A DNA stretch of 64,000 nt, taken from contig NC_015177.1 of the NCBI RefSeq assembly GCF_000190735.1, positions 2,790,001 to 2,854,000 on the forward strand. Reading direction: 5' to 3'. A model generated the notes under the pieces. That model saw only the letters and a program-made list of their open reading frames with translations. It searched no databases and was not told where the DNA came from. Shown one piece after another: positions 1 to 64,000 of the stretch. The DNA comes from Pseudopedobacter saltans DSM 12145. Its GTDB lineage: Bacteria > Bacteroidota > Bacteroidia > Sphingobacteriales > Sphingobacteriaceae. Each line of letters starts with the position of its first letter. The first letter of the stretch is position 1. Made by a program: the position numbers and the translations under genes.

Positions 1-338
1 GAGCAAAAACCATGCTCGCCTAAAGACATTTTTGGAGTTGTAACTTCTCCTCCAGCTTTTTTAACTCTAGCTTCCTCTACACTGCAATCTACACAGGGGA
101 AGTACACAATAGTAGATAGGCTTCCTTTATTTCGGTTATGTGATTCACCATTTTGAACCAGTGCACCGCTCACTCCCTGGTTTTCGGCACTTGAGAAGAA
201 TGACATTTTTAAATCCCCGCTTCCAGGAATAGCTGGTGCGTCCTGAAATTGAGTTCCCAATACTTCTGTATAGAATTTCTTGGCTCTATCTATATCATCA
301 ATATAAATTTCGAACCAACATATGATATTGTTATTCAT
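1..338 (-). CDS. VOC family (glyoxalase/bleomycin-resistance-like) protein, 3' end outside window
   Basis: An open frame reads on the minus strand from the ATG at 338 to the window edge with no stop, about 112 codons. The visible start (MNNNIICWFEIYIDDIDRAK) followed by FYTEVLG is the first beta-alpha unit of the vicinal oxygen chelate fold, and a later VEEARVKKAGGEV stretch fits the helix and strand of the second half. Such proteins are small cytoplasmic metal-dependent enzymes or ligand-binding proteins. The substrate cannot be inferred. A good -7 element at 366-373 supports this start. The C-terminus lies beyond the window. Confidence 0.8.
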   Translation of the reverse strand, partial: MNNNIICWFEIYIDDIDRAKKFYTEVLGTQFQDAPAIPGSGDLKMSFFSSAENQGVSGALVQNGESHNRNKGSLSTIVYFPCVDCSVEEARVKKAGGEVTTPKMSLGEHGFC

Positions 339-365
339 AGCAAATTGATTTTAACGGTTATAAAA

Positions 366-394
366 CAAAAATAAAGCGTTCTCCAAGAAATCAA
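366..394 (-). promoter_or_regulatory. Bacteroidota-type promoter for the VOC gene
   Basis: The minus strand has TATTTTTG (plus 366-373), a perfect match to TAnnTTTG, with TTG 18 bases upstream (plus 392-394). The predicted start leaves a leader of about 20 nt before the ATG at 338. The family consensus is established; use here is inferred. Confidence 0.5.
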
Positions 395-613
395 CTTGCC
401 ATAAGACAAGAAATAAAAGAATATTAACACTTCGTTATTATCTGGCTGGCTATAATGTTTCCGTTAACACAATAGACTTATAAAGGCAACAAAACCATAA
501 CCCCCTCTTAACCTCCTCGAAACAACCACCAAACTAATTTTACCGCCGATATTAAAGTACGTACTACAGAATTGATTCATCAAAAAAATTAACAGCAAAA
601 TCAACTTCGTTGA

Positions 614-3600
614 ATGAGTTCAGAAATTAAAAAAATGGAAAACTACTTTCACAAGGTAACAAAGCAGACCATGATACTGTTTTTGTTACTACTAAACGTT
701 TCAATCATCAAGACCTTTGCACAAGAAAGCAAAATCAGAGTTAAAGGAACGGTACTATCCCTTGAGGATGGAGAGCCCGTTATTGGTGCAGTCGTTAAAC
801 TGAAATCCAATAATAGGAGCACGCAAACGAACGTCAATGGAAATTTCACGGTAGATGTTACTCCTACAGAGAAATTAATCATCTCATCTATTGGATTTAA
901 AACAGTGGAGATTCCCGTAGATGGCAAGACAACACTAGACCTAAGACTATCTGTGGAAGATATGAGCCTAAAGGAAGTCGTAGTAACAGCTCTAGGTATA
1001 AAGAGAGAGGAAAAAGCTTTAGGCTATGCCACAACTGTGGTTCAAGGTGAGCAACTTACAGAAGCCCTTTCCGGCAACTGGACAGACGCTTTGTCAGGTA
1101 AAGTTGCCGGCTTAAACCTGGTAAGATCCAACAGCGGGCCTACGGGTTCTAATAAAATCATACTGAGAGGCGAAAATAACCTGACAGGTGACAACGAAGC
1201 TTTGATTGTTGTAGATGGAGTGGTTATTAACAATAGTAGTGCAAGACGTACTGCCAATGCAGGTGAATCTGTTTATGGAACCAGCAGTGACAATATGCCC
1301 GCCGATTATGGAAGTGGATTAAATGATATCAACCCCGAGGATATAGAAAATATTAACATTCTTAAAGGTCCGGCCGCAGCCGCCTTATATGGACAAAGAG
1401 GAGCTAACGGCGCTATTATAATCACTACAAAATCAGGAAGTACAAAGAAAAAAGGACTTGGTGTTACCTTTAATTCAAACTTTGCATTAGAAAGTGTGAA
1501 CCGTTGGCCTGATATGCAGTTTGAATATGGACAAGGCCTTGATGGTGCCGCTTATTACTCCTATGGAGCCAGCGAAGACGGAGCAAGCACAAGTGGAACC
1601 AGTTCTGCTTACGGTCCAAGATTCGATGGACAATATTTTTATCAATACGATCCTGTAACCCAGGCAAGGGGAAAAGAGAGAACACCATGGGTGCCTTATA
1701 CCAATAAGATTCGTGATTTCTTTGAAACAGGGCAAACATTAACAAATTCGGTAAGTGTAGATGGTGGAACAGACAAAACAACGGCTCGTTTTTCTGCCAC
1801 TAATGTTAAAAATAAATGGATAACGCCAAATACCGGATATGGACGAAATTCGGTAGCATTATCTGTAAATTCTAAAATCAACAAGAAACTAACTGTTAGT
1901 GCAAAGGTAAACTACAATAATAAATTTAGTGATAATTTACCTGGCGCGGGTTATGGTAACCAATCCTTAATGTATTGGTTTATCTTTTGGCAACCAAATG
2001 CTGATATAGATTGGTTAAAAGACTACTGGCAATTGGGACAAGAAAACAGAAAGATAAAATACCCTTATAGTTCTTATCCTGAAAATCCGTACGCTGTTTC
2101 TTACGAGTTTATCAATCGTTCTAACCGAAATACACTTACGGGTAATGTAAATGCAACAATCAACTTTACTAAAGAGCTAAGCTTAATGCTGCGTACGTCA
2201 CTGGACTTTTCTACAGAACAAAGGGCTCAAGAAAGACCTTTTGATGCTGGATCAAAATTAACCAGGGGTTCTTACCGTACGCAAAATATACAATCGCAGG
2301 AGGCTAGCAGTGATTTCCTGCTTCGCTACAGCAAGAAAATAAATAAAGATATAGAACTATCTTTAACCGGAGGAGGAAGTATTCTTAGAAATACTTATGT
2401 AAAGGACGAAATAAGAGCTGATTCATTAACTTATCCTGGACTATATATTTTCGCGAATTCTGCCGGACCTCTTGTGAGCATACCAGACAGGAGCGAGTAT
2501 AATATCAACAGTTTTTATGGTTTACTTTCTGCATCTTATAAAAACTACTTATACCTTGATGCAACAGCAAGACAAGATTGGAATAGCGTATTGGCTACAC
2601 CTAAACGTACTGATAATGTTGGTTTTTTCTATCCTTCTGTAAGTACCAGTTTTATTGCTTCAGAATTCTTTGAACTACCATCTTCCATAAGCTTCGCGAA
2701 ATTAAGAGCATCAGTTGCTATTGTAGGAAGCGGTGGAACTACACCATACAGAACATCTTACGCATATGGTCTGGCCGGAGGTGGATTATACGCTGGAGGA
2801 GCACTACAAAATCCTACTACACTACCTAATCCCGATCTTAAACCTTTAAGCACTACCACCTATGAGGTTGGAGCAGATGTGAGATTGTTTAAAAACAGAC
2901 TTGGTTTCGATATAGCCTATTATGCAGGTAATACTAAAAACCAGATATTATCAAGAATTGTAGATCGTGCTTCGGGGTACAATCAAATGCTTATTAATGC
3001 CGGACAGGTAAACAACAACGGTTTTGAACTGGCACTTAATGGAAAACCCCTTGAAAATGCTAACGGCTTAAACTGGAGAGCATTCGCAACCTTTGCCACC
3101 AACAAAAACAAGATCATGTCTTTACCGGACAGTTCTATCGTTTTACGTACCGGACCTGTTGCCGGTGGGCAGATTGTAGCCCAAGTGGGTGGTAGTATGG
3201 GCGACTTATATGGCAGAGGGTATAGAAGATCTCCTGATGGGCAAGTAATTTATGACGAGACTACGGGTTTTGCTAAAATATCTGATGAAGTTATCTATTT
3301 GGGTAATACCATTCCAAAATTCAAAACCAGTTTAGGCAACGAATTTCGTTACAAACAATTCAGATTAAATGTACTTTTTGATGCTCAGGTTGGTGGCGTA
3401 GCCCATTCTCTAATGAATTACAAAATGGTTGAACAGGGGAAATTGACGAGCACCCTACCCGGCAGATATAACGGAATTATCGGTGATGGGGTAATACAAA
3501 ATTCCGATGGCACATTCCGCAAAAATGACATACTTACTTTTGACATTGATGAATACTACCGTTCACACATGGGCGCAGATAACGCCGAAGGAAGTACATT

Positions 3601-3850
3601 CAGTACAGATTTCATCAAATTTAGAGAAGCAAGATTCGATTATACATTAGCTCCCAAAACAATTAAGAAATTAGGCTTACAAAGGGCAAGTATAGGGCTA
3701 TATGGTCGTAATCTTTTTATATGGTCTCCATGGCCAATGTTTGACCCAGAATTTGGAACACTTAGCGGAACCGACATCGTTCAGGGATTTGAAACGGCAC
3801 AATTCCCATCCACCCGAACTTTTGGTTTTAACTTAATCATAGGAATTTAA
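614..3850 (+). CDS. SusC/RagA-family TonB-dependent outer-membrane receptor
   Basis: This 1078-residue protein is the outer-membrane channel of a SusCD-type uptake system that imports a nutrient with TonB energy. In order it shows a signal peptide ending near TFAQ (about residue 36), a carboxypeptidase-D-like regulatory domain (KVKGTVLSLEDGEPVIGA, about 42-115), the SusC signature LKEVVVTALGIKREEKALGY (about 119-138), a plug domain with GPAAAALYGQRGANG, and a long beta-barrel ending in an aromatic-rich tail (FGFNLIIGI). Several ATGs lie at the 5' end; 635 would give a more compact signal peptide than 614. It is followed after one base by a SusD gene. The linked phosphoesterase suggests a phosphorus-containing substrate, which is an inference. 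Confidence 0.95.
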   Translation: MSSEIKKMENYFHKVTKQTMILFLLLLNVSIIKTFAQESKIRVKGTVLSLEDGEPVIGAVVKLKSNNRSTQTNVNGNFTVDVTPTEKLIISSIGFKTVEIPVDGKTTLDLRLSVEDMSLKEVVVTALGIKREEKALGYATTVVQGEQLTEALSGNWTDALSGKVAGLNLVRSNSGPTGSNKIILRGENNLTGDNEALIVVDGVVINNSSARRTANAGESVYGTSSDNMPADYGSGLNDINPEDIENINILKGPAAAALYGQRGANGAIIITTKSGSTKKKGLGVTFNSNFALESVNRWPDMQFEYGQGLDGAAYYSYGASEDGASTSGTSSAYGPRFDGQYFYQYDPVTQARGKERTPWVPYTNKIRDFFETGQTLTNSVSVDGGTDKTTARFSATNVKNKWITPNTGYGRNSVALSVNSKINKKLTVSAKVNYNNKFSDNLPGAGYGNQSLMYWFIFWQPNADIDWLKDYWQLGQENRKIKYPYSSYPENPYAVSYEFINRSNRNTLTGNVNATINFTKELSLMLRTSLDFSTEQRAQERPFDAGSKLTRGSYRTQNIQSQEASSDFLLRYSKKINKDIELSLTGGGSILRNTYVKDEIRADSLTYPGLYIFANSAGPLVSIPDRSEYNINSFYGLLSASYKNYLYLDATARQDWNSVLATPKRTDNVGFFYPSVSTSFIASEFFELPSSISFAKLRASVAIVGSGGTTPYRTSYAYGLAGGGLYAGGALQNPTTLPNPDLKPLSTTTYEVGADVRLFKNRLGFDIAYYAGNTKNQILSRIVDRASGYNQMLINAGQVNNNGFELALNGKPLENANGLNWRAFATFATNKNKIMSLPDSSIVLRTGPVAGGQIVAQVGGSMGDLYGRGYRRSPDGQVIYDETTGFAKISDEVIYLGNTIPKFKTSLGNEFRYKQFRLNVLFDAQVGGVAHSLMNYKMVEQGKLTSTLPGRYNGIIGDGVIQNSDGTFRKNDILTFDIDEYYRSHMGADNAEGSTFSTDFIKFREARFDYTLAPKTIKKLGLQRASIGLYGRNLFIWSPWPMFDPEFGTLSGTDIVQGFETAQFPSTRTFGFNLIIGI

Positions 3851-3851
3851 A

Positions 3852-5459
3852 ATGTTAACAATGAAAAAGAAAATATTAAAAAGAATGGGTATTGTTTTAT
3901 TACTGCCTTTTCTGATGGTATCGTGTAAAGACAATTTTGAAAAAATTAATACAGACCCGGTTAATACTCCCAATGCTCTTCCCGAGCAGTTATTAGCACC
4001 TGCGTTAGTAAACACGCTAAACGCAAATATGATACGTAACCGAAATTTCAATAACGAACTTATGCAAGTTACAGTAAGTATCAGCGATGGTGATGCTACT
4101 GTTTTCAGATATGAATTCCGGAGAACATTCTCAGACTACCTATGGAATAGCTGGTATATACAACTCACAAACTTTAAAGACTTATATACACAAGCCAGCA
4201 ATCCCTTAACATTAAATAAATCCTATCAGGGAATTTCATTAATCTGTCAATCCTGGATATACTCCATGCTTACCGATACATACGGAGACGTACCTTATTT
4301 TGAATCTAATTTGGCAAAAGAAGGTATCGGTGAACCTAAATTCGACACTCAAAAAGATATCTATAACGACATTTTTGCCAAACTGGAAGAAGCCAATACA
4401 CTCTTGTCATCCAACGCCGCAATTTCAGCAAATAGCGATCCTGTGTTTAATGGAAACGTAAGCAAATGGCGCAAATTTGGAAACTCATTATACCTAAGAT
4501 TATTGCTGAGGGTATCAGGCAAAACGCAGATTTCTGATGCTGCAATAGCTAAAATACAAGAAATAGTGGACACCAAATCATCTACCTATCCTATAATGGC
4601 CAGCAATGATGACTCCGCGATATTAAGATGGACCGGAGTAGCTCCTTATACTTCACCTTATATCGGCGTCAGAGAGCAGGACTTTAGATCTCCGGCCATT
4701 GCTAACTTCTTTATCGATAACCTGGTTTACTGGAAAGACCCGAGAATTGACATCAGTACATTCGGAAAAGATGGAGTTAACAGATGGGGAATATCACAGG
4801 GTTCGAGTGGATTTTCGGGCGTACCAAGTGGTTATCTTCCAGGGGCTGGAGTTACTAAACAATCTGCTTTCTACTCTATGGCATCGGTTGTGAGCAGCAA
4901 ACCTGCCCAAACATTGCAAACAGATCCGCTAACGGGAAATATCATGAATTATGCAGAATTACAGTTTATTCTCGCAGAGGCTGCGGCCAGAGGCTGGATC
5001 AGTAAATCAGCAGAAACCTATTACTACACAGGTATACTAAATAGTATCACCTTATGGTTACCTAACTGGCCTAATGCTACGGCTACAGCGACAGGACCTT
5101 CCGGTGTAAAAATTACCGATGCTGCATTTACCAATTATATTTCTACAGCAGAATTGGGTTGGGACGAAAACTTAGCACTTGACGCACCGCGTTCGCAGAA
5201 CAGCAAACTGGAAAAAATCCACCGTCAAAAGTATTATACTACTTTTCTAACAGATTTACAACAATGGTTTGAGTACCGCAGGACGGGACACCCTCATATC
5301 GAGATTGGACCTGGGTTGAGAAACAATGGTGAAATGCCTGCCAGAATGACCTACCCTGTTTACGTAGAATCGGCAAATCCCACGAATTATAAAGCAGCCA
5401 TTTCGGTACAAGGTCCAGATCAGATAAATACCAAAGTCTGGTGGCAAACACCTAATTAA
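3852..5459 (+). CDS. SusD/RagB-family nutrient-binding outer-membrane lipoprotein
   Basis: This is the surface lipoprotein that caps the SusC channel and captures substrate. It has a short basic N-terminus, a hydrophobic core and a lipobox LMVSC; the lipidated cysteine is residue 25 from this start or 22 from the more likely ATG at 3861. The opening KINTDPVNTPNALPEQLL and the overall spacing resemble the SusD-like_2 subgroup, made of TPR-like helices. A helical ligand-binding body follows, with YAELQFILAEAAARGW near residue 370 as in other SusD proteins. It begins two bases after the SusC stop and is certainly co-transcribed with it. The specificity is not visible from sequence. Confidence 0.93.
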   Translation: MLTMKKKILKRMGIVLLLPFLMVSCKDNFEKINTDPVNTPNALPEQLLAPALVNTLNANMIRNRNFNNELMQVTVSISDGDATVFRYEFRRTFSDYLWNSWYIQLTNFKDLYTQASNPLTLNKSYQGISLICQSWIYSMLTDTYGDVPYFESNLAKEGIGEPKFDTQKDIYNDIFAKLEEANTLLSSNAAISANSDPVFNGNVSKWRKFGNSLYLRLLLRVSGKTQISDAAIAKIQEIVDTKSSTYPIMASNDDSAILRWTGVAPYTSPYIGVREQDFRSPAIANFFIDNLVYWKDPRIDISTFGKDGVNRWGISQGSSGFSGVPSGYLPGAGVTKQSAFYSMASVVSSKPAQTLQTDPLTGNIMNYAELQFILAEAAARGWISKSAETYYYTGILNSITLWLPNWPNATATATGPSGVKITDAAFTNYISTAELGWDENLALDAPRSQNSKLEKIHRQKYYTTFLTDLQQWFEYRRTGHPHIEIGPGLRNNGEMPARMTYPVYVESANPTNYKAAISVQGPDQINTKVWWQTPN

Positions 5460-5486
5460 TTATTGCTCATATTTTAAGATAAAGAG

Positions 5487-7088
5487 ATGAAAAAGATTGT
5501 TAATTTTTATTTTCCATTTTTTATAGCTGCTATCTTATTTCTAGCAGCCTGTGAAAAAAGCAATTACCCCGGCGGAACTGTAAGCCCTATCATACCAATT
5601 TATGATTTAAGAACACTTCATAAAGGAGAAGATTTAACTCTATCGCCAGATAACATGTTTGGAGCTGAAAAAATATCAGGTGTGGTAGTATCTGACCATT
5701 CAGGTGGCAATATGCCAGCCGGTTTATTAGTGTTGCAAGACAAAAGACGCTTGCAGCAATTACGTGGCATATCTGTTGCTATAGGCGATGCCGCAAGCGA
5801 TTACATCCCGGGAGACTCGGTAATAATAGATGTTGTAGGTGGAATTTTAAAACGTGAAAACGGATTATTGCAGATCAAAAATATTACGTCGGATAAAGTC
5901 CAAAAAATTGCTTCTGGCAGACCTATCCCTTCAAACAGAGTACCCAGCAGTTACATCCTTGCAGATCCGGACAAATACGAGAGTACATTAGTCGCTATTG
6001 TAAAAGGCGGTTTTGATCCTTTACCATCACCTGCGGATATTCTGTCCGGTGAAAAACCATTGAATGATGGTTTTGATAATATTACGCTACATACCGAACC
6101 AACCGCTAGTTTTGCTCATAAAAATAATTTACCTATTGTTGGAAATTTCTTCGGAATCATATTCTCCTCAATAGACAAAAATGGCAATAGAGTTCCCAAG
6201 CACCATCTTCGCACAGAACAAGACGTGGTTTCATTAAGTTCTGTTATAGAAATTACGCCTATAATCATCACAGGGTATATGCCTGATGTTTTAGGCGGCG
6301 ATGGAAATTATGAATACATGCAGTTTATGGCCACAAAGGATATAGATTTTTCTGTAACTCCTTTTTCTGTAGTAACGACCAACAATGCAGGAGCCACAAA
6401 CCCTACCGGATTTCCATCTGAAGGGTGGGCCACAGGTTCCAAAGCAACATCCGGCAATTCAAGAACTTTTAAGTTCAATCTTACATCCGGTACAGTTTCT
6501 AAAGGCGAGTTCTTTTATGTAGGTGGATCGGCGAAGGTGATCAATGGATCAGGTTCCACCTCTATTGCACAAGCAAAATGGATCAGAGCATTTAATTATA
6601 CGACTACAAATGGCGATGGCTTTGGGCTTAAAACAGAGGGATTATTCGCCAACAGTGGAAATGCCTCAGGCTTTGCGGTATTCGAAGGCATAACAGTTAA
6701 CAAAGATACTAAACCAATAGATGTAATTTTTGTAAAAAATGGGGGCTCATTATATACTGCGGGTCCTCCAGCAGCCGGCTACCGTATTGCCAATACAGAT
6801 TTTTATGATGTGATTGATCCTATCTCTCTTAAATCTCAACCCTACTTTAATATGGGAACCAATACGATTAATTTTAATTATCCTCCAGATCAAGGCTATT
6901 TTATTAAACTCGGTGGAACCTATAATCCACGATTAGGAAAATGGGTAAAAGCGAGAACTCAGAGTCTGATCCTTTTCACTAAGCAATCTGTTTTAGCAGA
7001 TCTGGAAGAGCCGTCACAAATAGACGTTATTTCTAACGGAACTGTTGTAAGGACAGATACTATCCCGGTAACAACACTTAAAGATTAA
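5487..7088 (+). CDS. DUF5689-like surface lipoprotein of the SusCD operon
   Basis: A 533-residue lipoprotein with signal peptide and lipobox FLAAC (cysteine 22). The next ~220 residues (IYDLRTLHKGEDL, then KISGVVVSDHSGG, then PGDSVIIDVVGG) look like the OB-fold DUF5689 domain often encoded next to SusC/SusD in Bacteroidota. The C-terminal half is beta-rich and contains a segment like choice-of-anchor or lamin-tail accessory domains; I cannot name it firmly. It starts 27 bases after SusD, so it belongs to the operon. It is probably an outer-leaflet accessory that helps bind or present the substrate. No catalytic motif was recognised. Confidence 0.8.
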   Translation: MKKIVNFYFPFFIAAILFLAACEKSNYPGGTVSPIIPIYDLRTLHKGEDLTLSPDNMFGAEKISGVVVSDHSGGNMPAGLLVLQDKRRLQQLRGISVAIGDAASDYIPGDSVIIDVVGGILKRENGLLQIKNITSDKVQKIASGRPIPSNRVPSSYILADPDKYESTLVAIVKGGFDPLPSPADILSGEKPLNDGFDNITLHTEPTASFAHKNNLPIVGNFFGIIFSSIDKNGNRVPKHHLRTEQDVVSLSSVIEITPIIITGYMPDVLGGDGNYEYMQFMATKDIDFSVTPFSVVTTNNAGATNPTGFPSEGWATGSKATSGNSRTFKFNLTSGTVSKGEFFYVGGSAKVINGSGSTSIAQAKWIRAFNYTTTNGDGFGLKTEGLFANSGNASGFAVFEGITVNKDTKPIDVIFVKNGGSLYTAGPPAAGYRIANTDFYDVIDPISLKSQPYFNMGTNTINFNYPPDQGYFIKLGGTYNPRLGKWVKARTQSLILFTKQSVLADLEEPSQIDVISNGTVVRTDTIPVTTLKD

Positions 7089-7108
7089 AAAAGAGATATA
7101 CACGTAAA

Positions 7109-8683
7109 ATGAAAAAAGTAGCATTAATTACCTTATGTCTATTTGGTACCCTGGGTATTTCCCATGCACAAACCAAAGTAAAAGGTTTTGTTTATGAAGA
7201 CACGAATAAAAATGGCAGACATGATAAATTTGAAAAAGGTATTCCTTCTGTTTCGGTAACAAACGGAAGAGAGGTAGTCATTACCGATAAAAATGGGTAT
7301 TATGAATTACCAGCAAACAATGATCAGATTATTTCTGTCATCAAGCCTTCCGGCTATACTATCACTAGAAATGCGGATAATCTGCCTCAGTTCTTTTATA
7401 TCCACAAACCAAACGGTTCTCCTAAACAAGAATACAAAGGCGTAGCCCCAACAGGTAAATTGCCGGCAAGCATAGACTTTTTACTTGAACCGGCTGCAGA
7501 GTCCGAGGATTTTAAAATATTAGTCTTTGGCGACCCTCAAGCATATAACATGGATGAAATTAGCTATTTCACCAATGGTGTGGTAAAGGAATTAGAAGGA
7601 GTTAAGAATATTGCTTTCGGTATTAGCATGGGAGATTTGGTAGGCAACGACCCTAATCTTTTTAACCCATACATACAAGCTGTCAAAAAAATAGGTTTAC
7701 CATGGTACAACCTGATGGGAAACCATGATATGAACTTTGATGCAAAAACAGATTCACTATCAGATGAATCTTATGAGGCACATTTCGGACCTGCTAATTA
7801 TGCTTTCAATTACGGAAAAGTACACTTCATTGTATTGGACGATATATTGTACCCTGATCCTCGTGGCGAGAGCAAATACTGGGGTGGCCTTAGAAAAGAC
7901 CAAATGGAATTTGTTGCAAATAACCTGAAATTTGTACCTAAAGATAAATTGGTGGTACTGGCTTTCCACATTCCTTTTAGTAAAGAAGGCGAACCGGAAC
8001 ATTTCAGAAAATCAGACAGACAACAAATATTCGATTTACTGTCCGATTTCCCTTATACCCTTTCTTTATCTGCCCATACGCATAACCAATGGCAAAGTTT
8101 CTTCGATAAAAAAGATGGTTGGAAACAGGAAAAACCACATCATCACTACAATGTAGGTACTACATCTGGCAACTGGTATTCTGGAGAACTGGATAATAAT
8201 GGTATACCTGTATCAACCATGAGCGATGGTACGCCTAAAGGTTATGCGTTTATATCCTTTAGCGGTAATCAATATAAAGCGAATTATAAAGTTGCGGGTA
8301 AACCAGAAGATTATCAGATAGAAATATCTGCTCCTAAGGTTATAGAATACGGAAAGAAAACTTCAGCATCGATATATGCGAACTTTTTTATGGGTAAAGA
8401 AAACGACGAAGTCCTTATGAGAATAGACAATGGTAAATGGAAAAAAATGGAAAATGTACTGGAAGCAGATCCTGCATTTTTACATCTTCAGCATCGTTGG
8501 GATTATAGCGAAGATTTGCTATCTGGTAAAAGACCAGGACAAGCTAACAATTGTCGTCATTTATGGAAATCTGCTATTCCATTCAAATTAGAACCTGGTG
8601 AGCATACAATAGAAGTAAAAGCTACAGATATGTACGGACAAACCTTTACGCAGAAAAAAACTTATAGAATAGTCAAAAGATAA
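7109..8683 (+). CDS. Calcineurin-like phosphoesterase with N- and C-terminal accessory domains
   Basis: A 524-residue secreted metallophosphoesterase. Signal peptide ends at SHAQ (about residue 21). Residues ~25-130 form an SdrD-B/Metallophos_N-like beta domain (GFVYEDTNKNGRHD). The catalytic domain (~140-330) has the metal-binding series FGDPQ, MGDLVGND, GNHD, AFHIPF and SAHTHN. A C-terminal beta domain (~345-520) matches the architecture of phosphoesterases with a Metallophos_C domain. Found last in the SusCD operon, 20 bases after the lipoprotein gene. It probably removes phosphate from an organic phosphate in the periplasm or at the cell surface, releasing the imported product; the actual substrate is inferred, not shown. 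Confidence 0.9.
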   Translation: MKKVALITLCLFGTLGISHAQTKVKGFVYEDTNKNGRHDKFEKGIPSVSVTNGREVVITDKNGYYELPANNDQIISVIKPSGYTITRNADNLPQFFYIHKPNGSPKQEYKGVAPTGKLPASIDFLLEPAAESEDFKILVFGDPQAYNMDEISYFTNGVVKELEGVKNIAFGISMGDLVGNDPNLFNPYIQAVKKIGLPWYNLMGNHDMNFDAKTDSLSDESYEAHFGPANYAFNYGKVHFIVLDDILYPDPRGESKYWGGLRKDQMEFVANNLKFVPKDKLVVLAFHIPFSKEGEPEHFRKSDRQQIFDLLSDFPYTLSLSAHTHNQWQSFFDKKDGWKQEKPHHHYNVGTTSGNWYSGELDNNGIPVSTMSDGTPKGYAFISFSGNQYKANYKVAGKPEDYQIEISAPKVIEYGKKTSASIYANFFMGKENDEVLMRIDNGKWKKMENVLEADPAFLHLQHRWDYSEDLLSGKRPGQANNCRHLWKSAIPFKLEPGEHTIEVKATDMYGQTFTQKKTYRIVKR

Positions 8684-8702
8684 AATTTTAAAACCGAGTA
8701 TT

Positions 8703-8742
8703 AAAAAAGCGGAATCCAAATAAGTGGAGATTCCGCTTTTTT
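8703..8742. terminator. Bidirectional intrinsic terminator
   Basis: The arms AAAAGCGGAATC and GATTCCGCTTTT pair around a 12-base loop, with A-rich and T-rich flanks on both sides. It sits between the SusCD operon and the convergent Crp/Fnr gene and can serve both. Confidence 0.85.
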
Positions 8743-8785
8743 GGATCTAAATCCTTGGCTAAAATAAACGATTGACAAAGAACTA

Positions 8786-9361
8786 CTACATCTCTTTTGC
8801 CAATTCTTTCCTGATTCTGCTTAAAGAGGTATCAGTAATACCTAAATAACTGGCAATATATTTTAAAGGGGATTGAAGTAAGATCTGGGGATGTTGATTT
8901 TGTAACATTTTATAGCGTTCGGCGGCAGAATCGGTAATCATAGATATGGTACGCTGTTTTAACTGGAATAGACTTTCAGACATCCATGCCCTGCCCCATT
9001 CGTTTAAGCCTTTAATAGAGTGATACAGAATTTGAAATTTATCCAGATCGATAGCATAACATTCGCAGTCGGTTAAAGCCTGAAAGTATTCAACCGTAGG
9101 AACCTGCTTAAATAAAGACACAACGTCGATAGCTATTTCGTTTTCTCCAATGAAACCTGTAGTGATATCGTTTCCATCGTAATCATATACATAAGACCTT
9201 ACCAAACCACTTTCTACACAGAAATAGGAGTTAGCAGTCTTTCCCTTTATTAACAAAAAATCACCTTTATTGAAAGTTACTTTATGATGTGCATCAAAAA
9301 TCTCAAGAAGATTTGCATCACTTAATAAGGGATGTTGGTATAAGTTTTTCAAGGATTGCAT
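8786..9361 (-). CDS. Crp/Fnr-family transcriptional regulator
   Basis: A 191-residue cytoplasmic regulator. Residues ~10-120 form a cyclic-nucleotide-binding-type beta-roll (KGDFLLIKGKTANSYFCVESG, then a variable ITTGFIGENE segment), followed by the long dimer helix and a short winged helix-turn-helix at the C-terminus (PLKYIASYLGITDTSLSRIR). The cysteine spacing does not match the FNR iron-sulfur cluster, and the cAMP-contact residues are not clearly present, so the effector is unknown. This short form is common in Bacteroidota. It is monocistronic and convergent with the SusCD operon; control of that operon is possible but unsupported. Confidence 0.9.
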   Translation of the reverse strand: MQSLKNLYQHPLLSDANLLEIFDAHHKVTFNKGDFLLIKGKTANSYFCVESGLVRSYVYDYDGNDITTGFIGENEIAIDVVSLFKQVPTVEYFQALTDCECYAIDLDKFQILYHSIKGLNEWGRAWMSESLFQLKQRTISMITDSAAERYKMLQNQHPQILLQSPLKYIASYLGITDTSLSRIRKELAKEM

Positions 9362-9818
9362 GATTTCGATTTATATGAGCACAAAATAAATAAAAATATT
9401 GTTTTTGAAGGATGGTAACTAATTCTGTTAATAGCTATTATCATTTTCACATCACCACCGTTAAAATTCCTTTATCTTGTAGGATTCTTAATAGGTTAAG
9501 ATTGGACAACTGCAATAATGTGGCATCAACAAATAAACAAAACAGGATATTATTCGCTTCTTGTTGGTTATTGTTTATTTTTTCTTTACCCTTTCAACCG
9601 GCAGCAGGCAGACAAGTGACCTACAAAAAGTTTATCTAAGTTAAAGGAAGGATATGGTAAGGGTATAGTTACTACAAAGTTAGTACCTTGTAAACAGGGA
9701 CTTGATGGGGAGTATATGGGGACTTAAGGGGGACTTGTAGGGGATTTATAAATCAGACACTTGGATTAAATCTTTAATTTGGTTATTTTAGATAACACCC
9801 TAATATAAGCAAAATATT
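9362..9818. other. Intergenic region with phased G-tracts
   Basis: Divergent gap between the Crp/Fnr gene and the 9819 gene. A 75-codon frame at 9412-9639 has no family features and is probably not a gene. The notable content is five runs of 3-5 G at 9697-9743, spaced about 10-12 bases, in an otherwise AT-rich region. No clear promoter or RNA gene was found. Confidence 0.6.
9697..9743 (+). repeat. Phased G-run tract, possible G-quadruplex
   Basis: G-runs lie at 9697-9699, 9707-9710, 9718-9721, 9728-9732 and 9740-9743. The linkers are 6-7 bases and two of them begin ACTT. This satisfies the simple G3+N1-7 rule with five tracts. The spacing is close to one DNA helical turn. It ends 75 bases before the ATG of the downstream gene. 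Confidence 0.55.
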
Positions 9819-10640
9819 ATGGCTGAACAAGAACATTCTTTACCTTATTCTGGAAAATCAGGCAATAGAGTAGGTTACCGAAGGGGTAAGAAATACTTCG
9901 AACGGAAAAAACCGAAGTCTTACCAACCACCAGCAGAGAGCCTAAAAAGCGCCAATGAATTCGGTGTAGCAAGCAAAGCCTCTGTTTTATTAAGAAATGC
10001 ATTCAAAGATGTACTGCTAAGCCCATTCAAAAGTGATTTGCATAACAGGTTATCTAAGCGTTTTGGAGAAATCTTACGCAGTGGCCCTGTCGTTAAAAAA
10101 GGGAAAAGAAAAGTATTTGATGGAGACCCAGATATTTTGAAAGGATTCGAGTTTAACAAGGACAGGCATTTTGATGGTCTGACTCTTGTTAGATTGGACG
10201 TTGTTATTCATGACGATGAGGTATGGATACATCTGCCGCCGTTTAAATGGGACTTGACCATCAGCGCCCCTCCACAGGCTGAAAGGTTAAGACTTGAAGT
10301 TTCTTACTCGTGGATTGATTTTTCGGATGCAAGCTATTTTACCTCAAAAGCTCCCCCTATATTTTTGAATAGAGCTGAGTCTTTTAATGGTGGGAAATTA
10401 AAAATCGTTATTCGCCAGGAAAGTGAGTGGTTTTTGGTAGTTATGACTACCATTTGTTTTGATTATAATTCGTCCGGTCCTTTAAGTGTTATAGGTAATA
10501 AGCGGTATCAGGCAGGGCGCATTGCTGAGGTTTTGCATTTCTCGGATGGGAAAGTGGTACAACATCAAAAAAACACTTTAGAAAGTAAGGAGGAACCTAA
10601 GTCCTCTCCTGATCCTGATATTTTTTGGGAAGAACTTTAA
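9819..10640 (+). CDS. Conserved-type hypothetical protein with basic N-terminus
   Basis: I cannot assign a function to this 273-residue protein. The first 45 residues are very basic (GYRRGKKYFERKKPKSYQ), followed by a helical segment EFGVASKASVLLRNAFKDVL. The rest is mixed beta strands with several WIHLP/WIDF/WFLV aromatic patches and an acidic tail. There is no signal peptide or membrane segment. The SGKxGNxVGYRRGKxY opening resembles small Bacteroidota hypothetical families (such as the DUF6266 type) by memory only. It stands alone between two regulator genes. Its 5' region carries an unusual phased G-tract. Confidence 0.7.
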   Translation: MAEQEHSLPYSGKSGNRVGYRRGKKYFERKKPKSYQPPAESLKSANEFGVASKASVLLRNAFKDVLLSPFKSDLHNRLSKRFGEILRSGPVVKKGKRKVFDGDPDILKGFEFNKDRHFDGLTLVRLDVVIHDDEVWIHLPPFKWDLTISAPPQAERLRLEVSYSWIDFSDASYFTSKAPPIFLNRAESFNGGKLKIVIRQESEWFLVVMTTICFDYNSSGPLSVIGNKRYQAGRIAEVLHFSDGKVVQHQKNTLESKEEPKSSPDPDIFWEEL

Positions 10641-10809
10641 TTTAAAACCTGGGAATTGTCCTTCCCTGCTGTCTGTAAACTTAAGAAGCGTCTCTGCCCC
10701 AGGTAACGAGTTTTCATCCAAAATAAAGCGTAATAGTAGCTCTATGGTACTAATGAATACAATGTTAAGTTTTAAAATTTAATGGATTGTCACCAAGTCT
10801 TGATGCCTA

Positions 10810-11793
10810 TCAAGAACTAAAGACACCTTCCTCTTTTTGGGTCATATATACAGAAGGACTTATCCTCAAATGTTTCTTAAATACTGCGAAAAAAGAACTC
10901 CTCGATTTAAATCCAGCTTCCATTCCCAAAGCTTCCAGTGTAAGATGTTGCCATTCTTCTTTGTTCTTTAAACGTTCCTGAATGTAGGCTATCCGATAAC
11001 TATTGATAAAGTCATTGAAATTCTTACCGCTTTTTTTATTTATGAGTTCTGATAAACGATGTGTCGATTTCCCTAAAATAAGAGCGAATCCTTTCAAGGT
11101 CAACGAATTTTGAAGATATAATTTATCTGTTTCCAGATATTGTAGTAGTTGTCTATACTCTTCTTCTATACTGGCATCTTTCTGAAGCTGCCTTTCTTCT
11201 TCTTTGATGATATTTTCTAATGTTGATGTTTTCATACCCAAATAAGAAGCCACTACCGCTACAGGAGCGGCCGCCACATAGTCTGGCTGTGAATTTTTGT
11301 AATACTGATATTTCTCCTTAGCAGTCCCCATCCTTACCACACTTGCCCTATTCTGTGCTCCCTGAAAATGGCGTTCAAACATCTTTCGCATAATAATATT
11401 GCTCTCGGGGTATAGCTCGTACCAACGCTGCATATATTTCACATCTATAGCAACCAGGATTGTTTCGGTATAAGCATACATACGTTCTGCAGATGGAGCC
11501 ATGCCATAAAGCCCCGAAACAGATGTAGCACAATCTCCAGGTTTACTGAACCATGTGGTTATCGTCTTACCATTTCTGCTGCTTTCACATATCAGCAAAC
11601 CCTGACATACCATATAAAGGGTATTGCAATAATCCCCCTGTTCTAACAGTACCTCGCCACTTTTTAGCGTCAATATATAGGCATATTCATGTACTTCTTT
11701 TTGTAATGCCTCGTTTAAGGGATGCAACTGTGCAAAATGTTGCAATACTTGATTCACAAGTAATTCTTTTAACGTTTCTGCTGAATAATTCAT
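10810..11793 (-). CDS. cNMP-binding-fold / AraC-type fusion transcriptional regulator
   Basis: A 327-residue regulator in three parts. Residues ~15-125 are a Crp-like beta-roll (LKSGEVLLEQGDYCNTLYMV, TITTWFSKPGD). Residues ~140-205 look like the remains of a Crp winged helix (VAVVASYLGMKTSTLENIIKEE), closely matching the helix-turn-helix of the Crp protein at 8786-9361. Residues ~225-325 are an AraC/XylS double helix-turn-helix (LTLKGFALILGKSTHRLSEL, ALGMEAGFKSRSSFFAVFKK). Two DNA-binding segments in one chain is unusual. No effector residues were recognised, and the gene is monocistronic. Confidence 0.85.
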   Translation of the reverse strand: MNYSAETLKELLVNQVLQHFAQLHPLNEALQKEVHEYAYILTLKSGEVLLEQGDYCNTLYMVCQGLLICESSRNGKTITTWFSKPGDCATSVSGLYGMAPSAERMYAYTETILVAIDVKYMQRWYELYPESNIIMRKMFERHFQGAQNRASVVRMGTAKEKYQYYKNSQPDYVAAAPVAVVASYLGMKTSTLENIIKEEERQLQKDASIEEEYRQLLQYLETDKLYLQNSLTLKGFALILGKSTHRLSELINKKSGKNFNDFINSYRIAYIQERLKNKEEWQHLTLEALGMEAGFKSRSSFFAVFKKHLRISPSVYMTQKEEGVFSS

Positions 11794-12010
11794 ATGTTTA
11801 GGAAGTCCCTAAAACTAATCATTAGTTGTTAATTAAATATAATTTCCACAGACATTTTTTGATAAGCAATTAACAATACTGAGTTGATGATGAGTCGGTT
11901 GTTTGAAGCGAGCTAACTAAAAAGAAGGTGTCTCAGTCCACAGTCATCCGTTGGAAGACTGAAACTCCCTTATGTATATATCAAGTCGGAGACTCTCCTT
12001 TATTTATTGA

Positions 12011-12112
12011 TCCGAAGAGACGTTTCACTTAACTCTTCGGACAGTACAAGGGAATCTTGTACCGTTCAGTGTAAGCATCCCCCGTTTAAGAGTTAAGTGG
12101 AGCGACTCTTAA
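12011..12112 (-). ncRNA. Three consecutive hairpins beyond the PorP-1 terminator
   Basis: Perfect arms occur at 12011-12019/12033-12041 (TCCGAAGAG), 12044-12050/12056-12062 (GTACAAG) and 12086-12093/12105-12112 (TTAAGAGT). They lie in line after the strong terminator stem at 12124-12183. A structured 3' RNA or a decayed repeat are both possible. No homology was recognised. Confidence 0.3.
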
Positions 12113-12121
12113 ATCATCAAT

Positions 12122-12183
12122 AAAAACCAAGGACTCTGTCCGGAAAATGGCAGTAGAGATATTTCGGACAGAGTCCTTGGTTT
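12122..12183 (-). terminator. Strong terminator after adhesin/PorP module 1
   Basis: The arms (AAACCAAGGACTCTGTCCG at 12124-12142 and its complement at 12165-12183) pair over 19 bases. The minus-strand RNA continues into TTTTTATTG. It lies four bases after the PorP stop. Confidence 0.85.
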
Positions 12184-12186
12184 CGT

Positions 12187-13062
12187 CTACTTCCTACTCC
12201 CGAACCTATATCCTACCACAACATCAAAGATACCACCGCTGAAACCTCTTATCGTATTGGGTTCGGAATTGTAAAGCGCAGAAACAAACAGTCCACTTCT
12301 GTCCAGATAACCCATCCCGCCTGTAATGCTCCTGTTGCTATGGTACATGGTGTAGAAACGTAACTGATCCGCGTTCCATTCCGCTGCAACATCCCACTGG
12401 TTTTCATAGTTCTTTATCCCTCGATAGGACAGCATGGGCTTTACCCCAAAGCTATCGTCAAACCTGATCTTATAGCTCAATGAACTGTAGAATGTAGCAT
12501 AATCCACTGTTGATATATCGCTGTAACGCTTCTGGTTCAGGTTCAGGTAGCTGAACTGTGCCTCCAGTTTCCTGTACTGATAGGTTATACCCAGGTTCCC
12601 ATCCAGGTAGTTTTCCCGGTTGTTATAGCCAGCCAATTCTGTATCGTTGATACCGCTGGATGTAGCAAGCCCATAGTCCAACCTGTCCTGGGACCAGCTT
12701 AATGATACGCCAAAGCGTAACGCGTGATCTTCTGCAAAAGGTACCTTATAGGAAAAGCTCCCCATTGCCTGTGTCTTGCGGATCAGCCCCGACTTGTCGC
12801 TGATGATATTCGCCCCAAATGAAGCTTTGTCATTAATAGGCATGCTCGCTGATATTGATCCCAGTACCGGCGCCCCATCTATCTTGTTCCACTGGTTGGA
12901 ATAGTTCACAAACACCTCTGGTCTGCCATGATTGCCTGCCATTGCTGGGTTTACCAGGTATTCATTCTGGAAGTACTGACTTTTTAAGGGGTTCAACTGT
13001 GCTTTTGCCGTACCCCCTCCTATAGCTGTCAGTAATAATATTATGGGTATGTATCTTTTCAT
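12187..13062 (-). CDS. PorP/SprF-family type IX secretion membrane protein, copy 1
   Basis: A 291-residue outer-membrane beta-barrel-like protein. A signal peptide ends at AKAQ (about residue 21). It continues with LNPLKSQYFQNEYLVNPAMA, the family signature of a conserved N-terminal strand with NPA, then NQWNKIDGAP, followed by regular beta strands to a C-terminal VVVGYRFG. PorP/SprF paralogs usually sit beside a T9SS cargo gene with a type-B C-terminal domain and help export or anchor it. Here the cargo is the 1362-residue protein at 13220-17308, transcribed first. It is nearly identical to copy 2 (17638-18504) over most of its length and diverges in the N-terminal region and near DRSGLFVSALYNSEP. 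Confidence 0.9.
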   Translation of the reverse strand: MKRYIPIILLLTAIGGGTAKAQLNPLKSQYFQNEYLVNPAMAGNHGRPEVFVNYSNQWNKIDGAPVLGSISASMPINDKASFGANIISDKSGLIRKTQAMGSFSYKVPFAEDHALRFGVSLSWSQDRLDYGLATSSGINDTELAGYNNRENYLDGNLGITYQYRKLEAQFSYLNLNQKRYSDISTVDYATFYSSLSYKIRFDDSFGVKPMLSYRGIKNYENQWDVAAEWNADQLRFYTMYHSNRSITGGMGYLDRSGLFVSALYNSEPNTIRGFSGGIFDVVVGYRFGSRK

Positions 13063-13130
13063 TCTTGTTGGTCGTTATTCGTTGCTCGTTGCTGGTTGTT
13101 CGTCTTTCGTTGATCGTTGGTCGATAAACG

Positions 13131-13177
13131 AAGTTCAGGTATCCGTCTCCGTCTTCCCTTCCCGGATACCTGAACTT
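13131..13177 (-). promoter_or_regulatory. Intercistronic hairpin, module 1
   Basis: Perfect 15-base arms (AAGTTCAGGTATCCG at 13131-13145, complement at 13163-13177) with a 17-base loop lie about 43 bases after the adhesin stop and before the PorP start. There is no T-tract, so it looks like a processing or attenuation element rather than a full terminator. Equivalent hairpins occur in modules 2 and 3. Confidence 0.7.
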
Positions 13178-13219
13178 TCTACTTTCCACGCTCAACTTTC
13201 TACTTTAAACTTTAAAACT

Positions 13220-16200
13220 CTATTTGCTTCTCACTATCGTTATAAATCCTTTTGCCATTTTCAAGCTCGGTTGGTTCTGGTCGAAGCGGATGATGTAGTA
13301 ATACGTTCCTTCGGCCAGTGGCATCCCATTAAAGGTACCGTTCCAATCGTTTTGATAGTTACGAACTTTGTATAGTTCTTTTCCTGACCTGTCATAGATC
13401 GAAAGCGTATGGTTCGGATAGGCATCAATGTTCTTGATTACCCAATTGTCATTCACTCCATCTCCGTTTGGCGTCAGGAAGTTTTCGGCCTGTACCGCCA
13501 TGTAATCTTCTTTCACTCCCAGGGTGATGGTTGAAATACTCTCACATCCATTGGCATTCCTTACCGTTACTGTATAGGTAGTGGTCTCCATTGGACGGAC
13601 CGTTAACACAGTGCTGTTCTGACCGCTGATGATACCGTTTGCCGTCGTCCAGCTGTAGCTTGTACCGTTGTTGCTGCTTACGGTAAGTACCGCTGTTTCT
13701 CCTTTACTGATACTGGTTCCTTTGTCACTCACTATCGTGTTTACCGGTAATGGGTTCACTGTGATTGTAAAAGTTCTAACAGTTTCATCTACACCTCCGT
13801 TGGCCGTACCGCCATTATCTTTGACCTTAACCGTAATGGTCGCCATACCGCTCTGCCCTTCTGTTACACGATATCTCAATTGATTGTTGTTCACCGTCAG
13901 ATTACTTAGCAGAGTTGGACTATCACTACTGGCGGTTATTGTAAGGGTTTGCCCTATTTCAGGGCCGGCAGTAACTCCTGTCAGGCTCACTTGCTGTTCT
14001 ACCGTGGTGTAACAAATTATCTGGTTGCCTATCGCATCTATCGTTGGTGCTTCGTTTACATCATGGATAGCTATAGTAAAGGTCTCATCCAGCCAGAAGC
14101 CGTACTGCGTGATACTACGTACCCTCACGCTGTAACTTTGCTTTCCCTCATAATCTAATGGTTGGGCCGTTTGCAATTGGTTGCCATTAATCGTAAACCT
14201 GCTATTGTCAGTGTCTCCCTGTCCAGGAACTAAACTATAAGTAAAGACAGCTGTGGAACTATGTGAGGTACTGCTTAATACTCCTGCGACTGTCCCTGTA
14301 GCTTGATTCTCGTATAATATTGTCGATGATAAACTTACACTCGTTGGTGCCCCTGGCTTTACGGTTAAAATTCCCGACTGGTAACTGATACTATAATTCT
14401 GTGCTGAAGCTCCACTAACACTAATGATATATGATCCCATTAAACTATTAGCAGTAGCTGTAGTAGACAGATTGGGCTGTACCGTTAACACTGTCTTGTC
14501 CTCACCTGGCACAAAACCATTATAGCTCGCTGTAAGCCCAGGGTTATTTTCTCCTTCAAATTTTTCCTTATTATCCGCTATTATAGTCAAAGACTTTACT
14601 GTAATCGCAGCTGTTGTTACAGTGGTAGTATTTGGGACATAATTGATAGCATCGTCCCCACTTATGCTAATACCACTTACACTTACGGTTTTGCCTGTTC
14701 CTACATTTTTGTTATTGAATGTTGCAGTGGTATAATTTACCGTCAAATTATCTGCAGCTAATTTATCCGTATTCAGATTTACTGTCGCTACCGTAGTTCC
14801 ATCATAAATTTTGTTATTTCCAGTGGCCGTCACCGTTAAAGTCTTTGCGGTAATATTAGCAACAGCGCTCGCCGTAGTATTTGCAGTATAGTTTGTGGCG
14901 TCATTTCCAACTATAGAGATTCCATTTACAGTTACGGCTTTATCTATACCGGCATTTTTATTATCAAATACCGCATTTGTATAAACAGCTATCACATCGT
15001 CTGCTGTTAATTTATTTGTACTCAGATTTACTGTGGCAATCGAATTACCATTGTAGATCTTACTGTTTCCAGTAGCAGTGACCATTAAGGTTCTTGCCGT
15101 AATTTCAGCAGTAGTATTTGCAGTAATATTGTACGTATAATTTCCCGCATCATCTCCACTTAGTGTAATCCCGCTCACGTTTACTGGTTTATTAACACCT
15201 ATTTTTTTATTATCAAATACGGCATTTGTATAAGCTGCTGTCACATCGTCGGCTGTCAATTTATCTGTATCCAGATTTACCGTAGCCTCATTAGTACCAT
15301 CATAAGTCTTTTGGATACCCGTTGCGTTTACTGTGAGTGCTTTAGGAGTAATATTAGCTGAGGAAATTGCTGTAGAAGCAACCGTATAATTAGCAGCATC
15401 GTCTCCAGCTATTGTAATTCCACTTACATTCACCGTCTTTGCATCTCCGACATTTTTATTGTTAAAAGCCGCCGCTGTATAACTTGCTATAACATCATCT
15501 GCTCCTAATTTATCAATACTTAAACTTACCTCAGCAACGGGAATACCGTCATAAACCTTATTAATGCCTGTAGCTGTAACCAATAAAGGCCGGGCTGTAA
15601 TATTTGCTGTGGCATCTGCAACGCTCACCAAATTATAGTTTGCTGCCGCATCTCCTGAAAGTACCATACCTGTTGCCTTAACAGTTATAGCAGTTCCTGC
15701 TTTGGCATTATCAAACAATGCTGTTCCACCCGTCAGACTTAACTTCCCATTATCTGCCGTCAATGGAATAACTGTTCTGGATGTAATTATCGCATCTCTA
15801 TTGCCATCATAGGTTTTGTCTTCTGCAACGAAACTACCATTTATATCCCTTTTTTTAATAGTCAACTGTGCCGATGTTCCTGCTTGTATTTCATAATTAG
15901 CAGCACTCAAAGCACTAATATCTACCGATATAGGATAATTTCCTGCAGCCGTTGCGTTTTGTGATGTACCTGTAAAAGAGATATTGCCTGTTATCGCTGC
16001 ATCATTAATATCTTCTCCAAGAACAAAACCACTATAAGAAAAATCATACCCATCGCTGTAGATTAACCCATCATAAGTCTTTTCTTTATTGACTGGCGTT
16101 ACAGTCAATATAGCTTTTCCAACCGTAAAAGTTTCCTCTTTATTAAGCGGAAGATAGGTTGCATCTCCTGCCTGGGTAACTGTAATTTTAGTGGAGCCTG

Positions 16201-17308
16201 CAGCCTTTATAGATACTGTATTACCTGAAATAGTGGCCACATTTGGGTTGTCTGAAGAATAAGACAATACTAAACCTGCACTTGAGGTTGCAGGAAGATC
16301 AAAATCTGAATCGCCATACTTTTTGCCACTGAGTGCGCTTAGGTTTACAGTCTGAATGGCAAAAACTTCCATAGTATAAGCCCTGGAGGTAGAACATCCA
16401 CTGTTATCATTTACAGTGACGGTGAAATTAAAAGTTCCCGAAACCGTAGGCGTTCCGGATAAGGAACCTGATGCAGATAAGGTTAATCCAGAGGGTAAAC
16501 TACCCGCCGTTATTGTATAGGTAGGCGCTCCCAAAGCGCCTGTCTGACTGAAATTAACACCGGTGTAAGCAGTACCGTAATAGGCATTGGGCAACGCAGT
16601 TGTCGCAGGACTTAGAGTAAGCGTAGGACATACATAAGGGGTATAATCTACCTGATCAATTCCAATATAATCTGAATTTGTACCTAAGCTTCCTGCACCC
16701 GTCACAAAGTAGCGAAATGCAATTCGTCCTGAAGTAGGAGCCGGAAGCCCTGAAATAGTAATGGTGTATTGCGTCCAAACCTGTGGATAAACATTTGCAA
16801 CTAATGTTGGGTTGACGCTTAACAGAAGTGTAGAGAAATCTCCTGTTTGAGCAGCATTAGCTCCAGCATTTGTACTTGCACCATTTGTGCTCATACGCAC
16901 TTCCAGACGATCAGGATAATCTGTCTGACCGCCACCGATGGTTGGTTTTCGGGTGTAAAAAGTGAACACGTCTCCATTTCGTAATGTTCTGTTTGGAGTA
17001 ATTAGCCAATTGCTAATTGTCCCCGTACTACCTGTACTGTTAAAGTTCGCGGAGATGTATGCGTTTGCAGCTCCATTGTAGGAGTTGAAAGGCCCCGGAG
17101 TTGGAGTTGCCGTTGTTGCTGTTCCCTGAAACCAGCTAAGACTTCCTACGGGTGAACTGTTGTTCTGGATAACCCAACCATTGCCAGCCAGTGTAGAGAT
17201 ATCATCGAAGCTTTCTGTAAAAGATTGCCCAAAAGAACTATTTACCTGAAACAGAAGTAAAAGTATTCCGATCAAAAGCCGGAATTTAATTTTTAGATTT
17301 TTTAGCAT
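13220..17308 (-). CDS. T9SS type-B secreted repeat protein A (YDG/MBG, cadherin-like), 1362 aa
   Basis: Large exported surface protein. In order: signal peptide to about residue 28 (SSFGQ); a choice-of-anchor-J/cleaved-adhesin-like domain (~30-225, FTESFDDISTLAGNGW); a putative Ig fold (~230-320, LPSGLTLSASGSLSGTPT); a Big_2-like domain (~320-400); an MBG-type domain; five YDG repeats (~483-895, motif KxYDGxxxAxVxL); another MBG domain; a cadherin-like segment (~990-1090, VNEAP); an Ig/PKD-like segment; and a gliding-motility-type C-terminal sorting domain (~1275-1362, LTPNGDGVNDNW). Its PorP partner follows 157 bases downstream. A role in adhesion is inferred. The last ~180 residues are almost identical to those of protein B. 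Confidence 0.92.
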   Translation of the reverse strand: MLKNLKIKFRLLIGILLLLFQVNSSFGQSFTESFDDISTLAGNGWVIQNNSSPVGSLSWFQGTATTATPTPGPFNSYNGAANAYISANFNSTGSTGTISNWLITPNRTLRNGDVFTFYTRKPTIGGGQTDYPDRLEVRMSTNGASTNAGANAAQTGDFSTLLLSVNPTLVANVYPQVWTQYTITISGLPAPTSGRIAFRYFVTGAGSLGTNSDYIGIDQVDYTPYVCPTLTLSPATTALPNAYYGTAYTGVNFSQTGALGAPTYTITAGSLPSGLTLSASGSLSGTPTVSGTFNFTVTVNDNSGCSTSRAYTMEVFAIQTVNLSALSGKKYGDSDFDLPATSSAGLVLSYSSDNPNVATISGNTVSIKAAGSTKITVTQAGDATYLPLNKEETFTVGKAILTVTPVNKEKTYDGLIYSDGYDFSYSGFVLGEDINDAAITGNISFTGTSQNATAAGNYPISVDISALSAANYEIQAGTSAQLTIKKRDINGSFVAEDKTYDGNRDAIITSRTVIPLTADNGKLSLTGGTALFDNAKAGTAITVKATGMVLSGDAAANYNLVSVADATANITARPLLVTATGINKVYDGIPVAEVSLSIDKLGADDVIASYTAAAFNNKNVGDAKTVNVSGITIAGDDAANYTVASTAISSANITPKALTVNATGIQKTYDGTNEATVNLDTDKLTADDVTAAYTNAVFDNKKIGVNKPVNVSGITLSGDDAGNYTYNITANTTAEITARTLMVTATGNSKIYNGNSIATVNLSTNKLTADDVIAVYTNAVFDNKNAGIDKAVTVNGISIVGNDATNYTANTTASAVANITAKTLTVTATGNNKIYDGTTVATVNLNTDKLAADNLTVNYTTATFNNKNVGTGKTVSVSGISISGDDAINYVPNTTTVTTAAITVKSLTIIADNKEKFEGENNPGLTASYNGFVPGEDKTVLTVQPNLSTTATANSLMGSYIISVSGASAQNYSISYQSGILTVKPGAPTSVSLSSTILYENQATGTVAGVLSSTSHSSTAVFTYSLVPGQGDTDNSRFTINGNQLQTAQPLDYEGKQSYSVRVRSITQYGFWLDETFTIAIHDVNEAPTIDAIGNQIICYTTVEQQVSLTGVTAGPEIGQTLTITASSDSPTLLSNLTVNNNQLRYRVTEGQSGMATITVKVKDNGGTANGGVDETVRTFTITVNPLPVNTIVSDKGTSISKGETAVLTVSSNNGTSYSWTTANGIISGQNSTVLTVRPMETTTYTVTVRNANGCESISTITLGVKEDYMAVQAENFLTPNGDGVNDNWVIKNIDAYPNHTLSIYDRSGKELYKVRNYQNDWNGTFNGMPLAEGTYYYIIRFDQNQPSLKMAKGFITIVRSK

Positions 17309-17637
17309 TAATATGTGTTTAGATTATGAGTTTACAATTAAAAATTTCTTTAAGAAGTAGTTGAATGCCGGATTATCGATGGATCGATTAAGTGTTGAAA
17401 GTAAAGTTTTGCCATATACATTAATTTAAATAAAGCATTAGGTATATTTTCGGTTTATAAGTTTTATAAAGGACTGCTTTTCTTCTCATCAGATTCATTT
17501 TTACAATTTATTTAAGTGTCCAAAAGGATACTTAAATAAATTGTGTTGCAATGATATACCAAAGCAATTAAACATAATTACAAAGTATTAACTTGTTAGT
17601 TCTTCGAGTTGGATATTTATTACAAGCTAAAAAAGAT
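17309..17637. other. Gap between modules 1 and 2, with a long stem-loop
   Basis: This AT-rich gap must contain the end of module 2 transcription and the promoter of adhesin A. I found no convincing TAnnTTTG element on the minus strand. A 19-base inverted repeat at 17503-17544 is the only clear structure. Confidence 0.6.
17503..17544. terminator. Long AT-rich stem-loop after module 2
   Basis: Arms ACAATTTATTTAAGTGTCC (17503-17521) and GGATACTTAAATAAATTGT (17526-17544) pair at 18 of 19 positions around AAAA. The odd pair is G.U when read on the plus strand and A.C on the minus strand. There is no long T-tract, so termination of the PorP-2 transcript is only likely. Confidence 0.45.
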
Positions 17638-18504
17638 TTAGCGATTAAACCTATATCCTACCACAACATCAAAGATACCACCGCTGAAACCTCTTATCGT
17701 ATTGGGTTCGGAATTGTAAAGAGCCGAGACCGTAAGGCCACTTCTGTCCAGATAACCCATCCCGCCTGTAATGCTCCTGTTGCTATGGTACATGGTGTAG
17801 AAACGTAACTGATCCGCATTCCATTCCGCTGCAACATCCCACTGGTTTTCATAGTTCTTTATCCCTCGATAGGACAGCATGGGCTTTACCCCAAAGCTAT
17901 CGTCAAACCTGATCTTATAGCTCAATGAACTGTAGAATGTAGCATAATCCACTGTTGATATATCGCTGTAACGCTTCTGGTTCAGGTTTAGATAACTGAA
18001 CTGTGCCTCCAGTTTCCTGTACTGATAGGTTATACCCAGGTTCCCATCCAGGTAGTTTTCCCGGTTGTTATAGCCAGCCAATTCTGTATCGTTGATACCG
18101 CTGGATGTAGCAAGCCCATAGTCCAACCTGTCCTGGGACCAGCTTAATGATACGCCAAAGCGTAACGCGTGATCTTCTGCAAAAGGTACCTTATAGGAAA
18201 AGCTCCCCATTGCCTGTGTCTTGCGGATCAGCCCCGACTTGTCGCTGATGATATTTGCGCCAAATGAAGCTTTGTCATTAATAGGCATGCTTGCTGATAT
18301 TGATCCCAGTACCGGTGCGCCGTCTATCTTGTTCCACTGGTTCGAATAGTTCAGGAAAACCTCCGGTCTGCCATGATTGCCCGCCATTGCTGGATTTACC
18401 AGGTATTCATTCTGGAAGTACTGACTTTTTAAGGGGTTCAACTGTGCCTTTGAAACACTCCCTAGGGCTGTCAGTAATAATATTATGGGTATGTATCTTT
18501 TCAT
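17638..18504 (-). CDS. PorP/SprF-family type IX secretion membrane protein, copy 2
   Basis: A 288-residue paralog of the protein at 12187-13062, with the same signal peptide region, LNPLKSQYFQNEYLVNPAMA signature and barrel strands. Differences are few: SVSKAQ replaces GGTAKAQ at the signal cleavage region, FLNYSN replaces FVNYSN, LTVSALY replaces LFVSALY, and the C-terminus ends GYRFNR instead of GYRFGSRK. It is the expected partner of protein B (18655-26337), which is transcribed immediately before it. Near identity with copy 1 at the DNA level points to recent duplication or gene conversion. It is presumed to be in the outer membrane. Confidence 0.9.
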   Translation of the reverse strand: MKRYIPIILLLTALGSVSKAQLNPLKSQYFQNEYLVNPAMAGNHGRPEVFLNYSNQWNKIDGAPVLGSISASMPINDKASFGANIISDKSGLIRKTQAMGSFSYKVPFAEDHALRFGVSLSWSQDRLDYGLATSSGINDTELAGYNNRENYLDGNLGITYQYRKLEAQFSYLNLNQKRYSDISTVDYATFYSSLSYKIRFDDSFGVKPMLSYRGIKNYENQWDVAAEWNADQLRFYTMYHSNRSITGGMGYLDRSGLTVSALYNSEPNTIRGFSGGIFDVVVGYRFNR

Positions 18505-18586
18505 TCTTGTTGGTCGTTATTCGTTGTTCGTCTTTCGTTAGTCGTCTTTCGTTAGTCGTCTTTCGTTGATCGTTAGTCGATAAACG

Positions 18587-18633
18587 AAGTTCAGGTATCC
18601 GTCTCCGTTTTCCCTTCCCGGATACCTGAACTT
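18587..18633 (-). promoter_or_regulatory. Intercistronic hairpin, module 2
   Basis: The same perfect 15-base arms as in module 1 lie at 18587-18601 and 18619-18633, about 22 bases after the adhesin B stop. The loop differs only slightly from that of module 1. Confidence 0.7.
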
Positions 18634-18654
18634 TCTACTTTAAACTTTAAAACG

Positions 18655-21600
18655 CTATTTGCTTCTCACTATCGTTATAAATCCTTTTGCCATTTTCAAG
18701 CTCGGTTGGTTCTGGTCGAAGCGGATGATGTAGTAATACGTTCCTTCGGCCAATGGCATCCCGTTAAAGGTACCATCCCAATCATTTTTGTAGTTGCGAA
18801 CTTTATACAGCTCTTTTCCTGACCTGTCATAGATCGAAAGCGTATGATCTGGATAGGCATCAATGTTCTTGATTACCCAATTGTCATTTACTCCATCTCC
18901 ATTTGGTGTCAGGAAGTTTTCGGCCTGTACCGCCATGTAATCTTCTCTTACTGCTATGGTGATGGTTGAAACACTCTCACATCCATTGGCATTCCTTACT
19001 GTTACAGTATAGGTAGTGGTCTCCATTGGACGGACCGTTAACACAGCGCTGTTCTGACCGCTGATGATACCGTTTGCTGTCGTCCAGCTGTAGCTTGTAC
19101 CGTTGTTGCTGCTTACGGTAAGTACCGCTGTTTCTCCTTTACTGATACTGGTTCCTTTGTCACTCACTATCGTGTTTATTGGTAGCGGGTTCACCGTCAA
19201 GGTTCCTTTTACATAGCTGAAATCATAGTTAGCCGATACGCCTCCCGATGGTACCAGTTCGTAATTACCCGCAACGCTACCTGTATTGGCCATGGTGCTT
19301 ACCGTTGGCCTGCTCGTCAGGCTGTTTTCATTGTCACTGTATTTAAATCCGCTGTAGCTTACGCTGAATGCCGGGTTATTTGTTCCGTAGCAGCGCGAGC
19401 TATTGTTCGCCGCAACGGTTAACAATGCCTTATTGATCACCAGGTTTGCCGGCTGGTAGCTCAGGTTATAGTTATTACTTAAGGCAACTGTTCCCTGTTT
19501 GATCGCATAGCTGCCTGCATTCTGTCCGTTATCGCGTTGCAGCGCACCTGTAAAGGTATCTCCGTTCACCAGGTTGCCTGTAGTGATCTGGTAGGTCAGC
19601 GCAGGATCGTTATCGCCATAGATCTTAGCTTTCGCATCTGCCTTGATGGTGACCGGACGGGCTGTTACCGTTAATGCCGCTGCGTTGCCTGCTGCCTGCT
19701 CTAAGGTATAGTTCTGTGCGCTTAAGCCGCTGCCAGTTATCGCATAGCTGCCGATACCGCTGGCGTTGCTGGCCGCTGTGCTAAAGCTCAGGGTTCCCGT
19801 AGTGGCATTGGCCTGGGTATCCCCTGTTACGAAACCGGTTACCGTTCCTGTTAATAATGGGTTTGCATCTCCATATACTTTTGTTACCGGCGAGGCTACA
19901 TAGCTGAGTTTAGCCGGGGTAACGTTAGCTGTTGTAGCTGCAGTATTATTGAATGTGTAGTTCACTGCGTCCGATCCGCTGATACTGATACCGCTTACAC
20001 TTACCGCTTTGTTTGCTCCTACATTCTTATTATCAAACGTGGCAGCTGTATTTGCCAGAGTCAGTACATCGCCTGTTACACGGTTATCGCTTAAACTTAC
20101 CGTTGCATTCGTATTTCCGTCATACACCTTATCTGTTGCCGTTGCGCTAATGGTTAAGGCTTTTGCCGTGATGTTCGCTGTTGTTGATGCCTCGGTATTG
20201 AAAGTATAATTTGCTGCATCTGCTCCGCTGATACTGATACCGCTTATGCTTACCGGCTTATTGTTGCCTATATTCTTGTTGTTGAACGTTGCCGTTGTAT
20301 GGGCTAAAGTCAGTACATCTCCGCTTACACGGTTATCGCTTAAGCTTACAGTAGCATTCGTATTTCCATCGTAAATCTTGTTGTTGGCTGTTGCGGTAAT
20401 GACCAGAGCTTTTCCTGTAATTTCGCCACTGGTATTATTCACATAGCTTACTGTATAGTTTGCCCCGTTATTACCATCATTGATAACCAGCCCGGATGGG
20501 ATCAATGTTTTGTTCAACCCAACATTACGGTTATCATATATCTGTACAGGCTGAACTGTGATAACATCTCCTGTTTGCAGGGCATCTGTTACAGGAGTTA
20601 TGAACGATGTTGTCGTTCCGTTATACACCCGGCTGTCTGCCTGTGCTGTTACATTGATAGCTTTCTTGGTTATCTCTCCGCTGGTATTGTTCACGTAGTT
20701 TACCGTATAGTTTGCCCCGTTATTACCATCATTGATAATTAGCCCGGATGGGATCAATGTTTTGTTCGATCCAACATTACGGTTGTTATATATCTGTATA
20801 GGCTGAACCGAGATAACATCTCCTGTTTGCAGGGCACTTACTACAGGAGCTACAGATGACGTTGTCGTTCCGTTATACACGCGGCTGTCTGCCTGTGCTG
20901 TTACATTGATAGTTTTAGTTATAATGGAACCCGTTGTACTGAACACATTAAGGCTGTAGTTATTTTTAGACGTACCAGATAAAGCAAGATTGTTTATTGT
21001 AACAGCTTTATTAACACCAACATGTTTATCGTCATAACTTGCAGAACTATAAGTAACAAATACATCATCTGTACCCACTAAACCAGTTGCCGTAGTAAAA
21101 GCATTGAAGTTAATTGCAGCCGTAAGAGTCCCGTCATAAGTTTTACTTACTGCTTGGCTTGTAGCTGTAAGAATTTTCTTGTTAACCGTTAAGGTGTGTA
21201 CCTGATCCGCAGCGGCTTTGTAGAAATTGTCCCCTGACTGACTGGCCGTAATGTTAGCGGTTCCTGCTCCTACAATATGTATTTTTCCACTTACAATAGT
21301 TGCTACAGAAGTGTTATCAGAATTGTAGCTGATGGTTAAACCCGATGTTGTTGCAGCTCCTGCATCAAAATCCGCATCGCCATAAGTTTTAGCGGTAAGG
21401 GCATTAAAAGTAATGGTTTGTGCCGCTTCAGGAATAGCCGTTACTTCTGTACTGTAAGTACTTTCGTTTCCGGCCTGGTCTACCGCTGTTATGCGGTAAT
21501 AATAGGTGGTTCCATTGGTTAATCCGGTGTCCGTATAGGTTACTGTCGGCTTTGTTACCGTGGCAAGCAAAGTGGTAGGATTAGCACTGGTACCGCTATA

Positions 21601-24600
21601 GATCTTATAAGAGCTTAGATCAGTTTCTGTATTAGCTGTCCAATTTAATACACTCTGCTGGTTATCAAAAATTGCCGTTAAACCCGTTGGTACTGCCGGT
21701 GCTTTGGTATCGTAAGTCAGGCTTGGTGTAGTTCCTGCTAAACCAGTATTTCCTGCTATGTCTGTATAGCTTCCAGCTGCTATCGTAATACTGACCGTAC
21801 CTTCATCTACGTTGGCGGTAGGGGTAAAGGTGGCCGTACGAGTTGTACCTGTTCCTGAAAGCGCTGATAATGTACCTCCTGAAATAATAATGTCTGCTGA
21901 GGTAAAACTACTTCCCGGATCTTCACTAAAAGTAAAGGTTATGGTAGCCGTTTCGTCTTTTTTAAGGGTAGATACACTGCTGGTAATAGCCACTGAAGGT
22001 TTCGTGGTATCTATTGTAATCGCTATTGCCGAAGAAGCTGAGCTAACATTTCCTGCTATATCGGTTGCCTTTGCTGTAATGCTATATGCTCCATCAGTCA
22101 ATGCGGATGCCAAAGTAATGCTCCAGTTTCCACCTGTTGCAGTTGTTGTACCTAATACCGTAGCCCCGCTATATAAGGTAATCGTTGCTCCTGCTTCTGC
22201 CGTACCTGTGAACGTAGGTTGGGTAACATTAGTAATATGGTCTGAGTCAGACACACCACTATCGCTTGCTGCTGTCAGTCCCGGTGTTGATGGCGCTGTC
22301 GGCGGAGTTGTATCCAACGTGTAAGCTTGCGAATATTCCATTCCTTTGTTACCAGCCTGGTCGGCTACATGTACATTTATGGTACTGCTACCTGATAACG
22401 TTACCCCGCTTAAAGAGAATGTATTTAAGCCTACGGTAGCAGTAGCCAGCTGATAGGTAGCTCCGTTGTCTAATGAAATGTGTACTGTTTCTCCGGTCTG
22501 TAAGTTAGCACTTAAGGTTCCTGATAGGGTTTGGGCAGCAACATTTGTGATAAAATCGGTGGATGAAACGCCGCTATCATCTGAAAGGGCCAAAGTTGCA
22601 ACAGTTGTAGTTGGTGGTGTTTTATCAATAGTAAAGCTTACTGTTGTGCTGTTACCTGCCGCATCGGTTACTACCAAGGTATAAGTTCCTTCTGCACTTA
22701 CTACTGAACCGCTTGTAAAAGTCGAACCGTTCAATGTTGCTGTACCTTCATTAAAGCTAATGGTTTTATCAGTGTTGTACAGACCACTATTAGTTACACC
22801 TGATACTATAGGTGCTGTCTTGTCTATAGTGAAAGCTATTGTTGCGCTGTTCCCTGCAGCATCGGTTACAATCAGCGTATGTGAGCCTTCTGCAATTACG
22901 GTTGTACCACTTGTAAAAGCGAATCCGTTCAGCGTTGCGGTACCTTCATTAAAAGTAATCGTTTTGTTTACATTATATGAACTTCCGTTGCTTACACCCG
23001 CTATTATAGGTGCTGTCTTGTCCACGGTATAACTCTGGCCTGCTGTATATCCGCCTGCGATATCATTACCTGCAATATCTTTAATACCAGTTCCTGAATT
23101 GTTAAAATCGAGGCGAATGGTTCCATCGCCAGTTCCCGTACTTACCGTAACAGTATAAACACTACCGCTTCCCGATATTGAACTGACCGAAGCCCCTGTA
23201 ATTCCTCCACTGGTATTTAAGGTAAAATCCGAAGCATCAACCCCGGTTACCAATTCTGAAAAGGTTACGTCGAAACTAATTTGCGAAAGATTAGTTAATG
23301 ACGGGTTTCCTGAGGATCTGACAATAGAGGTAACCGAAGGTGCAACGCCATCTACAAGCACCCCTGTAGTTGAACCTACTCCATTTAATGTCAACACCAC
23401 CGCGTTAGATGCTCCGTCTGTTATAGTTCCACCATTTAGGTCAATAGCACTTCCTACTGCAATACCATCTGTATCTAAATCTCCTGATTGTACGGTATAG
23501 GTAAATACCAAATCTCCTGTTCCGCTTACTGATGTATAAGTTGCATAACGTGTAGTTGAACCAATGGTCATTACTATACGTGGTGTACCTCCTGTTGTGG
23601 TAACATTTACATTTCCACTGAATTTTATAGTAAAATTTAATGTTTGTCCAATAGCATAAGTAGCATTAGAAGGTACAGTTACTGCTGTAATCGCTGTTGC
23701 AGCATCGGCTTGTAGTTCGTAAGCCCCCATATCTATCACACCGGCACTGGCATATTTATAAACACGGGCATTTCCGGCGAGATCTTTGGTATTGGCATCT
23801 AATCCGGTAAACGAGGTATTGCTACCTTTATTTACAGCCGGACTTGAAGCTGATAGCGTATAGTCGCCTGCTGCTGCATTGGTAAATTGTGGGTCTGCAT
23901 TGAGTATAACTGTTCCAGCGTATCCACCTTGTATAATACTATTTTTTACATCGATAGATGGATTACCTTCAATTCCAGATTTAGCGGTATTACTCCAAAT
24001 AATACTATTTTTTACAATAGCACTACCTCCATCATTATGCACAACACCTACGGTTGGATTGTTAACATTATCAGTTATAGTAACATTAATTAGCTCTGGC
24101 ATAGAAGGTGAAAACGCATTGTAGACTCCACTTCCTCTATAAGAACCTGTATTATGATGTATCAATGAATTTACTATTTTTGGACTAGAGCTAATATTAC
24201 AAACTCCTGCACCATCTCCACCCCCACTAACATTATATGATATATTAGCAAATTCTATCAAAAGATTTGAAAGATGATTGTAAATACCTGCTCCCGAGTT
24301 TTGCATTATTGAGTTACCATTTACAGTAATTGTGTTACCACCCCCATTTGCATAGCCTCCTTTTATGGTAAAACCGTTCAAAGTTGCTGTACCGGCATCG
24401 CCTGAACTCACTACCACATGGTAAGCATTGTTAGTATTATTAGTGCCATCAGGCAAATCATTATTATCTATATCTCCACTCAAAATACTGGCATTGGCTG
24501 TAAGGCTTAAATTTCTATTAGCTAAAGCATTTTCTGTGCCTGCAAAACCGCCATATATTTTTACATCTTTTACCAATAAGAATGTATTATCTCTGCCTTT

Positions 24601-26337
24601 GTCTGTACCAAAATTGCCCCCATCTTCGGGACTGTACATCGGTTTGTAAGTACCTCCTGCAACCCAAATTTCTTTGATAGCCGTATTGGTTTTAGCCACT
24701 TTTAAGGCATCCGCCAGTTCGGCTGCTGCATTGGCCCAACTATCTCCGGTTTTATTTCCTGCTCCATTTTGTTTAACCCTGACTATGCCGCTGGCATCTG
24801 GAGTAATTCCAGAAGGTACATTCACAACTACAGTCGTTGTACCTGCTGCACTGGTACAACCAGTCGCAGTTACGGTTACGGTTACGCTATAAGTACCTGC
24901 TGAGGCCGCTGTTATATTAGTAATACTTGGATTTTGCGCATTTGAAGAAAAACCATTTGGCCCTGTCCAGGCATAAGTTGCACCCGATACAGGTGGTGTA
25001 CTTAAATTAAGCGTATTCCCCACAGCTACCGGGCTATTGCTTGAAGCAGACGGTGTTGCGGGGGGTATGTTAGCGGTACCAGTTACCGCTATAGTTTTAG
25101 AGGTTGCTCCGGTAGAGCTTACTGTGATATTATCCGAAGGGCTGCCAATAATATCCGCTCTTAAACGAATGTATATGGTGGTATTGCTTACTGTACCTCC
25201 CGTGGGAGACATGCTAACAGAAGAGCCATAAGTACCGGCTGATGATGTTGATATCTCAAAGCCATTTGGCGCTGTTATGGTTAAATTAGCGGTTAAGTCG
25301 CTGCCTGATACCGTAAAAGATTGTGGTGCAGATGCCGTTCCTGAACAAGTTGAAAAAGCCGAAAGTGTTGTTACTGAAGTGGTAATGACGGGTGTTGCAA
25401 CAACAGCACTGGTAGTAACATTATTAGGGTTATTGGTACCCGACACTCCCTGATATTTTTGTGAGCCTGAAGCTCCATTATATTCTACCACCATTGCCCG
25501 GTATGTAGTATTGCTCGTTAAGCCAGTAACTGTTACAGAACTACCTGTACCATTATAAACACAATACCAGCCTGATGATCCAATCTGAGTTCCCGAACCA
25601 AATATAGTATTCGCGGTGTAGGAAGTATTATCAATTAAAACAGGATTTCCTGTTGTTGCTGCTTTCATGAAAACAGCTCTCGATGTTCCTGTGCCATTTG
25701 TCCAGTCAAGCGTTGTTTGCGTTTGCTGGGTAGTGGTAAAACTTACATTTGTTGCTTGTGTTAGGGAAACGTGACTAAATCTAAAATCATCAATAGCCAA
25801 ATATTTTAAGTTCCCTCCCACTTCAAACTCTAATTCATCTATTTCAATGTTATTATAATTATTATTAGCAAAATTCACAAAAACAAACCCGTTATTAACA
25901 GTTTGAATATTATTTAAATTAGAAGAATTTAAAGAAATTGTATATTGAGTAATACCTGATTTCTTTCCTCTAATTGTGGCCGTACCGTCATTTGACACAA
26001 AGTTACAGTCAGCAGAACCAAACAACCATAAACTTTCAACTTTTATATATCCTGCCAATCGCGGTTTAATACTACCAAGTATCCCTGATGGATCTGAAGG
26101 AGAACAGTTTTCAAAGTTATCTATAAATCTATCACTATCGTTATACCCTGTTTTTAGATATTCTGTAATATGAAACTTACCTGTCAAGTCATAAGTATAT
26201 CCATTTGTAGAAAATTGCTTAATATTAACACCAAAAGATTCATCTTCAAAGTCTTCAGTTATTTGCGCATGCAACAATGACGAACTGATTAGACTAATGA
26301 ATACTCCTAAAAACAAGCTTTTGTAAAATTTCACCAT
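18655..26337 (-). CDS. T9SS type-B secreted giant repeat protein B with beta-helix region, 2560 aa
   Basis: Exported surface protein. Signal peptide ends at LLHAQ (about residue 25); an unrecognised N-terminal domain (~25-190); FN3-like and Ig-like segments (~195-510); a right-handed beta-helix (~515-880, IWVAGGTYKPMYSPEDGGNF, GGFAGTENALANRN, then GAGIYN/GAGVCN/GSGVYN rungs) ending in SPAVNKGSN and IDMGAYEL; Ig-like repeats with VDKTAP linkers (~890-1540); an FN3 domain (~1549-1636); a Big_2-like domain; five YDG repeats (~1720-2130); MBG domains; a PKD/Ig-like domain; and a gliding-type C-terminal domain (~2473-2560). The N-terminal and beta-helix coding parts look AT-richer than the repeat arrays, as if assembled from different sources. 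Divergent from the methyltransferase at 26409, 71 bases away. Confidence 0.92.
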   Translation of the reverse strand: MVKFYKSLFLGVFISLISSSLLHAQITEDFEDESFGVNIKQFSTNGYTYDLTGKFHITEYLKTGYNDSDRFIDNFENCSPSDPSGILGSIKPRLAGYIKVESLWLFGSADCNFVSNDGTATIRGKKSGITQYTISLNSSNLNNIQTVNNGFVFVNFANNNYNNIEIDELEFEVGGNLKYLAIDDFRFSHVSLTQATNVSFTTTQQTQTTLDWTNGTGTSRAVFMKAATTGNPVLIDNTSYTANTIFGSGTQIGSSGWYCVYNGTGSSVTVTGLTSNTTYRAMVVEYNGASGSQKYQGVSGTNNPNNVTTSAVVATPVITTSVTTLSAFSTCSGTASAPQSFTVSGSDLTANLTITAPNGFEISTSSAGTYGSSVSMSPTGGTVSNTTIYIRLRADIIGSPSDNITVSSTGATSKTIAVTGTANIPPATPSASSNSPVAVGNTLNLSTPPVSGATYAWTGPNGFSSNAQNPSITNITAASAGTYSVTVTVTATGCTSAAGTTTVVVNVPSGITPDASGIVRVKQNGAGNKTGDSWANAAAELADALKVAKTNTAIKEIWVAGGTYKPMYSPEDGGNFGTDKGRDNTFLLVKDVKIYGGFAGTENALANRNLSLTANASILSGDIDNNDLPDGTNNTNNAYHVVVSSGDAGTATLNGFTIKGGYANGGGNTITVNGNSIMQNSGAGIYNHLSNLLIEFANISYNVSGGGDGAGVCNISSSPKIVNSLIHHNTGSYRGSGVYNAFSPSMPELINVTITDNVNNPTVGVVHNDGGSAIVKNSIIWSNTAKSGIEGNPSIDVKNSIIQGGYAGTVILNADPQFTNAAAGDYTLSASSPAVNKGSNTSFTGLDANTKDLAGNARVYKYASAGVIDMGAYELQADAATAITAVTVPSNATYAIGQTLNFTIKFSGNVNVTTTGGTPRIVMTIGSTTRYATYTSVSGTGDLVFTYTVQSGDLDTDGIAVGSAIDLNGGTITDGASNAVVLTLNGVGSTTGVLVDGVAPSVTSIVRSSGNPSLTNLSQISFDVTFSELVTGVDASDFTLNTSGGITGASVSSISGSGSVYTVTVSTGTGDGTIRLDFNNSGTGIKDIAGNDIAGGYTAGQSYTVDKTAPIIAGVSNGSSYNVNKTITFNEGTATLNGFAFTSGTTVIAEGSHTLIVTDAAGNSATIAFTIDKTAPIVSGVTNSGLYNTDKTISFNEGTATLNGSTFTSGSVVSAEGTYTLVVTDAAGNSTTVSFTIDKTPPTTTVATLALSDDSGVSSTDFITNVAAQTLSGTLSANLQTGETVHISLDNGATYQLATATVGLNTFSLSGVTLSGSSTINVHVADQAGNKGMEYSQAYTLDTTPPTAPSTPGLTAASDSGVSDSDHITNVTQPTFTGTAEAGATITLYSGATVLGTTTATGGNWSITLASALTDGAYSITAKATDIAGNVSSASSAIAITIDTTKPSVAITSSVSTLKKDETATITFTFSEDPGSSFTSADIIISGGTLSALSGTGTTRTATFTPTANVDEGTVSITIAAGSYTDIAGNTGLAGTTPSLTYDTKAPAVPTGLTAIFDNQQSVLNWTANTETDLSSYKIYSGTSANPTTLLATVTKPTVTYTDTGLTNGTTYYYRITAVDQAGNESTYSTEVTAIPEAAQTITFNALTAKTYGDADFDAGAATTSGLTISYNSDNTSVATIVSGKIHIVGAGTANITASQSGDNFYKAAADQVHTLTVNKKILTATSQAVSKTYDGTLTAAINFNAFTTATGLVGTDDVFVTYSSASYDDKHVGVNKAVTINNLALSGTSKNNYSLNVFSTTGSIITKTINVTAQADSRVYNGTTTSSVAPVVSALQTGDVISVQPIQIYNNRNVGSNKTLIPSGLIINDGNNGANYTVNYVNNTSGEITKKAINVTAQADSRVYNGTTTSFITPVTDALQTGDVITVQPVQIYDNRNVGLNKTLIPSGLVINDGNNGANYTVSYVNNTSGEITGKALVITATANNKIYDGNTNATVSLSDNRVSGDVLTLAHTTATFNNKNIGNNKPVSISGISISGADAANYTFNTEASTTANITAKALTISATATDKVYDGNTNATVSLSDNRVTGDVLTLANTAATFDNKNVGANKAVSVSGISISGSDAVNYTFNNTAATTANVTPAKLSYVASPVTKVYGDANPLLTGTVTGFVTGDTQANATTGTLSFSTAASNASGIGSYAITGSGLSAQNYTLEQAAGNAAALTVTARPVTIKADAKAKIYGDNDPALTYQITTGNLVNGDTFTGALQRDNGQNAGSYAIKQGTVALSNNYNLSYQPANLVINKALLTVAANNSSRCYGTNNPAFSVSYSGFKYSDNENSLTSRPTVSTMANTGSVAGNYELVPSGGVSANYDFSYVKGTLTVNPLPINTIVSDKGTSISKGETAVLTVSSNNGTSYSWTTANGIISGQNSAVLTVRPMETTTYTVTVRNANGCESVSTITIAVREDYMAVQAENFLTPNGDGVNDNWVIKNIDAYPDHTLSIYDRSGKELYKVRNYKNDWDGTFNGMPLAEGTYYYIIRFDQNQPSLKMAKGFITIVRSK
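19007..20391. repeat. Direct repeat, copy in protein B (partner 41061-42445)
   Basis: About 1385 bases inside protein B appear identical to 41061-42445 inside protein C, at a constant offset of 22054 with no indels seen. The block covers two YDG repeats, the MBG domains and the Ig-like domain before the sorting signal. Identity was judged by eye on many lines plus complete agreement of the translations. Confidence 0.85.
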
Positions 26338-26408
26338 ATAAATAATTTGTTTGTCTTTCTTTTTCAGCCCTAAAAGTATTACTTTATCAAAAATTTCTTA
26401 GAGCTTAA

Positions 26409-27425
26409 ATGAATAATTTTATTTTTAAAATTGCTTCTTCTATTGTTCATGCTAAAACGAAAGCCGAAGAGTTCGATTCCGGAAAGGCTTATGCCGACTT
26501 TCTAAACAGCCTAACTTTCCCCGAAACACGTTACAGTGATGAAGAAACCACCCTCACAGGAGGGGTTGCTTTATCTCCGTTACAAGCGGCCAATTGTGCG
26601 CTGGAGCACATCAGAACTGTACGTTTCATTAAAGGAACCTACCTTGCTATTCTCGAACTTTTTAAACGCTTTCCTCAGGAACAGATAAATATTTTATATG
26701 CCGGTACTGGCCCTTTTGCCACTATTATTTTGCCCGTACTTTCACTTCTTCCTCAAGCAAGCTTAAATCTTACCTTATTAGATATCAGCAGCCAGTCGGT
26801 TAATTCCGTTAAATCTTTATTTAGCCAGCTGGGTTTCAATCCTTTTGTTTCTGAAATTTCACATACCGACGCCATTACCTACACTTACCCCTCTGGGAAA
26901 AAACTTCATATGGTTATCTCTGAAACCATGTTTGAAGCTTTAAACAGAGAACCACAAATTGCCATAATGGCTAATCTGGCCAAGCAAATCTGTAAAGGCG
27001 GTATTTTCATACCTGAACAAATCAATATCGATTTGCTATATGCAGATTTTAATTCCGAGCCGAATCTTCAGATTTCCAATGAAAGCGATTTAATTCTTTC
27101 CAATACATCTTTTAAAGAACGTGTTGTCCTCGCTAAATCTGTTCTCAGTTTAGATCTGGACAATAATTTTTTTGATTGCGGGCAGGAAAAAATCCTTTAT
27201 ACACCCTGGTTTACCACTTCTTCTCTTTCTTTTTCTGTACCCGATCTGTGCCTGTTTACTACTGTAAAGGTATGGGATCATGTTGTGATCCACAGTTCCC
27301 AATCTACCATTACCAATCCTGTTTGCATCAGTTCTTTCCATACTTTGAACCAATTCGGTTCTTTCAGGTTATATTATTCTTTTCAGCACATTCCACAATG
27401 GTCTATTGAATACAGGAAAGATTAA
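26409..27425 (+). CDS. PRMT-like SAM-dependent methyltransferase 1
   Basis: A 338-residue cytoplasmic protein with a Rossmann methyltransferase core. Motif I is YAGTGPFA (about residues 97-104), an acidic residue ends strand 2 (LTLLDIS), and after the fourth strand comes SETMFEALNRE (171-181). The last fits SExMxxxLxxE, the double-E loop of protein arginine methyltransferases, with the two glutamates (172, 181) at the PRMT spacing. A beta-rich C-terminal half is compatible with the PRMT barrel. A paralog at 30295-31272 shares the pattern through IAIMxNLA. It is convergent with the Tail_Collar operon, 22 bases away. The substrate is unknown, and no classical THW loop was seen, so activity is not assured. 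Confidence 0.7.
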   Translation: MNNFIFKIASSIVHAKTKAEEFDSGKAYADFLNSLTFPETRYSDEETTLTGGVALSPLQAANCALEHIRTVRFIKGTYLAILELFKRFPQEQINILYAGTGPFATIILPVLSLLPQASLNLTLLDISSQSVNSVKSLFSQLGFNPFVSEISHTDAITYTYPSGKKLHMVISETMFEALNREPQIAIMANLAKQICKGGIFIPEQINIDLLYADFNSEPNLQISNESDLILSNTSFKERVVLAKSVLSLDLDNNFFDCGQEKILYTPWFTTSSLSFSVPDLCLFTTVKVWDHVVIHSSQSTITNPVCISSFHTLNQFGSFRLYYSFQHIPQWSIEYRKD

Positions 27426-27447
27426 TCTTCCCTGTATTTTTCATCTA

Positions 27448-28041
27448 TCAAGGTCTGGTAGGATAAAGTCCGACTAAGCAAATAATATAGTTCATAACCA
27501 AATAGGGCTGCATATTGTTATGCGGAGCAGATGCTCCCGCAATACTTGTTGAGGCAGTCACTGACTGAACTACCACTGACTGGTCATTCAGAGCCACATT
27601 TGGGGTTGCCTGGTTATAGTTTGCATCTGCAGTAAAGCTCCCCGCGTTATTTACCCCACTGGTTGCAATAGTTGCTCCCTGTGCAGGTAAAGGTTGTAAA
27701 GCATTTTGTGAAGATACTTTTAACTGCGCAGATAGGTTTGTTACTGCACCTGCAGTATGTGTATGCTGGGGCATCTCATTACTTGTTAGAACATGTGTTT
27801 CTTCTCCACCTTTTGTAGCAAGTGAAAATTGCGGCACAGCCATGTTTGCAAAAAGAGGAGCGCGCCCTCTAAGGTCGGGCAGATTAAAATCAGTACTTGC
27901 ATTTCCACCATAAGTTGTACCTATCAGCGAATATAAAGCCTGATAATTTCTTATTTGTAAACTTGTTCCATCGCAAATATGCCAACCACGAGGAACATTT
28001 TCAAGTGGCCATAGCATAATTGAACCTATAAAAGCTTCCAT
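27448..28041 (-). CDS. Phage Tail_Collar-domain protein (MdpB-like), tandem copy 1
   Basis: A 197-residue protein. The N-terminal ~60 residues are a clear Tail_Collar domain: GSIMLWPLENVPRGWHICDG, then YQALYSLIGTTYGG and FNLPDLRGRAP. The rest is a low-complexity beta segment rich in A, T, N and S, ending with HNNMQPYLVMNYIICLVGLYP, typical of the family. There is no signal peptide. Such proteins form phage tail-fibre tips, and chromosomal tandem copies (microcystin-dependent protein type) have unknown function. It is the last gene of a five-gene minus operon and starts 19 bases after copy 2. No other phage gene lies nearby. Confidence 0.9.
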   Translation of the reverse strand: MEAFIGSIMLWPLENVPRGWHICDGTSLQIRNYQALYSLIGTTYGGNASTDFNLPDLRGRAPLFANMAVPQFSLATKGGEETHVLTSNEMPQHTHTAGAVTNLSAQLKVSSQNALQPLPAQGATIATSGVNNAGSFTADANYNQATPNVALNDQSVVVQSVTASTSIAGASAPHNNMQPYLVMNYIICLVGLYPTRP

Positions 28042-28060
28042 AATATCTTTTTCTTTTTAA

Positions 28061-28669
28061 TTATTGATTAAAGTCTGGATAAAGTCCGTTTGTGCATATA
28101 ATAAAGTTAAGTGCAAAAGAAGGCTGCACATTGTTATGGCTTCCGCCCCCCCCTGTTCCACTGTTAGTATAATCTCCAGAAATGGCTACAGATTTACTGT
28201 TCAGGATTACCGTAGGAGCACTATTACCATATTTTAACACCGGATTGAATGATCTGCCTGAACCTGAGCCTGCTGTTGCCAGCGTGGCATTGGCTGTTGC
28301 AGCAGTTTGCGAAGCATTTGCCGAACTTACATTAAGGACCGCTTTTACATTTGCAACTCCCTGAGTAGTGGCAACATGAATATGTGCAGGCATTTCTGCA
28401 AGAGTTAAAGTATGTGCACCCTGTCCACCAGTCTGCGCCAGTACACGTGGAGTAAGATTCGGTCCCTGACCTGAGCCAATTGGCACCCGGCCTCTTAAAT
28501 CTGGTAAAGCAAAATTTGTAACGCCATCACCTCCGTATTTTTTCCCCAGTAATACGTATAATAACTGGTACTCATTAATATTTAATAAGCTGCCATCACA
28601 AAGATGCCAACCTAATGGTATTCTATTTAATGGCCATAATATAATGGCTCCTGCATATACATCTATCAT
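28061..28669 (-). CDS. Phage Tail_Collar-domain protein (MdpB-like), tandem copy 2
   Basis: A 202-residue homolog of the neighbouring genes. The collar domain reads GAIILWPLNRIPLGWHLCDG, YQLLYVLLGKKYGGDG, FALPDLRGRVPIG; the middle holds HTLTLAEMPAHIH; the end is HNNVQPSFALNFIICTNGLYP. The three copies agree in the domain ends but differ strongly in between, so they are not recent duplicates and may form a heteromeric assembly (inference). It starts 16 bases after copy 3 and lacks a signal peptide. Confidence 0.9.
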   Translation of the reverse strand: MIDVYAGAIILWPLNRIPLGWHLCDGSLLNINEYQLLYVLLGKKYGGDGVTNFALPDLRGRVPIGSGQGPNLTPRVLAQTGGQGAHTLTLAEMPAHIHVATTQGVANVKAVLNVSSANASQTAATANATLATAGSGSGRSFNPVLKYGNSAPTVILNSKSVAISGDYTNSGTGGGGSHNNVQPSFALNFIICTNGLYPDFNQ

Positions 28670-28685
28670 TTTCTAATTTTTAAGG

Positions 28686-29297
28686 TTAATCATTGAAGTC
28701 TGGATATACTGGTCCGTCAATACTAATAATTGCATTTAGCACTAAATAGGGCTGCATGTTGTTATGGGCTTGCGAACCTCCTGTAGTAGCGTTAACAACT
28801 GTAACACCACTACCCTGTGTGTTTACACCTATAGATCCAAGGTTTAGGGTAGTATCAGGGTCAGACATTACAAAGTTTTGTCTGGGCGTAAAAACTCCCC
28901 CTGTGTTTGTTCCTGCTACTGAAATAGAACTACCTGCAGTAGGAACTGATGCTCCGGCATTGTCATTGCTAACTGCAAGTGTAACTACTCCGCCTATATT
29001 TCCTGCATGCGAATGCAAAGCCATTTCATTAACATTTAAAGTATGCTGAGCTTCTCCTGTCGTTTTTCCCAAATCTAAATTCACAGACCCCGGAATTTGT
29101 CCTTTTCCTACAGGAATGTAAGTTCGCAGATCAGGCAATTTAAATGTGCTTTGCCCGCTTCCTCCATAAGTTTGCCCAATGAGCGAATAGAGTGCCGGAT
29201 ATTGATTAACCAGCAACTCCTGTCCCTGACAGAGCAAATACCCTGCAGGCGCCCAATTTAAAGGCCATAAGATAATTGACGAATAAAATGTTTCCAT
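28686..29297 (-). CDS. Phage Tail_Collar-domain protein (MdpB-like), tandem copy 3
   Basis: A 203-residue Tail_Collar protein, first of the three in transcription order. It has SSIILWPLNWAPAGYLLCQG, YPALYSLIGQTYGGSG, FKLPDLRTYIPVG, then HTLNVNEMALHSH and HNNMQPYLVLNAIISIDGPVYP. The usual WxxCDG is altered to YLLCQG and LRGR to LRTY, so it is the most divergent member. It starts 14 bases after the formyltransferase stop, which strongly suggests co-transcription and possibly a functional link to that enzyme. Confidence 0.9.
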   Translation of the reverse strand: METFYSSIILWPLNWAPAGYLLCQGQELLVNQYPALYSLIGQTYGGSGQSTFKLPDLRTYIPVGKGQIPGSVNLDLGKTTGEAQHTLNVNEMALHSHAGNIGGVVTLAVSNDNAGASVPTAGSSISVAGTNTGGVFTPRQNFVMSDPDTTLNLGSIGVNTQGSGVTVVNATTGGSQAHNNMQPYLVLNAIISIDGPVYPDFND

Positions 29298-29311
29298 ATA
29301 TGTTTAGTGAT

Positions 29312-30268
29312 TTATGTTAAATTGGGTTCAGGTATATTAACTGTTTCAAAACTTTGCCCAGCCTGCACACCTAAAGCGGCCAGCTTAAATCCCGATAATA
29401 TCCCATCAGTAGTTTGCACTACGTTAATTCTTAAATATTCGTTCTGTTTGCAGGCAACAAAAATTCCGCTATCGGGCTGGCTGTGAACAATCATTCCGGG
29501 CTTATAGTCTGCAGTTGATGATAAGGTAGCAGGCGTAACTTCTAAAATGCTAATGGGTTGATGGTTTAAATAAGTAATCGCACCGCCATAGCATGGATTT
29601 GCTGCGTTTATCAGATTTTCTATTTCCCCAGCGCTCATCTGCTCCCAGTTTATGGTAAGATCTTGCTTTTCGGGTCTTTTATAATAAGTTGAGTTTTGTT
29701 GTGCCTGTAATTCAGGCAAATTGTTGCCACTGTACAACTCCTGTGTAAATTGTATCAGCATATTTTGCACTGCCATAGCGTAACGGTTATTGCAAATACC
29801 CCAATTCTCACCGGGTATAAAAGGGATTTGCTGCTGCATTACTATTTCACCCTCATCAAAATCTTCATTAACCTTATGGATAGAAATTCCACCCATGGTT
29901 TCACCATTTTTGATTTGCCAGAATACCGGATCGGGCCCTTTATAGGCAGGAAGCAAGCTAAAATGCACATTATAAAATCCCTGCTTAGGAATATTGAATA
30001 TTTTTTCGGGTATACGATAAGAAAAAACAAACATGATAGCCAAATCTGGCTGTAGGTTATTCAGGGTAAGAACCAAATCCTCATGCAACTGTTTTCTGCT
30101 CACCTGGTAAAAAGAAATGCTAGCTCTGCTACAATAATCCTTAATCTGTACATTATGCCCTTGCAATTTATCTGTAGAAATTACAGCCTGTAGCCAGTCA
30201 TTTTTTTGGAAATGGCCCAATGCGGGCAAAACAGCAAGATGGTTGGCAAAAACAATAATCTTCATCAA
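29312..30268 (-). CDS. Formyltransferase-family protein (Fmt-like)
   Basis: A 318-residue protein with the formyl_trans_N fold. The core YNVHFSLLPAYKGPDPVFW corresponds to the conserved N-x-H and SLLP loop of 10-formyltetrahydrofolate-dependent enzymes, and GISIHKVNEDFDEGEIV supplies the catalytic aspartate. A C-terminal OB-like domain follows (~205-305). It is not a normal fmt: it lies in a five-gene operon with a PRMT-like enzyme and three Tail_Collar proteins. Members of this family also formylate sugars and amines. A possible role is modification of an operon product or a small molecule; the substrate is unknown. ATG at 30265 is an equal start candidate. Confidence 0.8.
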   Translation of the reverse strand: MMKIIVFANHLAVLPALGHFQKNDWLQAVISTDKLQGHNVQIKDYCSRASISFYQVSRKQLHEDLVLTLNNLQPDLAIMFVFSYRIPEKIFNIPKQGFYNVHFSLLPAYKGPDPVFWQIKNGETMGGISIHKVNEDFDEGEIVMQQQIPFIPGENWGICNNRYAMAVQNMLIQFTQELYSGNNLPELQAQQNSTYYKRPEKQDLTINWEQMSAGEIENLINAANPCYGGAITYLNHQPISILEVTPATLSSTADYKPGMIVHSQPDSGIFVACKQNEYLRINVVQTTDGILSGFKLAALGVQAGQSFETVNIPEPNLT

Positions 30269-30294
30269 TTAGTTATTATATGGTCTTTCAACAT

Positions 30295-31272
30295 CTATCC
30301 GGCATATACATTAAATCCTGTCTGTTCGCCCAGTTTATAAGCAAACCTCAATGTTTTTGCCTGGCTGAAATCTCCTTTTACGCTATAAGGCAATGTCAAT
30401 GAGCAATCGTTATAATTAAGTTTATTTGATTTATAGACCGTTATATTTGTTGTAAGCACCAGTTTAGATACTATTTCCTGGTCTGGTTCATAAACGACCT
30501 CCTGAAAAAACCATTCATCAGCACTTGAACCTGCAATAATTTCACGATAGCTTTCTTTGTTAAATCTACCCAGCTCTTTTAAAAACAAGGGTTCATTCTC
30601 TTTTCGGAGTGCTGCCAAAGCAACAGTTATTTCTTCAGGTATAAGTATGGTATTTCCGGGTAGTTGACTGGCTAAATTGAGCATAATTGCTATTTGTGGT
30701 TCATTGCGTAAACCACCATTCATGGTTTCACTTACCACAATATCTGCTGTATCTGTTACCTTCCAGGTAGCCGCATCGGCCAAAACAAATTCTTTTACGT
30801 AGACATTCAAATCAAGTATGGTTAAAAGCTGTTGCAACTTTTTGTAGCTAACCGGATTAATCTCCAGCAATGTAAATTGCACCTGATCGGGCCTGAATTG
30901 CATCATGGTTGGAATTGCCAAGGCTGCAAGAGGACCAGTACCCGCGTAGATTACCTGTATTGGTTTTGTAGTTTGTTTAACGAGACAATCTTTCACAGCC
31001 TCATAGATCCCCCTGCAGAAACGTTGTGTCCTTAGCACTTCACGCACACAAGCCGCAGCCCAGAATGGACCGATCGCTTTACCTGTATGGGTAAAAATAT
31101 CTTTTCTCTGCTCATTGCTTTCACTGTTTATATTGGTTAGCTCAAAGAGAATAGAAGCGTACTCATTTATAGCAAGGGCTAATGCAGGATGAAAATCTCC
31201 GGGCACTAATAACGCATCGCTTATATCTTTTAATCTTTCCTTTAGTTGTACAATATCAGCTCTCTTTTGCAT
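30295..31272 (-). CDS. PRMT-like SAM-dependent methyltransferase 2
   Basis: A 325-residue paralog of the protein at 26409-27425 and the first gene of the formyltransferase/Tail_Collar operon. Motif I is YAGTGPLA (about residue 108), strand 2 ends in LLEIN, and residues 181-191 are SETMNGGLRNE, again fitting SExMxxxLxxE with glutamates at 182 and 191. This is followed by PQIAIMLNLASQL and ILIPEEI, as in the other copy. The N-terminal ~100 residues are helical. The fold and the SAM pocket are reasonably clear; arginine methylation is inferred from the loop only. A -7 element at 31333-31340 is well placed for this start. Confidence 0.7.
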   Translation of the reverse strand: MQKRADIVQLKERLKDISDALLVPGDFHPALALAINEYASILFELTNINSESNEQRKDIFTHTGKAIGPFWAAACVREVLRTQRFCRGIYEAVKDCLVKQTTKPIQVIYAGTGPLAALAIPTMMQFRPDQVQFTLLEINPVSYKKLQQLLTILDLNVYVKEFVLADAATWKVTDTADIVVSETMNGGLRNEPQIAIMLNLASQLPGNTILIPEEITVALAALRKENEPLFLKELGRFNKESYREIIAGSSADEWFFQEVVYEPDQEIVSKLVLTTNITVYKSNKLNYNDCSLTLPYSVKGDFSQAKTLRFAYKLGEQTGFNVYAG

Positions 31273-31332
31273 GACAATCAGTATTTTTAAGGAGAAGACG
31301 TTATTTTAAAAATCAATTTTATACTATAAACC

Positions 31333-31340
31333 CAAAGATA
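31333..31340 (-). promoter_or_regulatory. -7 element of the methyltransferase/formyltransferase/Tail_Collar operon
   Basis: The minus strand reads TATCTTTG, a perfect TAnnTTTG. No TTTG lies 19 bases upstream. Instead the shared near-palindrome is centred about 40 bases upstream of the element, as expected for an activator-dependent promoter. Confidence 0.5.
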
Positions 31341-31364
31341 GCACGGGGTAAAGGTTTAATCCTA

Positions 31365-31380
31365 TAGACCTAAGGGTCTT
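31365..31380. promoter_or_regulatory. Near-palindromic motif, site 1
   Basis: TAGACCTAAGGGTCTT contains the dyad AGACC-N4-GGTCT. The core CCTAAGGGTCT is found in reverse complement at 39355-39365, upstream of the other island operon. It may be a binding site for the response regulator encoded at 33528-34139 (inference). Confidence 0.45.
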
Positions 31381-31575
31381 TTTTCCATTAATTCTTTTAC
31401 AACCTAAAAAAATTAATAAAGCCTCTTGATATCCTTAAAATTTGTTATTCGGCAAGAAACTATTTATATAAATAGACGTAAAAGGAAGAGGTTAGAGGTA
31501 GAAAAAAGTAATGCTTAGTTTATCCCTATTTGTATAATTGCCAAAATATTCCAGATTATATCCTATTTTTCTAAA

Positions 31576-33525
31576 ATGAAATTAAGGCCGGCTCTCAGCA
31601 TTTATTTATATATTTTATTATCGCTTCCCTCTTTCTGTCTCGGAGAAGGTGTCTTTATATCTGAAAAAAATGCTGAAGCCCATACTTTACTGAAACCTTT
31701 TTTCTATGCGATAGAAGATTCTTCAGACAATTACTCTGCCAAAGATATCCTGCATAAGCAACAATCAGACTTCAGTCTGCTAGAACAACTTAAGCTTAGC
31801 GCCCCAGATCATACAATATGGCTAAAAACCACGATACAAACTTCCAAAGATCTCCTGCATAGAGATTTTCATTTGAGCTTCGACCATCTAACTTTTGTTG
31901 ATCTCTATCTTTTTAAAGACGACAGTTTAGTTACGCATAGACAAGCGGGAGTATTTAGAAAACAATCAGAGATTTCTGCAGGCGATCAGCGGCTCGGCTT
32001 CAACCTGTTACTGAACAAGGCAAGCAATTATCAGTTACTATTAAAAATAAAGCACACCAAGAAATATCCCCCCATTTTCAATTTTCAGTTACAGGATGCC
32101 TATGCTTATCTCGTAACAAACAGAAATTTAGATCTCACCAATGCATGGTTACAAGGCGCCCTGGCTATATTATTTTTATATGCCTGTATCTCCTGGTTGG
32201 TTAACCGTTACCGGCCTTTTGTGTGGGTAGCTTTATTTTTATTATTGATAGGGCTTTATGGCTTTTCTTTGCAGCCGCAATATATCGATCTGCTATTTCC
32301 CTCTTATCCCGAAACCGGCTGGCTGTTGGTTCTGGTATACCTGCATTCGGGTATCATCAGCTTCTATCTGCTTATGGCAGATTTCCTGGAGATTAAAAAG
32401 AATGACGCAACACTTTATCGCTGTCTTATGTATGTTATAAAAGCGATTCCGTTTTTCACCTTGTTATGTCTTACGAATAATATACTCACTTCCAATTATT
32501 ATCTCACTAATCAGATTAACCTTTATATTTCTATTGTTCACTTATCTTGTATAGGGTATACATTTTTTACCTTATGGAATAAATTAGATAGCGGCCAACG
32601 ATTTCTTTTATACGGTATTATTGTCTTCGCAGCAGGTGCCATTGCTTTAGTGGGTATCACCTTTGTATTAAATGAACAGGGTTTCATATACGCGCCCATT
32701 ATAACAAAAACTACCATTATACTGATCGCTATATTATTCCTGGCAGGGATAGGCAGAAAGCTGAGACAGCACGAACAGGAGAAAATCGCTACGCTGAAAC
32801 TGTTAAATAAGCTACATAGTGAACACAATGTTCTGATAGAACACAAGGTAGAAGAACGTACTATTGAACTGCAGGCTATGAACAGTAAGTTAACACTGCA
32901 GCAGGAAGAATTGATCAGCCAGCATAACCATATTCAAACCCTGATGGATGAGCTTAACCATAGGGTAAAGAACAACCTGCAGATGCTATATAGCCTAAGT
33001 ACCTTTCAATTGCCACAAATACAAAATGAGAAAGGCAAACAGGTGTTAAATGAAATGCGCAGCCGTATTAAGGCCATGATGTTGGTAAATGAGCATCTGA
33101 ATACGGAAACCGAGAAGCAATTTGTACAGGTATCTTCCCTTACAAAGGAAATCAAACAGCATATACAATATATTTATGACCCTCAGCGAACGGTTAAAAT
33201 CGAGCTGGATATTCCTGACAATTTTTCACTAAGCACTAAACATTCTTTACCTTTTGGATTGATATTAACCGAACTTTTCACCAATACATTCAAGCATGCC
33301 TTTGAGCCGGAATACATTGCTCCCTCTATTAAAATTGGAATCTTCTTAGCCGAAGAAGAAATACAGTTAACTTATAAAGACAATGGCAAAGGTGCGGAAA
33401 AACTAGATACCCGTTCATCAATGGGAATATCCCTTATACATGATCTGGCGAGACAATTAAAAGGACAACTACAAATAAACACCAATTCTGGATTCAATTA
33501 TCTTTTCACTTTTCCTAAACACTAA
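31576..33525 (+). CDS. 7TM sensor histidine kinase (DISM type, HisKA_2)
   Basis: A 649-residue membrane kinase. A signal-like N-terminus precedes an extracellular 7TMR-DISMED2-like domain (~30-180, FHLSFDHLTFVDLYLF). Seven hydrophobic segments span ~188-395, then a coiled coil (~400-450). The dimerisation domain is HisKA_2 with phosphoacceptor His462 in ELNHRVKNNLQ, and the ATPase domain has ELFTNTFKHAF and DNGKGA with SMGISLI (~550-645). This type senses surface or soluble ligands through the DISM domain. The response regulator gene starts two bases after its stop. The pair sits between two minus-strand operons that share an upstream motif, suggesting it controls them. Confidence 0.92.
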   Translation: MKLRPALSIYLYILLSLPSFCLGEGVFISEKNAEAHTLLKPFFYAIEDSSDNYSAKDILHKQQSDFSLLEQLKLSAPDHTIWLKTTIQTSKDLLHRDFHLSFDHLTFVDLYLFKDDSLVTHRQAGVFRKQSEISAGDQRLGFNLLLNKASNYQLLLKIKHTKKYPPIFNFQLQDAYAYLVTNRNLDLTNAWLQGALAILFLYACISWLVNRYRPFVWVALFLLLIGLYGFSLQPQYIDLLFPSYPETGWLLVLVYLHSGIISFYLLMADFLEIKKNDATLYRCLMYVIKAIPFFTLLCLTNNILTSNYYLTNQINLYISIVHLSCIGYTFFTLWNKLDSGQRFLLYGIIVFAAGAIALVGITFVLNEQGFIYAPIITKTTIILIAILFLAGIGRKLRQHEQEKIATLKLLNKLHSEHNVLIEHKVEERTIELQAMNSKLTLQQEELISQHNHIQTLMDELNHRVKNNLQMLYSLSTFQLPQIQNEKGKQVLNEMRSRIKAMMLVNEHLNTETEKQFVQVSSLTKEIKQHIQYIYDPQRTVKIELDIPDNFSLSTKHSLPFGLILTELFTNTFKHAFEPEYIAPSIKIGIFLAEEEIQLTYKDNGKGAEKLDTRSSMGISLIHDLARQLKGQLQINTNSGFNYLFTFPKH

Positions 33526-33527
33526 AC

Positions 33528-34139
33528 ATGATACGCATTTTAATTATTGAAGACGAGATTGTCATTGCCCGATTCATTGAACAGCAGCTTAAGATCATTT
33601 CTCCATGTAAAGTTGAAATCGCCCTTTCTATCGAAGAGGTAGAACAACTACTTCCCGAGTTTTCCCCGCAATTGGTACTGTGCGATATTGAACTTAACGA
33701 TAAGCTGGATGGTATTGAACTGATTAAATCTTTGAAAGCGTCTTATTCGTTTGAACTAATTTTTATTACATCTTATCAAACCATCAACACCATTAACAGA
33801 GCGTTTGAACTTGCTCCAGCGAATTATATCATCAAGCCTCTGGATGAAAGCAGACTATATGCAGGAGTTCTGCCGGTAATTAAAAAGATATCCGCAAACA
33901 GCGACACGAAAAATGATATTGCTGAACTCCAGAAACAGGTTAGTCAAAGCGAACTGAATATCCTCAAGCTAATTGCTAAACAAAAAACAACTAAGGAAAT
34001 CGCCGATATATTGAATTTAAGTCCGTCTACAATTAAAAATCACCGACACAGCATTTGCAGAAAGTTGAATCTGGGGGAAGAGACAAATGCTTTGTTAACC
34101 TGGACATTAAAAAATCATAAATTGTTGGAGACAGGTTGA
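33528..34139 (+). CDS. LuxR/NarL-type response regulator
   Basis: A 203-residue regulator. The receiver domain (~1-120) has the acidic pocket EDE near residue 9, the phosphoacceptor Asp53 in LVLCDIEL, a Thr/Ser in FITSYQ and the Lys of IIKPLDE. A linker leads to a LuxR-type helix-turn-helix (~140-200, SQSELNILKLIAKQKTTKEI, LSPSTIKNHRHSICRKLNL). It is translationally tied to the kinase upstream. Likely target sites are the near-palindromes at 31365-31380 and 39354-39370, both upstream of island operons; this is inferred. A stem-loop follows the gene. Confidence 0.92.
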   Translation: MIRILIIEDEIVIARFIEQQLKIISPCKVEIALSIEEVEQLLPEFSPQLVLCDIELNDKLDGIELIKSLKASYSFELIFITSYQTINTINRAFELAPANYIIKPLDESRLYAGVLPVIKKISANSDTKNDIAELQKQVSQSELNILKLIAKQKTTKEIADILNLSPSTIKNHRHSICRKLNLGEETNALLTWTLKNHKLLETG

Positions 34140-34176
34140 ACCAATATTAAAAACTAATACAGAATAATTTAACGAA

Positions 34177-34234
34177 TAACGTGAGTACAGAATATTTAGC
34201 ATGATCCTATGCCGTTCATTGTGTACTCACGTTA
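34177..34234. terminator. Stem-loop between convergent transcripts
   Basis: Arms TAACGTGAGTACA (34177-34189) and TGTACTCACGTTA (34222-34234) are exact complements over 13 bases around a 32-base loop. It lies between the response regulator and the convergent 34253 gene and probably ends one or both transcripts. Confidence 0.5.
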
Positions 34235-34252
34235 AATAATTAAAGTGGATTT

Positions 34253-34969
34253 TTACCGAATAAGCACTCCGGCTGTTTTGACAGACTTTAATACCACTCT
34301 CCCACCATACAATACGCCATACACAATTTCTCCTTTCGGCAATGGGATCTTAAGAACCAGATTATCAACACCAGAAAGATCCAAGGGTGCCGTCAGATCA
34401 TCTGCAATTGAGCTTAGCAAGAAAACCTTTTTTCCGGCCGGTATATTTTCGGCTTTGAAAAACAGATAGAGCTGAAAAATTCCAAAAACAAAACTTCCCC
34501 CTTTTGATAATAAAGAAAGAGGCCAGTCCCATTTCTTTTTCATATCCATTAAATAATCTTTATGCTTACCAGCTACCCGAAGTCCAATTCGTATTAATGC
34601 AAAGACCAATACAATCTGCAGAGTTAACCTTAGCCATGCGGGCCATTTATCTAATCTGGTTCCCATAATTGTTACACCTCCGCCAATATAGCCAACTACG
34701 GTCGTAACGTATTTTGCAGCATTACATATTTGTGCTGCCGTACCAAGCATAGAAAGCACTACCTCTGTAGAGGTTTTTACACCTTCTATAGGCGTAGCTT
34801 TTACAACGGTATCTGTAAAAGAGTTTTCTAATGCTAACCGGATTTCGGGTACTCTTTTCACTTTTTCTATCCCATAAGATATTGTTGATATCAGATTTAA
34901 ACCAAAATGGGCACATCGGATAATGTCTTCATAAACACTTTCATTTGTTGTTTTAGTATCTGTTGCCAT
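34253..34969 (-). CDS. Hypothetical membrane protein, 238 aa, last gene of three-gene operon
   Basis: Not recognised. The protein lacks a cleavable signal peptide. It has weakly hydrophobic helices at ~65-105 (STEVVLSMLGTAAQICNAAK, GYIGGGVTIMG), a clear membrane segment at ~116-133 (LRLTLQIVLVFALIRIGLRV), and another near 155-170 (GSFVFGIFQLYLFFK). The C-terminal 50 residues are beta-like (LVLKIPLPKGEIVYGVLYGG). It starts four bases after the 892-residue gene, so the two are translationally linked. It could be a membrane partner of the two large upstream proteins; this rests only on gene order. Confidence 0.7.
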   Translation of the reverse strand: MATDTKTTNESVYEDIIRCAHFGLNLISTISYGIEKVKRVPEIRLALENSFTDTVVKATPIEGVKTSTEVVLSMLGTAAQICNAAKYVTTVVGYIGGGVTIMGTRLDKWPAWLRLTLQIVLVFALIRIGLRVAGKHKDYLMDMKKKWDWPLSLLSKGGSFVFGIFQLYLFFKAENIPAGKKVFLLSSIADDLTAPLDLSGVDNLVLKIPLPKGEIVYGVLYGGRVVLKSVKTAGVLIR

Positions 34970-34973
34970 ATTT

Positions 34974-37652
34974 TTAAATTATAGAGGAGCTTAACCTGTT
35001 TGAAAATTCTTCTTTTGAGAGTTGCGAAAATGGTGCTGTCCCATTTATCAATTTATAAGCAATCGTCATAGGAATAGCAACTAACAGACAGCTAAAATCC
35101 AGAATAGTCAACGCGTGACCATTGTTTACTTTTTTATATATTTCGGAAAGAATAGGGATTCTGATTTCCGCATTAAGAAATTCTTTTATTATCCCAATAC
35201 AATCAATCAGCAAATCAAAAAGTGCTTTTACTAACTCTTCTATCAATTCAAAGGCTATCTCTACCAATACTTGTCCCATTCTTTTAATAAATTCTCCTAA
35301 AGGAAGTTCGCCTTTGAACAATTTAGCTATCAAATCCACTATCTTTTTCAGATGAGGATCTTTTGTCTGACCAGAGAAGTCTTTCAATGCTTCTGTATTT
35401 ACTCCATTGGTATTCACACTTCCACTACCGAACATCACTTCTTTTTTACTGTTTACCCAATTCGGCCTGTTATCTACCGTATTCTCGGCTCCCATTTGCT
35501 GATTTGCTTTTGCCAAATCGCCCAACGATGTATTTAGCCTATCATCTTTCAATTCATCAAAACCGACTGCTTTGTCAACTTTCCTTTTCAGTTCCCTGAT
35601 ATTTTCAACCACCAGATTTTTCAAGCCGTCGATTTGAGGAACTACTCCATCTAAACATTTATTCACCGTCATGCTCAAAGCATCCTTAGTATCCAAGATA
35701 TCTTGCCAGTCGAATAAGAAAGCCAGAAACTCTACCAGGTCCTTAAAGAATACTTTAACTTTTTCCCAAATCCTTTCTAAAAATGCAAAGGCTCCTTTTG
35801 CTGTATCAACAATCCAGTTAACCACTTTACCTGCAATTTCTATCACAAACTGAACCCCTTCTTTAACTTTGTTTATCACAAATGCGGTTACTTCTGTAAA
35901 TCCCTTTTTAATGCTATAAAAGAGATCGCCTAATGTATTTCCTGTTTCAGTCCAAAGATTACCAGATACAGAACCGGATACCGCCAACGCTACCGTTCCA
36001 TTTGCAGTAATTTGATTGCCTGATTTTGAATTTGCACTTTCATGTCCCAATTGTCCCGCTGTGGCAGCCAATGTGTTTATAGTTTTAGCTATTTCATCTA
36101 ATTCTTTGGCATTATAATTTCCGGCAATCAACAAGTCTCCATTTTGCTTTTTTGCATTGGACAAATCTTTTCCAGATGTAATCTTTTCTTTTATCTTCTC
36201 CTGTAGTCCCTGTGTAGGGTCAATAACTAAATCTGTATCTAAAAAATCTGCGGCTATAACGATTGGCGCTGCAGCTATAGAATCTAAAGGACAAACAATA
36301 TTAATGTAGTCAGAGAAATCCAGACCAATTGATTTATCCGACACTAAAAAATATTTTTTATTGTTAATGTATATCACCATATTCTCTTTTCCTGAAATAT
36401 GGATTTGCCCTTCAACCGGCTTTGGATTGCCATTACTTAAATGCAGATCTATACTATATGTATTAATCTTAACGGTTGCATTTAAATCAGATACCTGTAT
36501 TGGATGTTCTTGCCAATGTTTACTCACCTCATCCTGCCAAAAATGAATCAATTTTGATTGTTCGGAACCAGTATCAAATAAAAAAAGCTGATTTGTAAAG
36601 TTATCGCCCTTAATGGCTGTAAATTCGGTAATACCCTCATGCATTTTCAGCGGTAATGTCCAGCGTTGTATGGTATTAAGGTAGTTTCCCCTGGCATCAA
36701 TTTGCTGAAAGGTATTGGTTATGTAATACAGATACCTATCCTTTTTATCTAAAGCCCAAATCGTTACATCATCATCATTTTTAGAAACATCTATTTTACT
36801 ATAGCTTATCGTTTTGGGAGCAACTTGTTCTTTTTCATCATCCGGGCTATCAAATTTGAAGATTCCTTTTCCGGCAACATATAATATGCTGTTACCTGCT
36901 TCGTCTTCCAAAAGATCGAAACAGCTGATTACTTCTCCTGTTTCAAATCTGTATTGTGATATTTCTGCCCCTTCCTTTTCAGGAAAGCTTTGAAAAAGCA
37001 TAGTTCCATTCTTTCCAATTTCATAAAGCACAAACACACCATAATCGCCGTATAAACGTCCAACACTTAATTGCTTCGCTTGTATAGTATTTTCGGGAAG
37101 TGTATAGTTTTCTGGCTGCCTATGATATTCGAAGTAGTGATATAAAGCATCTGTTTTCTCAAATGACGTACTAAACAACACTCCTCTTTGATCCATAGTA
37201 ATGTGATCTACTATGCGCGATGGCTGGCTTAAACGCTTACTCTCATACTTTAAGTAACTTTTAAATTGTTCTAAATGCGTTTGATTTAAAACAATCTCTT
37301 CTGAAACCAAAAGTTCGGATAGTTGATTTTTCCGCTGGCTAAAACATATCCTGAATTTTTGATGTACTTCATCATAATAGAAGTCAAAACTGCTTACTTC
37401 GTAACCTGCTTCAGACAAAGACACCATATCCCACCCGGCATCACTACCACTAGCATTGATTATAGCTGTAAGTACACCGTTTTTTCCAATAAAAAAAATA
37501 ACGGCTTTATCTTCTCCAAATTTCAAAGACTGAATTCCCTTTCCTTCATTTACCGCACTTTCAGCCACATAATTTTCCATAAACTCGCACTGATATTGCA
37601 CAGTAACTCCGTTATATTCTTTTCTTTTTGAATTTGATTTTATCATACTCAA
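34974..37652 (-). CDS. Large hypothetical protein with beta-rich front and helical/amphipathic back, 892 aa
   Basis: Not recognised with confidence. Residues ~1-340 are repetitive beta blades alternating with lines such as FRICFSQRKNQLSELLV and SILYVAGKGIFKF, which suggests a beta-propeller. Residues ~340-480 are also beta-rich. From ~480 the protein becomes helical and amphipathic, with FVINKVKEGVQFVIEIAGKV, AFAFLERIWEKVKVFFKDLV and FLAFLFDWQDILDTKDA, and two hydrophobic stretches near the end. I recall WQDIL-type segments in hypothetical proteins of fungi and bacteria, but that is memory, not evidence. There is no signal peptide. Second gene of the operon, starting 20 bases after the 536-residue gene. 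Confidence 0.75.
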   Translation of the reverse strand: MSMIKSNSKRKEYNGVTVQYQCEFMENYVAESAVNEGKGIQSLKFGEDKAVIFFIGKNGVLTAIINASGSDAGWDMVSLSEAGYEVSSFDFYYDEVHQKFRICFSQRKNQLSELLVSEEIVLNQTHLEQFKSYLKYESKRLSQPSRIVDHITMDQRGVLFSTSFEKTDALYHYFEYHRQPENYTLPENTIQAKQLSVGRLYGDYGVFVLYEIGKNGTMLFQSFPEKEGAEISQYRFETGEVISCFDLLEDEAGNSILYVAGKGIFKFDSPDDEKEQVAPKTISYSKIDVSKNDDDVTIWALDKKDRYLYYITNTFQQIDARGNYLNTIQRWTLPLKMHEGITEFTAIKGDNFTNQLFLFDTGSEQSKLIHFWQDEVSKHWQEHPIQVSDLNATVKINTYSIDLHLSNGNPKPVEGQIHISGKENMVIYINNKKYFLVSDKSIGLDFSDYINIVCPLDSIAAAPIVIAADFLDTDLVIDPTQGLQEKIKEKITSGKDLSNAKKQNGDLLIAGNYNAKELDEIAKTINTLAATAGQLGHESANSKSGNQITANGTVALAVSGSVSGNLWTETGNTLGDLFYSIKKGFTEVTAFVINKVKEGVQFVIEIAGKVVNWIVDTAKGAFAFLERIWEKVKVFFKDLVEFLAFLFDWQDILDTKDALSMTVNKCLDGVVPQIDGLKNLVVENIRELKRKVDKAVGFDELKDDRLNTSLGDLAKANQQMGAENTVDNRPNWVNSKKEVMFGSGSVNTNGVNTEALKDFSGQTKDPHLKKIVDLIAKLFKGELPLGEFIKRMGQVLVEIAFELIEELVKALFDLLIDCIGIIKEFLNAEIRIPILSEIYKKVNNGHALTILDFSCLLVAIPMTIAYKLINGTAPFSQLSKEEFSNRLSSSII

Positions 37653-37672
37653 AATATTTATTGATTAATTAT

Positions 37673-39283
37673 TTATGTTAAAGCGTAAGCGATATCAAAA
37701 AGTACAGCATCGCTATTATCTTGTTTTCCGTTTAATAAACGGATGTCCTTAAAAGTGTAGACATTAGAGCCTGGTAAAATCACCTTATTGGAGAAATCCT
37801 GTATACCCTTAAAGGTCATCTCTCCTAATTCGCTCCCTATCCTACTCAATAGGCTTTCGGTATAAGCCATTTGTACACCGGCAATTGCAGCAAAAAAGTC
37901 TGAAATTCCAGACCATAGCCTATCAAGCCCATGTTTATATTCTGGGCCATCCGAGTCTCTTCCGACCAACGGAGCTTCATATAGGGGTTCTATTTCTATT
38001 TTACCTTCGCTAGATGCCCTCAACCTAATCTTCAATGTTCCTTCTTTTCCCTTCTTCTTGTTAATTTCATATTTTCCATTTGTAGAGAATTTCTGGTTTA
38101 CGCCTACTGTTCCTATCAGTGCTGATTTTTCTTCATGAACATTACCAGAAACCTTGATAATATAGTCTATAGAAATACATTTACTTTCCTTTACATCTCT
38201 TATCCCATCCTTTTCTAAGCTAAAATCCATACTGGCGCCCCCCTTACTACATTTAAAAACTACCTTACTTTCGGATCTGCTGTCACTGTCATAATATCCA
38301 GAATCCTCAAAAGATTCTTTAAAGGCCTCAGTTACCTTTGCCGTAATGGTGTCTAAATAATTGTTTTTAAAGGTTTGAAAATCTATTGCAATGACACCAC
38401 TAGCGGTAGTTGTTTTGTCTGAGGCTGATTCTACGAGACTCTTATCTATCCGCCCACCCTGAGGTGCTTCTGGAAATTGGTGATGATCTGTCAGCAGCAG
38501 AAAATTAAATGCCGATTCACGTACATTATTGCTATACGATATGGAAAAAGATGCTCCGGTGGGATATAGTAAAGCTTTATCTCTTTCTATTAGTTTTTTC
38601 TTTCTAACAGTATAGCCTAATATATAGGGATTATCTTTATTGCTTCCCAGACTTTTAAAATAGTTAGCTAATGCTATTTGTAAATAGGTAAGCTTTGAGA
38701 TACCCTTAGGTAAAAGACTATCTTTGACACTATATTGATTAACGTCAGCCCGCTGAAAATCCAGAAATATAGAATCTATTAAAAAATCATTGTCATTAAA
38801 ACCTTCTTCCCTAAGTTTTTCTTCAGATTTCTCATCCAGCATATACATATCTTTACTGGTGATCCTTAATTTGGAAACAGGGACCCTAAATGCATACTCC
38901 ATTCCCGCCAAATCACATTTATTCATGTTTCCATTTTTGAAATAGCAGAATTCACCTTCCTTTATAATTATTTTGAATAGAAGTTCTGTATGACTGTCTT
39001 TGAAAAAGGTTACCTTAAATCCCGCTACAGTAACGTCCATTAAGATATCGTAATTTGCATAATCTGTTATCCTGGTCTCGTCTTTTTGATTGAGCCAGGC
39101 TTGCCGGGTGATTTCAAAATTACTGCCTGTATTAGCGATATACTCGCCGTCTAGATTGCTTAAAAAGTGCCATCGGTCTGAAACACGCTTTTGTTTTAAA
39201 AGCTGGTTGAATTCATAACTAACTTTACTGTCAGATAATGCCAGAACCATATCGTACTGGCCCAAATTCATATTATTCCCCAT
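37673..39283 (-). CDS. Hypothetical protein, possibly P47/OrfX (TULIP)-like, 536 aa
   Basis: First gene of the three-gene operon. It opens MGNNMNLGQYDMVLALSDSK, is mostly alternating beta strands without signal peptide or membrane segment, and ends LPGSNVYTFKDIRLLNGKQD and VLFDIAYALT. That opening and the PGxxxYTFKD ending resemble P47/OrfX-type lipid-binding-fold (TULIP) proteins of botulinum-type loci and their relatives in other bacteria and fungi. The similarity is recalled by eye and is weak. If right, the product may bind a lipid or form part of a toxin-like complex with its two neighbours. ATG at 39271 is an alternative start. Confidence 0.7.
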   Translation of the reverse strand: MGNNMNLGQYDMVLALSDSKVSYEFNQLLKQKRVSDRWHFLSNLDGEYIANTGSNFEITRQAWLNQKDETRITDYANYDILMDVTVAGFKVTFFKDSHTELLFKIIIKEGEFCYFKNGNMNKCDLAGMEYAFRVPVSKLRITSKDMYMLDEKSEEKLREEGFNDNDFLIDSIFLDFQRADVNQYSVKDSLLPKGISKLTYLQIALANYFKSLGSNKDNPYILGYTVRKKKLIERDKALLYPTGASFSISYSNNVRESAFNFLLLTDHHQFPEAPQGGRIDKSLVESASDKTTTASGVIAIDFQTFKNNYLDTITAKVTEAFKESFEDSGYYDSDSRSESKVVFKCSKGGASMDFSLEKDGIRDVKESKCISIDYIIKVSGNVHEEKSALIGTVGVNQKFSTNGKYEINKKKGKEGTLKIRLRASSEGKIEIEPLYEAPLVGRDSDGPEYKHGLDRLWSGISDFFAAIAGVQMAYTESLLSRIGSELGEMTFKGIQDFSNKVILPGSNVYTFKDIRLLNGKQDNSDAVLFDIAYALT

Positions 39284-39353
39284 TTAATATCTTCTAACTT
39301 TTTAATAGATTAATTAACAAAACGAATATATTAAAGGAAAAAACCATCTGATA

Positions 39354-39370
39354 TAGACCCTTAGGTTCTA
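39354..39370. promoter_or_regulatory. Near-palindromic motif, site 2
   Basis: TAGACCCTTAGGTTCTA is palindromic at 7 of 8 pairs around a central T. Its complement contains CCTAAGGGTCT, identical to site 1 (31369-31379). It lies 71-87 bases upstream of the 536-residue gene. Confidence 0.45.
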
Positions 39371-39622
39371 TTTAACGACGGCTTTCATGAAATTGACAAG
39401 AAAAATTCTAGAAGTGAGTTATCTTACTTTCAACTATATACTATAAAGTAACTGGACTGACTTAATCCATCGCGATCAATAAGATATATGACAACTCTTA
39501 ACACAGGCTAATGCGTAAGAACAAGTTTAAAGAACAAGGAACAAAGATCAATGTTGCCACTCAGATATCAATCAGAACATTCAACTAATGGTTCAATGAA
39601 CTGAGTGTAATGAACAACGCTA

Positions 39623-39697
39623 AAAGACCAAGGAACAAAGACCTATGCCAACATTTTTTTTTGAAGGACATAGATTCAAACTTCGGTCCCTGGTCTT
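39623..39697 (-). terminator. Imperfect stem-loop after module 3
   Basis: AAAGACCAAGGAACAAAG (39623-39640) and CTTCGGTCCCTGGTCTT (39681-39697) pair imperfectly just past the PorP-3 stop. Part of a dispersed repeat also found at 48981-49070, so a terminator role is only probable. Confidence 0.4.
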
Positions 39698-39710
39698 CCG
39701 ACTTTATGAA

Positions 39711-40589
39711 CTAGTACGCCATCTTCCCAAATCTATACCCCACTACCACATCAAATATGCCTCCGCTAAAACCTCTTAAATGTAATGGTTCAGAATTATA
39801 CAAAGCAGAAACAAACAGTCCACTTCTGTCCAGATAGCCCATGCCCCCTGTAAAGCTCCGGTTGCTATGGTACATGGTGTAGAAACGTAACTGATCCGCA
39901 TTCCATTCCGCTGCAACATCCCACTGGTTTTCATAGTTCTTTATCCCTCGATAGGCAAACATGGGCTTTACCCCAAAGCTTCCATCAAACCTGATCTTGT
40001 AGCTCAATGAACTGTAGAATGTAGCGTAATCTACTGTTGAAATACGACTGTAGCGTTTCTCGTTCAGACTCAGGTAGCTGAACTGTGCCTCTATATCTTT
40101 ATACTGATAGGTTATACCCAGGTTCCCATCGAGATAGTTTTCCCGATCGTTGTATTTTGCCAATTCAGTATCGCTGATACCGCTGGATGTCGCCCGGCCA
40201 TAATCCAAGCGGTCCTGAGACCAGCTTATTGATACACCAAAGCGTAACGCATGATCTTCTGAAAATGGCACTTTGTACGAAAAGCTTCCCATCGCTTGCG
40301 TCTTTCCAATAAGTCCCGCTTTATCATTGATAATATTTATTCCAAAGGACGCCTTACTGTTCACTGGCAGACTCCCCGAGATGGAGGATAATACCGGTGC
40401 TCCATCTATTTTATTCCACTGGTTGGAATAGTTAACAAACACCTCTGGTCTGCCATGATTGCCTGCCATTGCAGGGTTTACCAGGTATTCATTCTGGAAG
40501 TACTGACTTTTTAAGGGGTTCAACTGTGCTTTTGCCGCACCCCCTCCTATAGCTGTCAGTAATAATATTATGAGTATGTATCTTTTCAT
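39711..40589 (-). CDS. PorP/SprF-family type IX secretion membrane protein, copy 3
   Basis: A 292-residue paralog with the same signature LNPLKSQYFQNEYLVNPAMA and NQWNKIDGAP. It differs from copies 1 and 2 at many sites (SSISGSLPVNSKASFGINII, SLNEKRYSRIST, SEPLHLRGFSGG). It is the expected partner of protein C (40709-47386), whose sorting domain is also diverged from those of A and B. The DNA of the first ~40 codons and the leader remains close to copy 1. It should be an outer-membrane barrel-like component acting with the T9SS core, which is encoded elsewhere. Confidence 0.9.
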   Translation of the reverse strand: MKRYILIILLLTAIGGGAAKAQLNPLKSQYFQNEYLVNPAMAGNHGRPEVFVNYSNQWNKIDGAPVLSSISGSLPVNSKASFGINIINDKAGLIGKTQAMGSFSYKVPFSEDHALRFGVSISWSQDRLDYGRATSSGISDTELAKYNDRENYLDGNLGITYQYKDIEAQFSYLSLNEKRYSRISTVDYATFYSSLSYKIRFDGSFGVKPMFAYRGIKNYENQWDVAAEWNADQLRFYTMYHSNRSFTGGMGYLDRSGLFVSALYNSEPLHLRGFSGGIFDVVVGYRFGKMAY

Positions 40590-40640
40590 TCTTGTTGGTC
40601 GTTATTCGTTGTTGGTTGGTCGTTTTTCGATGAATGAAAG

Positions 40641-40688
40641 AAGCTCAGGCATCCGTCTCCGGTCGTCCCTTCCCGGATACCTGAACTT
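40641..40688 (-). promoter_or_regulatory. Intercistronic hairpin, module 3
   Basis: Arms at 40641-40655 (AAGCTCAGGCATCCG) and 40674-40688. Two substitutions relative to modules 1 and 2 become G.U pairs in the minus-strand RNA but would be A.C mismatches on the plus strand. This supports a role as minus-strand RNA. Confidence 0.7.
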
Positions 40689-40708
40689 TCTATTTCACTC
40701 TCTCAACT

Positions 40709-43700
40709 TTATTTATTACTTACTATCGTTATAAATCCTCTGGTCATCTTTCTTTGCGGTTGATTATCGTCAAAATGGATTGTATAAAAATATGTACCCG
40801 GAGCTAACGGCAAGCCATTCAATGTTCCATTCCATTCATTTTGATAATTTCTCACCTTGTATATAATCTTTCCTGATCTGTCTACTATAGTCAGGGTATG
40901 GTTCGGATAGGCATCTATATTCTTGATTACCCAATTATCGTTCACGCCATCTCCATTTGGTGTAATGAAATTCTCTGCTTCTACAGCAATATAATCCTCT
41001 TTCACTTCCAGGGTGATGGTTGAAATACTCTCACATCCATTGGCATTCCTTACCAATACTGTATAGGTAGTGGTCTCCATTGGACGGACCGTTAACACAG
41101 CGCTGTTCTGACCGCTGATGATACCGTTTGCTGTCGTCCAGCTGTAGCTTGTACCGTTGTTGCTGCTTACGGTAAGTACCGCTGTTTCTCCTTTACTGAT
41201 ACTGGTTCCTTTGTCACTCACTATCGTGTTTATTGGTAGCGGGTTCACCGTCAAGGTTCCTTTTACATAGCTGAAATCATAGTTAGCCGATACGCCTCCC
41301 GATGGTACCAGTTCGTAATTACCCGCAACGCTACCTGTATTGGCCATGGTGCTTACCGTTGGCCTGCTCGTCAGGCTGTTTTCATTGTCACTGTATTTAA
41401 ATCCGCTGTAGCTTACGCTGAATGCCGGGTTATTTGTTCCGTAGCAGCGCGAGCTATTGTTCGCCGCAACGGTTAACAATGCCTTATTGATCACCAGGTT
41501 TGCCGGCTGGTAGCTCAGGTTATAGTTATTACTTAAGGCAACTGTTCCCTGTTTGATCGCATAGCTGCCTGCATTCTGTCCGTTATCGCGTTGCAGCGCA
41601 CCTGTAAAGGTATCTCCGTTCACCAGGTTGCCTGTAGTGATCTGGTAGGTCAGCGCAGGATCGTTATCGCCATAGATCTTAGCTTTCGCATCTGCCTTGA
41701 TGGTGACCGGACGGGCTGTTACCGTTAATGCCGCTGCGTTGCCTGCTGCCTGCTCTAAGGTATAGTTCTGTGCGCTTAAGCCGCTGCCAGTTATCGCATA
41801 GCTGCCGATACCGCTGGCGTTGCTGGCCGCTGTGCTAAAGCTCAGGGTTCCCGTAGTGGCATTGGCCTGGGTATCCCCTGTTACGAAACCGGTTACCGTT
41901 CCTGTTAATAATGGGTTTGCATCTCCATATACTTTTGTTACCGGCGAGGCTACATAGCTGAGTTTAGCCGGGGTAACGTTAGCTGTTGTAGCTGCAGTAT
42001 TATTGAATGTGTAGTTCACTGCGTCCGATCCGCTGATACTGATACCGCTTACACTTACCGCTTTGTTTGCTCCTACATTCTTATTATCAAACGTGGCAGC
42101 TGTATTTGCCAGAGTCAGTACATCGCCTGTTACACGGTTATCGCTTAAACTTACCGTTGCATTCGTATTTCCGTCATACACCTTATCTGTTGCCGTTGCG
42201 CTAATGGTTAAGGCTTTTGCCGTGATGTTCGCTGTTGTTGATGCCTCGGTATTGAAAGTATAATTTGCTGCATCTGCTCCGCTGATACTGATACCGCTTA
42301 TGCTTACCGGCTTATTGTTGCCTATATTCTTGTTGTTGAACGTTGCCGTTGTATGGGCTAAAGTCAGTACATCTCCGCTTACACGGTTATCGCTTAAGCT
42401 TACAGTAGCATTCGTATTTCCATCGTAAATCTTGTTGTTGGCTGTAGCCGTAACCGTTAAGGCTTTTGCTGTGATGCTGGCCGTAGCTGAAGCGGTAGTA
42501 TTAAAGGTATAGTTAATTGCATCTGCGCCCGTTACGCTGATACCGCTTACGCTTACCGCTTTGTTGGTTCCTACGTTCTTGTTGTTGAATGCTGCATTGG
42601 TATGGGCTAAAGTCAGTACATCGCCTGTTACACGGTTATCGCTTAAGCTTACCGTTGCATTCGTATTTCCGTCATACACCTTATCTGTTGCCGTTGCTGT
42701 AATGGTTAAGGATTTCTCCGTGATGCTGGCTGTTGCTGATGCTGTGCTATTGAAGGTATAATTACCTGCATCTGCTCCGCTGATGCTGATACCGCTTACG
42801 CTTACCGCTTTGTTGGTTCCTACGTTCTTGTTGTTGAATGTTGCATTAGTATGGGCTAAAGTCAGTACATCATCTGTTACACGGTTATCACTTAAGCTTA
42901 CCGTTGCATTCGTATTTCCGTCATACACCTTATCTGTTGCCGTTGCTGTAATGGTTAAGGATTTCTCCGTGATGCTGGCTGTCGTTGATGCTGTGCTATT
43001 GAAAGTATAATTTGCTGCGTCCGCTCCGCTGATGCTGATACCGCTTATGCTTACCGCTTTGTTGGTTCCTACGTTCTTGTTGTCAAACGTTGCGGTGGTA
43101 TTTGACAAAGTCAGTATATCGCCTGTTACACGGTTATCGCCTAAGCTTACCGTGGCATTCGTATTTCCGTCATACACCTTATCTGTTGCCGTTGCGCTAA
43201 TGGTTAAGGATTTCTCCGTGATGCTGGCTGTCGTTGATGCTGTGCTATTGAAGGTATAATTACCTGCATCTGCTCCGCTTATGCTGATACCGCTTATGCT
43301 TACCGCTTTGTTGGTTCCTACGTTCTTATTGTCAAACGTTGCCGTTGTATGGGCTAAAGTCAGTATATCGCCTGTTACACGGTTATCGCCTAAGCTTACC
43401 GTGGCATTCGTATTTCCGTCATACACCTTATCTGTTGCCGTTGCGCTAATGGTTAAGGATTTCTCCGTGATGCTGGCTGTCGTTGATGCTGTGCTATTGA
43501 AGGTATAATTACCTGCATCTGTTCCGCTGATGCTGATACCGCTTACGCTTACCGCTTTGTTGGTTCCTACGTTCTTATTGTCAAACGTTGCGGTGGTATT
43601 TGACAAAGTCAGTACATCTCCGTTTACACGGTCATCGCTTAAGCTTACCGTGGCATTGGCATTTCCGTCATACACCTTATCTGTTGCCGTTGCTGTAATG

Positions 43701-46700
43701 GTTAAGGATTTCTCCGTGATGATGGCTGTCGTTGATGTTGTGGTGTTGAAAGTATAATTACCTGCATCTGTTCCGCTGATGCTGATACCGCTTACGCTTA
43801 CCGCTTTGTTGGTTCCTACGTTCTTATTGTCAAACGTTGCCATTGTATGGGCTAAAGTCAGTACATCATCTGTTACACGGTTATCGCTTAATGTTACAAT
43901 TGCATTGGCATTCCCATCGTAAATTTTGTTGTTGGCTGTAGCCGTAACCGTTAAGGCTTTTTTGCTTACGGTTAAAACCTGTACTTCATCGGCGGCAGCT
44001 TTGTAAAAGTCATTTCCTGCCTGACTGGCGGTGATGTTAGCGGTTCCGGCTCCCACGATATGTATTTTACCGGCAACTATGGTTGCTACCGCTGGGTTAT
44101 CAGAATTGTAACTGATGGTTAAGCCCGACGTTGTTGTGGCTCCTGCATCAAAATCTGCATCGCCGTAGGTTTTGTTCGTAAATGCATTAAAATTAATGAT
44201 TTGTGATGCTTTAGGAACAGCCGTTACTTCTGTACTGTAAGTACTTTCATTATCTGCCTGATCTACTGCTGTTATACGGTAATAATAGGTAGTTCCGTTA
44301 TCCAAACCACTATGAGTATAAGTTGTTAATGGAGGTATCACAGTTTGTAATAACACTGTAGCATTGCTTGTTGTACCTCCATAAACCTTATAACCTACCA
44401 GGTCATTTTCTATGTTAGCGCCCCAGTTCAATTCATTTTGTTGATGTCCTGCTGCTACCGTAAGGTTAGCTGGTGCCGCAGGAGGTGCATCAATAAATAT
44501 AGTTTTGGTAATACTACATAAATTCTGATCGGTAATCGTTACCGTATAATTACCTTCGGAAAGACCTGTTGCTGTTGCTCCCGTACCTCCTAAAGGTGAC
44601 CATGAATAAGTGTAAAGTCCTGTTCCTCCAGAAGGCGTTACAGTCGCTGTACCGTTAGAACCTCCATTATTGCTTACATCTGTTTTCGATATAGTTGCAT
44701 CAAGTGCTGTTGGTTGCGTAATGGTAAATGTTTTGGTTCCTATACATCCATTAGCATCGGTAACCGTTACGGTATAGGTACCTGCAGATAAGCCAGTTGC
44801 TGTGGCTGCTGTTCCTCCACTTGGTGCCCAACTGTATGTATAACCCGGCGTTCCACCTGTAGGGTATACAGTAGCGCTACCATTAGATCCTCCATTACAG
44901 CTTACGTCTGTCTTGCTTCCCGCTGTAGTATTTAGAGCTGTGGGCTGTGTAATGGTAAATGATTTGGTTCCTATACATCCATTAGCATCGGTAACCGTTA
45001 CGGTATAGGTACCTGCAGATAAGCCCGTTGCTGTGGCTGCTGTTCCTCCACTTGGTGCCCAACTGTATGTATAACCCGGTGTACCCCCTGTTGGCGATAC
45101 TGTGGCAGTCCCGTTAGAGGCTCCATTACAGCTTACATCTGTCTTGCTTCCCGCTGTCGTATTTAGAGCTGTGGGCTGTGTAATGGTAAATGTTTTGGTG
45201 CCCGTACATCCATTAGCATCGGTAACCGTTACGGTATAGGTACCTGCTGATAAGCCCGTTGCTGTGGCTGCTGTTCCTCCACTTGGTGCCCAACTGTATG
45301 TATAACCCGGCGTCCCCCCTGTTGGCGATACTGTGGCAGTACCATTAGAGCCTCCGTTACAGCTTACATCTGTCTTAGACCCAGCTGTAGTATTTAGAGC
45401 TGTGGGCTGTGTAATCGTAAACGATTTGGTGCCCATACAACCGTTAGCGTCCGTTACTGTTACCGTATAGGTACCTGCAGATAAGCCCGTTGCTGTGGCT
45501 GCTGTTCCTCCTCGTGGCGCCCAACTGTATGTATAACCCGGCGTTCCGCCTGTAGGAGATACCGTAGCGGTACCATTAGAACCGCCATTACAACTTACAT
45601 CCGTCTTGCTTCCCGCTGTCGTGTTAAGAGCTGTGGGCTGCGTAATGGTAAATGTTTTGGTGCCCGTACATCCATTAGCGTCCGTTACTGTTACTGTATA
45701 GGTACCTGCAGATAAGCCCGTTGCTGTGGCTGCTGTTCCTCCACTTGGTGCCCAACTGTATGTATAACTCGGTGTACCCCCTGTAGGGGATACTGTGGCG
45801 GTACCATTAGATCCTCCATTACAGCTTACATCTGTCTTTGATCCTGCTGTAGTATTTAGAGCTGTGGGCTGTGTAATGGTAAATGATTTGGTGCCTGTAC
45901 ATCCATTAGCGTCCGTTACTGTTACTGTATAAGTACCTACAGATAAGCCCGTTGCTGTGGCTGCTGTTCCTCCTCGTGGCGCCCAACTGTATGTATAACC
46001 CGGAGTTCCGCCTGTAGGAGATACCGTAGCGGTACCATTAGAACCGCCATTACAACTTACATCCGTCTTGCTTCCCGCTGTCGTGTTAAGAGCTGTGGGC
46101 TGCGTAATAGTAATACTTCTTGTAATCTGGCAATTATTAGCATCGGTAATGGTACAGGTATAAGTTCCTACCGCCAATCCAGATGCCGTAGCAGCCGTTC
46201 CTCCACTCGGTGCCCAACTGTAAGTATAACCGGATGTACCTCCTGTTGGAACTACCGTAGCAGTTCCGTTAGACGCTCCGTTACAGCTTACGTCAGTTTT
46301 TGTGATAGTCGCATCCAAAGCCGAGGCAGGTTGATTTATAGTAAAACTTTTTTGTATCTGGCAATTAATAGCATCAGTAATAGTACAGGTATAGGTCCCT
46401 GCGGTAAGGCCAGTTGCTATTGAGCTTGTGCCACCACTGGGTGACCAGCTGTAGGTGTAAGAACCTATCCCGCCTGTTGGTGAAACTGCTGCTGAACCAG
46501 TAGCGTTACCGTAACAAAGCACATCATTTTTAGCAGTACTCGCCGTCATGTTCGAGATGCTTAATGTCGCATTATTTGAATTACTGAAACAAGAACTACT
46601 ACCATTCATAGCCTTGCAACGATACTGGTAACCACTCATTGTCGCCGTAGCCCCAGTAATAGTAAGCGTATTAGTAGTAGCATTAGAATATACGCCTCCA

Positions 46701-47386
46701 TTGGAAATATCAGTAAACCCAGCACCTGTATTTACCTGCCATTGATAGGCCGTTGCACCAGTAGCTGAACTGGTAAAAGTGGTATTGCCACCATTACAGA
46801 TGGAACGATTAGGTGGATTCCCTGTAATCACAGGAGCTGTGCAAGGATCTGTATCATCCGGTCCCACAGTTAGGTCATCTAAATTTAACCCCGACAACCC
46901 TGAAAAAGTTAAAGTTACATCTGTTACACTGATATTTTTGTTTTGAAGAAATGTAGTAGTATTTGCGCCATAAACTTCATTTGACAAAGCGGATCCTGTA
47001 TAAGCAACCGTTAACCATGGAGCGGAATAACCAGATGAAGAGTTGGTATACTTTAACCATACGCCATAGAATTTGAATCGCAGTCCATCTTTTCTTTTAA
47101 TTGTAACAGGCATTGTTGAAGATGGGGCATAGCTAAGCGAAGTACTATTATTATTTCCTCCTGTTGACAAATATACCCAAGTATCATTACCCCCATTTGA
47201 GATTTGATAAACCACACCATCGATAGTAACTTCTGCTATCTGTTTCCATGACGGTACTCCTGGATAATCAATAAATGTTGGAACTGTAGAAAAACCATGT
47301 GTTGTTTGTGCATTTGTATCAAATACTTTGAGATTAAACAACAAAAGAAACGAAGTTAAAATTCGTAAAAATTTATTCATAATCAT
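40709..47386 (-). CDS. T9SS type-B secreted giant protein C with SprB repeats, 2225 aa
   Basis: Exported surface protein. Signal peptide to about residue 27 (TNAQ); an unrecognised N-terminal domain (~28-185); an Ig-like domain (~190-275); nine SprB repeats of about 77 residues (~275-965, motif KTDVSCNGGSNGTATVSPTG and SYSWAPSGG-like core); an FN3 domain (~970-1060); a Big_2-like domain; eight YDG repeats of 83 residues (~1136-1800); MBG domains; a PKD/Ig-like domain; and a gliding-type C-terminal sorting domain (~2138-2225, ITPNGDGVNDNWV). SprB repeats are named from the Flavobacterium gliding adhesin SprB, whose export needs SprF, a PorP relative. Adhesion or surface movement is therefore the best inference. 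Its PorP follows 119 bases downstream. Confidence 0.93.
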   Translation of the reverse strand: MIMNKFLRILTSFLLLFNLKVFDTNAQTTHGFSTVPTFIDYPGVPSWKQIAEVTIDGVVYQISNGGNDTWVYLSTGGNNNSTSLSYAPSSTMPVTIKRKDGLRFKFYGVWLKYTNSSSGYSAPWLTVAYTGSALSNEVYGANTTTFLQNKNISVTDVTLTFSGLSGLNLDDLTVGPDDTDPCTAPVITGNPPNRSICNGGNTTFTSSATGATAYQWQVNTGAGFTDISNGGVYSNATTNTLTITGATATMSGYQYRCKAMNGSSSCFSNSNNATLSISNMTASTAKNDVLCYGNATGSAAVSPTGGIGSYTYSWSPSGGTSSIATGLTAGTYTCTITDAINCQIQKSFTINQPASALDATITKTDVSCNGASNGTATVVPTGGTSGYTYSWAPSGGTAATASGLAVGTYTCTITDANNCQITRSITITQPTALNTTAGSKTDVSCNGGSNGTATVSPTGGTPGYTYSWAPRGGTAATATGLSVGTYTVTVTDANGCTGTKSFTITQPTALNTTAGSKTDVSCNGGSNGTATVSPTGGTPSYTYSWAPSGGTAATATGLSAGTYTVTVTDANGCTGTKTFTITQPTALNTTAGSKTDVSCNGGSNGTATVSPTGGTPGYTYSWAPRGGTAATATGLSAGTYTVTVTDANGCMGTKSFTITQPTALNTTAGSKTDVSCNGGSNGTATVSPTGGTPGYTYSWAPSGGTAATATGLSAGTYTVTVTDANGCTGTKTFTITQPTALNTTAGSKTDVSCNGASNGTATVSPTGGTPGYTYSWAPSGGTAATATGLSAGTYTVTVTDANGCIGTKSFTITQPTALNTTAGSKTDVSCNGGSNGSATVYPTGGTPGYTYSWAPSGGTAATATGLSAGTYTVTVTDANGCIGTKTFTITQPTALDATISKTDVSNNGGSNGTATVTPSGGTGLYTYSWSPLGGTGATATGLSEGNYTVTITDQNLCSITKTIFIDAPPAAPANLTVAAGHQQNELNWGANIENDLVGYKVYGGTTSNATVLLQTVIPPLTTYTHSGLDNGTTYYYRITAVDQADNESTYSTEVTAVPKASQIINFNAFTNKTYGDADFDAGATTTSGLTISYNSDNPAVATIVAGKIHIVGAGTANITASQAGNDFYKAAADEVQVLTVSKKALTVTATANNKIYDGNANAIVTLSDNRVTDDVLTLAHTMATFDNKNVGTNKAVSVSGISISGTDAGNYTFNTTTSTTAIITEKSLTITATATDKVYDGNANATVSLSDDRVNGDVLTLSNTTATFDNKNVGTNKAVSVSGISISGTDAGNYTFNSTASTTASITEKSLTISATATDKVYDGNTNATVSLGDNRVTGDILTLAHTTATFDNKNVGTNKAVSISGISISGADAGNYTFNSTASTTASITEKSLTISATATDKVYDGNTNATVSLGDNRVTGDILTLSNTTATFDNKNVGTNKAVSISGISISGADAANYTFNSTASTTASITEKSLTITATATDKVYDGNTNATVSLSDNRVTDDVLTLAHTNATFNNKNVGTNKAVSVSGISISGADAGNYTFNSTASATASITEKSLTITATATDKVYDGNTNATVSLSDNRVTGDVLTLAHTNAAFNNKNVGTNKAVSVSGISVTGADAINYTFNTTASATASITAKALTVTATANNKIYDGNTNATVSLSDNRVSGDVLTLAHTTATFNNKNIGNNKPVSISGISISGADAANYTFNTEASTTANITAKALTISATATDKVYDGNTNATVSLSDNRVTGDVLTLANTAATFDNKNVGANKAVSVSGISISGSDAVNYTFNNTAATTANVTPAKLSYVASPVTKVYGDANPLLTGTVTGFVTGDTQANATTGTLSFSTAASNASGIGSYAITGSGLSAQNYTLEQAAGNAAALTVTARPVTIKADAKAKIYGDNDPALTYQITTGNLVNGDTFTGALQRDNGQNAGSYAIKQGTVALSNNYNLSYQPANLVINKALLTVAANNSSRCYGTNNPAFSVSYSGFKYSDNENSLTSRPTVSTMANTGSVAGNYELVPSGGVSANYDFSYVKGTLTVNPLPINTIVSDKGTSISKGETAVLTVSSNNGTSYSWTTANGIISGQNSAVLTVRPMETTTYTVLVRNANGCESISTITLEVKEDYIAVEAENFITPNGDGVNDNWVIKNIDAYPNHTLTIVDRSGKIIYKVRNYQNEWNGTLNGLPLAPGTYFYTIHFDDNQPQRKMTRGFITIVSNK
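41061..42445. repeat. Direct repeat, copy in protein C (partner 19007-20391)
   Basis: Second copy of the apparently identical 1385-base block, same orientation. Divergence starts abruptly on both sides (TTGGCTGT then different bases at one end; GTATAGGTAG at the other), which fits recent gene conversion or duplication. Confidence 0.85.
41986..43978. repeat. Tandem YDG-coding repeats, period 249 bp, eight units
   Basis: Eight in-frame 83-codon units in protein C. The inner units are close to identical in DNA, with sites such as GATGCTGATACCGCTTA recurring every 249 bases. The two units nearest the C-terminus belong to the block shared with protein B. Confidence 0.85.
44480..46560. repeat. Tandem SprB-coding repeats, period about 234 bp, nine units
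   Basis: Nine in-frame units of 77-78 codons in protein C. The central six are highly similar, for example TTACAGCTTACATCTGTCTT recurring about every 234 bases; the outermost units are diverged. Copy number is probably variable between strains (inference). Confidence 0.85.
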
Positions 47387-47633
47387 ACTGTTTAGCTATG
47401 CCGGGATAAAGAGGATTTCTTTCTCCAAGCATAGTATATTGAAAGTTTAGTGATGCTAAAGTGATTATAAAACAAAACTTAACGGTTTACTTTTCTCAAA
47501 AAAAACTTCAGTTTTTGAATAGTTAGAGAAAATAAAACGTCAAACCGGCTTCTCCTATCGAGATTTAAGAGCCTTGTTTGAATATTGTCAAGCTTTAACA
47601 AATATTAATGGGCGTGTGAAAAATTTGAAGTCT

Positions 47634-48797
47634 TCAGGAATTTTTGATAAAATACTGTTTAGGCATTACACCAGTCTCTTTTTTAAAGGCCTTGTAAAAT
47701 GTGGCTAAACTTTTAAAACCAGCCTCGTTCGCCATGGCTTCAATTGTTTTATAACTTTTGTGATCCGGGTACGTCGCAATAAAAAACAAAACCCTATGTG
47801 TATTTATCCAATCCCGAAAACTTTTGCCTGTCTCATTATTTACCAGAGATGAACATTGATGTACAGAAATACCTATTTCACTGGCCAGATCAATAATCTG
47901 CATATTAGGATTTAGAAAAAGCTGTTTGGTTCTCATAAGCTTTTCCAGGTCATAACCATTTACCGCCTGTTGATTTCCGATAGTTTTCTTATGAGTATCC
48001 TGTACGATAGTGCCAGTGCCTTTTTCTTTTTTAGTACCAGGTACTACATGATCACCTATTTTTACATTGACCAATAAATAATTATATAATAAACCGGGTT
48101 TATGTAGAATATACAAGACGATCATAACAAGTCCAACGCAGTTTACCATGATAAACCAGGGGTAGTCCTTTGCACTTTGTGGTATCCATATAGGTAATAA
48201 ACTTATCATGCGGAAAACTGTTGCCAGACAAAGAATAAAGCTTATCCAGATTTTATGTGTGCTCCAGTTTTTCTGCTTAAATAATGGAGACTTCACAAAC
48301 GCCGCCCATGAAGCTATAAGATAACCCAGCAGGAGTATTATTTTAAAATAAACTAAAAAGACAGCTGGGAGCAATCCTGTTCGTTGTAAAACAAAAACCT
48401 GAGTATTTCTTTCTATATCATAAGCCACTGCTTCCCAATTAATATTTGGACTTATTTCCCATGGAATAAAATGAATTATTGCGATCAAAAAAGGAATAAA
48501 ATGCAGCCAAATTCCTTTCCTCTTCTTATCATTACCCAGTAATTTCGTAATATATAAATATAGGACGGCTGGCGTTAAATAATACAAAGGATAAAAGAGT
48601 CTGAACAATATAGAAAAAGCTTCTAAATACCCACCACGTACCGAAAGATAAATCATCATCTGACCAATTCTGGCAAAAATGATAATTGCTAAAAGCCGGC
48701 CCAAAGCTTGATGTTGTTTCCTGGTGAAGATTAGGTTAAGCGCAAAAACAAAGAACAAAAAACATATCCCGGAAAGAACTAAATTGTAAACATTCAT
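47634..48797 (-). CDS. AraC-family regulator with N-terminal membrane domain
   Basis: A 387-residue protein. The N-terminal ~235 residues contain six to seven hydrophobic helices (LVLSGICFLFFVFALNLIF, LLAIIIFARIGQMMIYL, and later VVRF-poor segments such as WFIMVNCVGLVMIVLYIL). After a basic linker comes an AraC/XylS DNA-binding domain (~285-387, IIDLASEIGISVHQCSSLVN, MANEAGFKSLATFYKAFKKE). This architecture, a membrane sensor directly attached to an AraC domain, is common in Bacteroidota. It lies downstream of the start of protein C but in the same direction, separated by ~250 bases, so it could regulate module 3; no site is known. Effector unknown. Confidence 0.9.
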   Translation of the reverse strand: MNVYNLVLSGICFLFFVFALNLIFTRKQHQALGRLLAIIIFARIGQMMIYLSVRGGYLEAFSILFRLFYPLYYLTPAVLYLYITKLLGNDKKRKGIWLHFIPFLIAIIHFIPWEISPNINWEAVAYDIERNTQVFVLQRTGLLPAVFLVYFKIILLLGYLIASWAAFVKSPLFKQKNWSTHKIWISFILCLATVFRMISLLPIWIPQSAKDYPWFIMVNCVGLVMIVLYILHKPGLLYNYLLVNVKIGDHVVPGTKKEKGTGTIVQDTHKKTIGNQQAVNGYDLEKLMRTKQLFLNPNMQIIDLASEIGISVHQCSSLVNNETGKSFRDWINTHRVLFFIATYPDHKSYKTIEAMANEAGFKSLATFYKAFKKETGVMPKQYFIKNS

Positions 48798-48980
48798 ATA
48801 ATAAATAGGCGGCGCATCTATGTTTGAGTGGCAAATATCTAAAATCTTCCGATAAATTAGACAAAAGAATTCTTCTTTGACTTATTTTTTATCATCCATA
48901 CAGCCTGTATTGAAATCAATAGTCTGCGGATCGGAACTGGTTAGTGATTAACTGTACGAAATAAAAAGTAAAAGAAACAA

Positions 48981-49135
48981 AGCTAAAAGAACAAGAACAA
49001 AGACTTATCTTATGTTCTCATTCCTTTGAAAGGCCATAAACTCAAACTTCGGTCTTCCGACTTCAAACTTTATCAACTAATGACTTAATGAAACTGTTGT
49101 ATAGAACAAAGAGAAAAGAACAAGGAACAAATGTC
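48981..49135. repeat. Degenerate dispersed repeat, second locus
   Basis: GCTAAAAGAACAAGAACAAAGACTTAT followed later by AAACTTCGGTCTTCCGACTT, and then a TCAACTAATG...AGAACAAGGAACAAA unit, resemble 39591-39712. The end of this repeat forms the first codons of the truncated oxidoreductase frame. Confidence 0.55.
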
Positions 49136-49561
49136 TTGAGACGGGATATTGATGAGTTAATTATTGGAGATGTTTTCGGGCATATCACATACAAAGGCGA
49201 TGGCATTTTTATCGCCGGCGGTGCGGGTATTACTCCTTTCATTGCCATTTTTAAGCAGCTTGAAAAGCGGGATGGCATTGCACACAGCAAATTGATCTTT
49301 GCTAATAAAACTAAAGCAGATATTATTCTTGAAGACAGTTTTAGCAAATTGTTAGGCAGCAGATTTGTTAACGTACTTTCTAACGAGCAGTTGCCAAACT
49401 ACGAATACGGCTATATCTCTGCTGAACTGATAAAAAAACACATAAACGACCACACCTTATATTTTTATCTCTGTGGTCCCGACCCAATGATGCAGGCGAT
49501 AGAACGGCATTTATCTTCACTGGGTATAGAAGATACTTTTATTGTTAAAGAAGGCTTTTAA
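49088..49561 (+). pseudogene. Truncated FNR-type flavodoxin/ferredoxin reductase fragment
   Basis: The frame gives 157 residues, of which only those from about residue 19 (DELIIGDVFGHITYKGDGIF) look real. They form the NAD(P)-binding half of a ferredoxin-NADP-reductase-type oxidoreductase: IAGGAGITPFIAIFKQL, the middle strand AHSKLIFANKT, and YLCGPDPMMQAIERHL. The FAD-binding N-terminal half, including the RxYS-type region usual in the family, is missing. The first ~16 codons come from a dispersed repeat. This points to a 5'-truncated remnant, not a functional enzyme. A strong hairpin follows at 49566-49597. A short protein of unknown use remains possible. Confidence 0.75.
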
Positions 49562-49565
49562 GTAC

Positions 49566-49597
49566 GAAGCTGTTTTCAAAATATTGAAAACAGCTTC
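49566..49597 (+). terminator. Terminator after the oxidoreductase remnant
   Basis: Arms GAAGCTGTTTTCAA and TTGAAAACAGCTTC are exact complements (49566-49579, 49584-49597), followed by ATATCTTTTATATT. It could also act on serS read-through from the other side. Confidence 0.8.
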
Positions 49598-49681
49598 ATA
49601 TCTTTTATATTCATTTCAACTTAACCTCGATTTTGAGTAATTAAGATTGGCTTCCAGACTTTAATTTTTTTGTAACACCAG

Positions 49682-50953
49682 CTACCTGATCATATCAAAA
49701 CCAGTATAAGGAATCAATACCTCAGGTATTTTAATCCCATCTTCTGTTTGGTAATTCTCCAGAATAGAAGCGACAATTCTAGGTAATGCTAATGCACTTC
49801 CGTTTAATGTATGTGCCAGTTGTGGTTTGCCTTCACTAGCTTTGAAACGTAATTTCAAGCGATTAGATTGATAAGTTTCGAAATTAGATACAGAAGAGAC
49901 TTCTAACCAACGCTGTTGAGCAGCACTCCATACTTCCATATCATAAGTTAGGGCAGAAGTGAATCCCATATCGCCACCGCACAATCTTAGCACTCTGTAA
50001 TGCAAGCCTAGCTTTTGCAACAAACCTTGCACATGTAAGCTCATTTGCTCCAACACCTCATAGGATTGAGACGGATGTACCACCTGCACAATCTCTACCT
50101 TATCGAATTGATGCAAACGGTTTAAGCCTCTTACGTGTGCCCCATAAGAACCTGCTTCTCTTCTGAAACATGGTGTATAACCACAGTTTTTAACAGGCAA
50201 TTGATCTTCTTTTAAAATAACATCTCTATAAAGATTGGTAATTGGAACTTCTGCCGTGGGAATAAGATAAAGATTATCCAAACCTACAAAATACATTTGC
50301 CCTTCTTTATCCGGCAATTGTCCGGTTCCAAAACCAGAAGCTTCGTTTACCAAATGAGGCAACATCATTTCTTCGTAACCTGCCTTATCGGCCTCTGCCA
50401 GGAAAAAATTAATTAATGCGCGCTGTAATTTTGCACCTTTTCCTTTGTATACCGGGAAACCTGCTCCGGTAATTTTAGTTCCTAACTCAAAGTCTATTAA
50501 ATCATATTTAGCTGCCAGGTCCCAATGAGCCTGTGCATTTTCAGGTAAGTTTGGAGCTTCTCCATAAGTCAGCACAATTTCATTATCCTCTGCAGAAATA
50601 CCTTTAGGCACAGATGCATGCGGAAGATTAGGTAATTGTACAATCTTATTGTATAATTCCTGCTCCAAAGCAGCCAGCTCGTCATTCAATTTTTTAATAT
50701 CTTCCTTAGTAGCACTGGTCTTTGCTTTTATTGCTTCAGCTTCTTCTCTTTGACCAGCCTTCATCAACTCACCAATCTTTTTGGCCGCTGCGTTAGCTTC
50801 TGCCTGCAATGCATCTCCCTGCGATTGAGTCGAACGTCTTTTCTCATCTATAGCAATGATTTCATCAACCAATTCAGGCTGACCAAAATTTCTTACACTT
50901 AAACGTTCAAGCACATGTGCTCTATTCTCGCGGATATAACTAACTTGCAGCAT
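49682..50953 (-). CDS. serS: Seryl-tRNA synthetase
   Basis: A 423-residue class II enzyme that charges tRNA-Ser (and tRNA-Sec where present). The N-terminal arm is a long coiled coil (~28-105). The catalytic core shows LYLIPTAEVPITNLY, motif 2 FRREAGSYG near residue 265, VSSVSNFETYQSNR, and motif 3 NGSALALPRIVASILENYQ near residue 385. Length is normal for the family. A -7 element TATTTTTG lies at plus 50969-50976, 16 bases before the start, supporting it. Monocistronic and divergent from rsmI. Confidence 0.97.
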   Translation of the reverse strand: MLQVSYIRENRAHVLERLSVRNFGQPELVDEIIAIDEKRRSTQSQGDALQAEANAAAKKIGELMKAGQREEAEAIKAKTSATKEDIKKLNDELAALEQELYNKIVQLPNLPHASVPKGISAEDNEIVLTYGEAPNLPENAQAHWDLAAKYDLIDFELGTKITGAGFPVYKGKGAKLQRALINFFLAEADKAGYEEMMLPHLVNEASGFGTGQLPDKEGQMYFVGLDNLYLIPTAEVPITNLYRDVILKEDQLPVKNCGYTPCFRREAGSYGAHVRGLNRLHQFDKVEIVQVVHPSQSYEVLEQMSLHVQGLLQKLGLHYRVLRLCGGDMGFTSALTYDMEVWSAAQQRWLEVSSVSNFETYQSNRLKLRFKASEGKPQLAHTLNGSALALPRIVASILENYQTEDGIKIPEVLIPYTGFDMIR

Positions 50954-50968
50954 ATTTTATTTTTTTGA

Positions 50969-50976
50969 CAAAAATA
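50969..50976 (-). promoter_or_regulatory. -7 element of serS
   Basis: Minus strand TATTTTTG, perfect to TAnnTTTG, gives a short leader of about 11 nt. No clear -33 element is present at 19 bases. Confidence 0.45.
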
Positions 50977-51074
50977 GGATTAAAATTTGTTTTTCGATAT
51001 TCGTCTTTCGATGTTCGTTGTTTGTTGTTCGATGAACGACAGACGATAAACGAGAGACGAACAACGACAGTAAT

Positions 51075-51746
51075 ATGAAAGGGAAACTATATCTTGTACC
51101 TACACCTATTGGTAATTTAGATGATATGACTTTTAGAGCAGTAAAAGTGCTAAAGGAGGCTGATATTATTTTGGCAGAAGATACCAGAAACTCTGCTCCT
51201 ATGCTGAAACATTTCGGGATAGATAAAAAGCTTTTTTCGCATCATCAACATAATGAGCATAAAGCGGTTAATGAAATCATCAGATTCCTGAATGAGGGAA
51301 AAAACATTGCTCTTATCTCCGATGCAGGTACGCCTGCGATATCAGATCCGGGATATCTGCTGAGTCGCGAAGCTATAAAAAACGATATTGAGATTGAATG
51401 TTTGCCGGGCGCAACAGCTTTTGTACCAGCTCTGGTTAACTCTGGTTTACCAAATGATCGTTTTGTGTTCGAAGGTTTTCTTCCTGTAAAAAAAGGCAGA
51501 CAAACCAGATTGAAAGAACTGGCTTTGGAAAAAAGAACCATGATTATCTACGAATCTCCACACAGACTTCTTAAATCTTTAGAAGAATTTATGGAATACT
51601 TTGGAGCCGACAGGCAGGCTTCTGTTTCCAGGGAGTTAACCAAAATGTATGAAGAGACGGTAAGAGGAAGCTTATCTGAAATTAAACAGCATTTTGCTGA
51701 AGGAACTATAAAAGGCGAGTTTGTAATTTGTATAAGCGGAAGTTGA
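51075..51746 (+). CDS. rsmI: 16S rRNA (cytidine(1402)-2'-O)-methyltransferase
   Basis: A 223-residue tetrapyrrole-methylase-fold protein. It has LYLVPTPIGNLDDMTFRA at the N-terminus, AEDTRNS, the GTPAISDPG motif near residue 85, and FEGFLPVKKGRQTRL and TMIIYESPHRL. It methylates the 2'-O of C1402 in 16S rRNA using SAM. It is shorter than the E. coli protein because the C-terminal extension is absent, which is usual in Bacteroidota. The region upstream is filled with TTCGTTG-type repeats that can fold, so the promoter is unclear. Confidence 0.95.
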   Translation: MKGKLYLVPTPIGNLDDMTFRAVKVLKEADIILAEDTRNSAPMLKHFGIDKKLFSHHQHNEHKAVNEIIRFLNEGKNIALISDAGTPAISDPGYLLSREAIKNDIEIECLPGATAFVPALVNSGLPNDRFVFEGFLPVKKGRQTRLKELALEKRTMIIYESPHRLLKSLEEFMEYFGADRQASVSRELTKMYEETVRGSLSEIKQHFAEGTIKGEFVICISGS

Positions 51747-51874
51747 GATTGGGTTTGAGATATGAGACGTGAGAAACAAAGTGGTTACTATTTTTCCGAG
51801 CTTCCCGATAATTTGAAAACCGGGCTTACTATCTTAACTAATGACCAGCCACTGACAACTAAATATAAAAATCC

Positions 51875-51905
51875 TTTGCTATTCAATGCGATTATCTTAG
51901 TTTTG
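51875..51905 (+). promoter_or_regulatory. sucD promoter, consensus Bacteroidota type
   Basis: TTTG at 51875-51878, exactly 19 bases, then TAGTTTTG at 51898-51905. Both elements match the consensus. The expected start of transcription (about 51910) is just upstream of the ATG at 51924, which argues against the longer frame starting at 51762. Confidence 0.8.
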
Positions 51906-51923
51906 CCATACAAAAATTTAGTA

Positions 51924-52796
51924 ATGAGTGTACTTGTAAATAAAGATTCTAAAGTTATTGTTCAGGGTTTTACCGGTAATGAAGGTACTTACCATGCTAC
52001 GCAGATGATTGAGTACGGAACCCAAGTTGTTGGTGGTGTAACTCCTGGAAAAGGTGGTCAAAAACATCTTGACAGGCCGGTTTTCAATACAGTAAAAGAT
52101 GCTGTAGACCAAACTGGTGCTGATGTTTCCATTATTTTCGTACCTCCGGCATTTGCAGCGGATGCTATTATGGAAGCTGCAGAAGCAGGTATTAAAGTTA
52201 TTGTTTGTATTACTGAAGGTATCCCTACAAAAGATATGATTCAGGTTAAAGAATACATCAGTGATAAAGATTGCCGTCTAATTGGCCCTAACTGTCCTGG
52301 TATTATTACAGCTGACGAGGCTAAAATTGGTATTATGCCGGGGTTTATCTTCAAAAAAGGTAATATTGGCGTAGTTTCTAAATCTGGAACCTTAACTTAC
52401 GAAGCGGTTGATCAAGTAGTAAAAGCTGGTTTGGGTATTACTACAGCTATTGGTATTGGCGGTGACCCTATTATTGGCACACCTACTAAAGAAGCTGTTG
52501 AATTATTAATGAATGATCCTGAAACTCACGGAATCATTATGATTGGTGAGATTGGCGGTGGAATGGAAGCTGAAGCTGCCCGTTGGATTAAAGAACACGG
52601 CACAAAACCTGTTGTTGGTTTTATTGCTGGACAGACAGCGCCTCCAGGACGCAGAATGGGTCATGCTGGTGCTATTGTTGGCGGTGCGGATGATACTGCT
52701 GCTGCTAAAATGAAAATCATGAGAGAATGTGGTATTACAGTAGTAGAAAGTCCTGCAGAAATTGGTGCTGCAATGGCTAAATTGTTAGCTAAGTAA
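51924..52796 (+). CDS. sucD: Succinate--CoA ligase, ADP-forming, alpha subunit
   Basis: A 290-residue TCA-cycle enzyme subunit that forms succinate and ATP/GTP from succinyl-CoA with the beta subunit SucC. The CoA-binding N-terminal domain starts [20 protein letters not shown] (residues 2-21) and the catalytic histidine lies in [15 protein letters not shown] near residue 240. An open frame extends upstream to 51762, but those 54 codons are unlike the family and overlie the promoter, so the start is set at 51924. Here sucC is not adjacent, which is common in Bacteroidota. A terminator follows. Confidence 0.96.
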
Positions 52797-52818
52797 TCCA
52801 TCCTAAAATATTTAATGG

Positions 52819-52850
52819 AAAGCCGGGAATATGTACTCTCGGCTTTTTTA
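52819..52850 (+). terminator. sucD terminator
   Basis: AAAGCCGGGA pairs with TCTCGGCTTT around an eight-base loop, one mismatch, followed by TTTTATTT. Confidence 0.85.
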
Positions 52851-53009
52851 TTTGATTTCATTTGAAATCCCCTCATCTTCCCTGCGGGTACCTCCTCCCC
52901 AAGGAGAAGGAAAAACAATAACACCCCATTTAAAACACTCATAAACAAACTCTTAAACATTACCCCGAAATGCTAGTAAATCAAAATCATATTTCAATCT
53001 TTTATACGT

Positions 53010-53017
53010 TAAATTTG
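53010..53017 (+). promoter_or_regulatory. -7 element of the lipoprotein msrB
   Basis: TAAATTTG matches TAnnTTTG. It lies 16 bases before the ATG at 53034. The -33 element is weak. Confidence 0.45.
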
Positions 53018-53033
53018 TTTTATTGATTTAATC

Positions 53034-53498
53034 ATGAAAACAGCTTTGTTATTATTCCATTTCTTTCTAATTGCTATAAGCATAAGTGCTTGTGCACAGG
53101 AGAAAAAAAATCAGACATCGCCCTCTTCCTCAACTTACAACAAATTAACTGAGGAAGAAGAACGGGTAATTGTATATAAAGGTACCGAAGCTCCTTATTC
53201 GGGTGCATTACTTAACAATAAGCAGAAAGGGACCTATATCTGTAAGAGATGTAATGCTCCATTGTACAGGTCTGAAACCAAATTCGAGTCTGAATGTGGC
53301 TGGCCAAGTTTCGATGATGAAATTAAAGGCGCTGTAATGAAAATAAGAGATGCAGATGGTCGCAGAATAGAAATTATATGTGCTAAATGTAAAGGCCATT
53401 TAGGTCATGTCTTTTACGGTGAAGGTTTTACAGCGAAAAATACCCGACATTGCGTTAATTCGGTATCTATGACCTTTATTCCCGATAAAGTAAAATAG
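53034..53498 (+). CDS. msrB: Peptide-methionine (R)-S-oxide reductase, exported lipoprotein form
   Basis: A 154-residue protein that reduces methionine-R-sulfoxide in damaged proteins. The N-terminus is a signal peptide with a lipobox-like ISISAC, cysteine 20, so this copy probably works in the envelope. The MsrB core follows (~36-150): zinc-binding CKRC and CAKC pairs, [17 protein letters not shown], and the catalytic cysteine in [12 protein letters not shown] second copy without signal peptide is 1.35 kb downstream (54848-55210). Convergent with the pfkB-type gene, only four bases apart. Confidence 0.94.
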   Translation: MKTALLLFHFFLIAISISACAQEKKNQTSPSSSTYNKLTEEEERVIVYKGTEAPYSGALLNNKQKGTYICKRCNAPLYRSETKFESECGWPSFDDEIKGAVMKIRDADGRRIEIICAKCKGHLGHVFYGEGFTAKNTRHCVNSVSMTFIPDKVK

Positions 53499-53502
53499 AC
53501 TA

Positions 53503-54372
53503 TCACAAACCAATATCCTTTATATTGTAATCCGGACATCCGCCCTCTAGAGAGGTAATAAGCCCCGAAAGTTTCGATCCTGTATCCAGACACTTTTCTA
53601 TAGGGGCTCCCTGTACACGCTCTTTCAGAAAACCTGCAAGGAATGAATCGCCACTTCCGACCGTGTCTTTAACTTTTACTTGTACTGCCTGATAATTTAA
53701 TTCTGTAACCGCATTGTAATAAGTCCCTCCATTTTCACCCTTGGTGACAATAATCTCTTGTACACCAAATTTCTCCAAAAGCCGTTCTACTATTTGCCTT
53801 TCCATGTTACCAAAATCAAAATGCTCACCTAGAAGCTTAGTCTCAACCTCATTCAACTTCACCAGATTTGATTTCGACAACAAATCTCCAATAACCGCCA
53901 TATCGGCATGTGGTTTCCGGATATTAATATCAAAGACTTTATAAGAACTATATTCCAGTATAGTATATAAAGAAGTTCTTGATACGTCATTTCTGGTAGC
54001 GAGACTTCCAAAAACAAAAGCATCTGTTGTTCTGAGAATTGTCCGGTACGTATCATCAAAAGCTATAAAATCCCAGGCTGAAGGAAATACGATATCGTAC
54101 ACCATTTCGTTGGTACCGGCCAGGGTAGCTATAGCTCTTCCGGTAGGATATATACCGTCCCGCTGTAGCAAATCTGTTGGCAGCTTATTTTCCTTAAAGA
54201 ATTGTAGTAAGATCTCTCCTTCTTTATCATTCCCAATACGACTTATAATTCCTGAACCTACACCTAACTTCTTCAAATGATATGCAACATTTAACGGAGC
54301 ACCGCCTATTTTTTGATTTCCATTTGGAAGAATGTCCATCAGTATTTCACCAAAGCATACTATTTTCTTCAT
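53503..54372 (-). CDS. PfkB-family carbohydrate kinase (fructokinase-like)
   Basis: A 289-residue ribokinase-family sugar kinase. N-terminal signature FGEILMDILPNGNQKIGGAP (about residues 6-25), then a lid and substrate region, and the ATP/catalytic motif DTVGSGDSFLAGFL (about 237-250), where the aspartate of GxGD is the base. The usual length and GGAPLNVA motif fit fructokinase best, but specificity cannot be fixed from sequence. It is monocistronic. Four TTATA repeats lie five bases upstream of the start codon, in the promoter or leader, which may make expression variable. Confidence 0.92.
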   Translation of the reverse strand: MKKIVCFGEILMDILPNGNQKIGGAPLNVAYHLKKLGVGSGIISRIGNDKEGEILLQFFKENKLPTDLLQRDGIYPTGRAIATLAGTNEMVYDIVFPSAWDFIAFDDTYRTILRTTDAFVFGSLATRNDVSRTSLYTILEYSSYKVFDINIRKPHADMAVIGDLLSKSNLVKLNEVETKLLGEHFDFGNMERQIVERLLEKFGVQEIIVTKGENGGTYYNAVTELNYQAVQVKVKDTVGSGDSFLAGFLKERVQGAPIEKCLDTGSKLSGLITSLEGGCPDYNIKDIGL

Positions 54373-54377
54373 ATTTA

Positions 54378-54397
54378 TTATATTATATTATATTATA
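54378..54397. repeat. Pentanucleotide (TTATA)4 repeat in the pfkB leader
   Basis: Four perfect TTATA units, the last (54378) five bases from the start codon at 54372. On the coding strand these give overlapping TATAAT-like sequences. Confidence 0.7.
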
Positions 54398-54526
54398 TCA
54401 TCAACACAAGTAAAGTAAATAATTCCATTTTTAAATTCATATATAAAAATGTGAATGTGGCACATAAAATGACATTGAGTCATCAGAAAAGGTTTATCGA
54501 ATTCAACAGACGTTTCTTGTATTACG

Positions 54527-54534
54527 TATCTTTG
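54527..54534 (+). promoter_or_regulatory. -7-like element before the CWC gene
   Basis: TATCTTTG matches TAnnTTTG, but its G is only five bases from the ATG at 54539. If used, the transcript would be nearly leaderless. Confidence 0.3.
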
Positions 54535-54538
54535 TACA

Positions 54539-54763
54539 ATGACGATTAAAGCAAGTGAAAAACATGAGGTTATCAATTGCAGCAGATGTGCATCTTCTCT
54601 AGAGTGTAAAGCCAATTCTCCCTGGATTTGCGATTGCAACAGCGTAGCTTTAAATCGGGATGAGATTCAATTTATAGAAGAATTGTTTTATGATGGTTGT
54701 TTGTGCGCAAACTGCCTGAAAGAATTAAAAGCAACATATCATTTAAGTCGCGTTTCCGATTAA
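54539..54763 (+). CDS. Cysteine-rich CWC-family protein
   Basis: A 74-residue protein with a zinc-ribbon-like cysteine pattern: CSRCASSLECKANSPWICDC followed by CLCANCLKEL. The CxxC...C...WxCxC arrangement matches the cysteine-rich CWC family, whose function is unknown. The protein probably binds zinc. No signal peptide. It lies between the pfkB-type kinase (divergent) and the second msrB, about 85 bases upstream of it, possibly co-transcribed. Confidence 0.85.
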   Translation: MTIKASEKHEVINCSRCASSLECKANSPWICDCNSVALNRDEIQFIEELFYDGCLCANCLKELKATYHLSRVSD

Positions 54764-54847
54764 TTGTTTCTATAGAAATTCACTTGTAATATTCTATCGA
54801 TAATTTTTCATTAAACAAACTGTTAAAATATCTGTTAATCTAACATT

Positions 54848-55210
54848 ATGGCCTATAACAAACTTACCCCCGAAGAAGAATATATTATTCTCCATAAAGG
54901 TACCGAATATCCATTTTCGGGCGAGTACACCGACCTAAAAGAAGCGGGAACTTATTTTTGTAAACAGTGTAATGCTCCGCTTTACAGATCGGAAGATAAA
55001 TTCGAATCTCATTGCGGCTGGCCGAGCTTTGATGATGAAATACCTGGAGCTGTAAAACGTGTTCCGGACGCAGATGGACGCAGAGTTGAGATTATTTGTG
55101 CTAATTGTGGCGGACACCTTGGGCATGTTTTTGAAGGTGAAGGGTTCACTGAGAAAAACACCAGACATTGTGTGAATTCATTGAGTATGAAGTTCGTTCC
55201 TAAAGCTTAA
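54848..55210 (+). CDS. msrB: Peptide-methionine (R)-S-oxide reductase, cytoplasmic form
   Basis: A 120-residue MsrB without signal peptide. It has CKQC and CANC zinc pairs, [26 protein letters not shown] and catalytic [11 protein letters not shown]. It is clearly a paralog of 53034-53498, agreeing at most core positions. Together the pair would repair methionine-R-oxide in two compartments. The MsrA partner is not in the window. No clear promoter was identified upstream. Confidence 0.95.
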
Positions 55211-55285
55211 AATTTTATTTTTTAATTTTTTTAACTTATCTTCGAAACTTTGCCAATTTTGGCATCACCTTGTAAATCAACAAGA

Positions 55286-55714
55286 ATGAAAATATTATTG
55301 CTTTTAGTAGCGTTTTTCACTCTGAATTTTCTGAGTGTAAACGGCCAGGAAAACGATGAAAATCTAGTTCTCAAAAAAGGTAAAGCGACATACTATCATA
55401 GTAAATTTGTCGGCCGAAAAACTACCAGCGGACAGGTTTACAGACATGAAAAATTAACTGCAGCTCACCGTACTTTACCATTCGGTACTGAGGTAACAGT
55501 AACCAATCCAAAAAATGGAAAATCTGTTACAGTTGTCATCAATGACCGAGGTCCTTTTAACAGACATTTAATGATCGACTTATCTCAATCCGCCGCCAAA
55601 GAGATTGGTATTTTTGGCGCTGGTATTGCACCCGTAGAAATGTCTTATGAATTACCTGGAAAGGAAAAGTTAGCTGCTAAGAAACTGGATAACGATGATG
55701 GAAATGGAATATAA
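55286..55714 (+). CDS. RlpA-family septal ring lytic transglycosylase-like protein
   Basis: About 142 residues from this start. Signal peptide (MKILLLLVAFFTLNFLSVNG) then a double-psi beta-barrel: GKATYYHSKFVGRKTTSGQV, AAHRTLPFGTEVTV, then VVINDRGPF with the catalytic-type aspartate, and MIDLSQSAAKEIG. RlpA proteins cleave denuded peptidoglycan at division sites or act as barrel-wall proteins. This one lacks the C-terminal SPOR domain, as is usual for short Bacteroidota forms. The frame opens at 55250, but the ATG at 55286 gives the intact signal peptide. Confidence 0.88.
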   Translation: MKILLLLVAFFTLNFLSVNGQENDENLVLKKGKATYYHSKFVGRKTTSGQVYRHEKLTAAHRTLPFGTEVTVTNPKNGKSVTVVINDRGPFNRHLMIDLSQSAAKEIGIFGAGIAPVEMSYELPGKEKLAAKKLDNDDGNGI

Positions 55715-55746
55715 AAAGAGCAATATTGCTAATATTTGCTCTTTTA
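55714..55746 (+). terminator. rlpA-like gene terminator
   Basis: AAAAGAGCAATATT pairs with AATATTTGCTCTTTT (one bulge) around GCT, followed by T-rich sequence. Confidence 0.75.
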
Positions 55747-55847
55747 TATTTATGCTATTTCAATTCGGTGGATGAATATCTTATGGGTATTCCCGTAATT
55801 ATTAAGTAATTCTACCAAACTGAAACGGGTATTTCTTAATATTTCAT

Positions 55848-57239
55848 TTACCACTTATCTGTTCTAAACGGAGAAACAGGCAGCCCTTTTTCGTTAAACA
55901 AATTAGACATAGCTGTGTCGGTAAATCCAAATCTAACGGCTGCTGGTTTTTTCACGTCTTTGTTAAAAACTACCAGTTTATTTTTATCAATCTTATAACT
56001 GGCCGGTACAAAGTTTTTGGAATCATCTGCAATGAACAGATCTGTAATCTCTTTCCCTTTTACTTGCAGTTTACCCTGTAGATAATGAAAATCTATGATT
56101 ATTTTATTTCCATCGATTTTATAACTCTTGTAAACAGGAGACTTATAATCAACTGCATTTTTATGATAAACTTCGGTTAAAGCAATATTGGCAAGTCTTT
56201 GGGCTACCTCTTTTTTTCTGGTTGGATGAATATTAGTAACGTCAGGTACAAGATCGGTTATTACAGCCATAGCTGTTTTAGGCACGTCTAAAGCTTTCAC
56301 CTGCTGTTCTCTTAATAAAGCTCCTTTTTGCTCATTTACCGGAGATTTGTAATCATAGGGAGCAATCTGAACATAAAAGAAAGGGAAGTCCGATTTCCAT
56401 GCTTCTCTCCAACTCTTTATCATCGTTGAAAAAAGCTTGTTATAACCGCTGTATGTTCCAACATTCGTTTCCCCCTGATACCAAAATGCTCCGGCCATTG
56501 TATATCCTGCAAATGGATTGATCATTGCATTCCAAATTGTTGCATATTCATAAGGTTTGCCTGCATTGGGTTTATGTACTTTTGCATTCGTTAAGAGTTC
56601 CTGGTCTGCTTCGATATAATTAGCAGGTGTCCAAAATTCGGCAGGAGTACCTCCCCAACTTGAATTAATAATACCTATAGGCACATTTAGTTCGGTATTT
56701 AACTGCTTGGCTATAAAATATCCTATTGCACTAAAACCATTGGCTGTTTCTGAGTTACATTCTGTCCAGGAATCAAAAATATTATCTTGAGGAAATTTAG
56801 TAGCTATATTACTTATCTGTAATAATCTAATCCTCGGATTATTCGCTTTTGGTAACTCGTCCAGCATCTCCTGCAGTTTATTATTGCTACTCCATTGCAT
56901 ATTGGATTGTCCGGAACACAACCAAACTTCACCGATGAGAACATTTTTTAAAACCTTCTTATACCTTCCTGTAATTACTGTGATATCATAAGGACCTCCG
57001 GCTTCAGGTGTTCTTAGTTTGGTATCAAAACGACCGTAACCTGTAACTTTTACTTTTATGGTATCTTTAGACCACGACGGGATAATTGTAACCTGACCTC
57101 CCCTGTTTCCCCAACCCCAAAAGTTAACTTCGGCATTTCTTTGTAAGACCATATTATCAGAGAAAAAGGATGGGAGATTAACCTGAGCAAACAAAGGCGC
57201 GGTAAAAAAGAATAGTAAAATCGAGAGAATGTGCTTCAT
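55848..57239 (-). CDS. Sialate O-acetylesterase-like SGNH hydrolase
   Basis: A 463-residue secreted esterase. Signal peptide ends at LFAQ (about residue 19). An N-terminal beta domain (~20-105, LPSFFSDNMVLQRNAEVNFW) precedes the SGNH fold: block I GEVWLCSGQSNMQW with the catalytic serine near residue 115, GIINSSWGGTPAE, then GAFWYQGETN, and DVTNIHPTRKKEVAQRLA with the catalytic histidine. Members remove O-acetyl groups from sialic acids or other sugars such as xylan. It is monocistronic and not within a polysaccharide-utilisation locus here, so the natural substrate is uncertain. Confidence 0.92.
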   Translation of the reverse strand: MKHILSILLFFFTAPLFAQVNLPSFFSDNMVLQRNAEVNFWGWGNRGGQVTIIPSWSKDTIKVKVTGYGRFDTKLRTPEAGGPYDITVITGRYKKVLKNVLIGEVWLCSGQSNMQWSSNNKLQEMLDELPKANNPRIRLLQISNIATKFPQDNIFDSWTECNSETANGFSAIGYFIAKQLNTELNVPIGIINSSWGGTPAEFWTPANYIEADQELLTNAKVHKPNAGKPYEYATIWNAMINPFAGYTMAGAFWYQGETNVGTYSGYNKLFSTMIKSWREAWKSDFPFFYVQIAPYDYKSPVNEQKGALLREQQVKALDVPKTAMAVITDLVPDVTNIHPTRKKEVAQRLANIALTEVYHKNAVDYKSPVYKSYKIDGNKIIIDFHYLQGKLQVKGKEITDLFIADDSKNFVPASYKIDKNKLVVFNKDVKKPAAVRFGFTDTAMSNLFNEKGLPVSPFRTDKW

Positions 57240-57330
57240 TTCTTATTGACTGTTTTAGATTTATTTTTTTGATTATAAAAATCGTCGAACAAGATATGAA
57301 AACACATTTAAACCGGCAAAAGCTCCTGAA

Positions 57331-57357
57331 AACCTAAATTATATCAGGGTTTAGGTT
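57331..57357. terminator. Weak stem-loop between the toxin pair and the esterase
   Basis: AACCTAAA (57331-57338) pairs with TTTAGGTT (57350-57357) around 11 bases, followed on the plus strand by GAGTTTTTG. No plus-strand gene precedes it, so a role is uncertain. Confidence 0.3.
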
Positions 57358-57411
57358 GAGTTTTTGCATTTTTGATACTGATGGAGATCTGAGAAAAAAG
57401 TATCGAACTCA

Positions 57412-57672
57412 TTAATAGTAATGCCCTTTCATCGAATATATCTTTATCAGGTTTTCTTCTACTTTATAGATCAAACGATGTTCTTTATTTATACGTCTGG
57501 ACCATAATCCTGTATATTGGTATTTAAGAGGTTCTGGTTTACCGATTCCATTAAATGGATCTTTACCAATGGCAATTATAAGTTCTCCAATTTTCTTTTG
57601 AATGATCTTATTTCCTGATTTCATCCAGTATTCCCTATCTGACAGGGCATCTGCATGAAATTCTATTTCCAT
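57412..57672 (-). CDS. YoeB/Txe-family toxin
   Basis: An 86-residue RelE-superfamily mRNA interferase. Typical YoeB pattern: FHADALSDREYWMKSGNKII, IGKDPFNGIGKPEPLKYQYT, GLWSRRINKEHRLIYKVEEN, and the C-terminus MKGHYY with the catalytic His-Tyr pair. Members cleave mRNA at the ribosomal A-site. It overlaps the end of the antitoxin gene by ten bases, the usual toxin-antitoxin arrangement. All core residues appear intact, so it is probably functional. Confidence 0.93.
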   Translation of the reverse strand: MEIEFHADALSDREYWMKSGNKIIQKKIGELIIAIGKDPFNGIGKPEPLKYQYTGLWSRRINKEHRLIYKVEENLIKIYSMKGHYY

Positions 57673-57866
57673 AAATCTTCAATGGAAATTTTCACTCCAT
57701 TACCTTCAGCTTCTGACCTGAGTCCTTTATCTATCTTATCACGAAACTCTTTTGAGTATTCTCTCTCGGCTTCTTCTTCATTTTTAAGTGTAAAATTGAG
57801 TGATTTAGCCATCTCTTTTAAAAGACGATAGTGTTTTTCATCTACGTTTTCAAGTATAAGTCTCAT
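57663..57866 (-). CDS. Antitoxin partner of YoeB-like toxin
   Basis: A 67-residue protein (MRLILENVDEKHYRLLKEMA onwards) with an acidic C-terminal half (SEAEGNGVKISIEDLWK) that would wrap the toxin. It is not a clear YefM/Phd antitoxin; it is closer to short antitoxins that have a ribbon-like VDEKHYRLLKEMA opening, such as the DUF2683 kind. An open frame starts at 57935, but the first 23 residues are hydrophobic and unlike antitoxins, and a -7 element at 57885-57892 lies inside that part. The start is therefore placed at 57866. Confidence 0.8.
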   Translation of the reverse strand: MRLILENVDEKHYRLLKEMAKSLNFTLKNEEEAEREYSKEFRDKIDKGLRSEAEGNGVKISIEDLWK

Positions 57867-57884
57867 AGCTAATATTTTACAACT

Positions 57885-57892
57885 CAAATATA
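57885..57892 (-). promoter_or_regulatory. -7 element of the antitoxin/toxin operon
   Basis: Minus strand TATATTTG matches TAnnTTTG. The predicted leader to the ATG at 57866 is about 14 nt. Confidence 0.45.
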
Positions 57893-57962
57893 ACAATTTA
57901 TATAAGCAATTTAAAATCAGGGTGAAGTACTTCAACTGGATCTAAAGTTTTTTTGGCAACAA

Positions 57963-58970
57963 TTATATCAAAGTTTCGCTGAGTTTTTGCATTTCTAACA
58001 TTGGCGGCTGTTGCTGATAAAGAATATTATATACAGCATTTAGGATAGGCATTTCTACCTCATATTTTTTATTGATTTGATAAATACAACTGGTAGCATA
58101 ATATCCTTCCGCTATCATGTTCATTTCTAACTGCGCTGAATGTACTGTATAGCCTTTACCTATCATTTTACCAAACGTTCTGTTACGGCTAAACTGAGAA
58201 TAACAAGTCACTAACAAATCTCCCAGATAAGCAGACTCCTTTATATCCCGTTCTATCGGATGGATAACATCTACAAAGTTCTTCATCTCGCGGAGTGCGT
58301 TGGAAATAAACACCGCCTGATAATTATCTCCGTAACCTACGCCATGAGCGATCCCATTGGCAACAGCATAAATGTTTTTTAAAACAGCAGCGTATTCAGT
58401 TCCAAAAATATCATCCGATATAATGGTTTTGATATAACGTGTTCTCAATAATCCCGAAAAATGATTTGCCAGAGCACTGTTCTGAGATGCTATGGTTAAA
58501 TATGAAAGTTTTTCTAACGCAACCTCTTCTGCGTGGCAAGGCCCGCTTATTACTACTAAGTCACTATAAGGGACGGCATATGTATCGTGAACAAAATCGC
58601 CCACTATTTTATTTTCTTCGGGAACAATGCCCTTAATTGCCGATACCACTTTTTTTCCTTTAAAATCCTCTGCGGTAAGCCCCTGTAAAGATTTCTTTAG
58701 AAATGCAGCAGGTGTATTAAGTATAATTATATCTGCCAGATTAACCGTACTTTTGATATCAGAACTAATATTTTCCGGCTTTATTTTCAATTCGACCGCC
58801 GAAATATAGTGTGGGTTATGTTTAAATTGCCTGATATGATTTATAGCATCTTCATTTCTCATCCACCAATAAATCTGCTTTTCAGAGGCATTATCTCCTA
58901 ACATTTTAACAATGGATGTCGCCCAGCTTCCGCCTCCAATTACTGCTATTTTTCTTAATTCTTCGTACAT
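57963..58970 (-). CDS. gpsA: Glycerol-3-phosphate dehydrogenase, NAD(P)+
   Basis: A 335-residue cytoplasmic enzyme that reduces dihydroxyacetone phosphate to sn-glycerol-3-phosphate for phospholipid synthesis. The Rossmann signature is VIGGGSWATSIVKML (residues 10-24). Next come NTPAAFLKKSLQGL, VVSAIKGI, and the catalytic lysine region GTEYAAVLKNIYAVANGIAHG, GDLLVTCYSQFSRNRTFGKM near residue 250. Length and order are normal for the family. Its start follows a terminator of the upstream efflux genes, so it has its own transcription unit. Confidence 0.95.
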   Translation of the reverse strand: MYEELRKIAVIGGGSWATSIVKMLGDNASEKQIYWWMRNEDAINHIRQFKHNPHYISAVELKIKPENISSDIKSTVNLADIIILNTPAAFLKKSLQGLTAEDFKGKKVVSAIKGIVPEENKIVGDFVHDTYAVPYSDLVVISGPCHAEEVALEKLSYLTIASQNSALANHFSGLLRTRYIKTIISDDIFGTEYAAVLKNIYAVANGIAHGVGYGDNYQAVFISNALREMKNFVDVIHPIERDIKESAYLGDLLVTCYSQFSRNRTFGKMIGKGYTVHSAQLEMNMIAEGYYATSCIYQINKKYEVEMPILNAVYNILYQQQPPMLEMQKLSETLI

Positions 58971-58981
58971 TATTCTTCGCT

Positions 58982-59019
58982 AACAAAAACAAACCCATAT
59001 TGGACTGTTCCAATATGGG
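58982..59019 (-). terminator. Terminator after the efflux adaptor gene
   Basis: Exact complementary arms CCCATATTGGA (58994-59004) and TCCAATATGGG (59009-59019). In the minus-strand RNA they are followed by TTTGTTTTTG. Confidence 0.9.
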
Positions 59020-59068
59020 CAAATTAAAGAATTTCTTTTTATAAAAATCAGTGAATTATCATGCGTCA

Positions 59069-60382
59069 CTATTTCTTAACATCACTAAACAGTTTACTTT
59101 TATCAACTACCTCTATTTCAGCCCCATCTTTTAAATCTTTAGATATAGCACTATAAGGCGCACTAATTACCTCCTGGTTCGCTTTTAATCCTTCAACAAT
59201 AATGTATTGATTATCCTGAATACCTGTTTTAACCTCCTGTTGTTTGGCTTTATTGCCATCAACTATAAAGACGTATTCCTTTGTCTTAGCCTTTTGTTTA
59301 TCGCCTTCTTTGGCTTTATTATTATCGGTATTTTCATTTTCTCTAGCAGTTACTGCCTGGATAGGTACAACCATTCCTCTGCTTCTGTTGGTTTGTATAT
59401 CTACCGTAGCTGATAAGCCCGGTCTAAACGGAGAAGGTAATTTGTTTTTCTGAGCTACGTCCATGTAAGACTCTGGCAGAATTTTCACTTTAACGGCAAA
59501 GTTAGTTACCTGATCTACACTTTCTCCTACAATATTGGCAGAACTTGCAATTTCTGTAACTACTCCCTTGAACTTGCGGCCCATAAACGCGTCTACTTCG
59601 ATAATAGAAGTATCGCCAAGGCTAAGCCTGTTTATATCGTTTTCATTCACTTCTACATTTACTTCCATACTGCTGAGATCTGCAATCGTCATGATTTCGG
59701 TACCACTCATTTGCGCCGTTCCCACTACTCTTTCGCCTTTTTCCACAGACAATTTTGAAACTACCCCATCTACCGGAGCGTAAATATTTGTCCTCGCCAA
59801 ATTATCCGAAGCTTCTTTTACTGCCGCTCCGCTTTGCTCTAAATTGAATTTTGCTCCTACCAATCCCTGCTTTGCAGATTCCAGATTTGCTTTAGCTGTG
59901 AGATACTCTGCCTGTGCTGCATCAAACTCTGATGCGGAAATAACTTTGTCTTTGTATAAGGTTTGATTTCTTTTAAAGCGAGCTTCTACATTTTTAAAAT
60001 TAGCCTCCGCTTGCACTATTTGTTGTTGGGCACTTCCAACGGCAGCCTTTTGTGCATTATAAGACGCCACACTTCTATCATAGCCAGAAACCAAAATATC
60101 TGGTTTAATCTTACAAAGCAATTGCCCTTTTTTAACGATATCTCCTTCTCGAACGTTAAGTTCGACAATCTCGCCAGAAACTTCGGGGCTTAATTTCACC
60201 TGAACTTCTGGTTGGATTTTTCCACTTGCCGAAACTGTTTCGATGATATCTTTGGTTTCGACTTTGGAAACAGCCACTTTAATCGCCTTACTTTTACCAA
60301 TCCAACCTGCTTTAGTTGCGATAATCAAAAGCACTACCAGCACTCCTCCAATTATTAATATTCTCTTTAATTTTTTACTCAT
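59069..60382 (-). CDS. Periplasmic adaptor subunit of a tripartite efflux system (HlyD/MacA type)
   Basis: A 437-residue membrane-fusion protein. An N-terminal membrane anchor (ILIIGGVLVVLLIIATKAGW) leads to a lipoyl half (SGKIQPEVQVKLSPEVSG), a long alpha-helical hairpin (~110-195), a second lipoyl half (ARTNIYAPVDGVVSKLSVEKG), then beta-barrel and membrane-proximal domains. The insert with ENTDNNKAKEGDKQKAKTK is a lysine-rich linker. It bridges the inner-membrane pump and TolC. It follows the TolC gene by 13 bases, but no pump gene (ABC MacB or RND) follows in this operon: a terminator comes next. The pump must be elsewhere. Confidence 0.92.
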   Translation of the reverse strand: MSKKLKRILIIGGVLVVLLIIATKAGWIGKSKAIKVAVSKVETKDIIETVSASGKIQPEVQVKLSPEVSGEIVELNVREGDIVKKGQLLCKIKPDILVSGYDRSVASYNAQKAAVGSAQQQIVQAEANFKNVEARFKRNQTLYKDKVISASEFDAAQAEYLTAKANLESAKQGLVGAKFNLEQSGAAVKEASDNLARTNIYAPVDGVVSKLSVEKGERVVGTAQMSGTEIMTIADLSSMEVNVEVNENDINRLSLGDTSIIEVDAFMGRKFKGVVTEIASSANIVGESVDQVTNFAVKVKILPESYMDVAQKNKLPSPFRPGLSATVDIQTNRSRGMVVPIQAVTARENENTDNNKAKEGDKQKAKTKEYVFIVDGNKAKQQEVKTGIQDNQYIIVEGLKANQEVISAPYSAISKDLKDGAEIEVVDKSKLFSDVKK

Positions 60383-60395
60383 GGAATCTGTTATT

Positions 60396-61748
60396 TTAAA
60401 GATTTATTGGTTTTCCTAAATAAAAATCTACAACCTTGCTTCTGAACAGCAAATCGTATTTGGCCTGTATAAAATCAAATTCTGATTTATTGAAATTTAC
60501 CTGCGAGGTATTTAACTCTATTGCACTAACCAAACCTACTTCATATCTTTTTTTGGTTACTTCGAAAGCTTCTTTTGATGCATCTAAAGCAGACTGAGTT
60601 GCATAAAAACGTTTATCCGCTGCTCTTAAATCTAGAATAGCCTGATTGATCACTTTATTTAAACTGTTCTTTGCAGCTTGTTCGGCAACTTTTGCATTTT
60701 CGAATCTTATTTTTGCAATGTTAACGGAGGATCTAATGCGGTAGTTATTGAATATAGGTATATTCAACTGTACTCCCACATACTTATTGACGTTATCTTC
60801 CAATTGTTTGGAAAATGAATTGGAAAGAATGCTCGAATATCGGGTACCGATCCCCCCTCTAAATGACAAACTTGGATATAAATCTCCTTTAGCTGCTTTA
60901 AGAGCATACGACGATGCCTCGGTATTATATTTTGCAACTTTAACATCCGGATAGTTTTCGACTGCCTGATTATATACCGCATTGGCAGTATAACCCAGTT
61001 CAAGTTTTGCTAAAGAAGGGATATAAGGCACTTCCAGTTCTATATCCTGATCCAGATTTAACTCCATCAATTGCTTCAGCTCCAGAACGGATAAGTCAAA
61101 TGCATTTTGTGCATTGGTTAAACTCAACTCGTTATTGGCTACTTGTGCTTTTGCCTGAGATAAATCTGCAAGGGTTTTATTTCCTACATCAAAGTTTCGT
61201 TTTGCAATATTTAACTGTTCGTTTGATAAAGAAAGCTGTTGGTGACTGGCTGATACTAAATCTCTATTTGCCAGAGCCTGTAAATAGGTAGTAATAACAG
61301 ATAAAAGCAAATCATTCTTTGCTTTTTCGACATTGCTAACATCGGAATTAAGCAGTGCTTTATTTTGTAATATCCGGTTTCTTAGAGAAAATCCTTGAAA
61401 TATAGGTACAGAGGTACCTAAGTTTCCATCTAACTGGTCTGCTTGCTGCACAACAGTTCCCGAAGCCTGGTCGAAGAAAAGTCCAAATTGTCTGCTTGCG
61501 GAACTGGATCCATTTAATGAAGGGAATAACTCGAATCGAGACTGCTTTAGATTTTCAGCTGAAATCTGAGACTGCAGCGCACTTTGTCTTACCTGCAAAT
61601 TATTCGACAAAGCTAAATCTATAGCTTGCCGAAGACTGATCTTTCTCTTTTCCTGCGCTTGCAAATTGGAAATTTGAAAAGTGCACATCACTCCTAAAAA
61701 AAGGACAAAGCCTGTACTCTTTAAAAATCTAAAGACAATTATTCTCAT
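60396..61748 (-). CDS. TolC-family outer-membrane efflux protein
   Basis: A 450-residue outer-membrane channel. Signal peptide ends near SNLQAQ (about residue 31). The two outer_membrane efflux repeats are visible: ISLRQAIDLALSNNLQVRQS, then coiled helices with NRDLVSASHQQLSLSNEQLN, and the second half YPDVKVAKYNTEASSYALKA with VTKKRYEVGLVSAIELNTSQ. The last segment FDFIQAKYDLLFRSKVVDFY is typical. First gene of a two-gene operon with the adaptor. It is divergent from the polysaccharide deacetylase, 42 bases away. Confidence 0.93.
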   Translation of the reverse strand: MRIIVFRFLKSTGFVLFLGVMCTFQISNLQAQEKRKISLRQAIDLALSNNLQVRQSALQSQISAENLKQSRFELFPSLNGSSSASRQFGLFFDQASGTVVQQADQLDGNLGTSVPIFQGFSLRNRILQNKALLNSDVSNVEKAKNDLLLSVITTYLQALANRDLVSASHQQLSLSNEQLNIAKRNFDVGNKTLADLSQAKAQVANNELSLTNAQNAFDLSVLELKQLMELNLDQDIELEVPYIPSLAKLELGYTANAVYNQAVENYPDVKVAKYNTEASSYALKAAKGDLYPSLSFRGGIGTRYSSILSNSFSKQLEDNVNKYVGVQLNIPIFNNYRIRSSVNIAKIRFENAKVAEQAAKNSLNKVINQAILDLRAADKRFYATQSALDASKEAFEVTKKRYEVGLVSAIELNTSQVNFNKSEFDFIQAKYDLLFRSKVVDFYLGKPINL

Positions 61749-61790
61749 CTTTGTTTTCGTTTGATATATTAAACATAATCATTTTCATTT

Positions 61791-62411
61791 ATGTATCTTG
61801 TTAAATCGCCATGGTTATTAAAAAAATTTTATGCCAATAATTTGGTATGGAACATGCCTAAGGTCCATAAAACGATTTACATTACCTTTGACGATGGGCC
61901 TATACCTATTGTTACACCTTTTGTTCTGGAAACCCTAAAAAAATTCTGTGCCAAGGCCACTTTCTTTTGTATTGGAGATAATATTGATAAGCATCCTGAT
62001 ATTTTTGAGCAGATTAAAACCGACGGGCACACGATAGGCAATCATACCTATAATCATTTAAAAGGCTGGGATACTTCTGATAACGAATACCTAAAAAACA
62101 CTTTGAAGTGCCAGAATTTAACAAAGACTTGTCTTTTCCGACCGCCTTATGGCAGGATAAAAAAATCTCAAATCAAATTATTGAGACAACATATACCTGA
62201 CGTAAAAATAATCATGTGGGATGTTTTAAGTGGTGATTTTGATTTGAAGCTCTCTCCCGAGAAATGCCTGAAAAATGTATTAAAACACACTGAACCTGGG
62301 AGCATTATTGTCTTTCATGATAGCCTTAAAGCTAAGGATAGATTGGAATATGTTTTACCTAAGGCCTTAGAAATTTGGACGAAACAAGGCTATTCTTTTA
62401 GAGTTCTCTAA
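61791..62411 (+). CDS. Polysaccharide deacetylase-family (NodB homology) protein
   Basis: A 206-residue metal-dependent sugar N-deacetylase. The NodB motifs are clear: YITFDDGP (motif 1, aspartates), GHTIGNHTYNH (motif 2, metal histidines), FRPPYGR (motif 3), MWDVLSGDFD (motif 4) and VFHDS (motif 5). No signal peptide was seen. Such proteins in Bacteroidota act on peptidoglycan or chitin-like oligosaccharides or in an exopolysaccharide pathway. It is monocistronic; the substrate cannot be fixed. Confidence 0.93.
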   Translation: MYLVKSPWLLKKFYANNLVWNMPKVHKTIYITFDDGPIPIVTPFVLETLKKFCAKATFFCIGDNIDKHPDIFEQIKTDGHTIGNHTYNHLKGWDTSDNEYLKNTLKCQNLTKTCLFRPPYGRIKKSQIKLLRQHIPDVKIIMWDVLSGDFDLKLSPEKCLKNVLKHTEPGSIIVFHDSLKAKDRLEYVLPKALEIWTKQGYSFRVL

Positions 62412-62449
62412 TAAAGAACTTATTTTTATATTTTTATTGAACTTGCAAA

Positions 62450-62745
62450 ATGAAAAGAATAATTGCAAAAAGAACTCTCAAAGAGTTTTGGGAAAGGCAC
62501 CCGGATGCAGAGCAATATTTAAAAACATGGTATGAAACGGTAAAATCATCAAACTGGACTTCACCTAATGACATAAAACAGGTTTATGCAAATGCTAGTA
62601 TATTAAAAAACAATCGCATAATTTTAATATTAAAGGCAACTCATATCGATTAATTGTCAAGTTTAATTTTGAAAGGCAATGGGCTTTTATCAGATTTGTT
62701 AGAACACATACAGAGTATGACAAAGTGGATGCCGATAGTATTTAA
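62450..62745 (+). pseudogene. higB: HigB-family toxin gene with frameshift
   Basis: The frame from 62450 stops at 62653 after 67 codons (KRIIAKRTLKEFWERHPDAE...ILKNNRIILI). HigB proteins continue ...NIKGNxYRLxVxxNF...RFxGTHxEYDxxDAxxI. The same sequence is found intact in the next frame: after a T-run at 62622-62625 the +1 frame reads NIKGNSYRLIVKFNF through RTHTEYDKVDADSI and stops at 62745. Adding one T restores a 98-residue HigB. The toxin is therefore broken by a one-base loss in a T-run, or the base was miscalled. The antitoxin gene downstream is intact. Confidence 0.88.
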
Positions 62746-62756
62746 AAGGAAAAACG

Positions 62757-63125
62757 ATGGAAATTAAACCTATAAAATCAGAAAAAGATTACCAAACAGC
62801 ATTAGAAAGATTGGATGTAATTTTTGACGCTGCTCCAAATACCAAAGAAGGCGATGAAGCAGAAATATTATCTCTGCTAATTGAGAATTATGAAAATCAG
62901 CATTTTCCAATCGAAGCTCCTGATCCTATTGAGGCTATAAAAATCCGTATGGAAGAAATGAATCTTAAACAAAAAGATCTAACAAAAATAATGGGAAGCA
63001 AAAGCAGAATATCAGAAATACTAAATAAAAAGAAAAGATTAACGGTAGATATGATTCGAGAACTGGAAAAGGCTTTACATATCCCAGCTTCTATTTTAGT
63101 TTCGAATTATAAGTTAGTACAATAA
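62757..63125 (+). CDS. higA: HigA-family antitoxin
   Basis: A 122-residue antitoxin and autorepressor. The N-terminal half (IKPIKSEKDYQTALERLDVI, then EAEILSLLIENYE) binds the toxin, and the C-terminal half is an XRE helix-turn-helix (MEEMNLKQKDLTKIMGSKSR, ISEILNKKKRLTVDMIREL). It lies 11 bases after the restored end of the HigB frame, the usual toxin-first order of hig loci. It appears intact although its toxin is frameshifted. A terminator overlaps its stop codon. Confidence 0.92.
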   Translation: MEIKPIKSEKDYQTALERLDVIFDAAPNTKEGDEAEILSLLIENYENQHFPIEAPDPIEAIKIRMEEMNLKQKDLTKIMGSKSRISEILNKKKRLTVDMIRELEKALHIPASILVSNYKLVQ

Positions 63126-63162
63126 CTTCAAGTGGAAATTTGAACTAAAATGAAGTTATTTT
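63121..63162 (+). terminator. higA terminator
   Basis: AATAACTTCA and TGAAGTTATT are exact complements (63121-63130, 63151-63160), starting within the last codons of higA and followed by TT. Confidence 0.55.
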
Positions 63163-63169
63163 AAAAAAT

Positions 63170-63198
63170 AAGGCCTTGTACTATGAAGCCAAGGCCTT
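63170..63198 (-). terminator. Terminator of the OmpA-family gene
   Basis: AAGGCCTTG (63170-63178) pairs exactly with CAAGGCCTT (63190-63198). The minus-strand RNA continues into ATTTTTTAA. Confidence 0.8.
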
Positions 63199-63221
63199 TA
63201 TTCCCCCCAATTCTCATCTAT

Positions 63222-64000
63222 TTATCTGTCATACTTTAAAACTCTTAATTCTGTTCTTCTGTTTCGCTGATGTTCAACTTCGGAACAGCGCACACCATCA
63301 TAACAATTATTTAATAATTTGGTTTCACCATAACCTTTTGCCACTAATCTATTTTTCTCAATTCCATTTCTTACAATATATGCGACCGCAGATCTTGCTC
63401 TGGCATCAGAAAGTATTAGATTATAGGCATTATTTCCCCGGCAATCTGTATGAGAAGATAATTCTATTTTTAAAGATGGATTTTGTTTCATGATACTCAC
63501 TACATTGTCTAAAATAAGGGCAGCATCTGGCCTGATATTCGATTTATCAAAATCATAATGAATATCCTTTAAAACAAATGTTTTCCCTGTCTCTATATCG
63601 CCCACAGGTAATTTTAATTTAACATAGAAAGTCTCACTTCTATCCAATCCTTTTGTGCTTACTTTTTCTGTCTGTGAGAATTTGCCGAACTGATGTGCCA
63701 CCACAGAATAATCAGATTCTGGAGCAAGTTGATAAGCAAATTTCGCCTCGGTATCTGAAATCTGAGACCGGGTTGTCGAGTTTGTCAGATTTGTTAATGC
63801 CGTATTGATATTCGGTAACTTCGAATCGTCTTTCTGACTTACTGTTTCTCCAACTAAGGTAAAACGCGGATCATTATGAAGCAATTCTCTATAAATTAAT
63901 TCACTGTCTTCATCAAAATCTTTTTCTGCTATAGATGCTGTGGTGGTGCCAACACTATTTTTAGAGCCAGACATAAAGTATATGGCCCTTTTAGCATTTT
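63222..64000 (-). CDS. OmpA-family protein, C-terminal part (5' end outside window)
   Basis: The frame is open to the window edge; the ATG at 63974 is internal and the gene continues beyond 64000. The visible ~259 residues end in a peptidoglycan-binding OmpA domain: IHYDFDKSNIRPDAALILDN, then SSHTDCRGNNAYNLILSDAR, RLVAKGYGETKLLN, EHQRNRRTELRVL. Residues before it are of the PD40/carboxypeptidase-like kind seen in large Bacteroidota outer-membrane OmpA proteins (PorE-like). It would anchor the outer membrane to the wall; a link with the T9SS adhesins is possible but not shown. Confidence 0.88.
   Translation of the reverse strand, partial: NAKRAIYFMSGSKNSVGTTTASIAEKDFDEDSELIYRELLHNDPRFTLVGETVSQKDDSKLPNINTALTNLTNSTTRSQISDTEAKFAYQLAPESDYSVVAHQFGKFSQTEKVSTKGLDRSETFYVKLKLPVGDIETGKTFVLKDIHYDFDKSNIRPDAALILDNVVSIMKQNPSLKIELSSHTDCRGNNAYNLILSDARARSAVAYIVRNGIEKNRLVAKGYGETKLLNNCYDGVRCSEVEHQRNRRTELRVLKYDR

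What the first reader, a model, noticed from the sequence alone, without database searches (positions are those of the whole stretch)
26409..39283. Candidate undescribed system: PRMT-like enzymes, formyltransferase, Tail_Collar triplet, two-component system and a three-gene unknown operon
Seen: about 13 kb holds two PRMT-like methyltransferases, an Fmt-family enzyme, three diverged Tail_Collar proteins, a histidine kinase with its regulator, and three unrecognised proteins (536, 892, 238 aa). The minus-strand genes are packed at 4-26 base gaps. No phage structural, integrase or transposase gene is nearby. Inference: the enzymes may modify the collar proteins or another island product, with the two-component system controlling both minus operons.
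Basis: partly seen in the sequence, partly recalled or inferred. Interest (0 to 1): 0.8.

Follow-up and report, generated by a model that had tools for sequence, protein, structure and literature searches.

The report
Enzyme-modified phage-tip proteins beside giant adhesins
A relative of Pedobacter carries three proteins resembling a virus's receptor-binding tip, packed with arginine-methylation-type and formylation-type enzymes beside a giant surface protein; similar partnerships recur in distant bacteria, so this may be an undescribed way to chemically tailor what a bacterium sticks to.

Summary
The genes are there, but the boundary was drawn wrongly. The conserved unit is 18655-31272: PRMTa, formyltransferase and three collar proteins on the minus strand, PRMTb convergent with them, then a 2560-aa adhesin with a type IX export domain. 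Pedobacter montanisoli has the same order, two-component system included. The 536/892/238 operon is not part of it. Collars beside large, often Ig-like, proteins recur in Bacteroidota, Pseudoalteromonas, Ruegeria, Paenibacillus, Deinococcus and Clostridium, with varying enzymes (formyltransferase, PRMT, Asp/Asn hydroxylase, PhyH, APS kinase, GNAT). PRMTb folds as a PRMT (all 50 Foldseek hits listed); all nine members of its clade converge on a collar gene. Best evidence that such enzymes act on collars comes from relatives: outside GNAT/DUF6916 loci the collar's last residue is Asn in 57/60 when the hydroxylase is in the genome, 15/62 when not. That residue was the top of 679 column tests; in new loci 16/16 ended in Asn or Asp. 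The window's genome lacks the hydroxylase. For its PRMTb the candidate target is Arg139 of Col2, on weaker evidence. No modification has been measured; collar export and the formyltransferase target are unknown.

The parts
18655..26337 (-). Giant adhesin, 2560 aa: YDG, MBG_2 and Big domains, CHU_C type IX secretion domain at the C-terminus
   Evidence: Pfam: CHU_C 3.7e-26, YDG 1.6e-57; same position in P. montanisoli, 71% identity over the part fetched; an ORF of at least 700 aa within 4 ORFs downstream on the collar strand in 61 of 89 collar loci, against 23 of 425 ORFs further away
17638..18504 (-). PorP/SprF-like protein following the adhesin (probable surface anchor partner)
   Evidence: Paralogue of 39711-40589, which matches PF11751 at 4e-44; falls in the same blast family, which has members in 15 of the neighbourhoods clustered there, the window included
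26409..27425 (+). PRMTb: PRMT-fold methyltransferase convergent with col3
   Evidence: AlphaFold pLDDT 91; the 50 PDB matches listed (of 401 at E up to 0.001) are all PRMTs or PRMT5 complexes by title; E172 and E181 invariant in 62 sequences; 9 of 9 clade members convergent with a collar gene
27448..28041 (-). Col3: gp12-like collar protein, ends ...GLYPTRP
   Evidence: PF07484 3.7e-26; HxH at 93
28061..28669 (-). Col2: collar protein with candidate methylation site Arg139 in loop GRSF; ends ...YPDFNQ
   Evidence: PF07484 4e-24; HxH at 96, GRSF at 138-141; residues 138-139 lie between strands 134-137 and 140-143 of the model
28253..28255 (-). Codon of Arg139 of Col2, candidate PRMTb target
   Evidence: Alignment column 273: Arg in 11 of 25 PRMT-linked collars against 3 of 134 others; present in at least one collar of all 9 PRMTb-clade loci
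28686..29297 (-). Col1: collar protein, ends ...YPDFND
   Evidence: PF07484 8.5e-24; HxH at 95
29312..30268 (-). FmtL: formyltransferase of the ArnA/Fmt fold
   Evidence: Best solved relatives ArnA 4.5e-23; Asn-x-His and Asp of the active site present in all 28 rows of locus FMTs aligned, two rows being one gene fetched twice; recurrent beside collars in 27 of 89 loci
30295..31272 (-). PRMTa: second PRMT-like enzyme, first gene of the operon
   Evidence: PF05185 24.7 bits, cut-off 22.9; double-E loop SETMNGGLRNE aligned with PRMT5; member of a mostly collar-free clade, 19 of 23 rows far from a collar
31576..33525 (+). Sensor histidine kinase, 7TMR-DISM + HisKA_2 (associated; role inferred)
   Evidence: Pfam; same place in P. 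montanisoli, 62.5% identity
33528..34139 (+). Response regulator, LuxR-type output (associated; role inferred)
   Evidence: Response_reg and GerE; 68.5% identity in P. montanisoli
34253..39283 (-). Three-gene operon u238 (34253-34969), u892 (34974-37652), u536 (37673-39283): not part of the system
   Evidence: Absent from the syntenic locus; a u536-like plus u892-like pair occurs without collars in the fetched DNA of three other genomes

Best explanation
The unit is a domesticated phage receptor-binding tip that is modified by enzymes and works with a giant surface adhesin. Shown: collar proteins (gp12-like by sequence and fold match, HxH motif), the PRMTs, the formyltransferase and the adhesin with its CHU_C export domain are one conserved locus, and enzyme-bearing versions recur in other phyla. 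Inferred from relatives: the enzymes act on the collars. The Asp/Asn hydroxylase found in many of these genomes (not in this one) tracks a C-terminal Asn on the collars, in cis or in trans. Inferred for this window: PRMTb methylates Arg139 in an exposed hairpin (GRSF) of Col2; FmtL formylates a still unknown group on a collar; the three diverged collars assemble as a trimer, possibly a heterotrimer, that becomes the ligand-binding tip of the adhesin exported by the type IX system and held by PorP/SprF; the adjacent two-component system switches the operon. Not explained: the collars show no signal peptide by eye, so how they reach the surface is open.
For: Synteny with P. montanisoli. Recurrence: 48 of 89 collar loci have at least one enzyme family within 8 ORFs (FMT 27, AspHs 16, AspHl 12, PRMT 10, PhyH 10, APSK 9, GNAT 8; the substrate-binding-like protein, not counted as an enzyme, 30) (one locus was fetched twice). 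PRMT: found in 13 of 395 phylum genomes, all 13 of which also carry a collar, collar overall 103 of 395; in 6 of the 12 genomes other than the window's the two lie within 2.5 kb. Tree: 9 of 9 PRMTb-clade members convergent with a collar. PRMT fold match and invariant Glu pair. Hydroxylase test: C-terminal Asn 30/31 with AspH in the locus against 56/128, rank 1 of 679 column-residue tests; 17/18 against 18/51 after thinning at 50% identity; new loci 14 Asn + 2 Asp of 16; genome level, outside GNAT/DUF6916 loci, 57/60 against 15/62, hydroxylase only in trans 32/34; within-genus permutation p 1.5e-4. Other phyla: Pseudoalteromonas CF6-2 has an Ig-like 2867-aa protein + collar + formyltransferase + PRMT-like; NC201 has AspHs + PRMT + GNAT + DUF6916 + three collars ending SRN, PRN, PRN + a 3995-aa ORF.
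Against: No modification, export or binding has been measured. The collars lack an evident signal peptide. The hydroxylase that gives the strongest evidence is absent from this genome (0 matches). PRMT presence does not track the penultimate Arg (21/25 against 99/134, p 0.2; genome level 31/38 against 62/84, p 0.24), and in the window only Col3 has it. Arg at column 273 is confounded by descent: independent pairs 0.6 same, 0 opposite of 3, and Phe at column 280 of the same loop scores higher. Tree-based pairs for hydroxylase and Asn: 5 same, 0 opposite of 9, median p 0.06, and 3 same, 0 opposite of 7 with loop and tail columns left out. 41 of 89 collar loci had none of the enzyme families near. 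In GNAT/DUF6916 loci the hydroxylase does not track Asn (6/14 against 3/14). In 6 of the 12 other PRMT genomes of the phylum sample the PRMT is not near the collar. PRMTa belongs to a mostly collar-free clade, so it may have another substrate. The collar model is a monomer with pTM 0.57.
Confidence: 0.5

Rival explanations
1. The enzymes build or decorate a small molecule or sugar (PRMT on free arginine, ArnA-like formyltransferase on an amino sugar) that is attached to the adhesin or LPS; the collars only bind or carry it.
For: FmtL's best solved relatives are ArnA sugar formyltransferases; one relative carries a carbamoyltransferase in its collar locus and 30 of 89 a substrate-binding-like protein; 75 of 103 PRMT-like rows had no collar within 6 ORFs in the fetched DNA.
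Against: None of the window proteins scanned is a glycosyltransferase or nucleotide-sugar enzyme; the relatives' loci were not scanned for such genes. The hydroxylase tracks one residue of the collar itself.
Confidence: 0.22
2. The collar acts as a ribosomal scaffold whose C-terminal residue is modified and later released, or as an intracellular sensor, rather than as a surface tip.
For: No evident signal peptide on the collars; mini-collars of 79-82 aa keep only the collar domain and the tail; the enzyme-linked residue is the very last one.
Against: Full-length collars keep the HxH motif of phage receptor-binding tips (invariant in 11 rows; at least 90% in 60 rows) and a large ORF follows on the same strand in 61 of 89 loci.
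Confidence: 0.12
3. Remnant of a prophage, tailocin or contractile injection system.
For: Collar domain related to T4 gp12.
Against: No other phage structural gene seen among the window ORFs (by eye; by Pfam for the proteins scanned); PRMTb not found in 50,697 phage records nor confirmed in IMG/VR; the same cassette in another genus and in other phyla.
Confidence: 0.04
4. Chance cluster of independently conserved genes.
For: Enzyme sets differ between loci and 41 of 89 collar loci have none of the enzyme families near; the 3-gene operon does look like a chance neighbour.
Against: Synteny with another genus, 13 of 13 PRMT genomes with a collar, 9 of 9 convergent PRMTb genes, and like sets in other phyla.
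Confidence: 0.05

Closest known systems
T4 gp12 short tail fibre / gp37 tip, cyanophage A-1(L) fibre, 6OV6 fibre tip from a Bizionia prophage
   Same: Collar domain, HxH motif, best sequence and fold matches
   Different: No phage genes seen around; three diverged copies in a row beside a cellular adhesin and modifying enzymes; conserved C-terminal tail G-x-[FY]-P-x-R-x in at least 111 of 158 collars of these loci
Eukaryotic PRMTs (PRMT5, PRMT7, PRMT2, CARM1)
   Same: Fold match and double-E loop
   Different: Bacterial, about 330 aa; sequence similarity to solved PRMTs barely detectable (E about 0.7; profile A1 no hit at 0.01); substrate unknown
ArnA / Fmt formyltransferases
   Same: Two-domain architecture and Asn-His-Asp active site
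   Different: Below the Fmt and ArnA curated cut-offs; a paralogue beside collar genes
SprB-type type IX adhesins with PorP/SprF partners
   Same: CHU_C export domain, SprB repeats in the neighbouring 2225-aa adhesin, PorP/SprF genes next to them; type B CTD proteins associate with PorP-like proteins (PMC9143113, title and start of abstract seen in the search listing)
   Different: I saw no report of such adhesin loci with collar proteins or PRMTs in my search listings

Membership tests
Protein arginine methyltransferase (PRMT) | Class I SAM fold with PRMT-type C-terminal domain | tested here: met
   PRMTb model pLDDT 91; the 50 PDB matches listed are all PRMTs or PRMT5 complexes by title, TMq 0.46-0.56. 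PRMTa was not modelled
Protein arginine methyltransferase (PRMT) | Double-E loop with two catalytic Glu | tested here: met
   E172 and E181 invariant in 62 sequences; aligned with PRMT5. The motif's name and role are recalled
Protein arginine methyltransferase (PRMT) | Methylates protein arginine | not testable with these tools
   Needs an assay; substrate inferred only
Phage Collar / gp12-like receptor-binding tip | PF07484 domain with HxH motif | tested here: met
   fold matches 8kec, 1ocy, 2xgf, 6ov6 (model pTM 0.57)
Phage, tailocin or injection system | Neighbouring sheath, tube, capsid or integrase genes | tested here: not met
   None seen among the window ORFs of at least 150 aa (by eye) or in the proteins scanned; no other PF07484 in the genome
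Type IX secreted adhesin | Signal-like N-terminus and CHU_C/Por C-terminal domain, PorP/SprF neighbour | tested here: met
   CHU_C 3.7e-26, PorP_SprF 4e-44 for the paralogue at 39711; signal peptide judged by eye
Methionyl-tRNA formyltransferase (Fmt) | TIGR00460 above curated cut-off | tested here: not met
   156.6 against 201.5 bits; a match over the cut-off lies elsewhere in the genome
Known anti-phage defence system | Match in PADLOC | tested here: not met
   0 families at E up to 0.01 for the 8 proteins given, of the 11 in the finding (Col2, kinase and regulator not given)

The most novel reading that the evidence does not exclude
A trans-phylum system of domesticated phage receptor-binding trimers whose chemistry is set by exchangeable neighbouring enzymes: an Asp/Asn hydroxylase (with APS kinase and PhyH) acting on the collar's C-terminal Asn, and a bacterial PRMT acting on an exposed loop Arg. 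The modified tip works with a giant adhesin, so that swapping enzymes changes what the cell binds or which phage can bind it.
Probability: 0.35. Interest if true: 0.88.

Novelty: categorically new. Interest (0 to 1): 0.74.

Why it matters
Collar-domain ('tail fiber') proteins are common in these bacteria (103 of 395 Bacteroidota genomes match PF07484; some of these may be prophage genes), and I found no assigned role for the ones that sit outside phages. A conserved partnership with giant adhesins and a changing set of protein- or amino-acid-modifying enzymes, including PRMT-fold enzymes (which I recall as little known in bacteria), would give them one. It also gives testable residue-level predictions (hydroxylated C-terminal Asn; methylated loop Arg) and could open bacterial arginine methylation and C-terminal hydroxylation of surface proteins to direct study.

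Tried and rejected
Rejected: the 536/892/238 operon as a member. Its u536-like plus u892-like pair recurs in three other genomes; a likeness to TULIP/P47-type proteins is only recalled, and neither Pfam nor PDB sequences (0 hits at E up to 10) support it.

Rejected: PRMT acting on the penultimate tail Arg, because presence of PRMT does not track it. Rejected as sole explanation: shared descent for hydroxylase and Asn, because the association holds within genera and after thinning; but the tree-pair tests are underpowered.

Led nowhere: nine literature searches. Listed papers of papers matched: 1 of 1, 20 of 2,856, 20 of 264, 1 of 1, 15 of 109, 22 of 22, 10 of 1,203. None of the titles and abstract starts listed concerns a collar + PRMT, formyltransferase or adhesin locus; unlisted papers were not seen, and most subscription papers are not held. 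(10 of 444 listed) led only to the title of the 6OV6 paper and to a passage on fibre histidines. PADLOC and NCBIfam gave no name for the collars or PRMTs. The pattern scan found fewer promoter-like sites than the shuffles, 40 against a mean of 46.6, and 12 terminator-like against 9.1.

Selection to note: neighbourhoods were not a random draw. I fetched 11 PRMT regions, 37 collar regions plus 3 u892 regions from the family sample, and from the phylum sample 11 PRMT regions plus 49 collar regions, roughly in order of collar score and from a capped match list. One locus is in the set twice (L023 and L085). Of 180 collar ORFs (158 + 22), 159 remained after dropping short, long, truncated or identical rows. 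In the out-of-sample test I fetched 20 of 42 listed AspH places (the best one was already in the set); 14 of the 20 loci had no collar, 6 did, all in genomes not used before. The threshold noted beforehand was N or D in at least 90% (met, 16/16); N alone was 14/16.
Full report
What is there. All genes of the finding are real. On the minus strand PRMTa, FmtL, Col1, Col2 and Col3 are packed at 14-26 base gaps; PRMTb lies convergent to Col3 with a 22-base gap; 71 bases further on begins the 2560-aa adhesin, followed by a PorP/SprF gene. The 2560-aa and 2225-aa adhesins end in CHU_C type IX secretion domains. The genome has 13 CHU_C matches, 12 over the cut-off.

The conserved unit. In P. montanisoli the order RR-HK / PRMTa-FmtL-Col1-Col2-Col3 / PRMTb / adhesin is the same (identity: PRMTa 86%, FmtL 79%, collars 89-97%, PRMTb 95%, adhesin 71% over the part fetched, kinase 62.5%, regulator 68.5%), and the 536/892/238 operon is missing. 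u892 relatives were found in 4 of 151 family genomes including this one; the three others show a u536-like partner next door, no collar in the fetched 16.5-20 kb and no PRMT match in the genome.

Recurrence. PF07484 collars occur in 43 of 151 family genomes and 103 of 395 phylum genomes. Neighbourhoods of up to 20 kb were clustered by blastp. Of 89 collar loci (one fetched twice), 50, 9 and 30 have one, two and three collars; 48 have at least one enzyme family within 8 ORFs: FMT 27, AspHs 16, AspHl 12, PRMT 10, PhyH 10, APSK 9, GNAT 8; a substrate-binding-like protein, not counted as an enzyme, occurs in 30; 41 have none of the enzyme families. An ORF of at least 700 aa follows on the collar strand within 4 ORFs in 61 of 89 loci; among ORFs more than 5 away 23 of 425 are that long.

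PRMT and collar. PRMT homologues are sparse: 11 of 151 family genomes (one a fragment) and 13 of 395 phylum genomes. All 13 also carry a collar; with collars in 103 of 395, 13 of 13 by chance is about 3e-8 (hand calculation, ignoring relatedness). Outside the window's genome 6 of 12 have both within 2.5 kb, and 6 of 12 do not. The scan of genome contigs kept the 80 best of 268 relatives: 14 of the 80 loci have a collar match in the fetched DNA, 66 do not. PRMTa's clade of 23 has 19 rows far from any collar. PRMTb modelled at pLDDT 91; the 50 PDB matches listed, of 401 at E up to 0.001, are all PRMTs or PRMT5 complexes by title. By sequence alone the link is weak (E about 0.7; profile against the PDB no hit at 0.01). 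The two catalytic Glu are invariant in 62 sequences. PRMTb had no match in phage records and A1 had no confirmed match in IMG/VR (18 pattern matches).

The collars. Best solved relatives are T4 gp12 (7e-10) and, by fold, cyanophage A-1(L) fibre, gp12, gp37 tip and 6OV6 (model pLDDT 80, pTM 0.57). The HxH motif is invariant in the 11 rows of alignment A2. In such fibres paired His may bind iron (PMC9509320, two passages seen). 6OV6 is titled the putative long tail fibre tip of a Bizionia prophage (title seen in the reference list of PMC9478572). At least 111 of 158 collars end in P-x-R with at most one residue after the Arg.

Do the enzymes act on the collars? For each enzyme I tested alignment columns and residues (159 collars, 679 tests). 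For the Asp/Asn hydroxylase the top result is the C-terminal residue itself: Asn in 30 of 31 with the enzyme in the locus against 56 of 128 (p 1e-8; the best at any other position 7e-5). It survives thinning to 50% identity (17/18 against 18/51) and holds within FMT/SBP loci (23/24 against 30/52) and outside them (7/7 against 26/76). In loci gathered afterwards, with the prediction written down first, 16 collars ended in Asn (14) or Asp (2). A search of the same genomes for the hydroxylase (33 of 79 have it) showed that many Asn-ending collars without it in the locus have it elsewhere: outside GNAT/DUF6916 loci, Asn 57/60 with the hydroxylase in the genome against 15/62 without; hydroxylase only in trans 32/34. 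Permuting within the four genera that contain both states gives p 1.5e-4. Tree-based pairs point the same way but are few: 5 same, 0 opposite of 9, 3 and 0 of 7. In GNAT/DUF6916 loci there is no association (6/14 against 3/14). I read this as the enzyme acting on that residue in relatives; the window's genome lacks the hydroxylase and its collars end in Pro, Gln and Asp.

For the PRMTs the tail Arg is not associated. The PRMT-linked feature is a loop: column 273 is Arg in 11 of 25 PRMT-linked collars and 3 of 134 others, and every one of the nine PRMTb-clade loci has at least one collar with it; in the triplets of this genome and of P. montanisoli only Col2 has it. In the Col2 model residues 138-139 lie between two strands. 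Shared descent is not excluded, and at genome level it is 7/38 against 3/84, p 0.01. Other columns score higher still (column 280 Phe, in the same loop). FmtL keeps the Asn-His-Asp active site, as do all 28 rows of locus FMTs; its target is unknown.

Other phyla. Pseudoalteromonas CF6-2: Ig-like 2867-aa protein, collar, formyltransferase, PRMT-like; the last keeps both Glu of the loop but has Leu for the Ser before them (by eye). NC201 and P. piscicida: AspHs, PRMT, GNAT, DUF6916, three collars; in NC201 these end SRN, PRN and PRN. Clostridium carboxidivorans: PRMT, GNAT, collar fragment, DUF6916, 1455-aa ORF. Ruegeria, Paenibacillus and Deinococcus: three annotated 'tail fiber' proteins with a GNAT gene and a large protein near. 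A Spirosoma and a Hymenobacter plasmid add kinase/regulator pairs beside collars. These cases were picked from hits, not sampled.

Mechanism and confidence. Shown: a conserved locus, fold matches, recurrence, and residue covariation for the hydroxylase. Inferred: modification of collars by PRMTb and FmtL, trimer assembly, attachment to the adhesin, control by the two-component system. Unknown: export of collars (no evident signal peptide), role of PRMTa, ligand. I call the kind new because none of the papers listed by my searches describes a system that joins these parts, with the limits given under Tried and rejected.

Noticed in passing
window 19007-20391 and 41061-42445: The 2560-aa and 2225-aa adhesins share 1385 identical bases near their 3' ends, and the three PorP/SprF genes share exact stretches of 64-260 bases: recent duplication or gene conversion.
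   Followed up: partly
window 34253-39283; L099, L100, L101: u536 and u892 belong to a two-gene pair found in three other genomes (17-18% identity for u536); no Pfam or PDB relative found. The N-terminus recalls TULIP/P47-type proteins from memory only.
   Followed up: partly
L277:6612-7411, L227:3535-4049, L228:234-479: Mini-collars of 79-82 aa that keep only the collar domain and the GIYPSR-type tail, in the neighbourhood of a PRMT and of proteins that look like F5/8-type (discoidin) domains by eye.
   Followed up: no
L162, L172, L174, L177, L180, L182 and others: Collars in GNAT loci end in Thr in 9 of 23 cases against 0 of 136 elsewhere: possibly another enzyme-residue pairing.
   Followed up: no
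L287, L291, L292, L294: AspHs modules (with APS kinase and AspHl, or with the 169-aa partner) stand apart from the collar loci of their genomes, as if acting in trans.
   Followed up: partly
L203-L205, L212, L215: PRMTa-type genes in Pedobacter sit next to a PhyH-type dioxygenase, in L203-L205 without a collar in the fetched DNA.
   Followed up: no
L085:6632-8329: A carbamoyltransferase (Carbam_trans_N and _C) lies in a collar-formyltransferase locus.
   Followed up: no
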